From Microbacterium paraoxydans (GTDB taxonomy: Bacteria > Actinomycetota > Actinomycetes > Actinomycetales > Microbacteriaceae), in the NCBI RefSeq assembly GCF_019056515.1, contig NZ_CP064873.1, positions 992,001 through 1,056,000 on the forward strand: a stretch of 64,000 nt of DNA, in the 5' to 3' direction. A model generated the notes under the pieces. That model did no database searches and was not told where the DNA came from. It worked only from the letters and a program-made list of their open reading frames with translations. Below, one piece after another: positions 1 through 64,000 of the stretch; within the stretch, counting starts at the first letter, position 1, and each line of letters opens with the position of its first letter. The position numbers and the translations under genes are program-made.

Positions 1-420
1 GCGTGGCGCCACGGGGCGGCGTCGCCGACCCGTCGAGGCGGACGCGGAGGTGCCGTACCCGATGAGGACGTTGCCCGACCCCGCCCGCTCCTCCTGCCGG
101 TACGCCTCGTGCTCGGGCTGCGCGGCGGGGGCCTGCGGCGCGGACGTGGTCTCCTCGCTGCCGGGGTCGGCGACCTCCAGCACCGGGGCCCCGACGTCGA
201 TGGTGTCGCCGGGTGTGCCGTGCAGCGCCGTCACAACGCCCGCGAACGGCGAGGGCAGTTCCACGACGCTCTTCGCGGTCTCGACCTCGGCGATGGCCTG
301 GTCGGTCGCGATCGTGTCGCCGACGGACACCAGCCACTGCACGAGGCCGGCCTCGGTGAGTCCCTCGCCGAGGTCGGGGAGGCGGAACACGCGGGTCGCG
401 GTCTTCACCGGGGTGCTCAT
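1..420 (-). CDS. bkdC: Branched-chain 2-oxoacid dehydrogenase E2 (lipoyl acyltransferase), N-terminal part
   Basis: Only the first 140 residues are inside the window; the gene continues beyond the left edge. Residues about 10-85 form a lipoyl domain, with the lipoyl-lysine motif VETAKSVVEL placing the modified lysine at K50. An Ala/Pro/Glu-rich linker follows. The ATG overlaps the E1beta stop as ATGA, so the gene is the third cistron of an E1alpha-E1beta-E2 operon. In this family E2 carries the acyl group from E1 on swinging lipoyl arms to CoA. Assignment to branched-chain rather than pyruvate oxidation rests on the separate E1 subunits and the divergent Lrp-type regulator, and is an inference. 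Confidence 0.85.
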   Translation of the reverse strand, partial: MSTPVKTATRVFRLPDLGEGLTEAGLVQWLVSVGDTIATDQAIAEVETAKSVVELPSPFAGVVTALHGTPGDTIDVGAPVLEVADPGSEETTSAPQAPAAQPEHEAYRQEERAGSGNVLIGYGTSASASTGRRRRPVAPR

Positions 421-1445
421 GCTTCGTCCTCCCAGTGCAGCGTGTCGATCGCGTCGAGCACCCGATCGACGTCCGGCAGGTACCAGTGCTCGAACTTCGG
501 CGGCGCGTAGGGGGTGTCGAAACCGGTCACCCGCCGCACCGGGGCCTCCAGGTACTCGAAGCAGCGCTCGAACACCCGGGCCTGGATCTCGGAGGCGACG
601 CTGACGAATCCCGGGGCCTCGGCGATCACGACCGCGCGTCCCGTGGACCGCACCGCCGCGGTGACCGTCTCGTCGTCGAAGGGGGAGAGGGAGCGCACGT
701 CGACCACCTGCACGCTGCGCCCTTCGCCCGCGGCGACCTCAGCCGCCTCCAGCGCGAGCGGCACGGAGGCTCCGTACGCGAGGAGGGTCACGTCGGTGCC
801 CTCCCTGGCGATGCGCGCCGCGCCGATCTCCGCCGTCACGGCGGTGTCGACCTCGCCCTTCGACCAGTAGAGCTTCTTGGGCTCGAGGAAGACCACCGGG
901 TCCGGCGCGGCGATGGCCGCCCGGAGCAGCGAGTAGGCGTCCTGCGGGGTGGACGGGCTCACGACGGTGAGGCCGGGCGTGTGCGCGTAGTACGCCTCGG
1001 ACGAGTCGCAGTGGTGCTCGACGCCCCCGATGCCGCCGCCGAACGGGATGCGGATCACGAGCGGCATGCGCATCCCGCCGCGGGTGCGGTTGCCGAGCTT
1101 CGCGACATGGCTGACGATCTGCTCGAACGCGGGCAGGGCGAAGGCGTCGAACTGCATCTCGACCACGGGGCGCATCCCGTTCATCGCCATGCCGACGGCG
1201 GTGCCGATGATGCCGGACTCCGCGAGCGGGGTGTCGAAGCAGCGGTCCTCGCCGAAGCGGGCGGTGAGTCCGTCCGTGATGCGGAAGACGCCGCCGAGGG
1301 CTCCCACATCCTCTCCGAACACGACCACGTCGGGGTCGGCGGCGAGGGCGTCGGCGAGAGCGCGGTTGAGGGCGGCGGCCATGGTCATGGTCGTGGTGGT
1401 GCCGGCGTCCGTCGCGACCGGCGTCTCGTGCTCGGCGATGGTCAT
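417..1445 (-). CDS. bkdB: 2-oxoacid dehydrogenase E1 component, beta subunit
   Basis: 342 residues, normal length for the E1beta (transketolase-like) subunit. Residues about 20-195 hold the pyrimidine-binding fold with the VVVFGEDVG segment. The C-terminal transketolase domain is about 210-335. It should pair with E1alpha as a heterotetramer and decarboxylate branched 2-oxoacids with thiamine diphosphate. An in-frame upstream extension exists, but the ATG at 1445 overlaps the E1alpha stop (ATGA) and gives the family N-terminus, so I chose it. Translational coupling on both sides indicates a single polycistronic mRNA. Confidence 0.9.
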   Translation of the reverse strand: MTIAEHETPVATDAGTTTTMTMAAALNRALADALAADPDVVVFGEDVGALGGVFRITDGLTARFGEDRCFDTPLAESGIIGTAVGMAMNGMRPVVEMQFDAFALPAFEQIVSHVAKLGNRTRGGMRMPLVIRIPFGGGIGGVEHHCDSSEAYYAHTPGLTVVSPSTPQDAYSLLRAAIAAPDPVVFLEPKKLYWSKGEVDTAVTAEIGAARIAREGTDVTLLAYGASVPLALEAAEVAAGEGRSVQVVDVRSLSPFDDETVTAAVRSTGRAVVIAEAPGFVSVASEIQARVFERCFEYLEAPVRRVTGFDTPYAPPKFEHWYLPDVDRVLDAIDTLHWEDEA

Positions 1446-2554
1446 CGGGGGCCTCCGGTCGTCATCGTCTCGGCGGGGTGGGAGCGCTCGATCTCCTCCC
1501 GGAGGAGCTGCCACTGCTCCTCACGCTGCGGCGAGCGGGTCGCGGTCACGAAGCGGAAGAGGTCTTCCGGGTCGAGCTCCGCATCGGTGTTCAGGGCGGT
1601 GCGCATGGCGGCGGCGATCTCCTCCGCACCCGCGGCGAAGCGCTCTTCTGCCTCGTCGTCCAGCGTCCCCGTCGCGGTGAGGTGCGCGCGCAGGCGGAGC
1701 AGCGGATCGCGGGCGAGCCAGGCCTGCACCTCCTCGCGTTCGCGATAGCGGGTGTCGTCGTCGGCGTTGGTGTGCGCCTGCATGCGGTACGTGTGGGCCT
1801 CGACGAGAGAGGGGCCGCCGCCGGCGCGGGCGCGGTCGACGGCCTCCGTGAGCACCGCGAGGACCGCGGCCACGTCGTTGCCGTCGACGCGCTGTCCCGG
1901 CATGCCGTAGCCGACCGCCTTATGGGCGAGGGAGGGGGCGGCGGTCTGCCGGGAGAGGGGGACCGAGATTGCGAACTCGTTGTTCTGCACGAAGAACACG
2001 ACGGGCACGTGGAACACCGCCGCGAAGTTCATCGCCTCGTGGAAGTCGCCCTCGCTCGTCGCGCCGTCGCCGCAGAGCGCGAGCACCACGGTGTCCTCGC
2101 CGCGGTGCTTCGCCGCCTGCGCGAAGCCGACCGCGTGCAGCAGCTGGGTCGCGAGTGGGGTGGCCTGCGGGGCGACGCGGTGCGCACGCACGTCGTAGCC
2201 CGAGTGCCAGTCGCCCTTGAGGAGCACCATCGCCTCCGCGGGAGCGACGCCGCGGGCGATCACGGCGACCGAGTCGCGGTACGTGGGGAAGAGCCAGTCG
2301 GTGTCGCCGAGCACCATCGCCGCGGCCACCTGGCAGGCCTCCTGGCCGTGCGACGACGGGTAGACCGCGAGGCGGCCCTGGCGCACGAGCGCGCCGGCCT
2401 GATCGTTGATGCGGCGGCCTTCGACGAGGCCGCGGTAGGCCGCCAGCAGGACGTCGGCGGCGGGGAGCGCGTAGGTCTCGTCGGGGAGGGTGGTCCCGTC
2501 CTCGGCGACCAGTCGTACCGCGGTGTCCCGCGGGAGCATGTCGTGGGGGTGCAT
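1442..2554 (-). CDS. bkdA: 2-oxoacid dehydrogenase E1 component, alpha subunit
   Basis: 370 residues. The thiamine-diphosphate motif begins GDGATSEGDFHEAMNF around residue 170 and closes with QNN about 25 residues later, as in E1alpha subunits. The enzyme performs the first oxidative decarboxylation step of branched-chain amino-acid breakdown, feeding acyl-CoAs to fatty-acid primers or energy metabolism. A good ribosome site (AAGGAAG) lies 8 bases before the ATG. It is the promoter-proximal cistron, and the 150-bp divergent region to the Lrp-type gene carries a strong inverted repeat. Confidence 0.9.
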   Translation of the reverse strand: MHPHDMLPRDTAVRLVAEDGTTLPDETYALPAADVLLAAYRGLVEGRRINDQAGALVRQGRLAVYPSSHGQEACQVAAAMVLGDTDWLFPTYRDSVAVIARGVAPAEAMVLLKGDWHSGYDVRAHRVAPQATPLATQLLHAVGFAQAAKHRGEDTVVLALCGDGATSEGDFHEAMNFAAVFHVPVVFFVQNNEFAISVPLSRQTAAPSLAHKAVGYGMPGQRVDGNDVAAVLAVLTEAVDRARAGGGPSLVEAHTYRMQAHTNADDDTRYREREEVQAWLARDPLLRLRAHLTATGTLDDEAEERFAAGAEEIAAAMRTALNTDAELDPEDLFRFVTATRSPQREEQWQLLREEIERSHPAETMTTGGPR

Positions 2555-2611
2555 CCGTCCGCCTTCCTTGCCGAACTCGATGAGGACAGCATGCCGCGCG
2601 TGTGACAGTCA

Positions 2612-2637
2612 TCCAAGATCCGTCGCGGGATCGTGGA
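2612..2637. promoter_or_regulatory. Inverted repeat, likely Lrp-type operator
   Basis: Arms TCCAAGATCC (2612-2621) and GGATCGTGGA (2628-2637) match as reverse complements at 9 of 10 positions around a 6-bp centre. The site lies between the divergent bkd operon and the Lrp/AsnC gene. Binding by that regulator is inferred from position and symmetry only. Confidence 0.6.
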
Positions 2638-2704
2638 CGATTGCTCGCGACGTGCCACAATGGCTTCCGAAATGTCAGGATTTCCCGGACGGGAGAGGGG
2701 TGCC

Positions 2705-3142
2705 ATGGCGGCGCTGGACGAGACGGATCGCGCGATCCTCGCGGAGCTGCGGCGGGATGCGCGGGCGTCCATGACCGCGATCGCCGAGGCGGTGCACATC
2801 TCCCGCGCGGGGGCGCATGCCCGCATCAAGCGGCTCAGCGACGCCGGGGTGATCACGGGGTACACCGTGCGCACCGACCCCGTGCTGCTGGGGCATCACG
2901 CGAGCGCGTACGTGACCCTCGCGATCGAACAGGCCACGTGGCAGGAGGTGAGCGCGCGGCTCCGGGCGATCCCGGAGATCGAGCACATGGCGCTCGTCGG
3001 CGGCGACTTCGACGTGCTGCTGCTCGTGCGCGCCAACGACGCCCGCGACCTGCGCCGCATCGTGCTGGAGGACATCCAGGCGATCCCGTCGATCCGCTCG
3101 ACCCGGACGATCCTGATCTTCGAGGACTTCGACCGGGCGTGA
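2705..3142 (+). CDS. Lrp/AsnC family transcriptional regulator
   Basis: 145 residues. An N-terminal winged HTH (about 4-52, starting LDETDRAILAELRRDAR) is followed by a ligand-sensing RAM domain (about 65-143). Such proteins form dimers to octamers and sense amino acids. I start at the ATG at 2705 because GGAGAGG lies just upstream and the HTH then begins at residue 4; a longer reading from 2633 would add an atypical tail. It is divergent from bkdABC, a common arrangement in actinobacteria, so it is probably the local regulator (BkdR-like) responding to branched-chain amino acids or their oxoacids. Confidence 0.9.
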   Translation: MAALDETDRAILAELRRDARASMTAIAEAVHISRAGAHARIKRLSDAGVITGYTVRTDPVLLGHHASAYVTLAIEQATWQEVSARLRAIPEIEHMALVGGDFDVLLLVRANDARDLRRIVLEDIQAIPSIRSTRTILIFEDFDRA

Positions 3143-3395
3143 CGGTTGTGTCCTGCGACGGGGGTCGTTGGGGTGCGACGGGCGTCGGTGCCGCGGGTCG
3201 TGGGTGGGGTGCGGGGGTCGTGCCGGGAAGCGGCGGATTTCGGCGGCGGCATGCTGTGCGGATGGTGTTGTGATGCGGAGGGTTGATCACGGGTCTGTTC
3301 GTGTGCAGGAGGAGTCCTTCGCGCGTACTGGAATATCACTCTGAACAGGGGTAATCGGGCCTCGCAATGTCGGTGGCCCTCTGTTGAATCGTCGT

Positions 3396-5012
3396 ATGGA
3401 AGGCACCCCGGCAGCGGTTCTCGACGACACGGTCGTCGCTCTCGACGCCGTGCTGCGATCCGGCACCGTGGGCGCTCTCGACGCACGGGAGCTGATGGAC
3501 CTGCTGCGGGTCGCGGGAGAGATCCAGCGACGCGTGGAGGCCGTGATCGTGGATGCGGTGGCGAACGCCGATCCGCGTCCGGCGGGATCGGGGGAGCCGG
3601 CCTTCTGCGGCCGGTTCGGCTGTCGCTCGATGAACGAGCTGCTGCAGCGGGTGCTCCGCACCGACGGCGCGTCCGCCGCGCGGGTGGTGAAGGCCGCGCG
3701 GTTGGTGCGACGAGAGGTCGACCTCTCCTCCGGGGAGTGGCTGCCGGCGCGGTGGCCGGCGCTGCGCGAGGCCCTCCTCGACGGGGCGCTCGGCGTGACC
3801 GGGTTGCTGGCCGCGACCGGGCCGATCGAGCAGGCAGGCCCTCGCGTGCGCCTCGCCGACCGCTGGGAGGCCGACGCGTATCTCGCGGAGGTCGCTCGTG
3901 GCGAGGAGAGTTGCGACGGTGCCGAGAACAGTGATGGCGCCGAGAACAGTGATGACGCCCAGAACGAGCCCGGGCCGGCGCCGACACCCGAGGATCTGCG
4001 GGTGCGGGCGCAGCTGATCGTGCAGTACCTCGACCCCGACGGCGCGGAGCCTGCGGAAGACATCGCGCTTCGAGCGCGGGGTGTGGTGCTGGGGCGCGCC
4101 AAGGACGGCGTGATCCCGGTCCGGGGCGCACTGCTGCCCGAGGTCGCGGGGCAGCTGCAGCGGATCTGGGACGCATATCTGAACCCGAAGGTCGATGGTC
4201 CGCCGCTTCCCGGCGTGCACTTCGTCCCGTCCGCGGAACTCGCGGATGCCGCGCAGCGGAACACGGCGGTGTCCCCGGACGACGATGTGCTCCCGGCCGG
4301 CGACCCCGGCGGGATGGTCGACGGGCGCACGCGGGCACAGAAGCAGCACGACGCGCTCGCGGCGGCTCTGGGGATCGCGGCCCGGCACGACGACATGCCA
4401 CGGCTGGGCGGTGCCGCCCCGACACTCGTGGTCACGGTCGCCGCCGAGGACTATGCCACCGGGCGCGGCTGGGCGCGGGTCGAGGGTGCCGAGACGCCGG
4501 TGTCGACGCGGGTGGCCGCGCACACCGCGTGCGGAGGGACGGTCCAGCGGGTCGTGCTCGGCGCCGGCGGGAGGATCGTCGGGCTCGGGTCGAGCGACCG
4601 GATCTTCACCCCCGCGCAGCGCCGGGCGATCGGCGTGCGGGACGGTGAGTGCCTGATCCCCGGGTGTCACGTCCCCGCCGCCTGGTGCGAGATCCACCAC
4701 GTCACGGAGCACGCGCACGGAGGTCCGACGCACACCGACAACGGGGTCGCGCTGTGCTGGCACCACCACCGCACACTGGACACCTCGGGGTGGCAGATCC
4801 GCATGCGAGAGGGAGTGCCGCAGGTGCGAGGGCCGGCGTGGTGGGATCCGAGGCGTCGATGGCGCACGCCGCGCCCGGCGCTTCCCGGCTCCCCGGACCG
4901 GATGGGGGCCCGCTTCGCTCACGCGGGACCGGCTCGGGAGCGCATCCTTCGCGCGGGGACATCTCCGGCGCGCTCCGCGACAAGTGCGGCGGCAAGGGCC
5001 GACCGAGAATGA
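3396..5012 (+). CDS. DUF222 domain protein with C-terminal HNH endonuclease motif
   Basis: About 538 residues. A long DUF222 region (about 10-340) is followed by an HNH nuclease module with CLIPGC, then EIHHV and the LCWHHH metal-binding residues near 425-465. Multiple paralogues are typical of high-GC actinobacteria and their role is unknown; some are linked to intein- or 13E12-type repeat families. Residues about 174-195 are low complexity, encoded by roughly 18-bp tandem repeats (GCCGAGAACAGTGATGGC-like) at 3916-3965. A TTG 12 bases upstream is an alternative start. No clear ribosome site is visible. The 250 bp before it hold only G-rich sequence I cannot interpret. Confidence 0.8.
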   Translation: MEGTPAAVLDDTVVALDAVLRSGTVGALDARELMDLLRVAGEIQRRVEAVIVDAVANADPRPAGSGEPAFCGRFGCRSMNELLQRVLRTDGASAARVVKAARLVRREVDLSSGEWLPARWPALREALLDGALGVTGLLAATGPIEQAGPRVRLADRWEADAYLAEVARGEESCDGAENSDGAENSDDAQNEPGPAPTPEDLRVRAQLIVQYLDPDGAEPAEDIALRARGVVLGRAKDGVIPVRGALLPEVAGQLQRIWDAYLNPKVDGPPLPGVHFVPSAELADAAQRNTAVSPDDDVLPAGDPGGMVDGRTRAQKQHDALAAALGIAARHDDMPRLGGAAPTLVVTVAAEDYATGRGWARVEGAETPVSTRVAAHTACGGTVQRVVLGAGGRIVGLGSSDRIFTPAQRRAIGVRDGECLIPGCHVPAAWCEIHHVTEHAHGGPTHTDNGVALCWHHHRTLDTSGWQIRMREGVPQVRGPAWWDPRRRWRTPRPALPGSPDRMGARFAHAGPARERILRAGTSPARSATSAAARADRE

Positions 5013-5060
5013 GAAGAAGACCGGCGTCCGCGCCGTGACCCGCTCGAAGGAGAGACACCG

Positions 5061-6539
5061 ATGTCCGATTCCGCCGTTCCCGTAGCCGTCGACTCCGGAT
5101 CCGCCGATGCCGCGGCGTCCGCCGCTGCGGCGCTGCTCGACCGCATCCAGCCCCCGCAGGGCGAGGGGCGCGAGATCCCCGACGCCGCGACGCGGGAGGT
5201 CATCGGACGCGCTCCCGTGGCCACGGTCTCCGACCTCGACGACGCCATCGCCCGCGCGAAGGCCGCGCAGCCCGCGTGGGAGGCGCTCGGACACGAGAAG
5301 CGGAGCGCACTCCTCCTCGCCGCGGCCGACGCCATCGACGCGAACGCCGAGGGGCTCGCCTACCTCCTGTCGCGGGAGCAGGGCAAGCCGCTGAACGGCC
5401 CCAACGCGCGGTTCGAGCTCGGCGCCTGCTCGGCCTGGCTGCGCACCAACGCCACCACCGTCCTGGAGTCGCAGGTGCTCGTCGACGACGAGACGCTGCA
5501 CGCCGAGCTCGTCTACAAGGCGGCCGGTGTGGTCGGCGCCATCGGGCCGTGGAACTGGCCGCTCATGATCACGATCTGGCAGATCGGCCCGTCGCTGCGC
5601 ATGGGCAACACGGTCGTCGCGAAGCCCAGCGAGTACACGCCGCTGAGCGTGCTGGCGATGCTCGCCGTGATGAACGACGTGCTGCCCGCCGACGTCCTCA
5701 TCGGCGTCTCCGGCGACCGCGAGGTGGGCGCCCGCCTCGCCTCGCACCCCGACATCGCCAAGATCATGTTCACCGGCTCCACCGCGACCGGGCGCCGCAT
5801 CATCGAGAGCTCCGCGGGCAACCTCGCCCGCCTCACGCTGGAGCTGGGCGGCAACGACGCGGGCATCGTGCTCCCCGGCGCCGATCCCTCCGCGATCGCG
5901 GAAGACCTCTTCTGGGGTGCGTTCATCAACACCGGACAGACCTGCGCCGCCATGAAGCGCCTCTACGTGCACGACTCCGTGTACGACGAGGTCGTGGACG
6001 CGCTCGCCGCCATCGCCGCGCAGGTGCCGATGGGCAACGGGCTCGACGAGGGCAACGTGCTCGGACCGTTGCAGAACCGCCCGCAGTTCGACATCGTCAG
6101 TCGCCTGGTCGACGATGCGCGGAGCCGCGGCGCCCGGATCGTCACCGGTGGAGAGCCGGCCGCCGACCTCGGCGAGCTGTTCTACCGGCCCACCATCGTC
6201 GCCGACATCGACAACGACGCGGCGCTCGTGCAGGAGGAGCAGTTCGGTCCCGCGCTCCCCGTCATCCGGTACAGCGACGTCGACGAGGCCTTCGCGCTCG
6301 CGAACGCCCTCGACGTGGGTCTCGGCGCGTCGGTGTGGGCGAGCGACCCGGAGGAGGCCCGCGCCGTCGCTGCGCGCATGCAGTCCGGCACGGTGTGGAT
6401 CAACTCGCACGGCGGGCTGCACCCGATGGTGCCGTTCGGCGGCGTGAAGAGTTCGGGCTACGGGCTGGAGTTCGGCGTCGAGGGGCTCAAGTCCGTCGCC
6501 GTCACCCAGGTCGTCTCCGGACCCGGCCGGAAGGCGTGA
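5061..6539 (+). CDS. NAD(P)-dependent aldehyde dehydrogenase
   Basis: 492 residues, standard ALDH length. The GPWNWP oxyanion/NAD segment, the general base Glu in LELGGN (E261) and the nucleophile Cys in GQTC (C295) are all present with correct spacing. AGGAGAGACACCG precedes the ATG. It is coupled by a GTGA overlap to the GMC oxidoreductase, so the pair likely oxidises an alcohol to aldehyde and then to acid, as choline dehydrogenase and betaine aldehyde dehydrogenase do. The substrate cannot be read from sequence; betaine synthesis is only one option. Confidence 0.9.
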   Translation: MSDSAVPVAVDSGSADAAASAAAALLDRIQPPQGEGREIPDAATREVIGRAPVATVSDLDDAIARAKAAQPAWEALGHEKRSALLLAAADAIDANAEGLAYLLSREQGKPLNGPNARFELGACSAWLRTNATTVLESQVLVDDETLHAELVYKAAGVVGAIGPWNWPLMITIWQIGPSLRMGNTVVAKPSEYTPLSVLAMLAVMNDVLPADVLIGVSGDREVGARLASHPDIAKIMFTGSTATGRRIIESSAGNLARLTLELGGNDAGIVLPGADPSAIAEDLFWGAFINTGQTCAAMKRLYVHDSVYDEVVDALAAIAAQVPMGNGLDEGNVLGPLQNRPQFDIVSRLVDDARSRGARIVTGGEPAADLGELFYRPTIVADIDNDAALVQEEQFGPALPVIRYSDVDEAFALANALDVGLGASVWASDPEEARAVAARMQSGTVWINSHGGLHPMVPFGGVKSSGYGLEFGVEGLKSVAVTQVVSGPGRKA

Positions 6540-8032
6540 GCGTGGCCGCGGCGAACAGTGGCGCGGTGCGCTCCGCCATCGTCGTCGGTGCCGGCACGTC
6601 GGGAGCCATCGTCGCGCGGCGTCTCACCGACGCCGGTGTCGCGGTGACGCTCGTCGAGGCGGGCGGCTACGACACGAACCCGGCCATCCACGACCCCGCG
6701 CGGGCGGGTGAACTCTGGCACTCCGCCGAGGACTGGGACTTCTTCACCGTGCCGCAGCCGCACGCGGCCGGTCGTCGGCTGCATCTTCCTCGCGGCAAGG
6801 TCACCGGTGGGTCGCACGCGCTGAACGCCATGATCTGGGTGCGCGGCGCGGCCTCCGACTACGACGCGTGGGAGGCGGCCGGCGCGACCGGATGGGGCTG
6901 GGCCGAGGTCGAGCCGATCTACGATGCGATCGAGAACGACCTGCTGCCCGTGACCGACGACTACGCGCTCGCACCCATCCAGGCCTCGATCATCGACGCC
7001 GCCGCCGAGGAGGGGCTGCCGCGCAACCCGAACTACAACGGGGGCACGCTCGACGGGGTCTCGCAGGAGCAGGTCACGATCACGGACGGCCGCCGCGTCA
7101 ACACCTGGACCGCCTATGCGCAGCCCGTCGCCGACCGGATGACGATCCTCACCGGTCGCGCCGTCCACTCCGTGATCGTGCGCGACGGTCGTGCGGTCGG
7201 CATCCGGCTGGGGGAGGGCGACGACGCCGAGGAGGTGCTCGCGGACCAGGTCATCCTCTCGGCGGGAGCACTCGGCACTCCTGTCATCCTGCTGCGCTCG
7301 GGCATCGGTCCCGCCGACGAGCTGAGTGCCCTCGGCATCCCCGTCGTGCTCGACGCCCCCGCGGTGGGGAAGAACCTGCACGACCACCTCCTCTCCCCGG
7401 TGATCTTCGCGACCGAGAAGAAGCCCGTCGGCCCGCCGCAGCCGGGGGTCTCCGTCACGCAGAGCCACCTGTTCTGGCGCAGCCGGGACGGCCTCGCGCA
7501 GCCGGACACGCAGCCCATCCACTTCTCCGTCCCGATGTGGGGAGAGCTGGAGCCGCGGGGCACCGACGGGTTCACGCTCATGGCGGGCCTGGTCACGCCG
7601 TACAGCCGCGGCGAGCTCCGCCTCACCGGTCCTGGCCTCGACGACCTGCCGCACATCGACCTGGCGGCGCTGGAGGATCAGCGTGATGCCGATGCCCTGG
7701 CCGCCTCGGTGCGCCAGTGCCGCCGCATCGGCGCACAGCCCGCGCTCGCCGAGGAGTGGGGTGCGGTCGAGGTCTACCCCGGGCCGGATGTCGCGGACGA
7801 CGACGTGGAGGAGTGGGTGCGCCGCACGGCCATCACCTACCACCACCAGGTCGGCACCTGCCGCATGGGCTCCGACCCCGAGTCCGTTGTCGACCCGCAG
7901 CTCCGGGTACGCGGGATCGAGGGCCTCCGGGTGGTCGACGCCTCGGTCATGCCGACCGTGCCGACCGGCAACACCAACGCGCCCGCGGCCATGATCGGCG
8001 AACGCGGCGCGCGGTTCCTCCTCGCGGACTGA
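6536..8032 (+). CDS. GMC family FAD-dependent oxidoreductase (choline dehydrogenase-like)
   Basis: About 498 residues from a GTG start that overlaps the aldehyde dehydrogenase stop. The FAD-binding Rossmann motif VVGAGTSGAIVARRL lies at the N-terminus, GMC signature regions are around residue 80-100 (LPRGKVTGGS) and 260-275, and the catalytic His sits in ITYHHQVGTCRMG near the C-terminus with Asn in GNTNAPA. The family oxidises alcohols to aldehydes with FAD. Coupling to an ALDH supports a two-step alcohol oxidation module. An alternative GTG six bases downstream is possible. Confidence 0.9.
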   Translation: MSVAAANSGAVRSAIVVGAGTSGAIVARRLTDAGVAVTLVEAGGYDTNPAIHDPARAGELWHSAEDWDFFTVPQPHAAGRRLHLPRGKVTGGSHALNAMIWVRGAASDYDAWEAAGATGWGWAEVEPIYDAIENDLLPVTDDYALAPIQASIIDAAAEEGLPRNPNYNGGTLDGVSQEQVTITDGRRVNTWTAYAQPVADRMTILTGRAVHSVIVRDGRAVGIRLGEGDDAEEVLADQVILSAGALGTPVILLRSGIGPADELSALGIPVVLDAPAVGKNLHDHLLSPVIFATEKKPVGPPQPGVSVTQSHLFWRSRDGLAQPDTQPIHFSVPMWGELEPRGTDGFTLMAGLVTPYSRGELRLTGPGLDDLPHIDLAALEDQRDADALAASVRQCRRIGAQPALAEEWGAVEVYPGPDVADDDVEEWVRRTAITYHHQVGTCRMGSDPESVVDPQLRVRGIEGLRVVDASVMPTVPTGNTNAPAAMIGERGARFLLAD

Positions 8033-8050
8033 GGGAGGGCGGCGAGGGGA

Positions 8051-8088
8051 CGCGGGGCGGTCACGGCATCTGTCGCGTTCGCCCCGCG
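8051..8088. terminator. Bidirectional hairpin terminator
   Basis: Perfect 9-bp arms CGCGGGGCG (8051-8059) and CGCCCCGCG (8080-8088) flank a 20-nt loop between two convergent genes. No T-tract, as is usual in high-GC actinobacteria. Confidence 0.55.
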
Positions 8089-8098
8089 CTCCGGCGTG

Positions 8099-8485
8099 TC
8101 AGCGCGTGAGCAGCGTCAGCGCCACGAGCGCGAGGGCGACGAGACCGAAGCCGGTCGCGAACACCGTCAGCGCGAGCGGGAGTCCGCCGCCGGGCAGCGG
8201 CCCGCGCGCCCGGGCGGTGAGCACCGCGGTCGTCCGGCGCTGCCGATGGCGAGCGGCGATCCAGAGCAGCGCCGCCGTGCCGACACCCAGCACGCCCGGG
8301 ACGAGGCCCCACCCCTCGGCGCCGGTCGGCAGCACGAGGGGGAACACCCGCAGCGACAGCAGCGAGCCGACCGCGATCGCGAGGGCCGTGCGCCGCCAGG
8401 CCAGCTCCGTGCGCTCCGGCTGCAGCCCGGGATCGTACAGATCGGGCGCCGAGGTGTCGGGCGCGGGAGTATCGGGGGCGGTCAT
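8099..8485 (-). CDS. DUF202 family membrane protein
   Basis: 128 residues with about three predicted membrane helices, beginning after a Pro/Asp-rich tail. The DUF202 signature RTELAWRRTALAIAVG is at about residues 24-40. Function is unknown; the family (YidH/YidG type) consists of small inner-membrane proteins. It follows a second DUF202 gene after 13 bp, the paired arrangement commonly seen for this family. Confidence 0.8.
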   Translation of the reverse strand: MTAPDTPAPDTSAPDLYDPGLQPERTELAWRRTALAIAVGSLLSLRVFPLVLPTGAEGWGLVPGVLGVGTAALLWIAARHRQRRTTAVLTARARGPLPGGGLPLALTVFATGFGLVALALVALTLLTR

Positions 8486-8498
8486 CGGCAGGGCTCCG

Positions 8499-8855
8499 TC
8501 AGCGCCACAGCACCCCGGCGAGGACGAGCAGTCCCGTCGTCACGACGACCACGGCGAGCACCACCGCCGACAGCGCGCCCGGCAGGGGCCGTCCCTGTCG
8601 GAGGGCGCGTTCCGCCCGCATCCACTCGAACCAGGCGAGCGGGGCCACGGCCGTGCCGGCGATCATCAGCAGCAGCGAGGCGGCCAGCCGGAAGCCGGGG
8701 TGCAGGTCGAGGCCGAGGACCTCGAGCGCGACGCCACCCGCGATCAGCGCCAGTCCGGTCCGGGTCCAGGCCAGGAACGTGCGCTCGTTGGCGAGGGAGA
8801 ACCGGGGATCGGGCTCGTCCCCGACCCGATAGACGGAGGCGGGGAAGCGGCGCAT
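8499..8855 (-). CDS. YidH-type DUF202 membrane protein
   Basis: 118 residues when started at the ATG at 8855 (MRRFPASVYRVGDEPDPRF), which matches the family N-terminus; a longer in-frame reading adds an unlikely Arg/Ser-rich stretch. The LANERTFLAWTRTGLALIAGG motif region is the DUF202 hallmark, followed by two further hydrophobic helices. It is the upstream member of a two-gene unit with the neighbouring DUF202 protein. The role is unknown. Confidence 0.8.
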   Translation of the reverse strand: MRRFPASVYRVGDEPDPRFSLANERTFLAWTRTGLALIAGGVALEVLGLDLHPGFRLAASLLLMIAGTAVAPLAWFEWMRAERALRQGRPLPGALSAVVLAVVVVTTGLLVLAGVLWR

Positions 8856-8880
8856 GCGCCCATCGTACGGCGCGTCGTGT

Positions 8881-10524
8881 TCAGCGCTCGTGCACCGCGC
8901 GCCCGGCGAACCATGTCGAGACGACCTCGGTGTGCACGATCTCCTCCGCCGGTCCGCCGATCGCATCCCGTTCCAGGATCACGAAGTCGGCGGACTTGCC
9001 GGGGGTCAGGGAACCGGTCTCCGCGCCGAGCCCCATCGCCGTCGCGGCGTTGATCGTGAAGACCTCCAGCGCCTCCTCGGCGGAGATCGCTTGTTCCGGC
9101 CACAGCGTGCCCGCGGCCCGACCGAGCGGATCGGCGCGTGTCACCAGCCCCTGCAGGCCCTCGAGCGTGTTCGGCGACTCGCTCACCGGCCAGTCCGAGC
9201 CGCCGGCCACGAGGGCTCCGGCGTCGAGGAGGGCACGGTTGGGCTGGGAGTGCTCGGCACGCTCTCCCAGCACGTCCGCCAGCGCCTGGGGGATGACGCC
9301 CGGGTACCAGATGAACGGGGAGATGTCGGCGGAGACGTCGAGCGCCGCGAGCCGGGGGATGTCGCTCTCCGCGAGGAACTGCCCGTGCGCGATCTGCACC
9401 GGCGTCGTGAAGCCCTCCCCGCGCAGGCGCTCGGCGGCATCGAGCACGAGCCGTGCCGACCCGTCGCCGGTGCAGTGCACCTTGGCCCCGAGACCGCGGG
9501 CGGCGACGGCCCGCAGCCAGTCGGTGAGCTCGTCGAGGGTCATGGTCGTCTCGCCATGGAAGTGCGCCCCGTGCACCGGATCCGCCGGATACGGGTCGAG
9601 GAAGGAGGCGGTGCGGGCGGGCGGCACGCCGTCGAGGAAGATCTTCACGAAGTCCGGGCGATGGTGCGGCGTGCGGAACTCCTCGCCCCGGTCGAGGAGG
9701 GGAGCGCCGATGGGGTCGAACCCGAAGATCTCGTCGTTGATGAGGAGCGAGGAGACGACCCAGGCGTGCAGCTCGTCGGCGCGGTCGAGCCCGGCGAGTG
9801 CGGCGAGGATGTCGACGGAGACCCCCGCGTCCTGGAACGCCGTGATCCCGAACGAGTTCAGCAGCTCGATGCCGCGGCGCGACGCGGCGACGTGCTGCTC
9901 CGGGGTGAGTCCGCCGCTGCGGTCGTACGCCTCCTGCACCGGGATGCCCGCGGCCTCCAGGAGCACCCCGGTGGGGGTGCCGTCGTCGGGGTCGAGCACC
10001 GTCACCCCGGAGGTCGGGATGCTGTCGGCCGTGATGCCGGCGAGCTCCAGGGCCCGGGTGCTGGCCCAGCGGTTGTGCCGGGAGTCCTCCATGAGCGCCA
10101 CCGGCCGTCCGCCCGCCGCCACGTCCAGCCGGCGCCGCGTGGCGGTGTTCGCCAGCGTCGGGAGCAGGGTCGTGGCCACGGCGCCGCCGACGATCCAGGC
10201 GTCCTCGGGCAGGGTCTTCGCCTTCTCCCGCACCCGGTCGAGGATCTCGTCGAGCGTGAGGGAGGGGGCGAGCGACAGTTCGAAGAGCTCGGTCCGTCCG
10301 GCGAGCGCGTGGTGGTTGTGCACGTCCACGAAGCCGGGGTAGACGGCCGCGTCGCCGACCTCGACGACCCGCGTGCGGCGGCCCCGGAACGCCTCCACGT
10401 CGGCGCGGTCGCCGACGGCGAAGATCCGTCCGTCGCGCACGGCGAAGGCCTCGGCGCGCGGACGGGCGCGGTCGGACGTGCGGATCACGGAGCCGGTGAC
10501 GAGGAGGTCGGCGACGTCGGTCAT
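8881..10524 (-). CDS. YtcJ-like amidohydrolase (amidohydrolase family 3)
   Basis: 547 residues. The metal-binding HxH is in VDVHNHHALAG near residue 65. The VKIFLDGVPPARTA segment and the HCTGDGSARLVLDAAERL segment are typical of YtcJ/exoenzyme-regulator-type amidohydrolases, and a final TPGKSADFVILERD restores the beta-sandwich. These enzymes hydrolyse C-N bonds of varied amides; the substrate here is unknown. The start at 10524 (MTDVADLLVTGS) follows the MoaF stop by one base, so the two genes are translationally coupled in an APC permease-MoaF-amidohydrolase operon that suggests uptake and breakdown of an amide or amine. Confidence 0.85.
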   Translation of the reverse strand: MTDVADLLVTGSVIRTSDRARPRAEAFAVRDGRIFAVGDRADVEAFRGRRTRVVEVGDAAVYPGFVDVHNHHALAGRTELFELSLAPSLTLDEILDRVREKAKTLPEDAWIVGGAVATTLLPTLANTATRRRLDVAAGGRPVALMEDSRHNRWASTRALELAGITADSIPTSGVTVLDPDDGTPTGVLLEAAGIPVQEAYDRSGGLTPEQHVAASRRGIELLNSFGITAFQDAGVSVDILAALAGLDRADELHAWVVSSLLINDEIFGFDPIGAPLLDRGEEFRTPHHRPDFVKIFLDGVPPARTASFLDPYPADPVHGAHFHGETTMTLDELTDWLRAVAARGLGAKVHCTGDGSARLVLDAAERLRGEGFTTPVQIAHGQFLAESDIPRLAALDVSADISPFIWYPGVIPQALADVLGERAEHSQPNRALLDAGALVAGGSDWPVSESPNTLEGLQGLVTRADPLGRAAGTLWPEQAISAEEALEVFTINAATAMGLGAETGSLTPGKSADFVILERDAIGGPAEEIVHTEVVSTWFAGRAVHER

Positions 10525-10525
10525 G

Positions 10526-11365
10526 TCAGGCGTCTCCGAAGGTCGCGGGCTCGAGCGCGGGCGTGTGGTGGGTGGTCGACAGCAGGCGGCCGTGCGCGCC
10601 GAACGTGAAGTGCGTCGGCACCTCACCGGTCTCGTCCAGACCGAACAGCACGCCGTGGGAGCGGATCGCGTTCACGTCGCGGTGGTCGGCGATCGTGACC
10701 GAGGCGCACGGGATCACCTTCTCGCGCCACGCGAAGACGTAGATCCCGGGGCGCACCTCCCACACGCTGTTCTCGTCGGTGTCGGCGAGCCCGCGCTCCG
10801 GACCGGCCAGGCACTGCCACGAGTACCAGCGCGGGGAGAGGTACACGTGCTCGTAGGCGTGCTCCTCGCTGTAGACCCACTCCACGCGGCGGCCGATGAG
10901 CGTGGTCGTGGGGGCGGCCTCGGCGCCGGTGACGTCGGCGCCCTCGATGGTGCCGGGGGCGAAGTGGTGCTGCACGCGGGTGCGGCCCTGCTCGGGCGCG
11001 GGAAGGATCTCGGAGATCACCGCGAGGGAGCGTCCGTGCCGCAGGTCGACCACGAGCGAGACGGCCTCGTTCGGGAGGTAGCGGTGGTGGAACTGCACGA
11101 AGTAGAGCTCGTCGTCGACCTCGAACGCCTCGTAGTCGTCGGTGTCGGACGCCGCCTCGGTCGGGTCCTCGGCGCCGGGCTGGTACTCCCAGGCCACCGT
11201 CGAGTCGTCGAAGCGGTGGACGATGCGGGTGCCTCGGGCGTCGACGACGGCGATCTCGCGGCCGCTCAGGGCGGTGGTGTGCGGGGCCTTGTTGGCGTCG
11301 AAGCCGGGGGCGAGCCCTTCGAGCGGCAGCCAGGTGGAGGTGTCGGCGGGGTTGAGGGTCGTCAT
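10526..11365 (-). CDS. MoaF-family protein (lipocalin-like), copy 1
   Basis: 279 residues with the two-part MoaF architecture: N-terminal beta-rich domain (about 15-135) and C-terminal domain (about 150-270) with EHAYEHVYLSPRWYSWQCL. It shares this core with the paralogue at 22.5 kb (LYEHVYVSSQRYAWQCL). Databases name the family molybdenum cofactor biosynthesis protein F, but it derives from the Klebsiella moa (monoamine) operon and I see no Moco gene nearby. In this window both copies lie in clusters for amine-type substrates. The biochemical activity is unknown. It follows the APC permease and precedes an amidohydrolase in one operon. Confidence 0.8.
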   Translation of the reverse strand: MTTLNPADTSTWLPLEGLAPGFDANKAPHTTALSGREIAVVDARGTRIVHRFDDSTVAWEYQPGAEDPTEAASDTDDYEAFEVDDELYFVQFHHRYLPNEAVSLVVDLRHGRSLAVISEILPAPEQGRTRVQHHFAPGTIEGADVTGAEAAPTTTLIGRRVEWVYSEEHAYEHVYLSPRWYSWQCLAGPERGLADTDENSVWEVRPGIYVFAWREKVIPCASVTIADHRDVNAIRSHGVLFGLDETGEVPTHFTFGAHGRLLSTTHHTPALEPATFGDA

Positions 11366-11404
11366 GGGGATTCCTTCCTTCGGAGAACGGGGTCGGCGCG
11401 GGCG

Positions 11405-12859
11405 TCAGCGGTCGCTGAACCGCTCCAGGTCGGTCGCGAGACCGTCGTAGACGGCGGGCTTGGCACGGCGGAGGTAGGCGGCGTAGACGATGCCGCCGAT
11501 CAGCGCGAGCACGAGCAGCAGCGGCATCAGGCGGATCGCGAGCTCCTCGGAGCCGGCCACGATGTTGAAGTTCACGATCGCCAGGATCGAGATGGCCGCG
11601 ATGCCGAGGAAGCCGATGCCCGGAGCGATGAACGTGCTCCACCACCGCGGGTCGCTCCGGCGCCGGAAGTACACGACGATCGAGATCGCCGCGAGCCCCT
11701 GCAGGATCAGCACGCTGAGGGTGCCGAAGCCGAGCATCGCGGGCACGAGCGTGACGATGGGATCGGCGCCGGCGAGGGCGAACAGGATCGCCACGATCGC
11801 CGCGAAGCCGGCCTGCACGATGCCCGCGAGCTGCGGGGCGCCGTTCGGGCGGGTGCGTGCGAGGGCCTGCGGGAGGATCTTCGCGCGGCCCAGCGAGTAC
11901 AGGTAGCGGGTGGCGGAGTTGTGGAAGGCGAGCATCGCCGCGAACAGGCTCACCAGGAGCAGCACCATCATCACGGTCGTGAGCGGTCCGCCCAGGTACT
12001 GCTGCGAGAGCGAGAAGATGAGGTCGCCCGTGGGCAGGTGCTCCAGCGCCGTGGCCTGCGCCTGCGCGACGCCGGTCGCGCTCACCACGGCCCAGGTCGT
12101 GACGCCGAGGATCACGCCGATCGCGATGATCGAGGTGTAGGTCGCCCGCGGGATCGTGCGCAGCGGCTGCTTGGCCTCCTCGCTGAAGAGCGCGGTGGCC
12201 TCGAACCCGAGGAAGCCGGTCGCCGCGAGCAGCAGGCCGATGGGCAGCGAGCCGGAGAACACGGCCTCCGGGCTGAACGCGGCGACGTCGTAGCCGGTCT
12301 GCACGAGCACCGAGATGTCGAACACGACGAGCATGAGCACCTCGAGCACGAGGCACACCCCGAGCACCTTCGAGCTGAAGTCGACGCCGATCCGGGCGAG
12401 CACGAAGCAGACGACGATCGACAGCAGGCCCCAGACGAGCCAGTGCACGTCGAGCCCGGTGAGGTCGCGGATGATCGTCTGCATGAAGAAGCCGCTGGTG
12501 CCAATCGTGCCGACCACGAAGAAGTTGTAGCCGAGCGTCGCGATGAGGCCCGCGATGAGTCCGCCGGTGCGGCCGAGGCCCTTCACGACGAAGGCGTAGA
12601 AGCCTCCGGCGTTCACGAGCTGCTTCGACATCTGGGCGTAGCCGATCGCGAACAGCAGCAGGATGGCCGCGACGAGGAAGAACGACATCGGGGTGCCGCC
12701 GCCGTTGCCCAGCGCGATGGCGAGGGAGGCGACGACGACGATCCCGGTCAGCGGCGCCACGGCGGCCAGGACGAGGAAGACGATGCCCGCGACACCGAGG
12801 GCGCCGGGGCGGAGGGAGGTGCGGTGCGGCGTCGTGGGTGCGGAGGTCTGCTCTGCCAC
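11405..12859 (-). CDS. APC family amino acid/amine permease
   Basis: 484 residues with about 12 membrane helices; the N-terminal APC signature is GVAGIVFLVLAAVAPLTG. It resembles proton-coupled importers of amino acids or amines (APC superfamily, putrescine/ethanolamine-like). The GTG start at 12859 has an excellent AAAGGAG six bases upstream, so the longer in-frame extension is not coding. It is the first gene of the permease-MoaF-amidohydrolase operon, suggesting that it imports the substrate those enzymes handle. Confidence 0.87.
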   Translation of the reverse strand: MAEQTSAPTTPHRTSLRPGALGVAGIVFLVLAAVAPLTGIVVVASLAIALGNGGGTPMSFFLVAAILLLFAIGYAQMSKQLVNAGGFYAFVVKGLGRTGGLIAGLIATLGYNFFVVGTIGTSGFFMQTIIRDLTGLDVHWLVWGLLSIVVCFVLARIGVDFSSKVLGVCLVLEVLMLVVFDISVLVQTGYDVAAFSPEAVFSGSLPIGLLLAATGFLGFEATALFSEEAKQPLRTIPRATYTSIIAIGVILGVTTWAVVSATGVAQAQATALEHLPTGDLIFSLSQQYLGGPLTTVMMVLLLVSLFAAMLAFHNSATRYLYSLGRAKILPQALARTRPNGAPQLAGIVQAGFAAIVAILFALAGADPIVTLVPAMLGFGTLSVLILQGLAAISIVVYFRRRSDPRWWSTFIAPGIGFLGIAAISILAIVNFNIVAGSEELAIRLMPLLLVLALIGGIVYAAYLRRAKPAVYDGLATDLERFSDR

Positions 12860-12899
12860 GTCGGCTCCTTTGCTCGGGTGACGGCCGTGTGGACACGGC

Positions 12900-12924
12900 A
12901 TCGACGACGAGGGGAATCGTCGAT
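12900..12924. promoter_or_regulatory. Perfect inverted repeat in divergent promoter region
   Basis: ATCGACGA (12900-12907) and TCGTCGAT (12917-12924) are exact reverse complements around 9 bp. The site lies 40 bp upstream of the permease operon start and 180 bp before the divergent SDR gene. It is likely an operator, but the regulator is unknown. Confidence 0.45.
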
Positions 12925-13102
12925 AGAGCGAGTCTGCTCGCCGCCCCGTTCCGACGCTTGACCGTGAGCGAAGGACGATGGTGCCACCGCGCACACCCCG
13001 GCGTCGAGCGTGCGGGCCCTCCGCACCGCGGAGCAGGATGACCGGGACGACACCGCTGTCTCGTCGGCGCCGCGCGGCGCCGGGCCGCGGTCGGAGGATG
13101 CG

Positions 13103-13852
13103 ATGGACCTGCAGCTCGACGGCACGACGGCCCTCGTCACGGGGGCTGCCTCCGGCATCGGTCGTGCCGTCGCCCGGGCGCTCGCCGCCGAGGGGGTGCG
13201 GGCCGCGCTGCTCGACCGGGACGCCGCCGCGCTCCGGGACGCGGCGGGGGAGGCCGGCATCGATCCGGTGCTGCTCGCCGCCGACGTCACGGACGAACAG
13301 CAGGTGGCCGCCGCCGTCGCCGACGGTGTCCACGCGCTGGGTGGTCTCGACGCGGTGGTCTGCTGCGCCGGGATCTCCGGCCCGGTCGGGATGCCGATCG
13401 AGGAGACCCCCCTGGAGGCGTGGAACCGCGTCCTCGCCGTCAATGTCACCGGCGCGTTCCTCGTGCTCAAGCACGCGATCCCGGCGCTCCGGGAGTCCGC
13501 CGCCGGATCCGTCGTGCTGCTCGCGAGCGACTCGGCTGTCGTGGCCTCCCCGGGCATGGCCCCCTACGCCGCGTCGAAGGCGGCGCTCGTCCAGTTCGGA
13601 AGGGCGCTCTCGGTCGACCTCGCCGGCACCGGGGTGCGGGTGAACGCGGTGTCACCGTCCATCGTCGACACCCCGATGAGCCGGGGCGACCTCGGCGCCG
13701 CGGCGTTCGACGAGCCCGCCTTCCCCGTGCAGAGCGCCGACGAGGTCGCCGTGCACGTCGCCTACCTCCTCTCCCCGCGGAGCCGGGCGGTCAACGGCAC
13801 CACCCTCCTCAGCGACTTCGGGTACACCGCCCGGTCGGGATTCCCCGCCTGA
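13103..13852 (+). CDS. Short-chain dehydrogenase/reductase
   Basis: 249 residues of classical SDR. The cofactor motif TGAASGIG is at 14-21, NNAG is replaced by CCAGISG, and YAASK holds the catalytic Tyr and Lys at about 155-159. The reaction is NAD(P)-dependent oxidation or reduction of a hydroxyl/keto group; the substrate is unknown. The ATG at 13103 has GGAGG nearby, so I prefer it to the longer reading from 13010. A second SDR follows 53 bp downstream on the same strand. Confidence 0.88.
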   Translation: MDLQLDGTTALVTGAASGIGRAVARALAAEGVRAALLDRDAAALRDAAGEAGIDPVLLAADVTDEQQVAAAVADGVHALGGLDAVVCCAGISGPVGMPIEETPLEAWNRVLAVNVTGAFLVLKHAIPALRESAAGSVVLLASDSAVVASPGMAPYAASKAALVQFGRALSVDLAGTGVRVNAVSPSIVDTPMSRGDLGAAAFDEPAFPVQSADEVAVHVAYLLSPRSRAVNGTTLLSDFGYTARSGFPA

Positions 13853-13905
13853 CGCACCCGCGTCCGGCCCCACCGCGCACGCGCGCAGAACACACAGGAG
13901 CACAC

Positions 13906-14721
13906 ATGGCAACCGTGGTCGGATCGAGCGTCTCCGGACGCGTCGTCGTCATCACCGGAGGCGGCACGGGCATCGGCGCGGCGGTCGCGGAGCGGTTCGC
14001 CGCCGAAGGGGCGCACGTCGTCGTGGTGGGCCGCCGCCCCGAGCCGCTGCACGAGGTCGAGCGGGCCGTCGGGGCCTTCCCCGTCGTCGCGGACGCGGCG
14101 GACACCGCGTCGGCACAGGCCGCGATCGCCGAGATCCTCGCGCGGTTCGGCCGCATCGACGTCCTCGTCGCGAACGCCGGGGGACACGGGTTCTCCCCGG
14201 TCGCCGAGACCGACGACGCGAGCTGGGACGCCGCGATCGGTGCCAACCTCACCACCGCGTTCGTGATGGCGCGGGAGGCCTTGCCGGCGCTGATCGAGGC
14301 CAAGGGGCAGGTGGTGGTCGTCTCCTCGCTGGCCGGGCTCTTCGCGGGACCGTCGGTGGCCGGATACACGGTCGGCAAGCACGCCCTCATCGGCCTCACC
14401 CGGACGCTCGCGCGCGACTACGGGCGCCACGGCGTGCGCGTCAACGCGATCTGCCCCGGGTGGGTGCAGACGCCGATGGCCGACGAGGAGATGGACGAGT
14501 TCGCGGCGCACGCCGGTCTCGGCTCCCGCGAGGAGGGGTACGCGACGGTCACCGCCGACGTGCCGCTGCGCCGCCCGGCGCGGCCCGCCGAGATCGCCTC
14601 CGTCGTGCGGTTCCTCGGGTCGGGGGAGTCGTCGTACATCACCGGCGCCGTGATCGTGGCGGACGGCGGGTCCCACGTGGTCGACGTGCCGACCATCGCC
14701 TTCGACCACGCCGGAATGTAG
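13906..14721 (+). CDS. Short-chain dehydrogenase/reductase
   Basis: 271 residues. TGGGTGIG (cofactor binding) lies near 18-25, ANAGG is intact, and the active-site pair is in GYTVGKHAL (Tyr, Lys). The C-terminus has the TGAVIVADGG motif typical of 3-oxoacyl-ACP-reductase-like SDRs. CACAGGAG precedes the ATG. It likely forms one transcript with the SDR upstream; the two are divergent from the permease-MoaF-amidohydrolase operon and may act on the same substrate stream. It ends 7 bp from the convergent TetR gene. Confidence 0.88.
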   Translation: MATVVGSSVSGRVVVITGGGTGIGAAVAERFAAEGAHVVVVGRRPEPLHEVERAVGAFPVVADAADTASAQAAIAEILARFGRIDVLVANAGGHGFSPVAETDDASWDAAIGANLTTAFVMAREALPALIEAKGQVVVVSSLAGLFAGPSVAGYTVGKHALIGLTRTLARDYGRHGVRVNAICPGWVQTPMADEEMDEFAAHAGLGSREEGYATVTADVPLRRPARPAEIASVVRFLGSGESSYITGAVIVADGGSHVVDVPTIAFDHAGM

Positions 14722-14728
14722 CGCCGGG

Positions 14729-15286
14729 TTAGGGGCGGGCGGCGGCCGTCGCGCGGTAGCGGAGTCCGTCCACGAGCAGTCCGACCAGGGTCAGGCTCTG
14801 CTCCTCCGACCCTGCGGACTGGCAGAGGTTCGCCGCGGCGTAGAGCAGCTGCGTGGCGTCGACGTCGGCGCGGATGGTCCCGGCCGCTTCGGCGGCGCGC
14901 AGCAGGCCGTCGAGGGCGCCCCCGAGATGAGCCGTGAAGTACGCCGGCAGTGCCTCGAAGGCGGGGTCGCCGGAGTGCAGGGCAGCGGCGAGCCCCCGCT
15001 TGGTCGCGATGAACTGCGTGAACCGCTGCAGCCAGAGGGCGAGCGCCTCGTCGGGCGCGTGCGCGGCGGCGAGCTCGGCGGCCGCCTGCTCCGTGGCATC
15101 CACGGCGGTGCGGAAGACGGCCACCACCAGATCCGAGCGCTGCGGGAATCGTCGGTACAACGTGCCCACCCCGACGCCGGCGCGGTCCGCGATCGCTCTC
15201 GCGGGTGCATCGACCCCGTCGGTGGCGAAGACCTCGCGCGCGGCGTCGATGAGGGCGTCGGTGTTGCGGCGGGCGTCGGCGCGCAT
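14729..15286 (-). CDS. TetR family transcriptional regulator
   Basis: 185 residues. The N-terminal HTH (about 8-52) contains IADRAGVGVGTLYRRFPQRSD, and the helical C-terminal ligand domain follows. GGAGG precedes the ATG at 15286. It is divergent from the aldo/keto reductase, and the 118-bp gap holds two near-identical 15-bp palindromes, so it probably represses both itself and that reductase. Confidence 0.9.
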   Translation of the reverse strand: MRADARRNTDALIDAAREVFATDGVDAPARAIADRAGVGVGTLYRRFPQRSDLVVAVFRTAVDATEQAAAELAAAHAPDEALALWLQRFTQFIATKRGLAAALHSGDPAFEALPAYFTAHLGGALDGLLRAAEAAGTIRADVDATQLLYAAANLCQSAGSEEQSLTLVGLLVDGLRYRATAAARP

Positions 15287-15309
15287 GGATCCTCCGGGGG
15301 TTGCATAAA

Positions 15310-15347
15310 CGGAACAGCGTTCCGTATGCTTCCGGAAGAGCGTTCCG
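15310..15347. promoter_or_regulatory. Paired TetR-type operators
   Basis: CGGAACAGCGTTCCG (15310-15324) is a perfect 6-3-6 palindrome. CGGAAGAGCGTTCCG (15333-15347) is the same with one change. Their centres are 23 bp apart, about two helical turns. They lie between a TetR gene and its divergent reductase neighbour. Confidence 0.7.
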
Positions 15348-15404
15348 CTTCGGTCAACGATAGGACACCGGACGACGGGATGCCAGCCACGAAAGGAACC
15401 GCTC

Positions 15405-16439
15405 ATGCACTACCGCACCCTCGGCCGCACCGGCATCCGGGTCAGCCCCTTCGCGCTCGGCGCGATGATGCTCGGCACCGACGGCCGCATCGGCAACGGC
15501 GACGAACAGGACTCGATCCGGATCGTCCACCGGGCCCTCGACGCGGGCATCAACATCATCGACACCGCCGATCGGTACTCGCAGGGCGGGTCCGAGGAGC
15601 TCCTCGGCAAAGCGCTCGTCGGGCGCCGCGACGACGTCGTGCTCGCCACGAAGTTCAACGGGCCGATGGGAGACGACCCCAACCGCCGGGGCAACTCCCG
15701 CCGCTGGATCATGCGCGCCGTCGAGGACTCGCTCCGTCGGCTCCGCACCGACCACATCGATCTCTACCAGGCGCACCGTCCCGATGACAGCGTCGACCTC
15801 GAGGAGACGCTCTCCGCCCTGACCGACCTCGTCCGCAGCGGCAAGGTCCGCGCGATCGGCAGCTCCGACTTCCCGGCCTCGATGCAGGTCGAGGCGCAGT
15901 GGACGTCCGAGCGCCGCGGGCTCGAGCGCTTCCGGACGGAGCAGCCGACGTATTCGATCCTCAACCGCGGCATCGAACGCGAGGTCCTCCCGGTCGCGCA
16001 GCGCTACGGCCTGGGGACGCTGGTCTGGAGCCCGCTCGCCGGCGGCATGCTGACCGGGCGGTTCCGGAAGGGACAGCAGACCGATCTCGCCAGGGCGACC
16101 ATGTTCCGACACAACCAGGACGAGCGCCGGATCGACGCGGTGGAGCAGATCGTCGCCCTGTCCGAGGAGAGCGGCATCCGGATGACGCACCTCGCGATGG
16201 CCTTCGCGATCGCGCATCCCGGCGTGACCAGCGCGCTGATCGGGCCGCGGTCGATGGAGCAGCTCGACGACCTGCTGGAGGGCGTCGACGTGGCGCTGAG
16301 CGACGAGCTGCTCGACCGCATCGACGAGATCGTCCCGCCGGGCTCCGATGTCGGTCGTCTCGATCAGCAGTACAACCCGCCCGCGGTGCTCGAGCCGGTG
16401 CTCCGCCGGCGTCCGGCCGCCGACCGCTCCGCCGCCTAG
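15405..16439 (+). CDS. Aldo/keto reductase
   Basis: 344 residues, (beta/alpha)8 aldo/keto reductase. All four tetrad residues are visible: Asp in IIDTAD, Tyr in RYSQGG, Lys in LATKFN and His in YQAHRPDD. The C-terminal ALIGPRSMEQLDD matches the NADPH-binding end of the barrel. It is similar to YajO/AKR11-type enzymes that reduce aldehydes with NADPH. It is probably induced when the divergent TetR protein releases the paired operators. The substrate is unknown. Confidence 0.9.
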   Translation: MHYRTLGRTGIRVSPFALGAMMLGTDGRIGNGDEQDSIRIVHRALDAGINIIDTADRYSQGGSEELLGKALVGRRDDVVLATKFNGPMGDDPNRRGNSRRWIMRAVEDSLRRLRTDHIDLYQAHRPDDSVDLEETLSALTDLVRSGKVRAIGSSDFPASMQVEAQWTSERRGLERFRTEQPTYSILNRGIEREVLPVAQRYGLGTLVWSPLAGGMLTGRFRKGQQTDLARATMFRHNQDERRIDAVEQIVALSEESGIRMTHLAMAFAIAHPGVTSALIGPRSMEQLDDLLEGVDVALSDELLDRIDEIVPPGSDVGRLDQQYNPPAVLEPVLRRRPAADRSAA

Positions 16440-16442
16440 TCG

Positions 16443-16463
16443 GCGGGGTCGTTCGGGCCCCGC
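16443..16463. terminator. Small convergent hairpin
   Basis: GCGGGG (16443-16448) pairs with CCCCGC (16458-16463) between the convergent aldo/keto reductase and HAD genes; no T-tract. Confidence 0.35.
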
Positions 16464-16466
16464 GCG

Positions 16467-17117
16467 TCAGTCGATGCGGAGCTCGAAGCCCTCGTCGGTC
16501 GGGACCACGGCGACGTGCGTGAGGTCGTCGACGTGCACGGTCGGGGCGTGGGCGCCGGCGTGCGGACCGATTCCGATCACGCGCATGCCCGCCGCGTGGG
16601 CGGCCTGGATGCCGGCGCCGGAGTCCTCGAACACGACGCAGTCCGCGGGGTCGATGCCGAGGGTGCGGGCGGCGAGGAGGAAGCCCTCCGGATCGGGCTT
16701 GGAGGCCGAGACGTTCTCCGCCGTGACGGCGAGCTCGGGGACCGTGAGCCCGGCCTGGCCCATCCGCGCGGTCATGAGCGCGACGTTGGCCGAGGTGACC
16801 ACCGCGTGCGGGAACGGCTGCAGCGCGGCGAGCAGGTCCTCGGCGCCCGGGATGCCGATCACACCGTCCACGTCGGAGGCCTCGGTCGCGAGCATGACCT
16901 CGTTCTCGCGGAGGTTGATCGCGTGGTCGCGCTCGGGGAGCAGGATCGCCATGCTCTGGTGCCCCTGGCGCCCGTGGACGGTGCGGAGCACGGTCTCCGG
17001 GTCGATCCCGTGCGGCTCCGCCCAGGCGAGCCAGAGGCGCTCCACGACGGCGGTCGAGTCGACGAGGGTCCCGTCCATGTCGAGGAGGGCGGCGCGCGCC
17101 TGGAGGATCTCGGTCAC
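16467..17117 (-). CDS. HAD-superfamily hydrolase (sugar-phosphatase/beta-phosphoglucomutase-like)
   Basis: 216 residues. Motif I is DMDGTLVDST (nucleophile D13, acid D15), motif II is VVTSAN, motif III is the Lys in SKPDP, and motif IV is FEDSGAG. The alpha-helical cap between motifs I and II marks HAD subfamily IA and resembles glycerol- or 2-deoxyglucose-phosphate phosphatases. The GTG start sits at 17117. It is convergent with the aldo/keto reductase and probably a stand-alone gene; specificity is unknown. Confidence 0.88.
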   Translation of the reverse strand: MTEILQARAALLDMDGTLVDSTAVVERLWLAWAEPHGIDPETVLRTVHGRQGHQSMAILLPERDHAINLRENEVMLATEASDVDGVIGIPGAEDLLAALQPFPHAVVTSANVALMTARMGQAGLTVPELAVTAENVSASKPDPEGFLLAARTLGIDPADCVVFEDSGAGIQAAHAAGMRVIGIGPHAGAHAPTVHVDDLTHVAVVPTDEGFELRID

Positions 17118-17139
17118 TCCCTCAGGCTAACCCCCACGC

Positions 17140-17223
17140 CGCCGACCCACCCCCTTTCGTGCGCCCCGGCCCCCTGCGCACGTACGCAAGGGGCCGGGAG
17201 GAACGCAACGGGGTGGGTCGACG
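17140..17223. repeat. 83/84-bp interspersed palindromic element, copy A
   Basis: Outer arms CGCCGACCCACCCC and GGGGTGGGTCGACG enclose an inner inverted repeat (CCCGGCCCC / GGGGCCGGG type). Near-identical elements occur at 52171-52253 and 53317-53399. It lies between the HAD gene start and the livF stop, and could also terminate transcription. Confidence 0.75.
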
Positions 17224-17228
17224 GGGAG

Positions 17229-17921
17229 TCAGCCCCCGAGGTAGGCGCGGTGGAGGAGGGCGGGATCGTCTTGGAGGGCCTGCGGCGCACCCTGGAACGA
17301 CACACGGCCGCCGGCGACGACCACCGCCTCCTGCGCGAGACCGAGTGCGAGTTGCGTGAACTGCTCCACCAGCAGCACCGCGACCCCGGACTCCGCGATC
17401 GACGACACGATCGGCATCAGGCGCAGGAACACCACCGGCGCGAGACCCAGGGACATCTCGTCGATGAGCAGCACCCGGGGCTTCGCCGCGAACGCCCGAG
17501 CCAGCACCACCATCTGCTGCTCCCCACCCGACAGCAGCGCCGTGGGGGAGTCGATGCGCTTCTCCAGCTCCGGGAACTGCGCGAGCACGGCCTCGATCTC
17601 CCCGGCGGTGCGCGCCGTGAGGGAGAGGTTCTCGCGCACGGTCAACGACGGGAACACGGCCCGCCCCTGCTCGATGTGCACGATCCCGCGCCGGGCCCGC
17701 GCCACGCGGGAGAGCCGGTCGATCGGCTCCCCGTCCAGCAGGATCGACCCCGCCGAGTGCGGCGTCACGCCGGACACGGCCTCGATCAGGCTCGTCTTGC
17801 CCGCCCCGTTGGGGCCGACCAGGGCCAGGACCTCGCCGCCGGCGACCCGCAGCGAGACGTCCGAGATGACAGGCCCGGCGCCGCGGCTCACCGTGACGCC
17901 GTCGAGCACCAGTGCGCTCAT
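17229..17921 (-). CDS. livF: LIV-type ABC importer ATPase (LivF-like)
   Basis: 230 residues. Walker A is GPNGAGKT (about 37-44), the signature is LLSGGEQQMV, and Walker B is RVLLIDEMSLGLAP. Length and the EQGRAVFPSLTVRENL segment match LivF of branched-chain amino-acid importers. The ATG overlaps the stop of the fused LivM-LivG gene as ATGA. It energises transport with the fused ATPase partner. The longer in-frame reading is a shadow of livMG. Confidence 0.9.
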   Translation of the reverse strand: MSALVLDGVTVSRGAGPVISDVSLRVAGGEVLALVGPNGAGKTSLIEAVSGVTPHSAGSILLDGEPIDRLSRVARARRGIVHIEQGRAVFPSLTVRENLSLTARTAGEIEAVLAQFPELEKRIDSPTALLSGGEQQMVVLARAFAAKPRVLLIDEMSLGLAPVVFLRLMPIVSSIAESGVAVLLVEQFTQLALGLAQEAVVVAGGRVSFQGAPQALQDDPALLHRAYLGG

Positions 17922-19690
17922 TTCAGCAGCTCCGTCTCTCCCATGTACGCCTTGACGACGTCGGGGTTCGCGAGGACCTCCGCCTGCGGGCCGCTCGCCA
18001 GGACGCGGCCGAAGTCGAGGACCGTGAGGGTCGGGCACACCGAGCGGACCAGATCCAGGTCGTGCTCGATGATGATGAGGGCCACGCCGTAGCGCCCGGG
18101 AAGTTCGCGGAGGCGAGCAGCGAGCGCCAGATGCTCCTCGTGCGAGAGGCCGGCGGCGGGCTCGTCGAGGATGAGCAGGCGCGGGCGGGCGGCGACGTTC
18201 GCCGCGACCTCCACGAGCCGCCGGGTGCCGACGTCGACGCTCGAGAGGCGCGCCCGGGCCGGCGGGCACCCGAAGAACGCGAGGACCTCGTCGATGTCCG
18301 CCGCGGCGAGCCGCCGTCTGGCCACGAAGCGCACGTAGCCACCCACGGTCAGCGCCGGAGGCACGCGGTCCTGCTGGAAGGTCCGTCGCAGTCCGAGTCG
18401 CGCGCGCCGGGTGGGGGAGAGCCCGGCGAGGTCGCGGTCGCCGAGGAGCACGCGGCCCTCGTGCTGGGGGAGGAAGCCGCTGATGGCGTCGACGAAGGTC
18501 GACTTCCCGGCGCCGTTCGGACCGATGAGCCCCATGATCGAGGCGGCGGGCACCGTGAACGAGACGTCGTCGAGGGCCTTGAGCGCCCCGAACTGCACGG
18601 TCAGGCCGTCGACCGTGAGCACCGGGGCGCCGTCGAGGGCCGCCTCGTCGACGGTGGCCGTCGTGGTCGTGGTGATCGCCGTCGCCTCGGTCCCCGCGTC
18701 GGGCGGGAGCGCCGTGAGCTCTGCGGTGGCCGTGCGCCGGTCGGCCCGTCGGTACAGGAGGTTGCGGATGCCCTGGCCGAGGTTCGTGCCGCTCGTGAGC
18801 GCCTGCACCCCCAGCACGCCGAACACGACGAAGCCCCAGTCCTGCGGCACGCCCCAGCGCTTGAGCAGCTCCGGCACGAGCACCCAGAGCAGTCCGCCGA
18901 AGATGGCCATATCGATGAGGTGCGCGCCGGACATGATGGCCAGCACGTACAGGGCGAGGGACTGCAGCGGTGTGAAGCTCGAGGCGAAGGGGAGCTGCAC
19001 CTGACCGGCGAGCAGCCCACCGGAGATGCCGCCGAGGGCCGCCGACACCGCGAACGCCGTGAGCTTCGCGGTGCGCACGCTCTGCCCGGCCGCGGCCGTG
19101 CCCCGCTCGGAGAACGCGACGGCCTTCCAGCTCGCGCCCCACCGTCCGCGCTGCAGGAAGAACACCGCCAGACCGCAGACGGCGAGCACGACGATGGAGA
19201 GGAAGAAGAACTCCCGGTCGCTCCCGAACAGCGCCGGGCGCTCGATCGCGATGCCGTCCGCGGAGCCGGGGAACTGGATCTGCACGAGCGTGACGTCGGC
19301 CGCCGCGGCGAAGCCGAGCGTCACCACCGCGAGGTTCACCCCGCGCAGCCGCAGGGCGGGGAGCCCGACGAGGATGCCGACGAGTCCGGCCGCGACACCG
19401 CCGAGCACGAGCCAGACGAGGAAGCCGCCCGGCGCCTGCATCACGTTCAGCAGCGAGACGATCCACGCCCCGACCGCGGCGAACGTGAGCTGGCAGAGGG
19501 CGATCATGCCGGCCGAGCCGGTGACGATGCCGAGGCCGAGGATCGCGATCGCGGCCGTGACGGCGCTGATCGCGAGGAAGACGAAGTAGCCGGGAAGGGC
19601 GGCGCTGAGGAGCGCGCCGACGCCGATGCCGACGACGGCGACGGCGAACGGCCAGGTGATCCGGAACCAGGGGCGGTCAGCGAGCGGCAT
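17918..19690 (-). CDS. Fused LIV-type permease-ATPase (LivM-LivG)
   Basis: 590 residues in one continuous frame. Residues about 10-320 are a LivM-like permease with 8-9 membrane helices. A Thr/Ala-rich linker (about 325-350) leads to a full LivG-like ATPase with GPNGAGKST (Walker A), an RRTFQQDRVP Q-loop and LLILDEPAAGLSHEE (Walker B). AAGGAGGTG lies just upstream of the ATG, which overlaps livH by 14 bp. Fusion fixes the two subunits at 1:1 and is less common than separate genes. Imported ligand: branched-chain or other hydrophobic amino acids in the family; here perhaps an amine-pathway compound. Confidence 0.9.
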   Translation of the reverse strand: MPLADRPWFRITWPFAVAVVGIGVGALLSAALPGYFVFLAISAVTAAIAILGLGIVTGSAGMIALCQLTFAAVGAWIVSLLNVMQAPGGFLVWLVLGGVAAGLVGILVGLPALRLRGVNLAVVTLGFAAAADVTLVQIQFPGSADGIAIERPALFGSDREFFFLSIVVLAVCGLAVFFLQRGRWGASWKAVAFSERGTAAAGQSVRTAKLTAFAVSAALGGISGGLLAGQVQLPFASSFTPLQSLALYVLAIMSGAHLIDMAIFGGLLWVLVPELLKRWGVPQDWGFVVFGVLGVQALTSGTNLGQGIRNLLYRRADRRTATAELTALPPDAGTEATAITTTTTATVDEAALDGAPVLTVDGLTVQFGALKALDDVSFTVPAASIMGLIGPNGAGKSTFVDAISGFLPQHEGRVLLGDRDLAGLSPTRRARLGLRRTFQQDRVPPALTVGGYVRFVARRRLAAADIDEVLAFFGCPPARARLSSVDVGTRRLVEVAANVAARPRLLILDEPAAGLSHEEHLALAARLRELPGRYGVALIIIEHDLDLVRSVCPTLTVLDFGRVLASGPQAEVLANPDVVKAYMGETELLK

Positions 19691-20537
19691 CCCACACCTC
19701 CTTGCGTTGCGTCCACAGCAACAGGACGACGATGAACAGGAACGGCAGGAAGTTGCGCACGAGCGCCACTTCGTCGATCTGCGCGACGAGTCCGCCGAGG
19801 ACGCCGAGGAGCAGCCCGCCGACGACGGCGAGGTCGAGCCGGCGGAAGCCGCCGAGGAGCGCGGCCGCCGCGGCGGGGACGATGAGCATGGACAGGCTCG
19901 TGGCGTCGTTCGACTGCGAGGGCGCGACGATGATGATCGCGATGGCGCTGATGATCCCGGTGACGAACCAGACGGCGATCGACAGCGGCCGGGAGCGGAT
20001 GCCGAGCAACTCCGCCGTGGTCGGCCGCTCCGACAGCGCGCGCAGCTGGGTGCCGACCCGGGTGCGGCGCAGCACGATGCGGACGGCGACGGCGGTGACG
20101 ACGGCCATCGCCACCGTCGCGACGGTGACCTGGCTGATCACCACGCCGCCGAAGGAGAACGCGGGGCCGGCGATGATCGGGGTGAAGGGCTGCGGCTTGT
20201 TGCCGAACAGGATGAACGACAGCGAGATGAGCAGGAGGAGCGGGCCGACCGTCATGGCAGAGCGGGTCGTCGTCGAGGCCTCCGACAGCCAGGTCGCGGC
20301 GATGAACCCGATGGCCGCGGCGAGCACGCCCGCGACGAGGACGCCGAGGATCGAGCCCAGCCAGATGGGCAGCCCGATCTCGCGGACGAACCACACGGCG
20401 GTGAACGCGCCGAACATGCCGGTCGCGGCCTGGGCGAAGTTCACCACGCGCACGAGGCGCGACATGAGGGTGAGGCAGACGCCGAGGACGGCGTAGAGGC
20501 CGCCGGCGGCGAGACCGGCGATGGCGCCTTGGAGCAT
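19677..20537 (-). CDS. livH: LIV-type ABC importer permease (LivH-like)
   Basis: 286 residues with about eight membrane helices; GGLYAVLGVCLTLMSRLVRVVNFA near the N-terminus is the LivH hallmark. It forms the heterodimeric channel with the permease half of the fusion protein. GAAAGGACG precedes the ATG. It is separated from the upstream binding-protein gene by about 196 bp of tandem repeats, which may reduce distal expression relative to the binding protein. Confidence 0.9.
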   Translation of the reverse strand: MLQGAIAGLAAGGLYAVLGVCLTLMSRLVRVVNFAQAATGMFGAFTAVWFVREIGLPIWLGSILGVLVAGVLAAAIGFIAATWLSEASTTTRSAMTVGPLLLLISLSFILFGNKPQPFTPIIAGPAFSFGGVVISQVTVATVAMAVVTAVAVRIVLRRTRVGTQLRALSERPTTAELLGIRSRPLSIAVWFVTGIISAIAIIIVAPSQSNDATSLSMLIVPAAAAALLGGFRRLDLAVVGGLLLGVLGGLVAQIDEVALVRNFLPFLFIVVLLLWTQRKEVWDAAR

Positions 20538-20566
20538 GAGGCGTCCTTTCTGGTGAGGGGGAGGGC

Positions 20567-20733
20567 CCTTCGACAGGCTCAGGGACCCAGATGTGGGTCG
20601 CTGAGCCTGTCGAAGCGCGGGGACCCCGGGTGGGTCGCTGAGCCTGTCGAAGCGCGGGGACCCCGGGTGGGTCGCTGAGCCTGTCGAAGCGCGGGGAACC
20701 CGGGTGGGTCGCTGAGCCTGTCGAAGCGCGGGG
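20567..20733. repeat. 37-bp tandem repeat carrying CTGAGCCTGTCGAAG
   Basis: Four direct copies of CTGAGCCTGTCGAAG start at 20601, 20638, 20675 and 20712 (exact 37-bp period), preceded by one inverted copy CTTCGACAGGCTCAG at 20568. The last unit abuts the livK stop codon. Similar GC-rich repeats are abundant in actinobacterial intergenic DNA. Confidence 0.9.
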
Positions 20734-21900
20734 CTATTCGCCGATCCGGAGCCAGTCGTCGGCGACCTTCTCCCAGGCGTTCGTGCCCGACTTCAGGATG
20801 ATCGGCCAGCCCGCGGTGTTCTGAGTGCCGAAGGCGTAGGGCGTGCCCACCATCGGGTTCTCGATCGGGTCCATGCCCTTCAGCGCCTCGGAGACGCTCT
20901 CCCGGGTGATGTCGCCGTCGATGCTCTTCAGCACCTCGATGAAGTACGTCGCCGCGAGGTAGCCGCCCTGGCTGAACGAGGTGAGCGGGATGTCGTTCTC
21001 CTCCATCAGCGCCCGCCAGTCCGCGTTGATGTCGCTGTCGTCCGTGAACGGGTAGAACTCGGCGGGGACGTAGATGCCGGCGCCCGCGTCGTCGATCGCG
21101 TCGGCGAAGTTCTCGCTGTAGACGCTCGTGAGGTAGAGCCAGGTCACGTCGTCCCAGCCCTGTGCGTTCGCGGCCTTGACCTGTCCGATCGCGTCGGGCT
21201 CGACGGGGTTGATCGCGAGGGCCTTGCAGCCCTGGTCGCGCGCCTTGACGATGTAGGGCGTGTAGTCGGAGGCGCCGTACGGCACGGTGTCGTCGACGTA
21301 CTTCGGCTCCTTGCCCGTGATCTCGGTCCAGGTGTCGATCGCGGCCTGGTAGGTCGGACGGGTCGAGCCGGCGATCTCCAGCAGGATGCAGATGTCGTCG
21401 AGTCCGAGCACCTCGGAGCCGTACTGCAGCGTGAGGGTCATGTCGTTGAACGGGCCGACGTTCGCCGGCGAGATGTTCTCGCTGTCGAAGCAGCCCGTGT
21501 CGACGCCGATGCCGGGCACCGAGAGGATGCCCTCCTGCTCGTAGTACTTCGCGTTGATCTCGCACTCGATGAGGCTCGCGGAGCCCACGAGTGCGACGGC
21601 TTCGTCGCTGCCAACGATCTCCCGCGCCGAGGCGGTGGCCGTGGCGGGGTCGCCCTTGTCGTCGAGCATCTTGTACTCGATCTTCCGGCCGTCCAGGCCG
21701 CCATCCTCGTTGAACGCGTCGAAGACGGCGGCGGCCGCCTGCGACGCTTCCGGGAACGTCGCCGGGCCGCTGATCGTGTTCACGGAGCCGACGACGATGG
21801 GGGCGCCGTCGCCCCCGGCTCCGTCGCCACCGGCGCAGCCGGCGAGAGCGAGGGCGGCCACGGCGATGACCGCCGCGGTGCCGGATGCTCGTCTGTTCAT
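20734..21900 (-). CDS. LIV-type ABC substrate-binding lipoprotein
   Basis: 388 residues. A signal peptide with lipobox LALAGC places the lipidated Cys near residue 22, followed by a Gly/Asp linker. The mature part is a periplasmic-binding type I fold with IVVGSVNTISGPATFPE at its start. It captures the ligand outside the membrane for the LivHMGF importer. It follows the NTF2-like gene and is separated from livH by tandem repeats, so it may be made in excess over the membrane parts. The ligand is unknown. Confidence 0.9.
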   Translation of the reverse strand: MNRRASGTAAVIAVAALALAGCAGGDGAGGDGAPIVVGSVNTISGPATFPEASQAAAAVFDAFNEDGGLDGRKIEYKMLDDKGDPATATASAREIVGSDEAVALVGSASLIECEINAKYYEQEGILSVPGIGVDTGCFDSENISPANVGPFNDMTLTLQYGSEVLGLDDICILLEIAGSTRPTYQAAIDTWTEITGKEPKYVDDTVPYGASDYTPYIVKARDQGCKALAINPVEPDAIGQVKAANAQGWDDVTWLYLTSVYSENFADAIDDAGAGIYVPAEFYPFTDDSDINADWRALMEENDIPLTSFSQGGYLAATYFIEVLKSIDGDITRESVSEALKGMDPIENPMVGTPYAFGTQNTAGWPIILKSGTNAWEKVADDWLRIGE

Positions 21901-21933
21901 GTGCTTCCTGCCTCTCCTGTTCGGGTCGTGCTG

Positions 21934-22356
21934 TCAGCTCGAAGGCTGGGTGTCGGTGCTCGTCGACGGCGCGCGCAGGGCGCGGTTCACGAGCTCCGTG
22001 TCGGTGAACTGCTCGAAGGCGACGATCTCGCCGCCCGCCACGCGCCAGACGTGGGCCACCCGGGCGGCGAAGAACCGCCCGGTGCGCTTGTAGGTGCCGG
22101 AGTAGGTGCCGATGCCGACCACGACGTCGCCGCCGTCGACGACCTCGTCGATCGCGACGGTGTAGTCGTCCCACTCCTCCTGGATGCGGCCGAAGACGTT
22201 CTCGGCGACCGCGTCCGGGCCGATGTAGGTCCCGGCGTAGGGGAACCCGGCGGCCTCCGTCCACTCGATGTCGGCCGCGAAGGGCGCGAGCATGCCGTCC
22301 AGGTCGCCGCGGTCGTTGGCGGCGTAGTGCTCGCGGATGAGGTCTGCGTTGCTCAT
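21934..22356 (-). CDS. SnoaL/NTF2-like domain protein
   Basis: 140 residues, a single cone-shaped NTF2-like fold (residues about 3-125, MSNADLIREHYAANDRGDLD). The family includes ketosteroid isomerase and polyketide cyclase-like enzymes, but also non-catalytic ligand binders. It is 33 bp upstream of the binding-protein gene, in an apparent moaF2-NTF2-liv transcription order, so it probably handles the imported compound or a product. The catalytic residues cannot be assigned with confidence. Confidence 0.82.
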   Translation of the reverse strand: MSNADLIREHYAANDRGDLDGMLAPFAADIEWTEAAGFPYAGTYIGPDAVAENVFGRIQEEWDDYTVAIDEVVDGGDVVVGIGTYSGTYKRTGRFFAARVAHVWRVAGGEIVAFEQFTDTELVNRALRAPSTSTDTQPSS

Positions 22357-22378
22357 GTGCTCTCTTTCGTTCCGGGTC

Positions 22379-22513
22379 CCCGAGCCCGTCGAGGGTGGGT
22401 CCCTGAGCCTGTCGAAGGGTGGGTCCCTGAGCCTGTCGAAGCTGGGTCCCTGAGCCTGTCGAAGGGTGGGTCCCTGAGCCCGTCGAAGCTGGGTCCCTGA
22501 GCCTGTCGAAGGG
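22379..22513. repeat. Tandem CTGAGCCTGTCGAAG repeats, about 23.5-bp period
   Basis: Six copies: a variant at 22379 then CTGAGCC(T/C)GTCGAAG at 22403, 22427, 22450, 22474 and 22497, separated by GGTGGGTCC or CTGGGTCC. The block directly abuts the moaF2 stop codon, as the related block does at livK. Confidence 0.9.
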
Positions 22514-23302
22514 TCAGACGGGCTGCGCGTCCGGGTAGGCGACGGCGCCCAGGGGGTAGATGTGCCCGCCGGCGCGGGAGTGCTCGGACTCGCCGTCGCC
22601 GTTGAGTCCGAGGAAGATCCCCGTCGTCATGAGCTGGTAGCCGAGGTCGTGGAGCCAGACGCTCGCCACCGCGATCCGGAACTCGCGGAAGCAGAACAGG
22701 TAGAGGCCGTCCGCGAACTTCCACACCGTGGAGAGGTCCATGTCGCCGTGACCGCGCTGGACGCCCTCGAGGCACTGCCACGCGTAGCGCTGGCTGGAGA
22801 CGTAGACGTGCTCGTACAGGTGGTGGGGGCTGTAGCGGTAGATGTTCCGCTTGCCGATGAGGTCGCGGCTCGGACCGGGGACCTCTCCGGTCGCGGGGCC
22901 GGCGTCGGTGGTCGCGGCCCAGAAGTCCTGCCCGACCTGCGGCGTGCCCTCGACGGCCTCCGCCGCGATGCGGGAGCGGATGACGGTGGCGCGGTGGGTC
23001 GTGGTGGAGAAGACGACGGTGAGGGCTTCGCGCTCGCGGGTCTCGAAGGGGATGTTCACGAAGACGACGTCGTCGCGCACGCGGACCGCGTCGTACGGGT
23101 CGCGTCCCGAGGAGCCCAGTCCCTCCCAGGTCACGGAGTCCTCGTCGAAGCGGAGCGCGAGCGTGGTGTCGTCATCGAGGGTGAGCGAGAGCGCGGTTCC
23201 GGCGAGCGTCGTGCTCGGCAGGCGGAAGGTGTCGATGCCCGCGGCGAACTCGTCGTACGTGCGCCATTCGTCCAGAGCGGGGTCGGTGGAGATGTCGGTC
23301 AT
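22514..23302 (-). CDS. MoaF-family protein (lipocalin-like), copy 2
   Basis: 262 residues from the ATG at 23302 (a GTG at 23323 is an alternative). The N-terminal domain runs to about 125 and the C-terminal domain to about 258 with LYEHVYVSSQRYAWQCLEG, closely matching the copy at 10.5 kb. It heads the apparent transcript moaF2-NTF2-livKHMGF. The FeaR-like AraC gene lies just upstream across the first 58-bp repeat array. The presence of a second copy next to an amino-acid-type importer supports a catabolic role rather than Moco synthesis. Activity is unknown. Confidence 0.78.
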   Translation of the reverse strand: MTDISTDPALDEWRTYDEFAAGIDTFRLPSTTLAGTALSLTLDDDTTLALRFDEDSVTWEGLGSSGRDPYDAVRVRDDVVFVNIPFETREREALTVVFSTTTHRATVIRSRIAAEAVEGTPQVGQDFWAATTDAGPATGEVPGPSRDLIGKRNIYRYSPHHLYEHVYVSSQRYAWQCLEGVQRGHGDMDLSTVWKFADGLYLFCFREFRIAVASVWLHDLGYQLMTTGIFLGLNGDGESEHSRAGGHIYPLGAVAYPDAQPV

Positions 23303-23517
23303 GAGGGTCCTGACGTCGCACACGGCGGGGCCTCGTCGCCCCGGGCACCGCGTCGTCGCGATGCGCTTGCCTCATGCTCCGGCCGGCCCGGGGGAGCCCT
23401 CAAGCGCGCGGAGTCCATCCCGCACCGACAGTCAACCGGCGTGCCCTCCCGGGCAAGTCCCGCCCTCGCGGAGCTTCGCCCTCCCGGTTCCGTCCCCCGA
23501 ATCCGCCCCTGGCCCCC

Positions 23518-24149
23518 GTGCGGGATTAAAAGCGCCCCTGCCGCGCCCAACGGCGGCCCGTTCCTGATCCCGCACCGGTGTGTCCCACCGGCCGCCGCCC
23601 CGGTGCGGGACGGAAACCGCCCCTGCCGGACGCGTTTGGGGTGCGTTCCTGATCCCGCACGGGCGTCCCGCCTGCGGCCACCCCGGTGCGGGACGGGAAA
23701 ACGCCCCTCCCGGACGCGGATGGGGCGCGTTTCTGATCCCGCACGCGGGAGTCAGTCGTGTCCTCTGGCGCGCGGGAGTCGCGCCCTCCCGCGCACGGCG
23801 TGCCTTTCATCGGAGCGGGATCGAAAACGCCCCTGCCGGACGTGTGTGGAGTGCGTTTCTGATCCCGCACCGGCGTCCCGCCTGCGGCCGCTCCGGTGCG
23901 GGACGGGAAACGCCCCTGCCGGACGCGTGTGCGGCCCGTTCCTGATCCCGCACCCGAACGCGGTGTACCTCTGGTGCACGGGAGTCGTGCCCTTCCGTGC
24001 AGGGCGTGCCGCTCGTCGGTGCGGGGTCGAAACTGCACCTGCCAATGGCGTCTGGGGTGCGTTCTTGATCCCGCGCGCGGGGCGGGGGATGGTGCGGGAT
24101 CAGGAACGTGCGCGGGGCGGGCGCTGGCGGGGCGGTTTTGATCCCGCGC
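23518..24149. repeat. Array 1 of seven 58-bp palindromic elements
   Basis: Units: 23518-23575, 23603-23660, 23686-23744, 23813-23870, 23896-23953, 24019-24076, 24092-24149. Six are exactly 58 bp and one is 59 bp. Each starts GTGCGGGA and ends TGATCCCGCAC (last two GATCCCGCGC), with a C-rich left interior and G-rich right interior, so each can fold into a long hairpin. Spacers are 15-68 bp. Spacers 2 and 4, and 3 and 5, are similar to each other, showing a tandem duplication of about 208 bp (23603-23812 with 23813-24018). Frames within it encode a repeated GAFLIPH-type peptide that I regard as non-coding. Confidence 0.88.
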
Positions 24150-24170
24150 GCGACGGGAGGAACGACGGGG

Positions 24171-25127
24171 TCAGTGGGTGGCGCGGTACTCGCTGGGGGA
24201 GACGCCGAAGGCGGTCTTGAACGCACGGCTGAAATGCGCGGCGTCGACGAAGCCCCAGCGCGCGGCGATCGCGGCGACGGGGCGGTCGGCGAGCATCGGG
24301 TCGAGGAGGTCGCGGCGGCACTGCTCAAGGCGGCGGGTGCGGATCCACGTCGACACGGTCACCCCCTGCTCCTGGAACAGACCGTGCAGGTGGCGGGTGG
24401 AGATGAAGTGCGCGGCGGCGATGGAGGCCGGACCGAGGTCGGTGGAGGCGAGGTTGCGGTCGATGTGCGCACGGATCCGCTGCATGAGGGCGCGGTGCGG
24501 GTCGGCGGAGGCCTGGTCGAGACCGAGCTCCCGTGTGAACACGGTGGTCACGAGGTCGAGGGCGCTGTGCGCGAGCCGGGCCCCCGTCGTGCCGGCGAGC
24601 TCGTCGAGGTTCCCGGCGAGCTGCGTCAGGTACGGCACGACCATGCCGCCCAGCCCCTCCTGCCCGGAGATGCGGACGGCCGTGAGCTGCCCGATCATGT
24701 CCGCGGGCAGGCTGATGAGGTGCTTCGGGAACATGACCACCATGGTGCGGAAGTCCTGATCGAAGACGAGGGAGTACGGCCGATCGGTGTCGTAGACGGC
24801 GAGGTCGCCCGGCTGCAGCACGGCCTCGCGGTCGTCCTGGATGAGCAGCCCGGTCCCGGCGAGCATCAGGCTCACCTTGAAGTACGAGCGGTCGCCGCGG
24901 GCGATGAGCTCGGTGGTGCGCTCGACGACGTGCGAGGTCGCGCGGATGTCGTTGACGTGGACCTCGTCGACGGCGGCACCGCGGATCACGCCGCGGAACT
25001 GGTCGGCGCCCGCGGAGGACACCTGCAGGGGGACGAACGACTCGGAGACGGCGGCGCGGAACTCGCTGATGTTGCGCGCGACGAGGGTCGACACCGATTC
25101 GGCGGGGGTGGTGAGGGCACCGTTCAT
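24171..25127 (-). CDS. AraC family regulator with FeaR-like ligand-binding domain
   Basis: 318 residues. Residues about 15-190 form the AraC_binding_2 domain (FKVSLMLAGTGLLIQDDREAV and YDTDRPYSLVFDQDF portions); the double HTH spans about 215-318, ending FSRAFKTAFGVSPSEYRA. The family includes FeaR, which activates the tyramine oxidase and phenylacetaldehyde dehydrogenase genes in enterobacteria. GAGGTGA precedes the ATG. With a copper amine oxidase, two MoaF genes and an amino-acid-type importer nearby, it is a good candidate amine-responsive activator. Confidence 0.88.
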   Translation of the reverse strand: MNGALTTPAESVSTLVARNISEFRAAVSESFVPLQVSSAGADQFRGVIRGAAVDEVHVNDIRATSHVVERTTELIARGDRSYFKVSLMLAGTGLLIQDDREAVLQPGDLAVYDTDRPYSLVFDQDFRTMVVMFPKHLISLPADMIGQLTAVRISGQEGLGGMVVPYLTQLAGNLDELAGTTGARLAHSALDLVTTVFTRELGLDQASADPHRALMQRIRAHIDRNLASTDLGPASIAAAHFISTRHLHGLFQEQGVTVSTWIRTRRLEQCRRDLLDPMLADRPVAAIAARWGFVDAAHFSRAFKTAFGVSPSEYRATH

Positions 25128-25149
25128 GACTGATCACCTCGGGCTGGTG

Positions 25150-25179
25150 GGAACGACGACGTTGTATACGATCCGTTCC
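25150..25179. promoter_or_regulatory. Long inverted repeat upstream of the AraC gene
   Basis: GGAACG (25150-25155) and CGTTCC (25174-25179) are exact reverse complements around 18 bp centred on the palindrome GTATAC. It lies 23 bp upstream of the AraC start and 53 bp before the divergent membrane-protein gene. Confidence 0.4.
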
Positions 25180-25231
25180 GCGATGCTACCACCGGCGACG
25201 GCCGCGCGGGGTGCCGTCTAGGATGTGGTCC

Positions 25232-26374
25232 GTGAACGGCGGGATGATGTCGACGGTGGGGCAGCGGATCCGGCACGTGCTCCGTCAGGTGCGTGGACCC
25301 GCCACCTCGGACGCGGTGTTCGAGGCGACGGCGCTGATCGTCGGCGCGGCGTTCCTGCTCGTGGGATTCGTCGTGGCCCTGCCGGTGTTCTGGGGGCACC
25401 AGCTCTCGATCAGCGGCACCGGATCGATCGGCATGTTCGCGGCGTACGGCGGTGCGATCGCGGCCGCGCTCGCCTTCGCTCTGGGGCGCCTCGCCGTGCG
25501 GGCCCCGGAGCCCGACCCGTCGGTCGCGAGGGACGGATTCGCGGTTCCCGGCGACCGGCTCCGCTGGTACGACCTCGCCGCCATCGCGTTCGCGCACGCC
25601 GCGATCGCCTACCTCGGCTGGCTCGGCATCGCGCAGCTCCTGGAGCAGAGCTTCGTCGACGCCCCGGTCTTCCCGTTCCCCGGGGCGATCCTCGTCGCGG
25701 TGGCCTTCGCACTCACCGGCTACGTCGCCTTCCTCAGCGCCGTCGCACTGACGCCGACCGTGCTGTCGCTGGTGCTGGCGGTGTTCCTCGTCGTGGGTGC
25801 GTTCGCGGCGATGCTGGCGTCGAGCGACGTGCACTGGTGGCGCGACAACCTGTCCGCGCTGGGCATGAGCAGCAACAGCGCCTCGGTGGCCTTCAACGTG
25901 ACCCTCATCATCGCGGGGATCATGGTGACGACCATCTCCCGCTATGCGACCGCGGGGCTGGCCGTCGACGACCCGGTCGACCGCCGCGGCCGGACGATCG
26001 TGCGCGGGGGCCTCATCCTCATGGGGATCTTCCTCGCGTGCGTGGGCATCTTCCCGGTGGACGAGTTCTTCGGCCTGCACAACACGGTCGCGACGGGCAT
26101 GGCGGTGGTGTTCGCGGTGATCGTCGTCGGCCTGCCGTGGTTCGTGCGCAGCATCCCGCGGGTGTTCGTGGGACTCGGCTGGGCGTACGTGCTGGTCATC
26201 GTGCTGCTGGGGGCGTTCTTCGCGGTCGGCTACTACAACCTCACGGCGGTCGAGCTCATCGCGGCCGTGCTGATCTTCAGCTGGATCATCGTGTTCCTGC
26301 GCACCGCCGGCACGATGGGACCCTCCACGACGCGCGCGGATGCCCGTGCCACCCCGGAGTCGGCGCTCGACTGA
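25232..26374 (+). CDS. DUF998-like polytopic membrane protein
   Basis: About 380 residues with nine or ten membrane helices. The region from HWWRDNLSALGMSSNSASVAFN onward resembles the DUF998 family, whose function is unknown. I start at GTG 25232: TAGGAT at 25219-25224 looks like a -10 box seven bases upstream, which fits a leaderless transcript; GTG 25211 and ATG 25223 are alternatives. It is divergent from the AraC gene and looks like an independent transcription unit. Confidence 0.75.
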   Translation: MNGGMMSTVGQRIRHVLRQVRGPATSDAVFEATALIVGAAFLLVGFVVALPVFWGHQLSISGTGSIGMFAAYGGAIAAALAFALGRLAVRAPEPDPSVARDGFAVPGDRLRWYDLAAIAFAHAAIAYLGWLGIAQLLEQSFVDAPVFPFPGAILVAVAFALTGYVAFLSAVALTPTVLSLVLAVFLVVGAFAAMLASSDVHWWRDNLSALGMSSNSASVAFNVTLIIAGIMVTTISRYATAGLAVDDPVDRRGRTIVRGGLILMGIFLACVGIFPVDEFFGLHNTVATGMAVVFAVIVVGLPWFVRSIPRVFVGLGWAYVLVIVLLGAFFAVGYYNLTAVELIAAVLIFSWIIVFLRTAGTMGPSTTRADARATPESALD

Positions 26375-26389
26375 CGGGGCGAGGCGTCG

Positions 26390-27247
26390 TCAGTCGCGGA
26401 GGAGGCGCGTCGCCTGACGCGTGCGCTGCAGGGCGTCGACGGTCTCGGCGTACCGGCGCTTGGCGACGCCGATGAACAGGCAGTCCACGAGGGCGAGCTG
26501 GGCGATCCGGCTCACCATCGCCCCGGCGCGGAAGGTCGACTCGCGCACCTCGGTGAACAGGGCGTGGTCGGCGACCTGGGCGAGCGGGGAGTCCTTCACG
26601 GAGGTGACGGCCACCGTCGTCGCGCCGTTGGCGACGGCGGCTTCGAGGAACCGCACCGTCTCGATGGTCGACCCGGCGTGCGAGAACCCGATAGCGACGG
26701 TCGTGCCCACGGGGAGCACGGCGGCGGCGATCGCCTCGTGGGGGTCGGAGAGGACGTGGGCGTTGCGGCCGACGCGGAGCAGCTTGTGCGCGAGGTCCTC
26801 CGCGACGAACTGGCTGGCGCCGATGCCGTACAGAAGGATGCGGTCGGCGCCGTCGATGGCCGCGACCGCCGCCGTCAGCACGGCGAAGTCGAGCTGTCCG
26901 ACGGTCTCCTCGATCGCGAGGAGTTCCAGGGCGGCGAGCTTGGAGACGGCCTCCTCCAGGGAGTCCTCGTCGGAGATCTCGGAGCCGTAGGCGCCGCGGG
27001 CGGAGAACTGGGCGGCCTCCTTGCCGAGCTCGGTGGCCAGGGCCATGCGCAGCGGCGCGTATCCGGTGAAGCCGATCGCCCGACAGAATCGGACGACGGA
27101 CGCGACCGAGGTGTGGCACTCCGTCGCGAGCTCGCTGATCGTCTTGTCGATCACGAGGCTCGGGTTCTCCCGCACGGCGGCCGCGACGCGGGCCAGGGAC
27201 GGGGGCAGGGTCGCAGCGGCGGCTTCGATCGTCGACTGGATGCTCAC
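26390..27247 (-). CDS. MurR/RpiR family regulator with SIS domain
   Basis: 285 residues. An N-terminal HTH_6 (about 1-78, CHTSVASVVRFCRAIGF) precedes a SIS sugar-phosphate-binding domain (about 125-255, LLYGIGASQFVAEDLAHKL). The GTG start has GGAGGATACC directly upstream. It is divergent from a BadF-type kinase and murQ, so it likely controls MurNAc/GlcNAc recycling in response to an amino-sugar phosphate. Confidence 0.9.
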   Translation of the reverse strand: MSIQSTIEAAAATLPPSLARVAAAVRENPSLVIDKTISELATECHTSVASVVRFCRAIGFTGYAPLRMALATELGKEAAQFSARGAYGSEISDEDSLEEAVSKLAALELLAIEETVGQLDFAVLTAAVAAIDGADRILLYGIGASQFVAEDLAHKLLRVGRNAHVLSDPHEAIAAAVLPVGTTVAIGFSHAGSTIETVRFLEAAVANGATTVAVTSVKDSPLAQVADHALFTEVRESTFRAGAMVSRIAQLALVDCLFIGVAKRRYAETVDALQRTRQATRLLRD

Positions 27248-27276
27248 GGTATCCTCCGGAACGGCGGAACGGGATG

Positions 27277-27300
27277 GTAAATTCTTTTCAGCGAGTTTAC
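27277..27300. promoter_or_regulatory. Inverted repeat between murR-like gene and kinase
   Basis: GTAAA (27277-27281) and TTTAC (27296-27300) flank a 14-bp AT-richer core in the divergent promoter region. It is a plausible RpiR-family operator. Confidence 0.4.
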
Positions 27301-27349
27301 GTGTTGTGTAGTCGCTTTTCTTTCTTTCCGCCGGATCCGAGGAGTGCCG

Positions 27350-28240
27350 ATGAGCGAGACGACCGCCACCGTCGACCTCGGCAAGTCCCGCTGCCGCCTC
27401 GTCGTGCACGGCGCGACGGCTGGGGAGCGCTCCGGGCTCGGAGCCCCGGGCCTCGCCGCGGCGGGCGGAGTGGAAGCGGCGCTCACCGCGATTCTCCCGC
27501 TGCTCGACGACGTCGGGCGCATCGACACGCTCGGCGTGGGGGCGGCCGGCGCCTGGTTCGCCCCGGAGGCGGCCGCGGAACTCGCCGCCGCGCTCGCCGC
27601 ACGGACCGGCGCACGCGTGGCCGTGGCGTCGGACGTGGTCACCGCCCATGCGGGCGCCCTCGACGGCGCGGCCGGCGTGCTGCTCATCGCCGGCACCGGA
27701 GCCGTGGCGCTGGGCGTCGACCCCTCCGGAGCGCGTCTGGTCGACGGCTGGGGCCCCGAGCTGGGCGACTTCGGCAGCGGATCCTGGCTCGGCCGGGAGG
27801 CGTTGCGCGCCGTGCTCCGTGCCCACGACGGGCTGGCCGCGCCCACCGCTCTCACCGCGGCGCTCGCCGCCCCCGTCGGCCCGCCCTCGGCCGTCCAGGC
27901 CTGGCTCGCCGCCGACGGAGCCCTCGCCCGCCGCCTCGCGACCCTCGCGCCCCTCGTGCTCGCCGCGGCCGCAGACGGCGACGCGGTCGCCATCGGGATC
28001 GTGGACGAGGCCGTCCGGCTCCTCGCGGCGACGACCGCTGCGGCCGCCGGCGCGACAGCGGACGTCGTGTTGCACGGCGGCCTCACCGACCACGACGGCT
28101 TCCGCGCCACCCTGACCCGCGCCCTGGAGACGAGCGGCCACCGCGTCGTCCGCGCGCGAGGCGGCGCCATGGACGGGGCCCTGCTGCTGACCCGTCGCCT
28201 CGACCTCCCCCATGAAAGGTTCGTGCACCGTGCCGAATGA
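27350..28240 (+). CDS. BadF/BadG-type sugar kinase (GlcNAc/MurNAc kinase-like)
   Basis: 296 residues of the ASKHA ATPase fold: phosphate-1 motif TATVDLGKSRCR at the N-terminus, phosphate-2 region LLIAGTGAVALG near 125 and GWGPELGDFGSGSWLGREAL near 145. The family includes N-acetylglucosamine and MurNAc kinases. GAGGAG precedes the ATG at 27350. It overlaps murQ by 11 bp, so its likely role is phosphorylating recovered MurNAc or GlcNAc for the etherase pathway. Confidence 0.82.
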   Translation: MSETTATVDLGKSRCRLVVHGATAGERSGLGAPGLAAAGGVEAALTAILPLLDDVGRIDTLGVGAAGAWFAPEAAAELAAALAARTGARVAVASDVVTAHAGALDGAAGVLLIAGTGAVALGVDPSGARLVDGWGPELGDFGSGSWLGREALRAVLRAHDGLAAPTALTAALAAPVGPPSAVQAWLAADGALARRLATLAPLVLAAAADGDAVAIGIVDEAVRLLAATTAAAAGATADVVLHGGLTDHDGFRATLTRALETSGHRVVRARGGAMDGALLLTRRLDLPHERFVHRAE

Positions 28241-29162
28241 CCCCCGTTTGACCACCCTCCTCGCCGAGCTCGCGGGCCTCGACACCGAGGCCTCCACCAC
28301 CGAGCGCGGCGACCTCGACCTGCTGAGCACGACCGAGCTCGTCGAGCGCATGAACGCCGAGGACCGGCGCGTGCCCGAGGCCGTGGCCGGTCGCGCGGCG
28401 GAGATCGCGGCGGCGGTGGACGGCATCACGGAGCGGTTCCGCCGCGGCGGTCGCCTCATCTACATCGGTGCGGGCACGGCCGGCCGCATCGGCGTGCTGG
28501 ACGCGAGCGAGTGCCCGCCCACCTTCGGCACCGACCCGTCGATGGTCGTGGGGCTCATCGCGGGCGGGGAGACGGCCATCCGCTCGGCGGTGGAGAACGC
28601 GGAGGACGACGACGAGGCCGCGGCCCTCGCTCTGCGCGACCTCGACCTCACCGACCTGGACACGGTGGTGGGGATCTCGGCATCCGGCCGCACGCCCTAC
28701 GTCATCGGCGGGCTGCGGTACGCCCGGGGCCTCGGCGCGCTCACGGTGGCGATCGCGTCGAACGCCGGGTCGGCGATCGGCGCGGAGGCCGAGATCGCGA
28801 TCGAGGTCGTCACGGGGCCGGAGTTCATCTCGGGCTCCACGCGGCTGAAGTCCGGCACGGCGCAGAAGCTCGTCGTGAACATGCTGACGACGCTCTCGAT
28901 GATCAAGCTCGGCAAGACGTACCGCGGGGTCATGGTCGACCTGCTGGCGACGAACGAGAAGCTGCACGCCCGCTCGATCCGCACGGTGTCGCAGCTCGCG
29001 GGCGTCGACGTCGACGCCGCGTCCTCCGCGCTGGAGGCCGCGGACGGCTCCGTCAAGCTCGCGCTGCTCCTGCTCGCGACCGGAGCGTCCGCCGAGACCG
29101 CCGCGGCGGCACTGGCGGACGCCGACGGCATCCTTCGCGACGCGATCGCCGCCCTCACCTGA
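28230..29162 (+). CDS. murQ: N-acetylmuramic acid 6-phosphate etherase
   Basis: 310 residues from GTG 28230 (ATG 28212 possible), close to the usual length. The hallmark region begins RLIYIGAGTAGRIGVLDASE and a second conserved block is SGSTRLKSGTAQKLVVNML. It cleaves the lactyl ether of MurNAc-6-phosphate to GlcNAc-6-phosphate in the cytoplasm. Translationally coupled to the kinase and divergent from an RpiR regulator, the trio is a compact cell-wall recycling operon inside an otherwise catabolic region. Confidence 0.95.
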   Translation: MPNDPRLTTLLAELAGLDTEASTTERGDLDLLSTTELVERMNAEDRRVPEAVAGRAAEIAAAVDGITERFRRGGRLIYIGAGTAGRIGVLDASECPPTFGTDPSMVVGLIAGGETAIRSAVENAEDDDEAAALALRDLDLTDLDTVVGISASGRTPYVIGGLRYARGLGALTVAIASNAGSAIGAEAEIAIEVVTGPEFISGSTRLKSGTAQKLVVNMLTTLSMIKLGKTYRGVMVDLLATNEKLHARSIRTVSQLAGVDVDAASSALEAADGSVKLALLLLATGASAETAAAALADADGILRDAIAALT

Positions 29163-29183
29163 GTCGGTCGTCGCTCTCCCCGC

Positions 29184-29241
29184 GGTGGGGGATGCGAAAA
29201 GCTCCTGCCCGGAACGATCGGGGCACCTTTTCGCACCCGCG
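29184..29241. repeat. Divergent solo copy of the 58-bp palindrome / convergent terminator
   Basis: GCGAAAAG (29194-29201) pairs with CTTTTCGC (29227-29234), and an inner CCCG/CGGG stem is present. Aligned over 58 bp it resembles the array-1 units (GAAAA, CCTGCC-GGA, GGGGC, TTT). It lies between the convergent murQ and amine oxidase genes and could terminate both. Confidence 0.5.
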
Positions 29242-29266
29242 ACGGCGCGGCACCGCCGGGCGGTCG

Positions 29267-31252
29267 CTAGTGGCTGCAGGCGCAGGAGTCGCCGCCGCAG
29301 CAGGAGGTCGCCGTCGCACCGCCGTGCGCCTGGGAGGACTCCGGCACGTCCATGGCCGGGTTCTGGTCGAGGAAGCCGTAGGGCTTGAACCAGAATCCCG
29401 CGTAGTCCACGGGCATGATCGGCCAGTCCTCCGGCCGGGGGAAGTGCGTGAGCCCGAAGGTGTGCCACAGCACCATGTCCTCGCCGTCGATCCGGCGGTC
29501 GCCGGCGGTGTACTCCGGGAGGCCGGCGCCGCCCTGGTGCGCGTTGGGATAGCGCCCGGCCGGCCAGATCTGGCCGTGCTCGTACCGGGTCGCCCAGAGG
29601 TGCTTCGTGGCGAAGGCCGCGCGCGCCGCGACGGACGACCCGGTGTCGGCCATCAGGAGAGCGGTCGGCTCCGGCACGAGGTGATAGGCGGTCGGGCGGC
29701 CGACGTGGTTCGTCCGCGAGGCGCTCTGCACCTCCCACACCCGGGCGACGGAGGAGTCGGCCTCGCGCTGGGCGGCGTGCTCGGTCTCCAGCACCGTCTC
29801 CGACCAGGTGAACGCGTTGCCGAACGGGTTGTCCGGCCCCATCGGTACCCGCTGCGCGTCCACCTCGACGAGGCGGTTGTCCTGGCCGTCGATCGCCACG
29901 TCGAGGCGCGCGCAGAACAGGTGCTGGTGGACCGGGGCGAAGACGCCCGGGGCGAGCTCGGTGGCGTGCTTCTGGCGGACCCCCGGCTCTCCGGCACCGG
30001 CGAACACGATGCCCGTGGCCTTGGCGACGACCTCGATCGAGCCGTCCAGGCCGAAGTTCCAGTAGAAGCCGTAGTCGTAGTTGCCGATGGTGGAGAAGTA
30101 CGAGACGACGAAGCGCCGTGAGCGCCGCACGTCGGAGCGTCCGGAGAGGTCGGTGTGCTTCCAGAGGATGCCGAAGTCCTCCTCGTGCATGCAGATCACG
30201 TTCGGGATGCGCACCGGGTGGCCGTGGTCGTCGGCGACGTAGCCGTCGAGGTACCGGATCACACCGAGGCAGTCGCAGCCGAGCTCCAGGTGGTTGGCGT
30301 TCTTGCCGAGGAGGTACTCGCCCGCGTCGAAGTAGCTGATCCAGAAGCGCCCGGGGGCGGTGTCGCCGTAGGGCACGACCATCTCCGGCACGCTCGCCCG
30401 GTGCAGCACGGAGCGCCCCTGGAACGACACGTCATGCAGGACGAGACCCTCGCGGGCGTTGAAGCCCACGCGCATCGACCAGCCCTCCCACTCGACGAGC
30501 GAGCCGGACACGCCGAAGCTCGGCCCCTCCGGCTGGGTGATCTCGATGGGCTTCAGCGTCGTCCGTGCCGCGCCCTGCACCTCCGGGTAGTAGTTGCCGT
30601 GTCCGGCCGGGACCGGCACGTCGCCCTCGTCCTCGACGCGGATCACGCTGTCCGTGGTGAGGTCGATGTGCACGATCAGCCCCTCGACGGGGTGCGCCCA
30701 CGGGGAATCCTGCTCGTCGTATCGGAGGAAGGTGAGGGACCGGATCACGCGGCGGCCCACCTCGTCGGCGCGGCCCGTGTAGCCCGGGGCCAGGGGGGAG
30801 CAGAAGGCGAGGGGCATGTGGTCCGTCAGGCCGCGGCGGCGCATGGCCGCCTGCCATTCCGGGGACGACTTGGCGATGGCCTCGGCCCGCTCGTACTCCT
30901 CGAACAGGTACTGCGGCTGGCCGTAGGGCGGGGCGTCGTTGGGCACCCGCTCCTGGCGCACGACCTCGCCGCGGGTGATCGAGACGATCACCTCGGTCGC
31001 GACGCCGGTGGCCGTGTCGAGCAGCGTCACGTCCACCCGGCGGTCGATGGGGGAGCCGGGGCGCCAGGCCGCGAGCTCCTCCTTGGTGGCTTCGTCGGGG
31101 AGCAGCATGGGCACGCGGGTGGTCGCCGTCAGCAGGCCGGCCGCGTCGAGCACCGCGCGCGCTGCGGCGATCTCGGCGCCGGTGAGCGGATCGAGCGGAT
31201 GCGGAGCGGCGATGGGCTCGAGGGAGACGGGCTGCGGGGAGTGCGGGGACAT
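29267..31252 (-). CDS. Copper-containing primary amine oxidase
   Basis: 661 residues. The topaquinone motif NYDY gives the precursor Tyr at 392 and the catalytic base is Asp 309 in YFDAGEYLLG. Copper ligands are HQH (about 440) and the His in LWHTFGLTHF (about 604). It oxidatively deaminates primary amines (tyramine, phenylethylamine type) to aldehyde, ammonia and peroxide. No signal peptide is visible. The C-terminus ends SCCGGDSCACSH, a Cys-rich tail outside the catalytic fold. I start at 31252 (MSPHSPQPV) with GAGGT upstream. A 17-bp palindrome shared with the TetR promoter lies just before it. Confidence 0.93.
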   Translation of the reverse strand: MSPHSPQPVSLEPIAAPHPLDPLTGAEIAAARAVLDAAGLLTATTRVPMLLPDEATKEELAAWRPGSPIDRRVDVTLLDTATGVATEVIVSITRGEVVRQERVPNDAPPYGQPQYLFEEYERAEAIAKSSPEWQAAMRRRGLTDHMPLAFCSPLAPGYTGRADEVGRRVIRSLTFLRYDEQDSPWAHPVEGLIVHIDLTTDSVIRVEDEGDVPVPAGHGNYYPEVQGAARTTLKPIEITQPEGPSFGVSGSLVEWEGWSMRVGFNAREGLVLHDVSFQGRSVLHRASVPEMVVPYGDTAPGRFWISYFDAGEYLLGKNANHLELGCDCLGVIRYLDGYVADDHGHPVRIPNVICMHEEDFGILWKHTDLSGRSDVRRSRRFVVSYFSTIGNYDYGFYWNFGLDGSIEVVAKATGIVFAGAGEPGVRQKHATELAPGVFAPVHQHLFCARLDVAIDGQDNRLVEVDAQRVPMGPDNPFGNAFTWSETVLETEHAAQREADSSVARVWEVQSASRTNHVGRPTAYHLVPEPTALLMADTGSSVAARAAFATKHLWATRYEHGQIWPAGRYPNAHQGGAGLPEYTAGDRRIDGEDMVLWHTFGLTHFPRPEDWPIMPVDYAGFWFKPYGFLDQNPAMDVPESSQAHGGATATSCCGGDSCACSH

Positions 31253-31268
31253 CGTTGACCTCACTATT

Positions 31269-31285
31269 TTCGAGCGAATGCTCAA
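31269..31285. promoter_or_regulatory. Putative TetR operator at the amine oxidase promoter
   Basis: On the minus strand TTGAGCATTCGCTCGAA, 17 bp upstream of the oxidase start. It matches the site at the TetR promoter (TTGATCGGTCGCTCAA) at the core TTGANCNNTCGCTC. Confidence 0.6.
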
Positions 31286-31355
31286 GAAACGGGTTGGCAC
31301 GATGATACGACGGCGTGCACGGGTGCACAACCGTGGCGTGTGGGCGATGTCGAGG

Positions 31356-31940
31356 TCAGCGTCGCCAGGGAGCGAGGATGCTGTCGAGGACCGCGAAGTG
31401 CGCCTCCGGCGTCTGCGGCTCCGTGACCTCGACGACCTGCTGGCCGTAGGTGATCGAGCGCAGGAGGGCGAGGAGGTCGCCGGTGGGGGTGTCGGGGCGC
31501 AGCTCGCCGTCGGTCGCCGCCTCGTCCAGGGCCTCCCGGATGCTGTCCTGCCACGTCGCGAGAGTCGGCGCTCCGGCATTGGGGGCCGGGGCGAGAGTGG
31601 CCAGGCGCCCCCAGAAGCCGACGACCACGTGCGCCTCGGTGCGGGTGCGCTCGTCGACGGGGAGCACCTCGCCCATCAGGGCCCGCAGGCGGGCGAGTCC
31701 GCGGAGCCCGGTCGTGGCTGCGGCGATGCGCTCGTCGGTGCGGCGGGTGACCTCGGCCGCCGCGGCGCGCACGACGTCGTCGAAGCCGTCGAAGTAGTGC
31801 CACAGGGAGCCGGTTGCGACGCCGAGCTCCTTCGCGACCGCCCGCGAGGACACGCTCTCATGACCGTCCCTGGCGGCGACGACGAGCAGCGCGTCGGCGA
31901 TCTGGCGGCGACGCTCATCATGGTCGACGATGCGGGGCAC
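31356..31940 (-). CDS. TetR family regulator (probable amine oxidase regulator)
   Basis: 194 residues from GTG 31940, which aligns its N-terminus (PRIVDHDERRRQ) with the TetR at 46.8 kb; ATG 31958 would add six residues. The HTH contains VAKELGVATGSLWHYFDGFDD. The C-terminal domain is helical. Its stop is about 100 bp upstream of the amine oxidase start. The same palindrome occurs at its own promoter and at the oxidase promoter, so it likely controls both. Confidence 0.88.
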   Translation of the reverse strand: MPRIVDHDERRRQIADALLVVAARDGHESVSSRAVAKELGVATGSLWHYFDGFDDVVRAAAAEVTRRTDERIAAATTGLRGLARLRALMGEVLPVDERTRTEAHVVVGFWGRLATLAPAPNAGAPTLATWQDSIREALDEAATDGELRPDTPTGDLLALLRSITYGQQVVEVTEPQTPEAHFAVLDSILAPWRR

Positions 31941-31978
31941 GTGCTCATTGTGTCGCATTGCGACCGGGTCTCGCTTTT

Positions 31979-32000
31979 TTGAGCGACCGATCAATATACT
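31979..32000. promoter_or_regulatory. Divergent promoters with overlapping TetR operator
   Basis: TTGAGCGACCGATCAA occupies 31979-31994. A + strand -10 box TATACT (31995-32000) lies 7 bp before GTG 32007, and a - strand TATATT (31993-31998) serves the TetR gene. The operator touches both promoters. Confidence 0.6.
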
Positions 32001-32006
32001 TCGGCT

Positions 32007-32546
32007 GTGGACCTCCTGCTCCCGGCAGCATCGTGGCTGATGGCGGCGGCGGCGCTCGTGTCGGCCGGCGCCTGCCTCGCTGCGCGCCGTGCCGTGCCGT
32101 GGCAGGGACGCCAGGCGGCAGTGGTGATGGCGTCGGGGATGCTGCTGATGGCCGCGGGGGTCCTCGACGCGCTGGGCGACATCATCTGGGGTGCGTTGCT
32201 GCTGCTCTCGGCCATGCTCGGGACGATGGGGGTGCGCGGAATGCCGTCCGCGCCCGCGTGCTGCCACCGGGCGCTGGGCTCGCTCGTGATGGCGGCGTGC
32301 ATGTTCGAATCCGCCTCGACCCCGGGGTCGGTCGCCGGCGTCGAGGCCGCTCTTGGTCACGGCGGGCATGGTCTCGGCGGTGTGCTCTCGGCGTTCGTGC
32401 TGGTGGGTGCTCTCGGGGTCGTCGGGTGGGCGTTCGCGGCCTCGTGGCGCCGTTCCGAGCTGCACCGCGGGGGAGCGGCGCGGTCGCTGACGGTCGAGTC
32501 CTGGGCGATGGCCGGCGGTGTCGTCGTGATGTGCGCCGGGATGTGA
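32007..32546 (+). CDS. Small integral membrane protein of unknown function
   Basis: 179 residues with about five hydrophobic segments, a CC pair (PACCHRAL) and a His/Gly patch (GHGGHGLGG) in a loop. I do not recognise a family. The GTG start is seven bases after a TATACT -10 box, consistent with a leaderless transcript. It is divergent from the TetR gene with a shared operator, so it may be induced together with the amine oxidase; transport or copper handling would be speculation. Confidence 0.65.
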   Translation: MDLLLPAASWLMAAAALVSAGACLAARRAVPWQGRQAAVVMASGMLLMAAGVLDALGDIIWGALLLLSAMLGTMGVRGMPSAPACCHRALGSLVMAACMFESASTPGSVAGVEAALGHGGHGLGGVLSAFVLVGALGVVGWAFAASWRRSELHRGGAARSLTVESWAMAGGVVVMCAGM

Positions 32547-32582
32547 TCGTGGAGCGTGAGGGAGGTCCGCTACCGTGAACGC

Positions 32583-33248
32583 ATGCCCCTCGCCCTGATC
32601 ACCGGTGCCGCCCGCGCGAACAGCATCGCCGCCGGCATCGTCCCGCGCCTGCGCGCCGCGGGGTGGACGGTCGTCACCAGCGATCTGCGCGACGCCGACC
32701 ACCCGGCGGACCTGTCGACGCCGGACGGCCCCGCATCCCTCGTGGCGGAGGTGAATGCACAGCACGGTCCGATCTCGGCGCTGATCCTCAGCCACGCGCA
32801 CGATGTCGAGTCCGGAATCCTCGACACCACGGCGGAGAGCTTCGACCTGCACGTCGCTGTGAACGCGCGGGCGAGCCTGCTCCTGATCGCAGCGTTCGCA
32901 CGCCAGGTCGGCGAGGACGGCGGCGCGATCGTGGCGCTCACGAGCGATCACGTCACCGGCAACCTCCCGTACGGCGCTTCCAAGGGCGCGCTCGATCGGC
33001 TCGTCATCTCCGCCGCCCGCGAACTCGGTCCGCGCGGCATCTCCGCGAACGTGCTGAACCCCGGCCCGATCGACACCGGCTGGATGGATGACGAGACCCG
33101 CACCTCCCTGGGCGAGATGACGCCGCTGGGCAGGCTCGGGCGACCCGCCGACATCGCCGCCGTCGTCGAGTTCCTCGTCTCAGAAGAGGGGCGATGGATC
33201 TCGGGTCAGCTCCTGCAGGCGGACGGCGCCTTCTCGGCCCGCTACTGA
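32583..33248 (+). CDS. SDR family oxidoreductase with atypical cofactor loop
   Basis: 221 residues. The catalytic YGASK and upstream TSDH Ser are present, and the C-terminal GRWISGQLLQADGA matches SDRs, but the normal TGxxxGxG loop reads TGAARANSIA, lacking two glycines. It may still bind cofactor differently, as enoyl-reductase-like SDRs do. The ATG at 32583 lies six bases after TACCGT, suggesting a leaderless start. Its 3' end overlaps the convergent MFS gene by 7 bp. Confidence 0.82.
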   Translation: MPLALITGAARANSIAAGIVPRLRAAGWTVVTSDLRDADHPADLSTPDGPASLVAEVNAQHGPISALILSHAHDVESGILDTTAESFDLHVAVNARASLLLIAAFARQVGEDGGAIVALTSDHVTGNLPYGASKGALDRLVISAARELGPRGISANVLNPGPIDTGWMDDETRTSLGEMTPLGRLGRPADIAAVVEFLVSEEGRWISGQLLQADGAFSARY

Positions 33249-34462
33249 CTGCGGGCCGCGGGCCGGACGAAGGCCCAGGCGGCGAACGCCGCTGCCGCAG
33301 CCGCGACCGTCATCGTCACGGCCATCGTGATGGCCGTGGTCCCGCCGAGACCGGCGGCCACGGGGGCCAGCACGGGGCCGAACAGGAATGTCGCCATCCC
33401 GAGAAGGGCCGAAGCGGTGCCGGCACGGACTCCGTGATGGGCGAGCGCCAGCGTCTGACCATTGGGCCCGCCGATGCCGGAGCACAGCATGAACGCGACC
33501 AACGCGATGACGACACCCCTCATGCCGACGCCCAGAAGCGCCAGCACGAGGAAAGCCGTCGTCACCAGGAGCGTCGCGGTGATCCCGCCCAGGTAGACGC
33601 GCAGGGGCCCCCAACGCCGCACCACGAGTCGGCTCAACTGGCTGCCCGCGATACTCGCCAGGGCGCCGGCCGCGAAGGCGACGCTGAACTCCTGCGGGCT
33701 GAGACCGAACTCGTCCTGCAGCACGAACGACGACATCGACAGGTAGGTGAAGAACGCGACACCGCCTCCGGCCGCGGCGCACAGCACGGCGACGAAGAGC
33801 CGGTCGCGGACGACCGCTCCGGCGTGCGCGCCCCAGACCCGGAGGCCCCCGCGGTGACGGGCGGATGGCGACAGGGTCTCCGGCAGGGCGAACACCACCA
33901 CGAGCAGCAACAGCACGCCGACCGCGGACAGCACCCCGAAGATCCCGCGCCAGTCCATGATGCGGGCGAGCTGACCGCCCACCACCGGCGCGATGATCGG
34001 GGCGGTGCCCGAGACGAGGAACAGCAGCGAGAGCATGCGGGAGAGCTCGACCCCCTCGAACTGGTCGCGGGCGATCGCCAGGCAGATCACGATGCCCGCC
34101 GATCCCGCCAGCCCCTGCAGGAAGCGCGCGACGAGCAGCAGCTCGATGTTCGGAGCGACGGCGCACACCGCGGAGAGCACCGCGAACGCCGCGACGCCGA
34201 CCAGCAGTGGCAGGCGTCTGCCCAGCCGGTCGCTGAGAGGACCGGCGACGAGCTGCCCCAGGCCGAGGCCGATCATGCACGCCGACATCGTCACCTGCGC
34301 CAGGGCCTCGGTCGTGCCGAGCGACGCCGCGAGCTGGGGGAGCTGCGGGAGGTAGAGGTCCATCGACAGCGGACCGAAGGCTTCCAGCATGCCCAGCACC
34401 AGCATCGCCCGCAGAGTGCCCATGCGGGGCCGCGGGGCGTCAGCGGCGAACGGAAGACTCAT
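33242..34462 (-). CDS. Bcr/CflA-type MFS drug exporter
   Basis: 406 residues with 12 membrane helices. FGPLSMDLYLPQLPQLAASL near residue 30 and the DRLGRR loop are typical of the Bcr/CflA (DHA1) subfamily of proton-driven exporters. The ATG overlaps the upstream esterase stop as ATGA, so it is the last gene of a long operon and may export a product or toxic substrate of the pathway. Confidence 0.88.
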   Translation of the reverse strand: MSLPFAADAPRPRMGTLRAMLVLGMLEAFGPLSMDLYLPQLPQLAASLGTTEALAQVTMSACMIGLGLGQLVAGPLSDRLGRRLPLLVGVAAFAVLSAVCAVAPNIELLLVARFLQGLAGSAGIVICLAIARDQFEGVELSRMLSLLFLVSGTAPIIAPVVGGQLARIMDWRGIFGVLSAVGVLLLLVVVFALPETLSPSARHRGGLRVWGAHAGAVVRDRLFVAVLCAAAGGGVAFFTYLSMSSFVLQDEFGLSPQEFSVAFAAGALASIAGSQLSRLVVRRWGPLRVYLGGITATLLVTTAFLVLALLGVGMRGVVIALVAFMLCSGIGGPNGQTLALAHHGVRAGTASALLGMATFLFGPVLAPVAAGLGGTTAITMAVTMTVAAAAAAFAAWAFVRPAARSQ

Positions 34463-35442
34463 CCCTCGAGGCGCAGCACGCGGCGCAGCCAGCTCTCCCG
34501 CGCGGCCACTGCGGCCCGGGAGACCTCGGCATCGGGGGAGAACCCGGAGAAGCCGTGGTAGCCGCCCGCCCAGACGTGCAGTTCGGCCTGCCCGCCCGTG
34601 GCCCAGATCCGCGACGCGTAGTCGACGGCCTCGTCGCGGAAGGTCTCCGCGGCGCCCACCTCGATGAACGCCGGGGCGAGTCCCGATAGATCCGTGGCCC
34701 GGGCCGGTGCCGTGTACGGCGACACGCGGTCGGTGAACCGGTCGGCTCCGGCGATCGCGTCCCACGCGGTGTCGTTGTTGTTCCGGTCCCAGGCGCCGAA
34801 GCCGTCGTACTGGCGGCTCGACGGGGTCTCGTTGCGGTCGTCGAGCATCGGGCAGCCGAGGAGTTGCCCGGCCAGCCGGGGCCCGCCGCGGACACGGGAG
34901 AGCAGCGCGACCGCCGCCGAGAGCCCGCCCCCGGCGCTCTGCCCGGAGGCGATGATGCGGGAGGTGTCGATGCCGAGCTCGTCGGCTTGGGCGACCATCC
35001 ACTCCAGCGCCGCGTAGCAGTCCTCCGCCTGTGCCGGTCCGGGGTGCTCGGGGGCGAGGCGGTACTCGACCGCGACCCCGACGACGCCGTGCCGCTCGGC
35101 GAGGTCGATGAGCTCGGCGGTGCCGAAGAAGCGCGTGCCGAGCACCATGCCGCCGCCGTGGATCGACAGCACCGCCGGTGCCGGGTCCGTGGGCGCCGGC
35201 GCCGGGCGCACGACCGTGATCTCGAGGTCCGGAGCCCCGACGGGGCCGGGAATGACCCGGTCCTCCCAGGTCACGGCGCGACCGTCCGCCTGCACGGCCA
35301 TCGGCGGGATGATCGTGGCGAAGTGGTCGCGGTTGGCGTGGATCGTGTCCGCGCGCAGCGGGATGACCTCCACGAGGTCGACGAAGGCGTCGAGTCCGGC
35401 GACGAGCTCCGGGTCGTAGGGCACCGGCTCCGGCGTGCTCAT
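34459..35442 (-). CDS. HSL-family alpha/beta hydrolase (esterase), copy 2
   Basis: 327 residues. The oxyanion-hole HGGG, nucleophile in GQSAGGG and catalytic His in GGYHGF identify the hormone-sensitive-lipase (family IV) carboxylesterases; the acid residue is probably in the ETFRDE region. It hydrolyses short to medium esters in the cytoplasm. About half the residues appear shared with the adjacent upstream esterase, from which it is coupled by an ATGA overlap, suggesting a local duplication. Substrate unknown. Confidence 0.88.
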   Translation of the reverse strand: MSTPEPVPYDPELVAGLDAFVDLVEVIPLRADTIHANRDHFATIIPPMAVQADGRAVTWEDRVIPGPVGAPDLEITVVRPAPAPTDPAPAVLSIHGGGMVLGTRFFGTAELIDLAERHGVVGVAVEYRLAPEHPGPAQAEDCYAALEWMVAQADELGIDTSRIIASGQSAGGGLSAAVALLSRVRGGPRLAGQLLGCPMLDDRNETPSSRQYDGFGAWDRNNNDTAWDAIAGADRFTDRVSPYTAPARATDLSGLAPAFIEVGAAETFRDEAVDYASRIWATGGQAELHVWAGGYHGFSGFSPDAEVSRAAVAARESWLRRVLRLEG

Positions 35443-36410
35443 GCGGCGGCCCGCCAGATCCGTCGCAGCCAGGAGGCACGGGCGGCGAGGGCGGCGCGGG
35501 TGATCTCGGCCTCCGGCATGTACATGTCGAAGCCGTGGGCGCCGCCGCCCCAGACGTGCAGTTCGGCCTGTCCGCCGGTCTCCCAGATCCGGAGGGCGTA
35601 CGCGGTGTCCTCGTCGCGGAACATCTCCGCCTCGCCGACCTCGATGTACGCGGGCGGGAGGCCGGAGACGTCCGTCGCGCGGCTCGGCGCGGCGTAGGCC
35701 GGGGCCTCGGTGCTGAACGCGAGCTCCTCGCCGAGGACGCATGACCAGGCGAGGAGGTTCATGTCGCGCTGCCAGGTGCCGATGCCGTCATACTGCCGAC
35801 TGGCGACCGTGGTGTTGGTGTTGTCGATCATGGGGCACAGCAGCAGCTGCCCGGCCATGACAGGGCCCCGCCGATCACGCGCCAGCAGGGCGACGGCCGC
35901 AGTGAGACCGCCGCCCGCGCTGCCTCCGCCCACGACGATGCGCGCGGGGTCGATGCCGAGCTCCGCGGCGTGGGCGTGCGTCCACACGAAGGCCGCGTAG
36001 CAGTCCTCCACGCCCGCGGGGTACGGGTCCTCCGGTGCGAGACGGTACTCGACGTTCACGGCCACGACGCCGTGCTCCGCGACGATGTCGACGACCCGCG
36101 CCGTCTCCCACGAGCGGTGGCCGACGATCATGCCGCCGCCGTGGATGTTCACGAAGCCCGGGAGCGTCGAGGTCTCGGAACCGGTGGGGCGGAAGATCGT
36201 GACCTCGATGTCCGGGGCTCCGGGCGGGCCGGGGATGACGCGGTCCTCCCACGTGATGTCCCGGCCGGCGATCACGGTGTCGTTGTCCGGGAACATCCGG
36301 TCGACGCCGTCGCGCGGCAGGGTTTCGCGGGTGAGCGCGGGCTGCGGGTTCTTCGCGATCTCGTCGAGCACGGCCTGCACGTCGGGATCGAAGGGGACGG
36401 GGATGGTCAT
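35439..36410 (-). CDS. HSL-family alpha/beta hydrolase (esterase), copy 1
   Basis: 323 residues with HGGGMIVG (oxyanion hole), GGGSAGGG (nucleophile Ser) and GGGAHGFDMY (His). GAGGAGAACC precedes the ATG at 36410; the longer in-frame reading runs through the aldo/keto reductase and is a shadow. It shares TWEDRVIPGP, VEYRLAPE and SRQYDG with its downstream neighbour. The tandem pair within a dehydrogenase operon suggests an ester or lactone intermediate. Confidence 0.88.
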   Translation of the reverse strand: MTIPVPFDPDVQAVLDEIAKNPQPALTRETLPRDGVDRMFPDNDTVIAGRDITWEDRVIPGPPGAPDIEVTIFRPTGSETSTLPGFVNIHGGGMIVGHRSWETARVVDIVAEHGVVAVNVEYRLAPEDPYPAGVEDCYAAFVWTHAHAAELGIDPARIVVGGGSAGGGLTAAVALLARDRRGPVMAGQLLLCPMIDNTNTTVASRQYDGIGTWQRDMNLLAWSCVLGEELAFSTEAPAYAAPSRATDVSGLPPAYIEVGEAEMFRDEDTAYALRIWETGGQAELHVWGGGAHGFDMYMPEAEITRAALAARASWLRRIWRAAA

Positions 36411-36433
36411 GGTTCTCCTCGGGTGGGACGGCG

Positions 36434-37393
36434 TCAGGGGCCTTCGGGGTCGACGACCCCGCGGTCGGCCCAGAAGGGCTCGACGAGACGGCGTAGCTCG
36501 GCGGCGCCGATGCGGTCGACGAGGGCGGCCGCGTCGAGGTTCGCCTGCAGCTGCGCGAGGCGGGAGGCGCCGAACAGGGTGGTCGTCAGGGCGGGGTGGG
36601 TGAGGGTGAAGGCGATGCCGAGCTGGGCCGGGGTCACGCCGAGGTCCTCCGCGACCGCGGTGAACGCAGGGACGTCGGCGATGATCCGCTCGCGGATGTC
36701 GCCGGGGTCGCGCCCGATCTGCCTGTCGCCGTTCACCGTCCCGGCGAGGATCCCGCCCTCCAGGCAGTCCGAGGCCTGCAGCGTGAGGCCCTGCTCCCAG
36801 AGGCGCGCGAACGGCTCGCCGTCCGGGATCGACCGGCGCGAGACGCTGTACTTGAGCTGCGCGATCTGCGGACCGGGCACGCCTTCCGCGGCGGCGAGGT
36901 CGATCAGGGTCTGGATGCTCCCCGCCGACCAGTTGTTCACGCCCCACGCGCGGATGAGGCCGGCGTCGGTGAGGGCGGCGAGGTCGAGCACGAGATCGCG
37001 CAGCTCGAGGTCGTCGCGGCGCAGGTCGCCGAGGATCACGAGGTCGGCGTGCTCCGTGCCCACCCGCATCAGGGCGTTCTCGAGCTGCGGGCGGAAGCCG
37101 TCGGCGCCGAAGGCCTCCAGCCAGAGCTTCGACGACAGCAGCCACTCCTCCCGGCGCAGCCCCGCCGCGCGCACCATCGCCGAGAAGATCACGTCGGTGA
37201 AGACGGGCGGGGCGCCGGGTGCGGAGTACACGCCCACATCGAAGAGGTTCACGCCACGGTCGGTGGCCTCGCGCAGGAGTGCGACCGCGTCGGCGAAGTC
37301 CATGCGGTCGTAGGTGTGCCACGAGCCCAGCGAGAACAGGGAGGCATGCAGGCCGCTGCGGCCGATCTCGCGAAGGGGGAGGGGAGTGGTCAT
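36434..37393 (-). CDS. Aldo/keto reductase-like protein lacking the catalytic His
   Basis: 319 residues, AKR barrel. Asp and Tyr are in FDVGVY and the Lys in SSKLWLE, but the position of the tetrad His (QxHRxD in normal members) reads VILGDL, a Gly. The homologue at 39.4 kb has the same change. Loss of this His lowers or redirects carbonyl reduction in characterised AKRs. It lies 8 bp after the Zn-alcohol dehydrogenase and 23 bp before the first esterase. Confidence 0.85.
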   Translation of the reverse strand: MTTPLPLREIGRSGLHASLFSLGSWHTYDRMDFADAVALLREATDRGVNLFDVGVYSAPGAPPVFTDVIFSAMVRAAGLRREEWLLSSKLWLEAFGADGFRPQLENALMRVGTEHADLVILGDLRRDDLELRDLVLDLAALTDAGLIRAWGVNNWSAGSIQTLIDLAAAEGVPGPQIAQLKYSVSRRSIPDGEPFARLWEQGLTLQASDCLEGGILAGTVNGDRQIGRDPGDIRERIIADVPAFTAVAEDLGVTPAQLGIAFTLTHPALTTTLFGASRLAQLQANLDAAALVDRIGAAELRRLVEPFWADRGVVDPEGP

Positions 37394-37401
37394 GATGCTC
37401 C

Positions 37402-38502
37402 TCAGAGGCTCGGGTCGATGACGGCCTTGACCTCATCGAGGTGGTGCATGTGGGCGATCTTCGCGGAGGCGTCGGCGAGTCCGACCGGGGCGCTGAACAG
37501 GTCGTCCCACGGGAAGCGGTCGGCGAAGGCCGTGAAGAAGTCGATCGCGCGGGCGTAGTCGGAGATGTCGCCGTTGAGCGAGCCGACCACCGTGAGCTCC
37601 TTGCCCATGATCGTGCTGAGGGCGAAGCCGTCTCCGGCGGGGCCGGTCGAGCCGACGATCGCGACGGTGCCGCGCTGGGCGGCCATGCCGACCGCGTCCG
37701 GCCCGACGCTCGGGGCGCCCGCGAAGTCGAACACGTGGTCCGCCCCCTGGTCTCCGGTCAGCGCCAGGACCTGGTCGACGACGGGTCCGTCGCGGAAGTC
37801 CACGACGGCGTCGGCGCCGAAGCGGGCGGCGAGCTCCAGACGGGCCGCGGGAGCGCCGACGGTGATGACCTGCCCGGCACCCGCGATCTTCGCGACTGCC
37901 GTGGCGAAGATGCCGAGGGCGCCGGAGCCCTGCACCACCACGCGGGAGCCGGGGCGGATGCGGCCGGCCCGCTCGAACGCGCGGAGGACGGTCTTCGCGG
38001 CGCAGCCTGCCATGGAGGCCCAGGTGTCCTTCACCGCCGCCGGGAGCAGGAGCTTGGCGGCACCCGGGGTCACGTACGCGTACTCGGAGAGCCCGGCCGT
38101 CGCGAACGGCGGCACGTCGGCGCGCTGGAGGAAGCCGTAGCCGCGGCGGGAGCAGGCGACCGGTTCCCGCAGCACGACGCACCCGTGGCACTCGCCGCAG
38201 GTGGACTCCGACCAGCCGATCCGGTCGCCAGGGGAGAGCGGGCGGCCGAGCGCGTCGCGGGTGTCGGGTCCGGTGGCCACGATCTCGCCGACCATCTCGT
38301 GACCGAGGACCATGGGCAGCATGCCGGGGAACGACATCCTCCCCTCCCAGATCTCGATGTCCGTGCCGCACAGCGTGGTGCAGGCGATGCGGACGAGGGC
38401 GGCGCCGGGTTCGATCTCGGCGGGCAGCGGGAGATCCTGCAGGGTGAGCGGCTCGCCGTGCGCGGTGAGCACCGCGGCGCGGGTGGTGGTGGGGAGGGTC
38501 AT
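37402..38502 (-). CDS. Zinc-dependent medium-chain alcohol dehydrogenase
   Basis: 366 residues. Catalytic zinc ligands sit in CTTLCGTD and GHE; the structural zinc site CGECHGC with a fourth Cys nine residues later is intact. The Rossmann motif GSGALGIFA is near residue 190. Family members such as threonine or sorbitol dehydrogenase oxidise secondary alcohols with NAD(P). It is the second gene of the minus-strand operon; the 95-bp gap before it contains a solo 58-bp palindrome. Confidence 0.9.
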   Translation of the reverse strand: MTLPTTTRAAVLTAHGEPLTLQDLPLPAEIEPGAALVRIACTTLCGTDIEIWEGRMSFPGMLPMVLGHEMVGEIVATGPDTRDALGRPLSPGDRIGWSESTCGECHGCVVLREPVACSRRGYGFLQRADVPPFATAGLSEYAYVTPGAAKLLLPAAVKDTWASMAGCAAKTVLRAFERAGRIRPGSRVVVQGSGALGIFATAVAKIAGAGQVITVGAPAARLELAARFGADAVVDFRDGPVVDQVLALTGDQGADHVFDFAGAPSVGPDAVGMAAQRGTVAIVGSTGPAGDGFALSTIMGKELTVVGSLNGDISDYARAIDFFTAFADRFPWDDLFSAPVGLADASAKIAHMHHLDEVKAVIDPSL

Positions 38503-38524
38503 GGTTCTCCAGTCGCGGGGCGGG

Positions 38525-38582
38525 TGGCGGGATCGAAGACGGTCCTCCGCGGTGCCCGGGAGGGGCGGAATCGATCCCGCAC
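38525..38582. repeat. Solo 58-bp palindromic element
   Basis: Starts TGGCGGGATCGAAG and ends CGATCCCGCAC, exactly 58 bp, matching the array units in length and termini. It fills most of the gap between the SDR and alcohol dehydrogenase genes. Confidence 0.75.
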
Positions 38583-38597
38583 GGAGGGGGTCGGGGG

Positions 38598-39332
38598 TCA
38601 GACGAGGAGCTGGCCGCCGTCGACGGGGACCGAGACCCCGGTGATGTGGCTGGCGGCCTCGCTCGCGAGGAACAGCACGAGCGGGGTGACCTGGTCGACC
38701 TCGGCGATGGTGCCGAGCGGGATGCGCGACTCCCACGCGGCGCGGGCGTCCGGGTTCGAGGCGAATCCGGCGGTCAGGGGCGTGAGCACGGGGCCGGGGG
38801 CGACGGCGTTGACCCGCACCCCGGAGCCGGCGAGCTCGATGGCCGCCGTCCGGGTGAGCGCGTCGACCGCGGCCTTCGTGGCCTCGTAGTGCCCGAGGCC
38901 GGGAGTGGGCTGCCGGGCGCCGATCGAGGAGATGTTGACGATGGCCCCGTGGCCGGCCGTGGCGAGCAGCCCGCCGAAGACCCGCAGCATGAGGAACGTG
39001 CCGCGGACGTTGACCCGCAGGGCCGCATCGACCGCGTCGACCGCGACCTCCTGGAGCGTTCCCCCGCCGGCGACGACGCCGGCGTTGTTGACGAGGACGT
39101 CGAGACCGCCGGACTCGCGGATCCGTCCGGCCGCCGCCTGCACCGACGCTTCGTCGCCGATGTCGAGGGGGAGGGCGGTGGCGCCGATCTCGGCGGCGAC
39201 GGCTGCCGCGGCGCCCTCGTCCACGTCACCGATGAACACCTCGTCGCCTGCAGCGCGGAAGGCGGTGGCGATGCCGCGGCCGAGCCCGGAGGCTCCTCCG
39301 GTGACGAGGATACGGCGCGGGGAAGCGGTCAT
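38598..39332 (-). CDS. Short-chain dehydrogenase/reductase
   Basis: 244 residues. TGGASGLG (cofactor), NNAG, the catalytic Ser in NISS and YEATK are all intact; the C-terminus ITGVSVPVDGG is typical. GTGAGGACGACC precedes the ATG at 39332. It is the promoter-proximal gene of the minus-strand operon that continues through ADH, AKR, two esterases and the MFS exporter, starting from the palindromic site at 39378-39393. Confidence 0.9.
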   Translation of the reverse strand: MTASPRRILVTGGASGLGRGIATAFRAAGDEVFIGDVDEGAAAAVAAEIGATALPLDIGDEASVQAAAGRIRESGGLDVLVNNAGVVAGGGTLQEVAVDAVDAALRVNVRGTFLMLRVFGGLLATAGHGAIVNISSIGARQPTPGLGHYEATKAAVDALTRTAAIELAGSGVRVNAVAPGPVLTPLTAGFASNPDARAAWESRIPLGTIAEVDQVTPLVLFLASEAASHITGVSVPVDGGQLLV

Positions 39333-39377
39333 GGTCGTCCTCACTGACGGGTGTTCTGATGGGATTCCTCCGTTATA

Positions 39378-39393
39378 TTCTACAAACATAGAA
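39378..39393. promoter_or_regulatory. Regulon operator site 1 (TTCTAC-AAAC-ATAGAA)
   Basis: A 16-bp near-perfect palindrome between the divergent SDR operon and the + strand aldo/keto reductase. On the minus strand TAGAAT within it can serve as a -10 box. It matches three more sites at 41428, 48107 and 50565. Confidence 0.65.
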
Positions 39394-39432
39394 AAATACA
39401 ACCCCGTGCCCCGAGACGGCGAAGGAGCCCTC

Positions 39433-40395
39433 ATGCCTGATGCGACATACCCCCGCAAGCCGCTGTCTCCGGGAGGCGCGACGGTGCCGCCGCTCGCCCT
39501 CGGATCGTGGAACACCTGGGATCGCATGGAGTTCGACGACGCCGTGCAGCTCATCCACCGGGCGGTCGAGCTCGACGCCGGATTCTTCGACATCGCGTAC
39601 TACAACATGGGACCGCACGCCGAGAACTCACGGACCGACATCCTCTTCGGGGAGGCCTTTCGCGCGAGCGGGGTGGACCGTGCCGACGTCGTGCTGTGCG
39701 GCAAGCTCTGGCTCTGGGACTGGCCGAACCAGGGCTTCCGTGGGCAGATCGAGGAGTCGCTCGAGCGGGCCGGCCTCGACCGCTTCGACACCCTCGTGGT
39801 GGGGGACTACCTCGACGCCCCGGACATGCCGCGACTCGTCGCCGACGTGAACGCCCTCCTCGTGGACGGCCTGGTCGACTCGTGGGGGATCAACAACTGG
39901 CGGATCGCGGACACCAGGGCGGCGCTCGCCGAGGCGGACGCGCAGGGGCTGATCGGCCCCGCGTTCGCGCAGCTCAAGTACGGCATCGCCCGACGGGCCA
40001 TGGCGGAGGGTGACGCGTACGGCCCGCTGTTCGCCGACGGAACCCTCGCGCTGCAGGCCTCGGACGTGTTCGAGGGCGGAATCCTCGCCACGGGACGGAT
40101 GCCTCAGCGCAAGATCGGTGCCGATGTCGGGGGTATCCGCGAGCGGATCCTCGCCGTGTACCCCGAGGTCGCGCGGGTCGCGGGGGAGTTCGGGGTGACC
40201 CCGGCCGCCCTCGGCATCGCCTTCTGTCTGGCGAACCCCGCGACGGCCACCGTGCTCTTCGGTGCCTCCCGCGTCGCGCAGCTCGAGGAGAACCACGCCG
40301 CCCTCGCCCTCGCCCGCGACCACGGAGCCGAGGTCCGCGCCGCCCTCGCCGACTGCCGCGTCGACCACGCCGTCCGGCCCGACGGCACCTGGTGA
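39433..40395 (+). CDS. Aldo/keto reductase-like protein lacking the catalytic His
   Basis: 320 residues, homologous to the protein at 36.4 kb. Asp and Tyr lie in FFDIAYY and Lys in CGKLWLW; the tetrad His position reads LVVGDYL (Gly). LKYGIARRAMAEGD and ASDVFEGGILATG blocks are shared by the pair. GAAGGAG precedes the ATG. It is divergent from the SDR-ADH-esterase operon across a shared operator, so both AKRs should be co-expressed and may form a hetero-oligomer. Confidence 0.85.
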   Translation: MPDATYPRKPLSPGGATVPPLALGSWNTWDRMEFDDAVQLIHRAVELDAGFFDIAYYNMGPHAENSRTDILFGEAFRASGVDRADVVLCGKLWLWDWPNQGFRGQIEESLERAGLDRFDTLVVGDYLDAPDMPRLVADVNALLVDGLVDSWGINNWRIADTRAALAEADAQGLIGPAFAQLKYGIARRAMAEGDAYGPLFADGTLALQASDVFEGGILATGRMPQRKIGADVGGIRERILAVYPEVARVAGEFGVTPAALGIAFCLANPATATVLFGASRVAQLEENHAALALARDHGAEVRAALADCRVDHAVRPDGTW

Positions 40396-40443
40396 CCTTT
40401 CGCGCCTGCCGCCGCTCCCGCCGCTCCCGCCGCTCCCGCCGGT

Positions 40444-41274
40444 GTCCGGGATCACTTCCGCACCTCCCGCGCGCCCCGCAGGCACGTTCCTGATCCCGCA
40501 CTCGCTCGCCCTCGCGTCCCACTCCGCGTGCGGGATCACTTCCGCACCTCCCGCGCGCCCCGCAGGCACCTTTCCGATCCCGCACGGTGTGACCTACTGC
40601 GTCCCGGTGGGAAAACGTGCCTCGAGGAGAGAGAGTGCGCCGGGAGGCGACCCTGGTGCCCCGCCCTGTGCCCCTGAGGACCGCTTCGCCCGCGGGATCA
40701 GTTCCGCCCCTCGCGCGCGCTCTGCGGGCACGTTTGTGATCCCGTCTTGCTCCGCCTCCACCCCACCCCGCTGCGGGATCCATTCCGTGCCTCTCCGACG
40801 GCCCGCTGGCACGTTTCTGATCCCGCACGGCGTGAGGCTCCGCGCGCCGGTTCGAGAACGCGCCGCGTGGGGAGGATGTGTGGTCGATTCTGATCCCGCT
40901 TCTGGTGGCGGCTGTGGGTCCGTCGCCGAGTCTGCTGTTCCTGCACAACCGAACCGCTCTCCGGCACCCCGGATCAGAAACGCTCCTCGCCTCCGTGCTG
41001 AATCAGAAGTGCTCCTCGCCTCCGCGGCGGATCAGAAGTGCTCCTCGGATCGGGGTGGGAGGTGCGTTCTTGATCCCGGGAGGGTGGGTGTGGTCTCTCT
41101 CGGAAGCGGCAGCGGAGACCATTCCCGCCGTCACTTGCTCCGGTGCGGGGTGAAAAGGGTGCCTTGAAGGCGCCGCGGAGGGGTGTTTCTGATCCGGCCG
41201 GAGGGGTGCGCGCAGTGGCGGGATCAAGAACGGGCCCCTCGGGGAGGGGGCGGGTGCGGTATTGATCCCGGCAC
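40444..41274. repeat. Array 2 of eight 58-bp palindromic elements
   Basis: Units, each 58 bp: 40444-40501, 40528-40585, 40690-40747, 40771-40828, 40844-40901 (degenerate), 41024-41081, 41143-41200, 41217-41274. The better units open GTGCGGGATCA and close TGATCCCGCAC. Centre-to-centre steps of 73-74 and 81-85 bp recur, as in array 1. The region 40396-41540 (1.1 kb) contains no gene I can support; it holds this array, a 9-bp CCGCTCCCG run at 40411-40440, a 29-bp tandem repeat and an ACCGGC satellite. Confidence 0.85.
40971..41039. repeat. 29-bp tandem repeat, half of the 58-bp unit
   Basis: ATCAGAA recurs at 40973, 41002 and 41031 (exact 29-bp period) followed by GCTCCTCGCCTCCG. The last copy is also the left half of the 58-bp unit 41024-41081, so the block looks like iterated half-elements. 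Confidence 0.7.
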
Positions 41275-41336
41275 CGGCACCGGCACCGGTACCCGCACCG
41301 GCACCGGTACCCGCACCGGCACCGGCACAGGCACCC
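41271..41336. repeat. GCACCG/ACCGGC simple-sequence satellite
   Basis: About 66 bp of 6-bp GCACCG repeats with an 18-bp higher-order unit containing GGTACCC (twice). It directly follows the last 58-bp unit of array 2. Confidence 0.85.
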
Positions 41337-41427
41337 GGGGGGCGGGGGTGTGCGCGGGGGAGCAAGGTGCGTGCGCGCTGAGGCATCGGTCCGTGCGGCC
41401 GGGGTCGGAAACACGCTTGCGCTCTTT

Positions 41428-41443
41428 TTCCACGCATGTAGAC
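41428..41443. promoter_or_regulatory. Regulon operator site 2 (TTCCAC-GCAT-GTAGAC)
   Basis: A 16-bp imperfect palindrome 97 bp upstream of the peptide-binding-protein gene; the -10-like TAGACT (41439-41444) overlaps it. Confidence 0.65.
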
Positions 41444-41540
41444 TAACCAGCACGACACATCGAAGTGGCGTCGGTCCCGGTCCCCGGTCAGCGGCTCTTC
41501 GAACCTTCTTCACCACCCCCTGCACCCGAGAGAAGGAACC

Positions 41541-43070
41541 ATGAAACGAATGCCCCTCGCGGTCGCCGCCGCCGTCGCCGCGACCCTCGCGCTCGCCGGC
41601 TGCAGCGGCGGCGGAACGCCCTCGCCGTCCGACGGCGGTGGCGCCGAAGGCCCCGACGCCCTCAACATCGGCAACTTCCTCGATGTCACGTCGTGGGATC
41701 CGTCCCTCGCCGACATCGGCTTCGACGGCCCCTACCTGTCCGCGGTGTACGACGCCCTGATCGCCCTCGACGCCGACGGCACCCCGATCCCGTCGCTCGC
41801 GACGAAGTGGACCGTGGCCGACGACGACCTCAGCATCGACCTCGACATCCGCACCGACGCCGTGTTCAGCGACGGCACCCCGGTCGACGCCGACGCCGTC
41901 GTCGCGAGCCTCGAGTACCTCAAGGCCGGCGCCCGGTCCGGTGAGGCCTACGTCAACGCGAAGGGCTTCGAGAAGGTCGACGACGACACCGTCCGCATCG
42001 CCCTCACGCAGCGCGACGACACGATCCTCTACCTGATGGGCCTCGGCCGCAGCTACGTCATGCTCCCGGCCTCCATCGAGGCCGGCACGCTCGGCAGCGA
42101 TCCGGTCGGCTCCGGCCCCTATGTGCTCGACAGCGACACCAGCGTCGCGGGCGCCGAGTACCACTTCACCAAGACCGAGGACCACTGGGACGCGGAGACG
42201 TACCCGTTCGCCGAGCTCGCGATCTACCCGATCACCGATGCGACCGCCCGTCACAACGCGATGCTCAGCGGCCAGATCAACGTGCAGTACGGCGACGTGG
42301 CCAACCTCGACCAGGCCGAGCAGCAGGGCTGGAACACCGCCCAGCGCGTCTCCGGGTGGGCGGGCCTCGTCATCACCGACCACACCGGCGCGAAGAGCGA
42401 GCCCCTCGGCAAGCTCGAGGTGCGCCAGGCGCTGAACTACGCGTTCGACGGTGCGGCCGTCCTCGCGGCGGTCGGCAGCGGTGCGGGCGTGGCCACCAAC
42501 CAGGTGTTCCCCGACGGCGGCGACATCAACGACCCCGAGCTCAACGACGCCTACGCGTTCAACATGGACAAGGCGAAGGAGCTTCTGGCCGACGCCGGCT
42601 ACCCGGACGGCTTCGACATCTCGATGCCGATGTCCCCGATCTTCGAGATGTGGAAGCCGTCGGCCGAGCAGGCCCTCAACGAGCTCGGCATCACCGTCAC
42701 CTGGGACAACATGCAGATGCCGGACTACCAGCTCAACGCACCGAACTACCCGATGTTCATCTCCTTCCTCGCGATGGACGGCAACGACGTGGCCACCGTC
42801 TCCCGGCAGCTGACGAGCGTGCAGTGGTTCAACCCGGAGCCCGACTACGCGAAGAACGAGGTCATCGCCCCGCTCGTCGAGAAGGTGCAGACGGAGCGCG
42901 GCGACGCGCAGACCGCCGCCATCAAGGAGCTCAACGAGGCCCTCGTCGACCAGGCCTGGTGGTCGGTCTGGTACCAGGCGAACAACATCTACTACACGGC
43001 GCCCGGCATCCAGCTGCAGCCCGTCGTGGGGATGATGTTCCCGACGCTGCGGTACATCACGCAGGGCTGA
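41541..43070 (+). CDS. Peptide/opine-type ABC substrate-binding lipoprotein (SBP family 5)
   Basis: 509 residues. A signal peptide ends in lipobox LALAGC (lipidated Cys about 21), followed by a Gly/Ser/Pro linker. The SBP_bac_5 domain fills the rest with the typical GSGPYVLDS segment near residue 192. It captures ligand outside the membrane for the DppBC-DF importer downstream. GAGAAGGAACC precedes the ATG. Family ligands include di/oligopeptides, opines and other amides; the ligand here is not evident. Confidence 0.92.
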   Translation: MKRMPLAVAAAVAATLALAGCSGGGTPSPSDGGGAEGPDALNIGNFLDVTSWDPSLADIGFDGPYLSAVYDALIALDADGTPIPSLATKWTVADDDLSIDLDIRTDAVFSDGTPVDADAVVASLEYLKAGARSGEAYVNAKGFEKVDDDTVRIALTQRDDTILYLMGLGRSYVMLPASIEAGTLGSDPVGSGPYVLDSDTSVAGAEYHFTKTEDHWDAETYPFAELAIYPITDATARHNAMLSGQINVQYGDVANLDQAEQQGWNTAQRVSGWAGLVITDHTGAKSEPLGKLEVRQALNYAFDGAAVLAAVGSGAGVATNQVFPDGGDINDPELNDAYAFNMDKAKELLADAGYPDGFDISMPMSPIFEMWKPSAEQALNELGITVTWDNMQMPDYQLNAPNYPMFISFLAMDGNDVATVSRQLTSVQWFNPEPDYAKNEVIAPLVEKVQTERGDAQTAAIKELNEALVDQAWWSVWYQANNIYYTAPGIQLQPVVGMMFPTLRYITQG

Positions 43071-43143
43071 ACGCCCGCCGGGGCGGTCGCGACGCGGCCG
43101 CCCCGGCACCCCTTCCCCTCCTCCTCACCCTCGAGAGGCCCCC

Positions 43144-44085
43144 ATGCTCCTCTTCACGGCGAAGCGGGTGCTGTCCGGCATCCTCCTGCTCGTCGCGGTC
43201 TCGATCGGCACGTTCTTCCTCGCCCACCTCGCGATCAGCGATCCGACCGCCTCGCTCCTCGGGACCACGGCGAGTCCTGCGCAGCAGGAGGCGCTGGCGG
43301 CGAAGATCGGTCTCGACCGCCCCCTGATCGTGCAGTTCTGGGACTGGTTCTCCCACGCCGTGCTGCTCGACTTCGGCGTCTCGTGGCGCAACTTCCAGCC
43401 GGTCGGCGCGCAGCTCGCGGTCAAGGTCCCCGTCACGCTCTCCGTCGTGACCCTCGCGACCCTCATCACCGCGGTCATCGGCGTCGCCTTCGGCATGATC
43501 ACCGGACTCCGCCCCGGCACCTGGTTCGACCGGATCATCAAGGGGATCTCCGTCGTCCTCTTCGCGCTCCCCGGGTTCTGGGTGAGCCTGGTCCTGGTGA
43601 TGTGGCTGGCCGTGCAGCTCCAGTGGTTCCCCGCCGTCGGCTACGTCCCGCCGACCCAGTCCGTCGAAGGGTGGCTGCGCTCGATCACGCTCCCGGCGAT
43701 CTCCCTCGCCCTGGGCGGCATCGTCGCCGTGTCCGAGCAGCTGCGGAACGCCGTGATCGCGCAGAGCCGCCAGGACTGGGTGCGCACCCTGCGCAGCCGC
43801 GGCCTGTCCGCCGCGCGGGTGAACCTGCACATCCTCCGCAACGCCTCGCCCGCCGCGCTCACGGTGATCGCCCTGATGTTCGTGGGCCTGCTCTCCGGCG
43901 CCATCGTGGTGGAGCAGATCTTCAGCCTCCCCGGTCTGGGGCAGCTCACGAACCAGTCGTCGCAGAACGGCGACATCCCCATGCTGCTCGGGATCACGGT
44001 GGTCTCCATCGTCTTCGTCGTCCTCATCAACCTCCTGCTCGACCTCGTGCTCGGCTGGATCAACCCGAAGGTGCGCGTCGCATGA
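43144..44085 (+). CDS. Peptide-type ABC importer permease (DppB-like)
   Basis: 313 residues with six membrane helices; the N-terminal domain FTAKRVLSGILLLVAVSIGTF and the inner-membrane signature around RNAVIAQSRQDWVRTLRSRG (EAA loop) define DppB/OppB. It ends overlapping the next gene as ATGA. It forms the channel with the permease half of the fused protein. Confidence 0.92.
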   Translation: MLLFTAKRVLSGILLLVAVSIGTFFLAHLAISDPTASLLGTTASPAQQEALAAKIGLDRPLIVQFWDWFSHAVLLDFGVSWRNFQPVGAQLAVKVPVTLSVVTLATLITAVIGVAFGMITGLRPGTWFDRIIKGISVVLFALPGFWVSLVLVMWLAVQLQWFPAVGYVPPTQSVEGWLRSITLPAISLALGGIVAVSEQLRNAVIAQSRQDWVRTLRSRGLSAARVNLHILRNASPAALTVIALMFVGLLSGAIVVEQIFSLPGLGQLTNQSSQNGDIPMLLGITVVSIVFVVLINLLLDLVLGWINPKVRVA

Positions 44086-45878
44086 CCACGACAGACATCC
44101 GCGTCGCCTTCGACCGGGCCGCCCAGAAGCGCCGGTCGAGCCTGTTCCGACGCTTCCTCCGCCACCCCGGCGGCTCCATCCCGCTCGCCATCTTCGTACT
44201 CATCGTGCTCGTCGGGGTGTTCGCGCCACTGCTGGCGCCGATGGACCCGAACCTCGTCGACCTCGCAGCCGCGAAGGCCCCGCCCTCCCCGGAGCACCTC
44301 CTCGGCGGCGACTCCACCGGCCGCGACATCCTCAGCCGCCTCATCTACGGGACGAGGACGACGCTGTGGGGTGCGCTCATCACGATCGTCACGGCGCTCG
44401 TCATCGGGGTTCCGTCGGGTGTCGCAGCCGGGTACTTCGGCGGTGTCTTCGACCGGGTCGCGACCTGGATCAGCGACGCCCTCCAATCGATCCCCGGGAT
44501 GATCATCCTCCTCGTGGTCGCCGCCGGCAGCCGCAACAACTTCGAGCTGCTGATGGTCACCGTCGGCGTCTTCATGGTCCCGGGGTACTTCCGCATCGCG
44601 CGGTCGCAGACGCTCGCCGTCCGCGGCGAGGCGTACATCGACGCCGCCCGTGTGTCGGGCCTGTCGGACGCGCGCATCATCTTCCGCCACGTCATCACAG
44701 CCGTCTATCCGCCGGTCATCATCCAGACCGCGCTCACGGCGGGTATCGCCATGGGCATGCAGGCGGGGCTCCAGTTCCTCGGCATCGGCGACTCGAACGT
44801 GCCGAGCTGGGGCGCGATGATGCTCGAGGGCTTCCGGCTCATGCTCACCTACCCGCTCATGCTGCTGTGGCCCTCCGCTGCGCTCGGTCTCACGATCGCC
44901 GTCCTCGCGATCATGGGCTCCACGCTCGCCGAGCTCGTGCAGGTGCGCACGCCGCGCGCGGCCCGACGGCGGCGGCGCGGAGTGCTCGAGACCGCGGACG
45001 AGGTCGCCGCGGCTCCCGCCACGGGCAGTGTCCGCCACGAGGCTCCGGCATCGGCCCTCCGCGTCGAGAACCTGCACGTCGTCCACGCGACGCCGACGGG
45101 GGAGACCGAGGTCGTGCACGGCGTGACGCTCGACGTCGCGCCAGGGGAGGTCGTCGGGATCGTCGGCGAGTCCGGGTCGGGCAAGTCGCAGACCGTGTTC
45201 TCGGTGCTCGACCTGCTCCCCGCGACCGGCCGGGCGACCGCCGACGCGATCTGGGTCGGTGGAGCGGAGGTCACCCACGCGACGCCGAAGGAGCGCCAGG
45301 CCCTGCTCGGACGAACGATCGGCTACGTGCCGCAGGAGCCGATGAGCAATCTCGACCCCTCGTACACGATCGGGCATCAGCTCATCGAGCCGCTGCGCCG
45401 CACGCACGGGCTCGCGAAGGCCGCCGCCCGGCAGCGCGCGCGGGAGGTGCTCCTGCGGGTCGGGCTGTCCGACCCCGATCGCGTGATGCGCAGCTATCCG
45501 CATCAGGTGTCCGGCGGCATGGCCCAGCGCGTGCTCATCGCCGGCGCGATCGCCGGTCGGCCGTCGCTTCTCGTGGCGGACGAGCCCACCACCGCCCTCG
45601 ACGTCACCGTGCAGGCCGAGGTCCTCGAACTGCTGCGGGAGCTGCAGGCCGAGTACGGCATGGCGCTGCTCATCGTGACGCACAACTTCGGCGTCGTCGC
45701 CGACATCTGCGACCGCGTGATCGTCATGCGCGGCGGCGACATCGTGGAGACGGGGCCTGTGGACGACCTCTTCGCCGCGCCCACCCAGGAGTACACGCGC
45801 GAGCTCATCGCCGCGTCGCTCGATGAAGCCGACGGTCGCGCCGCGCTCGACGGACGGCGGACGGAGGTCCCCGCGTGA
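44082..45878 (+). CDS. Fused peptide-type ABC permease-ATPase (DppC-DppD)
   Basis: 598 residues in one frame. Residues about 20-300 are a DppC-like permease (EAA loop ARVSGLSDARIIFRHVI). A basic linker around 305-320 leads to a DppD-like ATPase: Walker A GESGSGKS (about 366), Q-loop GYVPQEP, signature QVSGGMAQRV and Walker B LLVADEPTTALD. It is coupled to dppB (ATGA) and dppF (GTGA). A permease-ATPase fusion is also found in the LIV-type system of this window. No frameshift or internal stop is seen, so it is likely functional. Confidence 0.9.
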   Translation: MTTTDIRVAFDRAAQKRRSSLFRRFLRHPGGSIPLAIFVLIVLVGVFAPLLAPMDPNLVDLAAAKAPPSPEHLLGGDSTGRDILSRLIYGTRTTLWGALITIVTALVIGVPSGVAAGYFGGVFDRVATWISDALQSIPGMIILLVVAAGSRNNFELLMVTVGVFMVPGYFRIARSQTLAVRGEAYIDAARVSGLSDARIIFRHVITAVYPPVIIQTALTAGIAMGMQAGLQFLGIGDSNVPSWGAMMLEGFRLMLTYPLMLLWPSAALGLTIAVLAIMGSTLAELVQVRTPRAARRRRRGVLETADEVAAAPATGSVRHEAPASALRVENLHVVHATPTGETEVVHGVTLDVAPGEVVGIVGESGSGKSQTVFSVLDLLPATGRATADAIWVGGAEVTHATPKERQALLGRTIGYVPQEPMSNLDPSYTIGHQLIEPLRRTHGLAKAAARQRAREVLLRVGLSDPDRVMRSYPHQVSGGMAQRVLIAGAIAGRPSLLVADEPTTALDVTVQAEVLELLRELQAEYGMALLIVTHNFGVVADICDRVIVMRGGDIVETGPVDDLFAAPTQEYTRELIAASLDEADGRAALDGRRTEVPA

Positions 45879-46723
45879 ACACCGCTCCGGTGAACCCCCT
45901 GCTGCAGGTGGACGACCTCGTGGTCGAGTACGGCCGGGGTCGGCATGCCTTCCGCGCGCTGCACGGCGTCTCCCTCGACATCGCCCCCGGTGAGTGCCTG
46001 GGCCTGGTCGGCGAGTCCGGATCCGGGAAGTCGACGCTCGGCAAGGCCATCCTCGGCCTGGCCCCGGTGACGGCGGGCCGCATCCGCTTCGACGGCCGGG
46101 ACATCGGCCGGCTCGGCGGCCGGGCCCGACGGGCGCTCGCCGACGACGTGCAGGTCGTGTTCCAGGACCCGTACGGCTCCCTCAACCCGGCACTGACCAT
46201 CGGCGATATCCTCGCCGAGCCGCTGCTGACGACGGGGATCGGGGCGAAGGCCGCCGAGAAGCGCGTGCGCGACATGCTCGACCGCGTGCGGCTGCCCTCC
46301 GCGAGCATGGACCGGTACCCGAGCGAGTTCTCCGGCGGGCAGCGGCAGCGCATCGCGATCGCCCGCGCCCTCGTCCGCGGTCCGCGGCTGATCGTGTGCG
46401 ACGAGCCGGTCAGTGCGCTCGATCTCACCACGCAGGCCACCATCCTCGACCTCTTCATCGAACTGCAGCGCGACACCGGCGTGGCCTACCTGTTCGTCTC
46501 GCACGACCTCGGCGTCGTCCGTCGGGTCTGTCACCGGGTCGCCGTGATGTACCGGGGCGAGATCGTCGAGATCGGAGACGGGGAGCAGGTCACGCGCGCG
46601 CCACGTCACCCGTACGCCGAGCGCCTGCGGCTGGCCTCGCCCGTCGCGGACCCGGTGGCTCAGCGGGAACGCCGGGCGCAATGGCTCGCTCTGCGGGAGG
46701 TGCCCGATGCGGCGGTACGGTAG
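45875..46723 (+). CDS. Peptide-type ABC importer ATPase (DppF-like)
   Basis: 282 residues from a GTG overlapping the preceding stop. Walker A is GESGSGKST, the signature EFSGGQRQRIAIARAL, Walker B LIVCDEPVSALD. The C-terminal peptide-importer extension (RHPYAERL) is present. It pairs with the fused DppC-DppD ATPase half. The TetR gene follows after 47 bp and is probably co-transcribed. Confidence 0.92.
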   Translation: MNTAPVNPLLQVDDLVVEYGRGRHAFRALHGVSLDIAPGECLGLVGESGSGKSTLGKAILGLAPVTAGRIRFDGRDIGRLGGRARRALADDVQVVFQDPYGSLNPALTIGDILAEPLLTTGIGAKAAEKRVRDMLDRVRLPSASMDRYPSEFSGGQRQRIAIARALVRGPRLIVCDEPVSALDLTTQATILDLFIELQRDTGVAYLFVSHDLGVVRRVCHRVAVMYRGEIVEIGDGEQVTRAPRHPYAERLRLASPVADPVAQRERRAQWLALREVPDAAVR

Positions 46724-46770
46724 CTCCAGGCCGGAACACGCCACACCCCGGACTCGGCCGGAAGGACGCC

Positions 46771-47358
46771 ATGCCGAAGATCATCGACCACGACCAGCGG
46801 CGACGGGACATCGTCGAGGTGGCCAAGAGCATCATCCTGAAGGGTGGGTTCGAGGCGGCGACCATGCGCAGCATCGCCGCGGAGGCGGGCTTCGCGAACG
46901 GTGCGCTGAAGCACTACTTCCCCGGGAAGGAGAGCATCGTCGCGGCGACGTTCGAGACGATCCTGCAGCAGATGTCCGAGGGCGTGGAGGCCGCGGGGCA
47001 GGAGCCGGTGGCGGCGGACGACGCCCTGCGGGGCTTCCTGCAGGCCACCGTGCCGCGCGACCCGGAGCAGATCGCCGCGGGCCGGGTGCTCCTGGCGCTC
47101 TGGGAGTACGCGATGGCGAACGAGTCCCTGGCCGAGCTCTACCGCGGACACCTGGGCTCCTGGCGAGCCTCGCTCATCGCGCGCATGGAGGCGGCCCGCG
47201 ACGAGGGGTCGATCCGCGATCAGGACTACGGCCCGCTGGCGGACGAGTACATCTCCGCGGCGGTCGGGGCGACGGTCATCAACCTCATGTACCCGGACGG
47301 CGAGCGCATCGCCGACTACGAGAACTACATCGACCGGTTCCTCGCGCGGCTGCGCTGA
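46771..47358 (+). CDS. TetR family regulator (candidate regulon regulator)
   Basis: 195 residues. The HTH region (about 10-55) includes IAAEAGFANGALKHYFPGKES; the C-terminal domain is helical, BetI-like. Its N-terminus PKIIDHDQRR resembles the TetR at 31.9 kb. GGAAGGACG precedes the ATG. It lies downstream of the importer and upstream of the hydrolase, methyltransferase and amidohydrolase, all but the hydrolase having TTCYAC-N4-RTAGAM sites at their own promoters or at the operon head. It is the most obvious candidate to bind those sites, which is inference. Confidence 0.88.
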   Translation: MPKIIDHDQRRRDIVEVAKSIILKGGFEAATMRSIAAEAGFANGALKHYFPGKESIVAATFETILQQMSEGVEAAGQEPVAADDALRGFLQATVPRDPEQIAAGRVLLALWEYAMANESLAELYRGHLGSWRASLIARMEAARDEGSIRDQDYGPLADEYISAAVGATVINLMYPDGERIADYENYIDRFLARLR

Positions 47359-47392
47359 GGGTGAGGGGCCGGTCCCGAGAGGACGGTCCGTC

Positions 47393-48067
47393 ATGACCCT
47401 TCCCCCCGAACGACCCGTGGTGTTCCTGCACGGCCTCGCCTCGCGCGGCACGCAGGACTGGCCGGACAGCGAGTGGACGGCGGTGCTCGGCGACCGGCCG
47501 CGCCGGGTCCTCGACCTGCCGGCGCACGGCGACGCCCCCGGGCTCGGCGTCGTGCCGACCTCCGCGGTGCTCGACGCGCTCGCCGACGCGATCGGCCCGG
47601 ACGAGGTCGACCTCGTCGGCTACTCGCTCGGTGCCCGGCTCGCGTGGGACCTCGCGCGGCACCCGGGTGTCACGGTGCGGCGCCTCGTGCTCGGCGGCCT
47701 CAGCGCGGGGGAGCCCTTCGCGCTCGTCGACCTCTCCGCCGCGCGGGCCGCGCTCGCCGGCGGACCGGCTCCCGTCGACCCGCTGACCGGGATGATCGTG
47801 CACATGGTGAGCCTGCCCGGCAACCGCCCGGACGATCTGCTCGACCTCATCGAGGGGCTCGCGACCGAGCCGTTCGCGCCCGAAGCCGGAGCGCCGGCGG
47901 TGCCGGTGCTGCTCCTGGGCGGCGAGGACGATCCGATGGCCGCGGGCATCGACGAGCTCGCCGCGCGGCTGCCGGACGTCCGGGTGCGGCGCGTCCCCGG
48001 CGATCACCTCGTGGCGTTGCACACCGCCGCGTTCCGCGACGCCGTGCGCGGGTTCCTCGCGGACTGA
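47393..48067 (+). CDS. Alpha/beta hydrolase
   Basis: 224 residues. The HG motif VVFLHGLASRG, the nucleophile in GYSLGA (Ser about 82), and the His in GDHLVAL near the C-terminus form a normal triad with an Asp in GGEDDP. It is short, lacking a large cap domain, like RsbQ/YdeN or thioesterase-like enzymes. It starts 34 bp after the TetR stop, likely on the same transcript as the importer. Substrate unknown. Confidence 0.85.
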   Translation: MTLPPERPVVFLHGLASRGTQDWPDSEWTAVLGDRPRRVLDLPAHGDAPGLGVVPTSAVLDALADAIGPDEVDLVGYSLGARLAWDLARHPGVTVRRLVLGGLSAGEPFALVDLSAARAALAGGPAPVDPLTGMIVHMVSLPGNRPDDLLDLIEGLATEPFAPEAGAPAVPVLLLGGEDDPMAAGIDELAARLPDVRVRRVPGDHLVALHTAAFRDAVRGFLAD

Positions 48068-48106
48068 CCTCCGCGACCGCCGCCCGGCCTCTTCCTGCCC
48101 TTTATT

Positions 48107-48122
48107 TCCCACGTTCGTAGAC
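48107..48122. promoter_or_regulatory. Regulon operator site 3 (TCCCAC-GTTC-GTAGAC)
   Basis: A 16-bp match to the regulon palindrome 19 bp upstream of the methyltransferase-like gene; the -10-like TAGACA overlaps it. Confidence 0.6.
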
Positions 48123-48141
48123 ATACCGAAAGGCATCCGCC

Positions 48142-49131
48142 ATGACCGACACCCCCACTCCCGATGCCGCCCGCATCCTCGACATCGCCACCGGCTACAT
48201 GGCCGCGAAGCAGCTCTTCCAGGCCAGCCGCATCGGCCTGTTCGCCGCCGTCGCCGCCGGCGCCGACACGGCCGCGGCGATCGCCGAGCGCTGCGGGGTG
48301 AGCGAGCGGATCGCCCGGCTGCTCGCCGACGCCCTCGCCGCGAAGGGTCTCCTCGTCCGGACGGAGGGGCGCTACGCCCTGGCTCCCGACGCGTCCGCCT
48401 ACCTCACGGGGGACGACGCGGTCATCGACCTCGCTCCGTTCCTCACGTTCCTCGACGAGATCAGCTACCCGCACTGGCTGCAGTTCGCGCACACGGTCGA
48501 CACGACCGAGCCCGGCGACCTGCAGATGGACGACGCCCGGTGGGGCACGTTCATGGCCGGCGTCATGACGTACAACCGCCTGCACGCGCAGGAGTTCGGC
48601 CGGCTCGTCGACCTCGCCGGCGCGACGAAGGCCCTCGACTTCGGTGGCCTGTCCGCCGAGTTCGCCCTCGCCGTCATGGCGCGCAACCCCGAGCTGCACA
48701 CGACGTTCGTCTACGCCCCGGGGTTCGAGGACGGCGTGGCCGAGGCGGTCGCGGCCGCGGGCGTCGCCGACCGGGCTGCCGTCGAGGTGGGGGACACGGC
48801 GACCGCGGCCCCCGAGGGCGCCTACGACGCGGTGTTCGCCAACCACGTCATCCACCGCTTCTCCGCGGAGGAGAACGCGCAGATCTTCCGCCGGCTCCGT
48901 GCCGCAGCGCTCGACGGGGCGACGCTCACCGTGCTCGACTTCTTCCTCGACGACGACGACGAGCAGCGCGCGCTGGACGCCCTGCACGCGGGGGAGTACC
49001 TCGTGATCGACGGCACCGTCGTGTACCCCGAGTCGCAGGTCCGCGGCTGGCTGACGGACGCGGGATGGGCGGTGCGCGACACCGTCGCCCTGCCGGGGAG
49101 CCCGCGCGTGCTCCTGGCCACCGCGGTCTGA
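48142..49131 (+). CDS. O-methyltransferase-like protein with degenerate SAM motif
   Basis: 329 residues. An N-terminal winged dimerisation domain (about 10-90, IAERCGVSERIARLLADALAAKGL) is followed by a Rossmann methyltransferase fold as in the plant-type O-methyltransferase/ASMT family. The SAM loop, usually DxGGGxG, reads DFGGLSAEF, losing the second glycine pair, and no clear catalytic His-Glu pair is seen. It could be a weak methyltransferase or a non-catalytic binder. GAAAGGCATCC precedes the ATG. A regulon operator lies just upstream. Confidence 0.78.
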   Translation: MTDTPTPDAARILDIATGYMAAKQLFQASRIGLFAAVAAGADTAAAIAERCGVSERIARLLADALAAKGLLVRTEGRYALAPDASAYLTGDDAVIDLAPFLTFLDEISYPHWLQFAHTVDTTEPGDLQMDDARWGTFMAGVMTYNRLHAQEFGRLVDLAGATKALDFGGLSAEFALAVMARNPELHTTFVYAPGFEDGVAEAVAAAGVADRAAVEVGDTATAAPEGAYDAVFANHVIHRFSAEENAQIFRRLRAAALDGATLTVLDFFLDDDDEQRALDALHAGEYLVIDGTVVYPESQVRGWLTDAGWAVRDTVALPGSPRVLLATAV

Positions 49132-49167
49132 CGACCGCGGTTCGAGACTGGTCCGAGGGGGATCAGA

Positions 49168-49204
49168 GGCGGGCGGCATGCGTGAACATGCCGCCCGCCG
49201 TTTT
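49168..49204. terminator. Strong bidirectional hairpin terminator
   Basis: Perfect 13-bp arms GGCGGGCGGCATG (49168-49180) and CATGCCGCCCGCC (49187-49199) with a 6-nt loop, followed by GTTTTC, between convergent genes. Confidence 0.85.
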
Positions 49205-49218
49205 CGTGGGGCGGGTGG

Positions 49219-50562
49219 TCAGCCGCGCGCGAACACCGTGCGGCCGTCGACGATCGTGCGCTCGACCTGGAGGGCGGCGAACGGGCGCCCCGGGCTGCAC
49301 GGATCCTCGTCGAGCACCGTGATGTCGGCGACCTTGCCGGGCTCGAGGGTGCCCTTCCAGCTCGCGGCGCCGTCCTGGATCGCGGCGTCGGCCGTCATGG
49401 TGCGCAGCAGCCGGCGCCGCGTCGCGGCGTCGTCCGCGCGGCCGTCGGCGGCGAGGAGGGCGAGGGACGCATCGAGGCTCGGGCGCCAGTCCGGCGTGGC
49501 GATCGGGGCGTCGCTGGTCACGGTGGTCAGCGCCCCGGAGGAGAGCATCTCGGCCAGCGGCCACGCGGCGGCGACGCGGGCCTCGCCGAGCTGCACCGCC
49601 GCCCAGGAGTGCGTGTGCGCGGCGATGAGGGGCTGCACGGCGAAGCCGACGCCGAGGCGTTCCGCGCGCCGGATCTGCGCGGGGGTCGCGAGGTCGCCGT
49701 GCACGATGTGGTGGGGCGCCGGCGGCGGGGGAGTCTGGCCGTGCCGTTCCAGTGCGGTGAGGAACTCCTCGATCGAGCGGTCGCCGGTGGCGTGCACCGC
49801 GATCTGGAGGCCGCGACTCGCAGCCAGCGCGATCATCTGCTGGAAGGCGCTGAGCGGATCGGCGTCGCCGCGCGTGAGCAGGTGCCCGGTCGTCCCGTCG
49901 GGGTAGGGGTCGGACGTCCACGCGGTGGCCATCGGCGGGATGCCGTCGGCGAAGATCTTCACGCCGGGGATCGCGAGCCAGCGGGAATCGGTCGACGGGG
50001 GCGGCACCGGGAGTCCGGCGGCGAAGTCGTCCAGGGAGCTCTCGCCGTCGATCGTCCCGAACAGGCGGAGCAGTGTCACGCGCGAGGTCTGCGCGGCCTC
50101 TTGGTGCAGCTCCACGTACGCGTCGAGCATGTCGGTGCCGAAGCAGCCGGTCTCACCGTGGTCCTCTCCGGGGCCGATGCCCGGCTCCGTGTAGCTCGTG
50201 ACGCCGAGCTCCGCGAGCAGTGCCCAGGCCCGGCGCAGGGCCGCACGTCGCTCATCGGCCGTGGCCACGAGGCGGCCGGTGGGCTGCTCCTCGGGCGGGG
50301 TGTCGGAGAAGAACAGGTGCGGCCAGCGCGCGCCCAGCCAGGCGGCGTGGAGGTGGGCGTCGTTGAGGCCGGGGATCGCGGTGCGACCGTCGAGCTGCAC
50401 CACTTCGCGGGCCGAGAGGGCTTCGGCAGCGGCGTCGGTGGCGACGATCACCCCGTCCCGGACGGCGATCGCGGTGGCGACGGAATCGGTGGCGTCGACG
50501 GTGTGGATGCGGCCGCCGCGGAGAAGGAGGTCGGCGTCGTCGCCGAGGAGTGCGCTGCTCAT
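49219..50562 (-). CDS. YtcJ-like amidohydrolase (family 3)
   Basis: 447 residues. HxH in NDAHLHAAW (about residue 70) provides metal ligands; VKIFADGIPP, HATGDRSIEEF and PGKVADITVLDEDP are typical of YtcJ-like enzymes, and a second homologue lies at 8.9 kb. It is shorter than that protein by about 100 residues. The ATG is two bases from operator site 4, and TACACT inside the operator can act as -10 for a leaderless transcript, so repression would be direct. It probably opens an amide or cyclic C-N bond in the substrate handled by this regulon. Confidence 0.87.
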   Translation of the reverse strand: MSSALLGDDADLLLRGGRIHTVDATDSVATAIAVRDGVIVATDAAAEALSAREVVQLDGRTAIPGLNDAHLHAAWLGARWPHLFFSDTPPEEQPTGRLVATADERRAALRRAWALLAELGVTSYTEPGIGPGEDHGETGCFGTDMLDAYVELHQEAAQTSRVTLLRLFGTIDGESSLDDFAAGLPVPPPSTDSRWLAIPGVKIFADGIPPMATAWTSDPYPDGTTGHLLTRGDADPLSAFQQMIALAASRGLQIAVHATGDRSIEEFLTALERHGQTPPPPAPHHIVHGDLATPAQIRRAERLGVGFAVQPLIAAHTHSWAAVQLGEARVAAAWPLAEMLSSGALTTVTSDAPIATPDWRPSLDASLALLAADGRADDAATRRRLLRTMTADAAIQDGAASWKGTLEPGKVADITVLDEDPCSPGRPFAALQVERTIVDGRTVFARG

Positions 50563-50564
50563 TA

Positions 50565-50580
50565 TTCCACCAGTGTAGAC
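50565..50580. promoter_or_regulatory. Regulon operator site 4 (TTCCAC-CAGT-GTAGAC)
   Basis: A 16-bp imperfect palindrome immediately upstream of the amidohydrolase start, overlapping its likely -10 box. The 164-bp region up to the divergent gap gene has no other clear motif. Confidence 0.65.
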
Positions 50581-50726
50581 GTAAAACTCTCGTGCCAGGG
50601 AGGTCCCGCCCCGGCCGATTCGGCGCGCGGTTCCGCGGCTTGTACCCTGGAGTCATCCCCCGAACACCCCGGCAACCTCGTGCGCGCCGGCGACCTCGGC
50701 GCGCGCTCACACATGCAAGGACGCAG

Positions 50727-52169
50727 ATGAACGATTCCGCGGCACATCGCGACGAATGGACGGCGAGCGAAGAGCTGGCGGAGCGGATGATCCCGCTCAT
50801 CGGGGCTCTCAAGCGCGAGCGCGACGTGGTCACCTCGTTGCACGGCCACCGCCTGCTCGGCCTCTCGGCGACCGGCCTCGTCGAGGTGCACGAGCGCGTG
50901 GCCCAGCTCGGGCACGAGCGTCTCGAGGTCGAGGACAGCCTGGCCGTGCTCGAGGGCATCCACGCCCTGGCCCCCGGCGCCTCGTCGATCGACGTGGCCC
51001 GCCTCGTGGAAGGGTACGCGGAGAGCGGCCGCCCGCTCGAGGAGTATCTCGCCGAGACCCTGGCCCCGGCCGTCGGCGCGGTCCCGGCATCGCCGACCGA
51101 CGTCGTTCTCTACGGCTTCGGGCGCATCGGCCGCCTGCTGGCCCGCATCCTCATCGCTCACACCGGCGGCGGGAGCGGACTCCGGCTCCGCGCCATCGTC
51201 GTGCGCCGCGGCTCCGAGAACGACCTCGTCAAGCGCGCGTCGCTGCTGCTGCGCGACTCGGTGCACGGCCGCTTCGCGGGCTCGGTCACGGTGGACGAGG
51301 ACGCCGAGCAGATCATCGCCAACGGCACGCGCATCCAGGTCATCTACTCCGACGACCCGGCCGCCGTCGACTACACCGCCTACGGCATCGACGACGCGAT
51401 CGTCGTCGACAACACCGGCCGCTGGCGTGACGAGGCGGGGCTCTCCCAGCACCTCCGCGCGAAGGGCGTCGCCCGCGTGCTGCTGACCGCCCCCGGCAAG
51501 GGCCCGCTGAAGAACATCGTGCAGGGCATCAACGACGACACGATCACCGACGAGGACCGCATCGTCTCGGCGGCGTCGTGCACGACCAACGCCATCACCC
51601 CGGTGCTCGCCGCGATCGACGAGGCCTACGGCGTCGTGAAGGGCCACGTCGAGACCGTGCACTCGTTCACGAACGACCAGAACCTCATCGACAACTTCCA
51701 CAAGGGCGACCGCCGCGGCCGCTCCGCCGTGCTGAACATGGTCATCACCGAGACCGGGGCTGCGAAGGCCGTGGCCAAGGCCCTCCCGCAATTGGAGGGC
51801 AAGCTCACGGGCAGCGCGATCCGCGTCCCCACGCCGGACGTCTCGCTCGCGGTGCTGCACCTCACGCTGGAGAGCCCCGCCACCAAGGACCAGGTCAACG
51901 ACTACCTGCGCCGCGTGTCGCTGCACTCGAAGCTCCGGCAGCAGATCGACTACGTGGAGAGCCCCGAGGTCGTCTCCACGGACTTCGTCGGCTCGCACCG
52001 CGCGGGCATCGTCGACGGCCTGGCCACGATCGCCGACGAGGACACCCTCATCCTCTACGTCTGGTACGACAACGAGTTCGGCTACTCCTGCCAGGTGATC
52101 CGGGTGCTGGAGACCATGGCGGGTTCGCACCCCGTCGTCCTCCCCGCCCGCCGCGAAGTCACCCTCTGA
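50727..52169 (+). CDS. gapB: Long-form glyceraldehyde-3-phosphate dehydrogenase (GapB type)
   Basis: 480 residues, against about 335 for classical GAPDH. Residues about 1-125 are a helical N-terminal extension; the NAD motif YGFGRIGRLLARIL follows near 130 and the catalytic Cys 285 sits in SAASCTTN. The length and extension match GapB of Corynebacterium glutamicum, associated with gluconeogenesis. Proximity to pckG and a RamB-like regulator fits growth on acids or amino acids. The start at ATG 50727 (MNDSAAHRDEW) is preferred over a longer reading that overlaps the amidohydrolase promoter. Confidence 0.9.
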   Translation: MNDSAAHRDEWTASEELAERMIPLIGALKRERDVVTSLHGHRLLGLSATGLVEVHERVAQLGHERLEVEDSLAVLEGIHALAPGASSIDVARLVEGYAESGRPLEEYLAETLAPAVGAVPASPTDVVLYGFGRIGRLLARILIAHTGGGSGLRLRAIVVRRGSENDLVKRASLLLRDSVHGRFAGSVTVDEDAEQIIANGTRIQVIYSDDPAAVDYTAYGIDDAIVVDNTGRWRDEAGLSQHLRAKGVARVLLTAPGKGPLKNIVQGINDDTITDEDRIVSAASCTTNAITPVLAAIDEAYGVVKGHVETVHSFTNDQNLIDNFHKGDRRGRSAVLNMVITETGAAKAVAKALPQLEGKLTGSAIRVPTPDVSLAVLHLTLESPATKDQVNDYLRRVSLHSKLRQQIDYVESPEVVSTDFVGSHRAGIVDGLATIADEDTLILYVWYDNEFGYSCQVIRVLETMAGSHPVVLPARREVTL

Positions 52170-52170
52170 C

Positions 52171-52253
52171 CGTCGACCCACCCCCTTCCGCTCGACCCGG
52201 CCCCCTGCGCGCGCACGCAACGGGCCGGGGCGCGCGAAAGGGGGTGGGTCGCG
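52171..52253. repeat. 83-bp interspersed palindromic element, copy B
   Basis: Begins CGTCGACCCACCCCCTTCCG and ends AAAGGGGGTGGGTCGCG, with an inner CCCGGCCC / GGGCCGGG stem. It starts 2 bp after the gapB stop. Confidence 0.78.
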
Positions 52254-52267
52254 GCATGATGAGGGGC

Positions 52268-53311
52268 ATGAAGACCTCACGATGGCGGGAGGAGCGGCTG
52301 CGGTGGCAGGGGCTGACCGCGCCGGGGCGGGACGTGGTGGGGGCGGCGGCGCGGCTGCTCGCGGTGCAGAGCCAGGACTTCACGGCCGGACGGTGGGCGC
52401 TGGCCGTGCGGACGAAGGGCGATGTACGGCTTCGTGACGTCGACGCCGCGTTCGACCGTGGGGACCTCGTCCGGGCCTGGACCATGCGGGGGACGCTGCA
52501 CACGATCCCCGCACGCGACCTCGGCTGGGTGCTGGAGGTCACGGCCGCACGACAGCAGCAGCAGGCGGCCTCCCGACAGCGGCAGCTCGGCATCGACGAC
52601 GCCATGATCGACGCGGTCGTCCGGGAGCTCAAGCCGCGGCTCCGTGACGGCGGCCTCACCCGGAGCGAGATCTTCCCGGTGCTCGAGGGCATCGGCATCG
52701 ACCCCTCGGGCCAGCGCGGCATCCATCTGCTGTTCGCGCTGACGGTCTCCGGCGTGCTCGTGCAGGGGCCGGTCGTGCCGCGGGAGGGCATCACGCGGGA
52801 GCAGCGGTTCGTGCTCGCGGCGGACCACATCCGCGACCACGCCCACCCGGAGCACCCGCTGGCCGAGCTGTTCGTCCGCTACGTCGAGGGACACGGGCCC
52901 GCCGGGGTCGCGGACTTCGCGTGGTGGTCGGGGCTGACGCTCGGGCGGTCCCGGGAGGCGGCGGAGCGGGCGGCGACCAGGGTGAGCGAGGTCGAGGACG
53001 GGGTCTTCGTCGGACGCACCCCGCCCCGGCGCGCGGCGGGCCGTCCGTCCGTGTTCGCCCTCGGAGCCTTCGACGAGTACTACATCTCCTACGCCGACCG
53101 CACCGTCGTCTGCGCTCCGGAACACCTCGCCGCCGTCGGCCCGGGGAAGAACGGGATGGTCCGGGCGACCGTGGTGGAGCACGGCCGCGTGATCGGCTGC
53201 TGGACCCACGCCGCCGCCGCCCACACCACCCCTCCGGCTCTCTTCGAGCCACCCGAGGACCCCGCCGCCGTCACCGCCGCCCTCGCCCGCTTCGCCGCGT
53301 TCCTCGCCTGA
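52268..53311 (+). CDS. Winged-helix DNA-binding protein (HTH_42, AlkZ/YcaQ-like)
   Basis: About 347 residues. The AVQSQD motif (about residue 37) and RGTLHTIPARDLGWV match the HTH_42 family, which includes AlkZ/YcaQ DNA glycosylases that unhook interstrand crosslinks; there the QxD/QxQ residues are catalytic. The C-terminal domain with FALGAFDEYYISYADR is conserved in the family. The start is uncertain among ATG 52256, 52259 and 52268; GAGGGG precedes the last. It is flanked on both sides by 83-bp palindromic elements. Whether it is a glycosylase or a regulator is not settled by sequence. Confidence 0.8.
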   Translation: MKTSRWREERLRWQGLTAPGRDVVGAAARLLAVQSQDFTAGRWALAVRTKGDVRLRDVDAAFDRGDLVRAWTMRGTLHTIPARDLGWVLEVTAARQQQQAASRQRQLGIDDAMIDAVVRELKPRLRDGGLTRSEIFPVLEGIGIDPSGQRGIHLLFALTVSGVLVQGPVVPREGITREQRFVLAADHIRDHAHPEHPLAELFVRYVEGHGPAGVADFAWWSGLTLGRSREAAERAATRVSEVEDGVFVGRTPPRRAAGRPSVFALGAFDEYYISYADRTVVCAPEHLAAVGPGKNGMVRATVVEHGRVIGCWTHAAAAHTTPPALFEPPEDPAAVTAALARFAAFLA

Positions 53312-53316
53312 CCCCT

Positions 53317-53399
53317 CGTCGACCCGCCCCTTCCGTGCCTCCCGGCCCCCTACGCCCGCGCGTAACGGGCCGGGGTGGACGCAAGGGGGTGGGTCGACG
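53317..53399. repeat. 83-bp interspersed palindromic element, copy C
   Basis: Opens CGTCGACCCGCCCCTTCC and closes AAGGGGGTGGGTCGACG, with the inner CCCGGCCCC / GGGCCGGGG stem. It lies between the convergent winged-helix and RamB-like genes. Confidence 0.78.
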
Positions 53400-53401
53400 G
53401 G

Positions 53402-54844
53402 TCACTCACTCGCATGGCGACCGAGGAAGTTGTAGACCTCGTTGTCGTCCACGCCGGGGAACATGCCGCGGGGGAGCGGCGAGAACATGTGGGTGTGCAC
53501 GCGGGCGCTCGGCCACGCCCGGCCCTTCCAGCGCTCCGTGAGCTCGGGCGACGGGCGACGGCAGCACGCCTCGTCGGGGCAGGTCGACACGGCCCTGTCG
53601 TTCGTCTCGCGTCCCCGCCACCAGCGGGCGTCGTCGAACGGCACGCCGACCGTGACGGAGAACTCGCCCTCGCTCGACGAGCCGGTCTGCGTGGAGCACC
53701 AGAACGTGCCGGACGGGGTGTCCGTGTACTGGTGGTGCTCGACGGTGCGGTTCTGCTCCGTGAAGGCGGAACGGGCCTGGAACTTCCGGCACACCCGCTG
53801 CCCCTCCACTGCTCCCGTCACGTCCATCGGCAGCGGCAGGTCGTCGTTCTCGTAGACGCGCGTGATGGCCCCGGTCGAGTCGACGCGCAGGAAGTGCAGC
53901 GACATGCCGAGGTGCTGCGTGAGCAGGTTCGTCATGCGCATGCCGGCGGCCTCGTGCGTCACGCCGAAACCGTCGCGGAAGTCCTCCACCGCGAGGTTGC
54001 GGTCCTTCTTCGCCTGCTGCAGGAAGGCCACCGCGGCGGTCTCCGGCATCAGGCAGCACGCGGCGAAGTAGTTGATCTCCAGGCGCTGCTGCAGGAAGTC
54101 GGCGTAGTCGGTCGGCGGCGTGTGCCCGAGCAGGCGGTGCGCCATGGCCTGCAGCGCCATGGACCGCAGGCCGTGTCCGCCGGGGATGGACGCCGGGGGC
54201 AGGTAGATGCGGCCGTTCTCGAGGTCGGTGACCGAGCGCGTCGAGTGCGGCAGATCGTTGACGTAGATGAGCTCGAAGCCGAGCTTCTCAGCCATGATGC
54301 TCACGGTGCGGTGGGTCAGGGCGCCCTGCGAATGGCCGGCCGCCTTGAGCTGCTTCTCCGCGAGCTTCTCGATGTCCGGCAGGTAGTTGTTCTGCGCGCG
54401 CATCCGCAGGCGCAGCTCCGTGTTGGCGCGACGGGCCTCCTCCGGGGTCGCGATGGCCTCGCGCTCGCGGCGCTGCAGCTCGCGGTGCAGCCCGAGGATG
54501 GACTCGATGGTCTCATCGCTCATGCCCTTCGTGACGCGGACGGGCGAGACCCCGAGCTGACGGAACACCGGACTCTCCTGCGCCCGCTCCAGCTCGATCT
54601 CCAGGGCCGCGCGGCGGTTCGGCGGCTCGCCGGAGATGAGATCGGTCACCTCCGTGCCGGTGGCCTGCGCGATCGCCTGGAGGAGTGACAGCTTGGGCTC
54701 GCGCTTGCCGTTCTCGATGAGGCTGAGCTGGGAGCCGGCGACCCCGACGAGGGCTCCCAGCTCGTCGAGCGTGTAGCCCTTCTCCAGGCGGCGGTGCCGG
54801 ATGCGGTGGCCGAGGGTCGTGAGGTGGATGCCGGAGGACGCCAT
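53402..54844 (-). CDS. ramB: RamB-like XRE/IrrE-type transcriptional regulator
   Basis: 480 residues. XRE HTH at about 10-65 (YTLDELGALVGVAGSQLSLI), then an IrrE/DUF955-like domain whose peptidase motif is degenerate (AHRLLGH in place of HExxH), then a Cys-containing DUF2083-like C-terminal region. Architecture and length match RamB, which controls acetate and C2/C3 metabolism genes in corynebacteria. It is divergent from pckG across a 109-bp gap with an inverted repeat, so autoregulation and control of gluconeogenesis are likely. The degenerate motif argues against protease activity. Confidence 0.85.
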   Translation of the reverse strand: MASSGIHLTTLGHRIRHRRLEKGYTLDELGALVGVAGSQLSLIENGKREPKLSLLQAIAQATGTEVTDLISGEPPNRRAALEIELERAQESPVFRQLGVSPVRVTKGMSDETIESILGLHRELQRREREAIATPEEARRANTELRLRMRAQNNYLPDIEKLAEKQLKAAGHSQGALTHRTVSIMAEKLGFELIYVNDLPHSTRSVTDLENGRIYLPPASIPGGHGLRSMALQAMAHRLLGHTPPTDYADFLQQRLEINYFAACCLMPETAAVAFLQQAKKDRNLAVEDFRDGFGVTHEAAGMRMTNLLTQHLGMSLHFLRVDSTGAITRVYENDDLPLPMDVTGAVEGQRVCRKFQARSAFTEQNRTVEHHQYTDTPSGTFWCSTQTGSSSEGEFSVTVGVPFDDARWWRGRETNDRAVSTCPDEACCRRPSPELTERWKGRAWPSARVHTHMFSPLPRGMFPGVDDNEVYNFLGRHASE

Positions 54845-54856
54845 AGTTTGAGTCTA

Positions 54857-54881
54857 GCGAAAGAACTGTGATTCTTATCGC
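54857..54881. promoter_or_regulatory. Interrupted palindrome between ramB-like gene and pckG
   Basis: GCGAAAGAA (54857-54865) and TTCTTATCGC (54872-54881) are reverse complements apart from one inserted base, around 6 bp. It lies 12 bp upstream of the regulator start and 73 bp before pckG. Confidence 0.5.
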
Positions 54882-54953
54882 TCGATTCGGCCGAAAGTCC
54901 GCGCCGAGGGCGAAGAAGATGGAAGCAACGCCCCACACTTCGAAGGAGCAGTC

Positions 54954-56816
54954 ATGGCCATGGCCGAAGTTCTCACCCCTCGCACGTCCCCTGTCGCCCC
55001 GACGCGCACGTTCGGCACCGCCCCCTCCTACGACACCCCTGCGATGGCGGAGCTCGCCGCCTGGGTCGAGGAGATCCGCGCGCTCACGCAGCCGGACGCC
55101 GTGCACTGGGTGGACGGCTCGCGTGCCGAGAACGACTGGCTGCTGCGCGGACTCGTCGACGAGGGCAAGCTCATCAAGCTGAACCCCGAGTGGCGTCCCG
55201 GCTCGTACCTGGCGCGCTCGCACCCCAGCGACGTCGCCCGCACCGAGGCGCGCACCTTCATCGCCTCGGAGCGCGAGGAGGACGCCGGCCCCACCAACAA
55301 CTGGGCCGACCCCGCCGAGATGCACGCGAAGATGGACGAGATCTTCGAGGGCTCGATGCGCGGCCGCACGATGTACGTCGTGCCGTTCTCGATGGGTCGC
55401 GTCGGCGGCCCCCTGTCGCACATCGGCGTGCAGATCACCGACAGCGCCTACGCCGTCGCGTCGATCGGCATCATGACCCGCGTGGGCGACGAGGTCACCC
55501 GCCAGATCGCCGAGGGCGCGCCCTGGGTCAAGACCGTGCACTCCGTCGGCGCTCCGCTGGAGGCGGGCGAGCCGGACGTCGAGTGGCCCTGCAATGACGA
55601 CAAGTACATCGTGCACTTCCCGGAGACGCTCGAGGTCTACTCGTACGGCTCGGGCTACGGCGGCAATGCGATCCTCGCGAAGAAGTGCTTCGCGCTGCGC
55701 ATCGCGTCGGTGATCGCCCGTGACGAGGGCTGGCTCGCCGAGCACATGCTCCTCATCCGCGTGATCGACCCGCAGGGCAAGGCGTACCACGTCGCCGCCG
55801 CGTTCCCGTCGGCCTGCGGCAAGACGAACCTCGCGATGCTGCGACCGACGATCCCAGGCTGGAAGGTCGAGACCCTCGGCGACGACATCGCCTGGATCCG
55901 CCCGGGCGAGGACGGACGACTCTGGGCGATCAACCCGGAGGCCGGCTTCTTCGGCGTCGCGCCCGGCACCGGTGAGTCGACCAACGTCACCGCGGTCGAG
56001 ACGCTGTGGGGCAACACGATCTTCACCAACGTCGCGCTCCGCCCCGACGGCGACGTGTGGTGGGAGGGCCTGACCGACGAGGCGCCCGCGAACCTCATCG
56101 ACTGGGAGGGCAACGACTGGACGCCCGACTCCGGCCGTCCTGCGGCGCATCCCAACTCGCGTTTCACGGTGTCGGCGGCCCAGTGCCCGCAGATCTCCGA
56201 GGACTGGGAGGAGGCCGTGCCACTCGACGTCATCCTGTTCGGCGGACGCCGCGCGAGCAACGTACCGCTCGTGGTCGAGGCCACCGACTGGACCCACGGC
56301 GTGTTCCTCGGCTCGAACATCTCGTCCGAGCGCACGGCGGCCGCCGAGGGCACGGTCGGCGAGCTGCGCCGCGACCCCTTCGCCATGCTGCCGTTCTGCG
56401 GCTACAACATGGCCGACTACTTCGGTCACTGGCTGAAGGTCGGCCGCGGCCTGCGCTTCGACCGTGCACCGCGCATCTTCCAGGTGAACTGGTTCCGTCG
56501 CGGAGCTGACGGCCGGTTCCTCTGGCCCGGCTTCGGCGACAACTCCCGCGTCGTCGACTGGATCATCCGCCGCGTGGCCGGTGACGTGCCGGCGGTGGAC
56601 AGCCCCATCGGACGCCTGCCGCGCGTGGAGGACCTCAACCTCGACGGCCTCGACATCCCCGCGGAAGACCTCGACGAGCTCTTCTCGGTCGACCCCGAGG
56701 CGTGGAAGGCCGAGGCCGACCTCACGGAGGAGTTCTACGACACCTTCGGCGACCGCGTCCCGGCGGCGCTGCGCACCGAGCTCGCTTCGCTGCGCTACCG
56801 CCTCGCGAAGGCGTAG
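54954..56816 (+). CDS. pckG: Phosphoenolpyruvate carboxykinase (GTP)
   Basis: 620 residues, the usual length for the GTP-dependent class. The P-loop with reactive Cys 288 is FPSACGKTN; the GTP-specific [13 protein letters not shown] segment and [15 protein letters not shown] are present. It converts oxaloacetate and GTP to PEP, GDP and CO2, the entry point of gluconeogenesis. GAAGGAG lies 5 bases before the ATG at 54954. It is divergent from the RamB-like regulator, followed by a GC-rich hairpin terminator. Confidence 0.96.
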
Positions 56817-56826
56817 CCCCCAGACC

Positions 56827-56852
56827 GGTGCCGGTTCGGGGGAGCCGGCACC
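56827..56852 (+). terminator. Hairpin terminator after pckG
   Basis: GGTGCCGG (56827-56834) pairs with CCGGCACC (56845-56852) around a 10-nt loop, 10 bp after the pckG stop. Confidence 0.7.
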
Positions 56853-56879
56853 CTCGGCCTCCGGGTCGAGACAGACCCG

Positions 56880-56938
56880 CGAAGGCGGGGCATCAGAGAC
56901 CAACCCATGGCTGAGTGGTCTCCGACGCCCCGCCTTCG
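56880..56938. repeat. 59-bp palindrome, distinct sequence
   Basis: CGAAGGCGGGGC (56880-56891) pairs with GCCCCGCCTTCG (56927-56938); inner GAGACCA / TGGTCTC also pairs. It is similar in length to the 58-bp family but not in sequence. It may terminate pckG or the convergent ABC gene. Confidence 0.7.
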
Positions 56939-56950
56939 TGGCACCCACTT

Positions 56951-57036
56951 CCGACGAGACCCCGGTTTCGCGTCGAGACCCCGCACCGCACACGTGCGGA
57001 AGGCGGGGTCTCGGCGGAAACGCGGGGTCTCGGCGG
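56951..57036. repeat. 86-bp palindrome with doubled GAGACCCCG boxes
   Basis: The left arm contains GACGAGACCCCG and GTCGAGACCCCGC; the right arm contains GCGGGGTCTCGGCGG twice. The two arms pair over about 30 bp around a small CACGTG-centred tip. It precedes the convergent ABC exporter stop at 57058. Confidence 0.65.
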
Positions 57037-57057
57037 TGTAGGTGGGGGGAGGGGGAG

Positions 57058-58944
57058 TCAGGCGAGGAGCTGGTGGCGGGCGAGGTCGCGGTAGAGCGGG
57101 GTCGACTCCACGAGCTCGGCGTGCGTGCCCTGTCCGACGACCACGCCGTCCTGCAGCACCACGATGAGGTCGCTGTCGACGACGGTGGACAGACGGTGCG
57201 CGATCACGACGAGCGTGCGGTCGGTGGCGACCGCGTCGATGGCCTCGCGCATGCGCTGCTCGTTCACGCCGTCGAGCGACGAGGTCGACTCGTCCAGCAG
57301 GAGGATCGGGGCGTCCGTGAGGAGCGCCCGGGCGATCGCGAGCCGCTGCCGTTCGCCGCCGGAGAGCATCACGCCGTCCTCGCCGACCGGAGCATCGACC
57401 CCGAGGGGGTTCCGCTCCAGCACGTCGCCGAGGTTCACGGCGCGGAGCACGCGCTCGCAGTCCGCATCGGTGGCGTCGGGGGAGGCGAGCCGCAGGTTCT
57501 CGGCGAGGGTGCCGGCGAGGGTCGGGGCGTCCTGCTCGACGTAGCCGAAGTGGGCGCGGAGCTCGTCGCGCGCGTAGGTGCGGGTGTCGTGTCCCTTCAG
57601 ACGGATGGAGCCGCCCGTGGGGTCGTAGAAGCGCTCGATGAGGGAGAGGATGGTGCTCTTCCCCGCCCCGCTGGGGCCGACCAATGCCACCCGTGCCCCC
57701 CGGGGGACCGCGAAGGACACCCCGCGGAGCACCTCGTGGTCCTGGGGGTCGGGGGCGGCATCGGCCTGCTCCAGGTGCGCGTCGGCGAGCAGGGTCTGCG
57801 CCTCTCGCGCGGCGGCGCGGCGGGCCGCGACGACGTTCTCCGGGTAGCGGAAGCGCACGTCGCGGAACTCCAGGACCGGGGCGTCCGCACCGGGCTCCTC
57901 GTCGCGGGGGAGGGCGGCGGCGGTGGCCGCGTCGTCCTGGGTCTCGGTGGGCAGGTCGAGCACCTCCTGGATGCGGCCGAGCGCGCCGAGGGCCTGGTTG
58001 ACGGAGGTGATCGCGCCGAACGTCGAGGCGAGGGGCATCACCAGCAGGAAGAGGAACATCACGAACGAGATGAGGGCCGCGATCGAGATGGCTCCGGCGG
58101 CGACGCGGAAGCCGCCCACGCCGAGCACGACGAGCAGGGAGAGCTGGAGGGCGATGCCGGCGACCGGCACCACGAGCGAGGAGATCTTCGCGATCCGCAC
58201 GCCGATGCCGTACGCCTCGGAGGCCCGCTCCGTCACCGCCGCGGTCTCCCGCTCGGTCGCGCCGGAGGCTCGGATGGTGCGGATGGAGCCGACGGCCCGC
58301 TCGACGCCCGAGGCCAGCTCGCCGACCTTCTCCTGCTGAGCGGTGGACGCCGCGCGGATCCGGCCGCTGAGGGCGACGACGACCACGACGGAGACGCCGA
58401 TCACCACGACGATGAGCAGCAGCAGCACGGGGTCGATGAGCAGCATCGCGATGAGCGCCCCCGCGAAGAGCACGACGTTGCCGACCGCGTCGGCGAGCCC
58501 CTGCGTGAGGACGGCATAGAGGAGCGTCGTGTCGGTGCCGACGCGAGAGACGAGGTCGCCGGTGCGCCGTGCGTCGAACTCGGATGTCGGCAGGTGCAGG
58601 ATGCGGGCGATGAGCTTGCGGCGGCTGGAGTACACGACCGCGGTGCCGGTGCGCTGCAGCAGGTAGTGCTGGAACCCCGAGATGATCGACGACACGATCA
58701 CGAAGCCGACGAGCAGCCACACGAGCACGCCGATCGTGCCGTCGGATTGCACGGCCTCGATGACCTGGCCGACGAGGAGGGGCTGCACGAGCGAGGTCGC
58801 GGCGCCGAACACGCTGAGGACGGCGACGACGACGAGGGTGCGCTTGTGCTCGAAGAGGAAGGGGAGGAGCTGGCGGAAGGTGGCGCGGGGCCCGTCGGCC
58901 GGTGCGCCCCGTCCGCGTCGGCGTGCTGTCGCCGTGCGGGACAT
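57058..58944 (-). CDS. ABC exporter half-transporter (permease-ATPase)
   Basis: 628 residues. Six membrane helices (about 25-330) are followed by an ATPase with Walker A GPSGAGKST, signature MLSGGERQRLAIARAL and Walker B ILLLDESTSSLDG, the type I exporter (MsbA/LmrA-like) layout. The nucleotide domain has an Ala/Glu-rich insertion of about 30 residues (AARRAAAREAQTLLADAHLE region) between the first strands, before HEVLRGVSF. It should work as a homodimer. The ATG at 58944 has GAGG upstream; the long in-frame extension is not coding. Substrate unknown. Confidence 0.9.
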   Translation of the reverse strand: MSRTATARRRGRGAPADGPRATFRQLLPFLFEHKRTLVVVAVLSVFGAATSLVQPLLVGQVIEAVQSDGTIGVLVWLLVGFVIVSSIISGFQHYLLQRTGTAVVYSSRRKLIARILHLPTSEFDARRTGDLVSRVGTDTTLLYAVLTQGLADAVGNVVLFAGALIAMLLIDPVLLLLIVVVIGVSVVVVVALSGRIRAASTAQQEKVGELASGVERAVGSIRTIRASGATERETAAVTERASEAYGIGVRIAKISSLVVPVAGIALQLSLLVVLGVGGFRVAAGAISIAALISFVMFLFLLVMPLASTFGAITSVNQALGALGRIQEVLDLPTETQDDAATAAALPRDEEPGADAPVLEFRDVRFRYPENVVAARRAAAREAQTLLADAHLEQADAAPDPQDHEVLRGVSFAVPRGARVALVGPSGAGKSTILSLIERFYDPTGGSIRLKGHDTRTYARDELRAHFGYVEQDAPTLAGTLAENLRLASPDATDADCERVLRAVNLGDVLERNPLGVDAPVGEDGVMLSGGERQRLAIARALLTDAPILLLDESTSSLDGVNEQRMREAIDAVATDRTLVVIAHRLSTVVDSDLIVVLQDGVVVGQGTHAELVESTPLYRDLARHQLLA

Positions 58945-59020
58945 GGGGGACCTCGATCTGGAGATGGTACTTCGACCGTACTCGGGGGACGGTCGTTTCC
59001 TATGGGGCGGCTGTATGGGC

Positions 59021-59227
59021 TCAGGTGCGACCGAAGCGCCGATGTGCCGCCTGCTTGGTGACGCCGAGGGCACTCGCGATCGCCTGCCACGAGTAGCCGC
59101 TCGTGCGGGCGCGGCGGACCTGCGCCTCTTCGGCGCGCGCGAGCTCCTTGCGCAGCGCGGCCAGGCGGTGGAGTTCGGCGAGGGGTTCGCCGCCCTCGGC
59201 AGCGGCGACGGTGGTCGGTTGAGACAT
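59021..59227 (-). CDS. Small HTH DNA-binding protein
   Basis: 68 residues from ATG 59227 with AAAGGAGG directly upstream. An Ala/Glu-rich N-terminal helix is followed by a Trp-starting HTH (YSWQAIASALGVTKQAAHRRFG). Similar short proteins are annotated as AsnC/MarR-like or HTH in actinobacteria. Its promoter has a TTGACA -35 box and two GTCAA-N6-TTGAC palindromes, so autoregulation is likely. It is divergent from the FitA-like antitoxin gene. Confidence 0.75.
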   Translation of the reverse strand: MSQPTTVAAAEGGEPLAELHRLAALRKELARAEEAQVRRARTSGYSWQAIASALGVTKQAAHRRFGRT

Positions 59228-59241
59228 GGGGACCTCCTTTG

Positions 59242-59286
59242 CGTCAATATTCGTTGACGTTTGGGCCGGTGTCAAGAAGTGTTGAC
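59242..59286 (-). promoter_or_regulatory. Promoter with two GTCAA-N6-TTGAC operators
   Basis: Palindromes CGTCAA-TATTCG-TTGACG (59242-59259) and GTCAA-GAAGTG-TTGAC (59271-59286), centres 28 bp apart. On the minus strand TTGACA (59270-59275) is a consensus -35 box with a 17-bp spacer to GAATAT, so both sites overlap the promoter. Confidence 0.65.
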
Positions 59287-59345
59287 GAGCACGTTGTCCA
59301 CAGCACGGCCTTGCCCGCATGCGGAGCGCATGCGATCCTGACAGG

Positions 59346-59591
59346 ATGGCTCGCATGCTGCAAGTGAGGAACCTGCCCGATGAGGTTCACGCCCGGCTCA
59401 AAGAGCGTGCCGCGGCGGAACGCATGAGCCTGTCGGACTACGTCGCGCGCGAGCTGGAGGACCTCGTCCGGTACCGCAGCAATGCCGAGGTCCTCGAGGC
59501 GTCGCGGGCACGGGCGCGCGCGGCCCGCGTCTCCCTGACGCGCGAGGGCATCCTCGCCGCCCGTGATCGCGAACGGGACGAGCGCGAGTGA
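59346..59591 (+). CDS. FitA/VapB-like ribbon-helix-helix antitoxin
   Basis: 81 residues from ATG 59346. The N-terminal LQVRNLPDEVHARLKERAAAE is the typical FitA-like ribbon-helix-helix, and the Arg-rich tail would wrap the toxin. It overlaps the PIN-domain gene by GTGA, the usual antitoxin-first order. It neutralises the toxin and normally represses its own promoter. The divergent promoter palindromes nearby may also serve it. Confidence 0.88.
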   Translation: MARMLQVRNLPDEVHARLKERAAAERMSLSDYVARELEDLVRYRSNAEVLEASRARARAARVSLTREGILAARDRERDERE

Positions 59592-59974
59592 GCGGGACGT
59601 CCGAGGCGGTCGTGCTCGATGCCTCGGCGGCGATCGAAGCACTGCTCGGCGAGGAGGTCTGGACGCACGGCGAGGAGTTCCACGCACACGCGGGTCTCGA
59701 TATCGAGGTCCTCTCCGCGCTCCGACGCCTCACGATGCGGTCCTCGATGCCGGCGCATGCCGCTCGTGAGGCTCTCGACGCGTTCGGAGCGCTGGAGATC
59801 ACCCGCCATCCGCTGCGTCGGCTCATCCCGCGGATCTGGTCGCTGCGCGGTGACGTCTCCGCGTACGACGCCGGTTATGTCGCGCTCGCGGAGGCCCTCG
59901 ACGTCCCTCTGCTCACGGCCGATCGCCGGCTGGCGAAGACGGCGGGCCGGTACTGCCACGTCGTGGTGCTGTGA
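59588..59974 (+). CDS. PIN-domain ribonuclease toxin (VapC/FitB-like)
   Basis: 128 residues from GTG 59588. Acidic residues of the PIN active site are visible: D11 in VVLDASA, Glu in DIEVLSAL (about 40), Asp in SAYDAGYVALAEAL (about 97) and Asp in LLTADRRLA (about 115). The family cleaves specific tRNAs or rRNA when the antitoxin is degraded. The complete set of residues suggests an active toxin. A strong terminator follows. Confidence 0.9.
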   Translation: MSGTSEAVVLDASAAIEALLGEEVWTHGEEFHAHAGLDIEVLSALRRLTMRSSMPAHAAREALDAFGALEITRHPLRRLIPRIWSLRGDVSAYDAGYVALAEALDVPLLTADRRLAKTAGRYCHVVVL

Positions 59975-59995
59975 GCGTCTGGCGAGGAAGACGAG

Positions 59996-60027
59996 AACGG
60001 CTGCACCCCCGAGGGAGTGCAGCCGTT
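59996..60027. terminator. Bidirectional hairpin terminator
   Basis: AACGGCTGCAC (59996-60006) pairs perfectly with GTGCAGCCGTT (60017-60027) between the convergent toxin and transporter genes. Confidence 0.85.
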
Positions 60028-60046
60028 GCTGTCGTTCGGTCGGCCT

Positions 60047-61507
60047 CTAGAGCTCGACGGCGGAGGCGAGACCGAGATCGTCCTCGTAGTCGTGGTCCTT
60101 CGTCTCCGGGGTGAAGATGAGCGCGATGAAGGTCAGCACCGCCATCGACGAGAGGTACAGTCCCACGAGCCAGGGCTCGCCGCCGACGGCCGCCCACAGG
60201 GCCACCGCGATGAACGGCGCCACGGCCGCACCGAGGATCGACGACACGTTGTACGCGATCGCCGAGCCGGAGTAGCGAACGTTCGTCGGGAAGAGCTCCG
60301 GCAGGAGGGCGCCCATCGGGCCGAACGTCGTGCCCATGAGCATGAAGCCGAACACGAGGAAGGCCTGGGTGAGAGCGCCGGTGAACTTCGGGTCCGCCTG
60401 CGGGAGCAGGAAGATGTTGAACGACAGGCCGAAGACGACGATGAGTCCGGTGACCCACAGCAGCAGCTTGCGGCGCCCGACGGCGTCGGCGATCGGCCCG
60501 GACAGCAGCGTGAAGATGCCGAAGAACACGACGCCGATGATCTGCATGAGCACGAAGTCCGTGTAGCCGAAGCCGAGGCCCGGGTAGAACTGCGCCGCGA
60601 ACGCGCTCGGGTCGAAGTCCTTTCCGGTGGCTTCCGCGGCAGCACGGGCGGCGGCCGAGGCGGTCTCCAGGTCGGCGGCCTTCGTGCCGTAGGTGAGCGT
60701 GAAGTTCGTCATCAGGTAGAACAGCACGTACGTCGCCAGCATGATGAACGTGCCGAGGATGAGCTGCTTCCAGTGGTGCCGGAACACGGTCGCGAGCGGG
60801 AGCTTGCGGATGGCCCCGGTCTTCTCCGCCTTCTTGAACGTGTCCGACTCGACGAGCCGGAGCCGCACCCACAGGCCGATGATGACCATGACGGCGGAGA
60901 ACAGGAACGGCACACGCCAGCCCCAGGAGAGGAAGGCCTCCGACTTCAGCGCCGGGTCCTCCGGGTGGGGGAGCGCGAAGTTGATGGCGAGGAAGATGCC
61001 GTTCGCGATGATGAAGCCGAGCGGTGCGCCGAGCTGCGGGAACGAGCCGTACCAGGCGCGCTTGCCCTTCGGGGCGTTCTCGGTGGCCACCAGCGCCGCG
61101 CCCGACCACTCGCCGCCCAGCGCGAAGCCCTGGGCGAGACGGAGGATCAGCAGGAGCAGCGGGGCGACCCAGCCGATCTGCTGGAAGGTGGGCAGGAGAC
61201 CGATCACGAACGTCGCGATACCCATGGTGAGGAGCGATGCGACGAGGGTCGCCTTGCGTCCGAACTTGTCGCCGAAGTGCCCGAAGACGACGGCGCCGAT
61301 CGGGCGGGCGACCATCGCCGCGCCGAAGACGGCGAACGACGACAGCAGCGACGCGGTGTCGTTCGTGCTCGGGAAGAAGAGCGTGGGGAAGACGAGCACG
61401 GCTGCCGTCGCATAGACGTAGAAGTCGTAGAACTCGATGGTGGTGCCGACGAGGCTCGCGGTGATGACGCGCGAGCGGGGGTTCGCGGGGGTGGTGGCGG
61501 TGCTCAA
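60047..61507 (-). CDS. MHS family metabolite:proton symporter
   Basis: 486 residues with 12 membrane helices. TIEFYDFYVYATAA near the N-terminus, the GHFGDKFGRK loop and the GGEWSGAALVATENAP motif in helix 4-5 are typical of the MHS/ShiA/ProP branch of MFS. The family imports shikimate, citrate, proline/betaine and related acids. A TTG start at 61507 with CGGAG upstream gives the best N-terminus. A long periplasmic loop region (about 265-300) is Ala-rich. Substrate unknown. Confidence 0.88.
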   Translation of the reverse strand: MSTATTPANPRSRVITASLVGTTIEFYDFYVYATAAVLVFPTLFFPSTNDTASLLSSFAVFGAAMVARPIGAVVFGHFGDKFGRKATLVASLLTMGIATFVIGLLPTFQQIGWVAPLLLLILRLAQGFALGGEWSGAALVATENAPKGKRAWYGSFPQLGAPLGFIIANGIFLAINFALPHPEDPALKSEAFLSWGWRVPFLFSAVMVIIGLWVRLRLVESDTFKKAEKTGAIRKLPLATVFRHHWKQLILGTFIMLATYVLFYLMTNFTLTYGTKAADLETASAAARAAAEATGKDFDPSAFAAQFYPGLGFGYTDFVLMQIIGVVFFGIFTLLSGPIADAVGRRKLLLWVTGLIVVFGLSFNIFLLPQADPKFTGALTQAFLVFGFMLMGTTFGPMGALLPELFPTNVRYSGSAIAYNVSSILGAAVAPFIAVALWAAVGGEPWLVGLYLSSMAVLTFIALIFTPETKDHDYEDDLGLASAVEL

Positions 61508-61651
61508 GGGGTCTCCGATCCTCCGCCGGTATACCAGCGGACTCGGGCGAGTCTACGCCTTCCTGGGAGTTCGCTGGACGTTGATGACGGGACCGGGTCC
61601 AGCGCGTCGGTGCCCCGCGTAGAGTCGGGGGAGGCCGGCCGGAGGAGGATC

Positions 61652-62149
61652 ATGACCACGCGGATGCTGCTCCTCGCCGACACGCACGTTCCGAAGCGGG
61701 CGAAGCGGCTGCCGGACGCGGTGCTCCAGGCGATCGACGAGGCCGATGTCGTCGTGCACGCGGGGGACTGGATCGATCTCGCCACCGTCGAGCTGCTCCA
61801 GTCCCGCGCGCGCGTGCTCCACGGCGTGCACGGCAACAACGACGGCCCTGAGATCCGTCGGGTGCTGCCCGAGATCGCGCGGTTCACCGTGGAGGACACC
61901 GCCGTCGCCGTCATCCACGAGACGGGCGCCGCGACGGGGCGGGAGAAGCGGATGGATCTCGCCTTCCCGGACTCCGACCTGCTGGTCTTCGGGCACTCGC
62001 ACATCCCGTGGGACACCGTGACGCCGAACGGACTGCGGCTGCTCAACCCGGGCTCTCCCACCGACCGGCGCCGGCAGCCGGTGCACACGATGATGCACGT
62101 CGTGGTCGACGGACGCGATGTCGAGGCGACCCTGGTGTCGCTCCGATGA
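61652..62149 (+). CDS. YfcE/MJ0936-type metallophosphoesterase
   Basis: 165 residues of calcineurin-like fold. Metal ligands are in LLADTHVPK, HAGDW, HGNND and GHSHIPWD, with NPGSPTDRR at the end; the segment order fits YfcE-like phosphodiesterases. GGAGGAGGATC precedes the ATG. The stop overlaps the next ORF as ATGA. It likely acts on a small phosphodiester. Confidence 0.9.
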   Translation: MTTRMLLLADTHVPKRAKRLPDAVLQAIDEADVVVHAGDWIDLATVELLQSRARVLHGVHGNNDGPEIRRVLPEIARFTVEDTAVAVIHETGAATGREKRMDLAFPDSDLLVFGHSHIPWDTVTPNGLRLLNPGSPTDRRRQPVHTMMHVVVDGRDVEATLVSLR

Positions 62150-62649
62150 CCGACGACGGAGCCGATGTCCCGATCGCCTACCGGGCGCCGATGCGCTCCC
62201 GCGACGACACCGTCGCCCCGGGGGTCGCGGTCGAGCGGGCGCTCGCCGGAGGGGTGTGCGGCATGGGTGGGCGGCTCGACAGCCCGCCCCGCTCCCTGAC
62301 CGCGGCGCTCGCGGCCGTCGACGCCCGTCATGGCGAGCGAGCGGCGCGGCGGCTGAAGCGCTTCGCGGCGCTTCCGACGGGAACCCTCGTCTGGACGCGG
62401 GACGTCGACGGGTACTTCTGGCTCGGGACGCTGACGGGGCCGTGGCGCTACGACGACGATCCGGCGGCGGTGGCGGCAGACCTCGTGCATGTGCGCGACT
62501 GCACCTGGTCGTCGCGCCCGGTGGCGCCTTCCGATGTCCCGCCGGGCGTCACGGCCACGTTCGCCCGCGGGGGACGCAACGGCCAGCGCATCCGCACGGC
62601 CGAGGTCGGGGAGCAGTCAGCCGCACTCTGGGAGCGCGGCCTCCGCTGA
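62146..62649 (+). CDS. Uncharacterised small protein, translationally coupled to phosphoesterase
   Basis: 167 residues; I do not recognise a named family. The core TGTLVWTRDVDGYFWLGTLT followed by GPWRYDDDP and later VRDCTW and FARGGRNGQRI resembles the beta-barrel found at the N-terminus of some Mrr/McrB-like restriction proteins (xxGxxxGPYxY ... VRxVxW), but no nuclease domain is attached. It could be a stand-alone binding module. The ATGA overlap with the phosphoesterase indicates coupling. Confidence 0.7.
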   Translation: MTDDGADVPIAYRAPMRSRDDTVAPGVAVERALAGGVCGMGGRLDSPPRSLTAALAAVDARHGERAARRLKRFAALPTGTLVWTRDVDGYFWLGTLTGPWRYDDDPAAVAADLVHVRDCTWSSRPVAPSDVPPGVTATFARGGRNGQRIRTAEVGEQSAALWERGLR

Positions 62650-62657
62650 TCCGCGCC

Positions 62658-63017
62658 TCAGCGCCAGATCGCGGCGATGGCCGCGTTGACCGCGGTGAGG
62701 ATGCCCACGAGCCAGAAGACCGCGGGCGGCACCACCTGGTCGCGCTTCTGGCGCGCCGTCCCGATCCCGAGCAGGGCGCCGATCGCGAGGAGGATGACGA
62801 GCTTCGTGCCGATCTTGGCGTAGTTCATCTCGACGCCCTCGGGAAGGCCCCACGGGGCGGCGAGGGCGAGGCCGGCGACCGCGGCGATCGTCATGCCGAT
62901 GGTCATCAGACGCGTGAACACCCGCTTGCCACCGAACGCCTGCGCCGCCCAGGCCCCGAAGAGCACGGCGAAGCCGATGAGGTGGACGAAGAGCACGATG
63001 TGGCGCAGGGTCTCCAT
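62658..63017 (-). CDS. Small four-helix membrane protein
   Basis: 119 residues with four hydrophobic segments, starting METLRHIVLFVHLIGFAVLFG. His and Arg at the ends of helices recall small DUF-type or cytochrome-like membrane proteins, but no haem motif is clear. The TACGGT box six bases before the ATG suggests a leaderless transcript. Its stop faces the preceding hypothetical gene 8 bp away. Function unknown. Confidence 0.75.
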   Translation of the reverse strand: METLRHIVLFVHLIGFAVLFGAWAAQAFGGKRVFTRLMTIGMTIAAVAGLALAAPWGLPEGVEMNYAKIGTKLVILLAIGALLGIGTARQKRDQVVPPAVFWLVGILTAVNAAIAAIWR

Positions 63018-63102
63018 GCCCTCACCGTACGAGAGCGCGGCGTTCCGCGCCACCAAGGCACGCCTGACCTCGCGCCCGCGATCGGGCGCGAGGCGGAGGG
63101 GG

Positions 63103-63576
63103 TCAGCCGCGCAGCTCGCGGATCACGAGGGCGGTGCGCAGCGCGGCATCCGCGGCCTCCGCGCCCTTGTCCTCCTTCGAGCCCTCCAGGCCCGCGCGGT
63201 CCAGCCCCTGCTTCTCGTCGTCGAGCGTGAGGAGCCCGAACCCGACGGGCTTGCCGGCATCGAGGGAGACGCGGGTGAGGCCGTCGGTCGCCGCCGCCGA
63301 GACGTACTCGAAGTGCGGCGTGCCGCCACGGATGATGACCCCGAGGGCGACCACCGCGTCCGCACCGCCGGCGAAGGCGGCCTGTGCGGCCACGGCGAGC
63401 TCGAACGAACCGGGCACTCGCACGAGCCGATGCGTCGCCCCCGCCTCGTCGAGCACCCGCTGGGCGCCGGCGATCAGGCCGTTCGAGATCACCTCGTGCC
63501 AGGTGCCGGCGATCACGACGACCTCCAGCCCCCGCCCGTCGATGTTCCCCGTCTTCGGTGCTCCGGCGCCGCTCAT
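63103..63576 (-). CDS. ribH: 6,7-dimethyl-8-ribityllumazine synthase
   Basis: 157 residues, normal length. [30 protein letters not shown] (substrate loop) and [18 protein letters not shown] are the conserved segments; the His in PHFEYV is the catalytic base. It condenses a ribitylaminopyrimidinedione with dihydroxybutanone phosphate. The ATG overlaps the upstream ribA(BA) stop as ATGA. It is the penultimate step of riboflavin synthesis and likely forms a pentamer or 60-mer capsid. Confidence 0.95.
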
Positions 63577-64000
63577 TCCTCGTCCTTTCCTGCCGCGAGG
63601 GCCTCGGCGAGCTCTGCTTCGCCGATGATGTGGCCCATGCGGTCGCGCTTGGTCTCCAGGTACTGGTGGTTGTTCGGGCCCACGCCCACGATCAGCGGCA
63701 CCTGCTCGACGACGTCGAGGCCGAGCTCGCGCAGCTTGTTCACCTTGTCGGTGTTGTTGGTGAGCAGCCGGACCTTCGAGACGCCCAGGTCGGTGAGGAT
63801 CCCGGCCGCCGCGGCGTAGTCGCGGGCGTCCGCGGGGAGCCCCAGCGCCAGGTTCGCGTCGACGGTGTCCAGGCCGTCCTCCTGCAGGCTGTAGGCCCGC
63901 AGCTTGTTGATGAGCCCGATGCCGCGTCCCTCGTGCCCCCGCATGTAGATGACGATGCCGCCCTCGCGGTCGATCGCGTCCAGCGCGGCGTCCAGCTGCG
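63573..64000 (-). CDS. ribBA: GTP cyclohydrolase II (RibA or bifunctional RibBA), C-terminal part
   Basis: The 5' end is outside the window; about 142 codons are seen. The reading includes [20 protein letters not shown] (catalytic region) and [14 protein letters not shown], with the C-terminus [15 protein letters not shown], all diagnostic of GTP cyclohydrolase II. In actinobacteria it is usually fused to dihydroxybutanone-phosphate synthase, which would lie beyond the edge. It opens the riboflavin pathway by hydrolysing GTP and is coupled to ribH. Confidence 0.9.

What the first reader, a model, noticed from the sequence alone, without database searches (positions are those of the whole stretch)
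39378..50580. Four-site regulon: TTCYAC-N4-RTAGAM at promoters across 11 kb
Sixteen-base palindromes occur at 39378 (TTCTAC/ATAGAA), 41428 (TTCCAC/GTAGAC), 48107 (TCCCAC/GTAGAC) and 50565 (TTCCAC/GTAGAC). Each overlaps a likely -10 box and lies before a distinct unit: SDR-ADH-AKR-esterases-MFS operon and divergent AKR, importer-TetR-hydrolase, methyltransferase-like protein, amidohydrolase. They tie about 14 genes into one probable catabolic system controlled by the TetR at 46.8 kb. I know of no described pathway with this gene set.
Basis: partly seen in the sequence, partly recalled or inferred. Interest (0 to 1): 0.8.

Follow-up and report, generated by a model that had tools for sequence, protein, structure and literature searches.

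The report
Conserved TetR-controlled catabolic gene regulon
Four copies of one 16-base DNA switch sit in front of a 15-gene uptake-and-breakdown cluster in a Microbacterium, and the same switch, the same repressor and much the same gene set recur together in distant bacteria, which points to a shared but still unidentified breakdown pathway.

Summary
All four 16-bp sites are where stated. In the 3.59-Mb genome the only three exact matches to TTCYAC-N4-RTAGAM are here. The sites recur at the matching promoters in 13 related Microbacterium loci while spacer and flanks drift.

A 63-100% identical TetR occurs in 14 of 119 genus genomes. By my count those 14 hold 40 exact sites, 39 in the cluster; the other 105 hold 14 scattered ones. 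In 52 TetR-selected loci from other genera, Alphaproteobacteria included, a matrix trained on Microbacterium sites finds 158 sites, 156 just upstream of homologs of these genes; only a 4-base gap gives this. Among loci found through the methyltransferase-like gene, 8 of 8 at 55% identity or more carry TetR and sites; a 48% paralog carries neither.

Best explanation: an autoregulated TetR-type repressor controls a catabolic regulon. Binding, repression, ligand and substrate are inferred. My paper searches found no description of it. The methyltransferase-like member has an altered SAM motif I. It is a new member of a known kind.

The parts
39378..39393 (.). operator site 1, TTCTAC-AAAC-ATAGAA, between divergent SDR operon (-) and AKR2 (+)
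   Evidence: found in 14 of 14 genus loci, window included, at up to 2 mismatches (for G066 on a second contig)
41428..41443 (.). operator site 2, TTCCAC-GCAT-GTAGAC, before the importer-TetR-hydrolase operon
   Evidence: exact in 14 of 14 genus loci, window included
48107..48122 (.). operator site 3, TCCCAC-GTTC-GTAGAC, before the methyltransferase-like gene
   Evidence: found in 12 of 14 genus loci, five of them at 2 mismatches and one (L045) only by matrix at 13.5 bits; absent in L037 and L038
50565..50580 (.). operator site 4, TTCCAC-CAGT-GTAGAC, before the amidohydrolase
   Evidence: found in 14 of 14 genus loci, exact in 13 and one mismatch in L048
33245..34462 (-). MFS transporter, Bcr/CflA family
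   Evidence: NCBIfam TIGR00710 268.8 bits, cut-off 200.9
34465..35442 (-). HSL-type esterase 1
   Evidence: Pfam Abhydrolase_3 175.6 bits
35439..36410 (-). HSL-type esterase 2
   Evidence: Pfam Abhydrolase_3 180.6 bits; heroin esterase 1lzk among PDB relatives, 189 bits
36434..37393 (-). aldo-keto reductase 1
   Evidence: Pfam Aldo_ket_red 97.6 bits
37402..38502 (-). zinc-type alcohol dehydrogenase
   Evidence: Pfam ADH_zinc_N and ADH_N
38598..39332 (-). short-chain dehydrogenase, first gene of the left operon
   Evidence: Pfam adh_short_C2 199.4 bits
39433..40395 (+). aldo-keto reductase 2
   Evidence: Pfam Aldo_ket_red 84.6 bits; best PDB relative AKR6D1, 83 bits
41541..43070 (+). solute-binding protein of an Opp/Dpp-type importer
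   Evidence: Pfam SBP_bac_5 185 bits; PDB relatives are heme-, dipeptide- and nickel-binding proteins
43144..44085 (+). importer permease 1
   Evidence: Pfam BPD_transp_1 120.9 bits
44082..45878 (+). importer permease 2 fused to an ATPase domain
   Evidence: Pfam OppC_N, BPD_transp_1 and ABC_tran in one ORF
45875..46723 (+). importer ATPase 2
   Evidence: Pfam ABC_tran 116.5 bits
46771..47358 (+). TetR-type regulator, the proposed repressor
   Evidence: Pfam TetR_N 43.8 bits and TetR_C_6 46.1 bits, both above cut-off
47393..48067 (+). alpha/beta hydrolase
   Evidence: Pfam Abhydrolase_6 43.9 bits
48142..49131 (+). O-methyltransferase-fold protein with altered SAM motif I
49168..49199 (.). terminator-like hairpin between the converging methyltransferase-like and amidohydrolase genes
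   Evidence: 2 such sites found in the region, shuffle mean 2.1, so not more than chance by number
49219..50562 (-). amidohydrolase, Amidohydro_3
   Evidence: Pfam 167.1 bits

Best explanation
The four palindromes, general form KTCYAC-N4-GTAGAM, are operators of the TetR encoded at 46771-47358. Without its ligand the TetR dimer binds them and blocks four promoter regions. These drive (1) the left operon SDR-ADH-AKR1-esterase-esterase-MFS and the divergent AKR2, (2) the importer operon that also carries the TetR and an alpha/beta hydrolase, giving negative autoregulation, (3) the methyltransferase-like gene and (4) the amidohydrolase. When the substrate or a breakdown product enters and binds the TetR, all units are released together, and the cell imports the compound through the Opp/Dpp-type ABC transporter and processes it with oxidoreductases and hydrolases. 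Shown: sites, their conservation, their link to this TetR and to homologs of this gene set across genera and two phyla. Inferred: direct binding, repression rather than activation, small-molecule induction, a catabolic role. Unknown: the substrate.
For: Exact sites confined to the cluster in the own genome and, by my count, 39 of 40 exact sites of the 14 TetR-bearing genus genomes in the cluster (one of them on a second contig, checked), against 14 stray sites in 105 others; Fisher p = 3e-11 for site presence, not corrected for kinship. Synteny of the unit in 13 relatives. Mean pairwise identity, half-sites/spacer/flanks: 0.91/0.81/0.55, 1.00/0.59/0.67, 0.84/0.46/0.40, 0.98/0.63/0.47 for sites 1-4, n = 13, 14, 11, 14. 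In 52 distant loci 158 matrix sites in 46 loci, against a mean of 5 for 200 column-permuted matrices (largest 71), and 0-16 at other half-site gaps. 156 of 158 lie within 350 bp upstream of a homolog of a window gene, a zone that covers 17% of positions. Sample not chosen by TetR: 8 of 8 methyltransferase-like loci at 55% identity or more have TetR and sites; the 48% paralog has neither. Recognition segment kept in 94 of 94 loci with sites.
Against: No binding or expression data. Six of 52 distant loci lack a site at 14.5 bits or more although their TetR has the same recognition segment (L087, L089, L101, L107, L110, L127); L089 and L110 are short fragments, and L101 and L110 reach 13.5 and 13.8. 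In Streptomyces the site before the binding-protein gene scores only about 9 and those before the amidohydrolase mostly 12.8. The methyltransferase-like promoter lacks a site in L037 and L038 of the genus. The stated -10 overlap did not pass a strict promoter scan. Some permuted matrices still find up to 71 sites. Kinship among genomes, and genomes sampled twice, inflate the counts.
Confidence: 0.87

Rival explanations
1. The gene set is a detoxification or resistance unit rather than a growth pathway: AKRs, SDR, esterases and a Bcr/CflA exporter modify and expel a toxic natural product, and the TetR senses that toxin.
For: The exporter passes the Bcr/CflA cut-off; esterase 2 resembles chloramphenicol hydrolase (148 bits, cut-off 500) and heroin esterase; TetR regulators often guard efflux (recalled).
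Against: A four-gene binding-protein-dependent importer and an amidohydrolase lie behind the same sites; importing a toxin is odd for detoxification. Within the 20-kb stretches of distant loci the importer is found more often than the MFS gene, and the MFS gene is missing from its place in L048.
Confidence: 0.2
2. The sites are operators of another regulator, for example the TetR that ends at 31356 beside the copper amine oxidase, whose relatives also neighbour the cluster in other genomes.
For: Relatives of that TetR (about 24-28% to the query) lie near the cluster in several genomes.
Against: That TetR reads GVATGSLWHYF; proteins with the same kind of segment occur in genomes G001, G075, G088 and G117, which hold no exact site. 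Loci fetched through the methyltransferase-like gene bring the 46.8-kb type of TetR together with the sites. Sites lie upstream of the 46.8-kb type of TetR gene 17 times.
Confidence: 0.04
3. The sites are conserved core promoter elements (TAGACT-like -10 boxes) or chance, with the palindrome a by-product.
For: The right half-site reads like a -10 in several promoters; one-mismatch matches occur at chance level genome-wide.
Against: Both half-sites are kept at a fixed 4-base gap; sites recur in pairs, most often 43-46, 54-55 or 74 bp apart; 156 of 158 lie before homologs of the same genes.
Confidence: 0.02

Closest known systems
BetI-type TetR repressors (choline-sensing BetI)
   Same: TetR_N plus TetR_C_6 domains; residues 1-125 match the BetI models
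   Different: Scores 60 bits, far below the BetI cut-offs of 118 and 201; no choline pathway gene recognised among the 15
QsdR and the qsd lactone-degradation operon of Rhodococcus (PMC6262395: abstract start in the listing, two passages)
   Same: Regulator beside a small catabolic operon in an actinobacterium, with palindromes proposed as operators
   Different: One qsdR-qsdA intergenic region rather than four promoter regions; its enzymes (lactonase QsdA, acyl-CoA ligase QsdC) differ from those of the window
Multi-operon TetR catabolic regulons such as KstR/KstR2 (recalled)
   Same: One TetR binds palindromes at many promoters of a catabolic gene set and is released by a pathway intermediate (recalled)
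   Different: The KstR model matches only residues 9-85 at 39 bits, cut-off 280
RHA06780 of Rhodococcus RHA1, PDB 2nx4
   Same: Closest solved structure by sequence, 118 bits over nearly the whole length
   Different: Regulon not stated in the one passage seen (PMC11667970)
Class-2 small-molecule O-methyltransferases (RedM, CalO1, PhzM)
   Different: Motif I reads [L/V]DxGGL[S/A] in 22 of 22 aligned, against DIGCAEG in RedM

Membership tests
TetR family regulator | N-terminal TetR_N helix-turn-helix above the curated cut-off | tested here: met
   43.8 bits against 24
TetR family regulator | palindromic operators at own and target promoters | tested here: met
   by sequence and conservation only
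TetR family regulator | direct binding released by a ligand | not testable with these tools
   needs EMSA and ligand screen
BetI equivalog | score above the BetI cut-off | tested here: not met
   60.4 against 118 and 60.2 against 201.3
TetR-controlled catabolic regulon | several separate promoters share the operator in one genome | tested here: met
   four sites, kept in relatives
TetR-controlled catabolic regulon | gene set breaks down a compound that supports growth or is removed | not testable with these tools
   no substrate known
Class-2 O-methyltransferase | Dimerisation plus Methyltransf_2 domains | tested here: met
   41.0 and 28.2 bits against 25.6 and 22.3
Class-2 O-methyltransferase | glycine-rich SAM-binding motif I (DxGxGxG-like; recalled) | tested here: not met
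   [L/V]DxGGL[S/A] in 22 of 22; the third glycine position is never glycine-compatible with the recalled pattern
Class-2 O-methyltransferase | acidic residue at the end of strand 2 that holds the SAM ribose (recalled) | tested here: inconclusive
   position 192 is A in 19 of 22, but D in two (P0088, P0096) and E in one (P0095); SAM binding itself not tested

The most novel reading that the evidence does not exclude
A cross-phylum, reshuffled catabolic pathway for an unrecognised natural product, kept together by one TetR and its operator, in which a methyltransferase-fold protein that has given up SAM chemistry carries out a central non-methylating step together with the alpha/beta hydrolase. 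The pairs SDR/AKR2 and ADH/AKR1 would oxidise and re-reduce (epimerise) hydroxyl groups before hydrolysis.
Probability: 0.26. Interest if true: 0.72.

Novelty: new member of a known kind. Interest (0 to 1): 0.52.

Why it matters
The operator gives a regulator-based handle on an unnamed pathway. The same matrix can list the pathway's genes in distant genomes, and a simple reporter with one operator can be used to screen for the inducer and thereby find the substrate. It also marks a conserved methyltransferase-like protein whose SAM motif is altered and which may no longer methylate.

Tried and rejected
Substrate: comparison with Pfam, NCBIfam and PDB sequences gave families but no pathway; extra genes beside the cluster in other taxa (phosphotriesterase-family, copper amine oxidase, GMC oxidoreductase, aldehyde dehydrogenase, SnoaL-like) did not settle it. 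Pathways weighed from memory and dropped because I recognised no marker gene of theirs among the 15: vitamin B6 degradation, benzoxazinoid degradation, steroid degradation; trichothecene epimerisation had only a distant AKR6D1 match.

Literature: searches found no description of this regulon or operator; the library holds open-licence PMC papers only. One search listed 20 of 155 papers and one search listed 10 of 303, the latter plain letter matches and unrelated as far as the listing shows; I read passages of two papers only.

A site-like match at 36413 (2 mismatches) before esterase 2 was dropped: it overlaps the ribosome-binding region and was seen again only in the closest relative, L036. 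No Rfam match at gathering threshold in 33000-51000. The strict promoter scan gave nothing.

Rows dropped before counts: L103 (second copy in one Streptomyces) and L104 (Microbacterium) from the distant set; L037 and L045 from single promoters, L037 and L038 where no site was found.
Full report
WHAT IS THERE. They precede units that together hold 15 genes between 33245 and 50562: on the left strand SDR, zinc ADH, AKR1, two HSL-type esterases and a Bcr/CflA MFS transporter, packed as one probable operon (the largest gap, SDR to ADH, is 95 bp); the divergent AKR2; then binding protein, two permeases (the second fused to an ATPase), a second ATPase, the TetR and an alpha/beta hydrolase; then a methyltransferase-like gene; and, converging on it, an amidohydrolase. 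A terminator-like hairpin lies between the last two.

IS IT MORE THAN CHANCE. In the own genome of 3.59 Mb, exact matches to the consensus number three, all here; allowing one mismatch adds site 48107 and one stray place. The pattern read backwards gives no exact match in this genome but 11 strand-hits at up to one mismatch, so a single one-mismatch hit means nothing by itself. The proof comes from comparison.

RELATIVES IN THE GENUS. The TetR has orthologs of 63-94% identity in 13 further genomes of the 119 searched, window genome included; the next best match listed is 41%. I fetched 20 kb around each of the 13 (L037 is cut short by a contig end, and its left part lies on another contig). 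The unit is syntenic as far as the stretches reach, with one exception seen: in L048 the MFS gene is not in its place. Sites stand at the same promoters, the window counted: SDR/AKR2 in 14 of 14, the binding protein in 14 of 14, the amidohydrolase in 14 of 14, the methyltransferase-like gene in 12 of 14 (11 in the table and L045 at 13.5 bits; L037 and L038 lack it). These counts allow up to 2 mismatches from the consensus; the weakest is the methyltransferase-like site of L048, 14.6 bits on a matrix it helped to build. In L037 that gene follows the hydrolase closely, so it may be read from the operon before it. Half-sites are better kept than spacer and flanks; the flank of the binding-protein promoter is itself well kept, so that promoter says less. 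L046 and L047 carry a second site, at one mismatch, 44 bp upstream of the binding-protein site.

CO-OCCURRENCE. Exact sites in the 119 genus genomes: counting each place once, I find 40 in the 14 TetR-bearing genomes, 39 of them in the cluster (stray: G040:C9:62899), and 14 in 13 of the 105 others. The backwards control gives 17 strand-hits in all 119. Fisher's test gives p = 3e-11 for presence; the genomes are related, so the figure is only a guide.

BEYOND THE GENUS. A genome-collection scan with the TetR kept 79 loci out of 108 relatives, among them Streptomyces, Saccharopolyspora, Amycolatopsis, Nonomuraea, Spongiactinospora, Leucobacter and, from Pseudomonadota, Devosia, Maritalea and Cucumibacter (lineage of Cucumibacter looked up, the other two recalled). 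Gene order differs widely but the same gene families recur. I built a symmetric matrix from 29 distinct Microbacterium sites, ignoring the spacer, and scanned the 52 loci from other genera (L082-L135 without L103 and L104). It finds 158 sites at 14.5 bits or more, in 46 loci; 200 matrices with permuted half-site columns average 5 (largest 71, presumably near-identical permutations); the same half-sites at gaps of 0-3 or 5-8 give 0-16. Of the 158, none lies inside a homolog of a window gene and 156 lie within 350 bp upstream of one: methyltransferase-like 70, AKR2 37, SDR 36, hydrolase 31, amidohydrolase 22, TetR 17, ADH 15, binding protein 4, AKR1 3, a site between two genes counting for both. 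The other two are one 15.1-bit sequence in L091 and L092. The upstream zone covers 17% of positions. Loci without a site: L087, L089, L101, L107, L110, L127. In the Streptomyces loci that hold SDR/AKR2 a site of 16.7 bits stands there; before the amidohydrolase L082 has 16.9 bits and L085, L088 and L091 have 12.8; the one before the binding protein has drifted to GCCGAC-N4-GTAGAC, about 9 bits.

A SAMPLE NOT CHOSEN BY TETR. Because those loci were chosen by TetR, I searched instead with the methyltransferase-like protein, at E up to 1e-60, in 296 genomes of the class, 22 of one family and 249 of the own family and fetched all 9 loci reported from other genera, from 8 genomes. The 8 loci at 55% identity or more all hold a TetR at 43-51% identity and at least one site at 14.5 bits or more; the ninth, a 48% paralog in the same genome as one of the eight, holds neither (best 13.4 bits, inside an esterase-like gene). 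One of the eight (L151) appears to be the same genome as L111, since contig lengths agree; overlap of the others was not checked.

WHO BINDS. In 94 of 94 loci with a site the best TetR match reads AG[F/Y]ANGALK[H/R/L]YF in its recognition segment, at 40-99% overall identity; the six loci without a site read the same, so the segment does not guarantee a site nearby (the 94 include genomes sampled twice). Some Leucobacter loci also hold a second, different TetR. Sixteen paralogs of 27-40% identity in other genus genomes read differently and their roughly 3.5-kb loci contain no site at 14.5 bits or more (best 13.9), though L021-L024 share a related TTCTAC/CTCTAC-N4-GTCGGA sequence just past the gene's end. 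The second TetR near the cluster is of another type (GVATGSLWHYF); proteins with its kind of segment occur in genomes with no exact site. Sites lie upstream of the TetR gene in loci where it is outside the importer operon, for instance Amycolatopsis. Pairs of sites, most often 43-46, 54-55 and 74 bp apart, are near whole numbers of helical turns, which suggests cooperative binding on one DNA face; this is inference.

HOW IT MOST LIKELY WORKS. Shown: sites, conservation, confinement of exact sites, linkage to this TetR. Inferred from the TetR family: repression by covering the promoter, release by a ligand, negative autoregulation through operator 2. The importer plus oxidoreductases and hydrolases suggest uptake and breakdown of a polar, probably esterified or oligomeric compound. 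I cannot name it.

COMPARED WITH WHAT IS KNOWN. It works like the known TetR-controlled catabolic regulons of actinobacteria and is not a BetI by the curated cut-offs. Searches turned up no paper on it. So: a well-supported and apparently undescribed regulon of a known kind, with an open substrate.

Noticed in passing
window 40424-40825: Four copies of a ~75-nt intergenic repeat between AKR2 and the binding-protein gene, with ends GCGGGATCA...TGATCCCGC; a 19-base pattern from it has 35 strand-hits (up to 2 mismatches) in the genome against 0 for the backwards control.
   Followed up: partly
window 29270-31252 (-) and 31356 to about 31960 (-): Copper amine oxidase and another TetR next to the cluster; palindrome-like stretches of another type (GAGC-N4-GCTC-like, by eye) lie before each. 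A copper amine oxidase also stands near the cluster in Leucobacter L118.
   Followed up: no
L021, L022, L023, L024: TetR paralogs (about 33% identity); three of the four read LGLANGSVTHYF in the table, and all four have a variant palindrome TTCTAC/CTCTAC-N4-GTCGGA just past the gene, perhaps a sister regulon.
   Followed up: no
L118:10652-12969 and neighbours: In Leucobacter two phosphotriesterase-family genes directly follow the methyltransferase-like gene on the same strand.
   Followed up: partly
L155:11693-13489 and 7459-8454: A reduced cluster (hydrolase, methyltransferase-like gene, TetR, sites) lies next to an acetolactate-synthase-like and a sulfatase-modifying-factor-like ORF; names by reading.
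   Followed up: no
L046:8151 and 8195; L047:7941 and 7985: Second operator-like site 44 bp upstream of the binding-protein operator in two genus members.
   Followed up: partly
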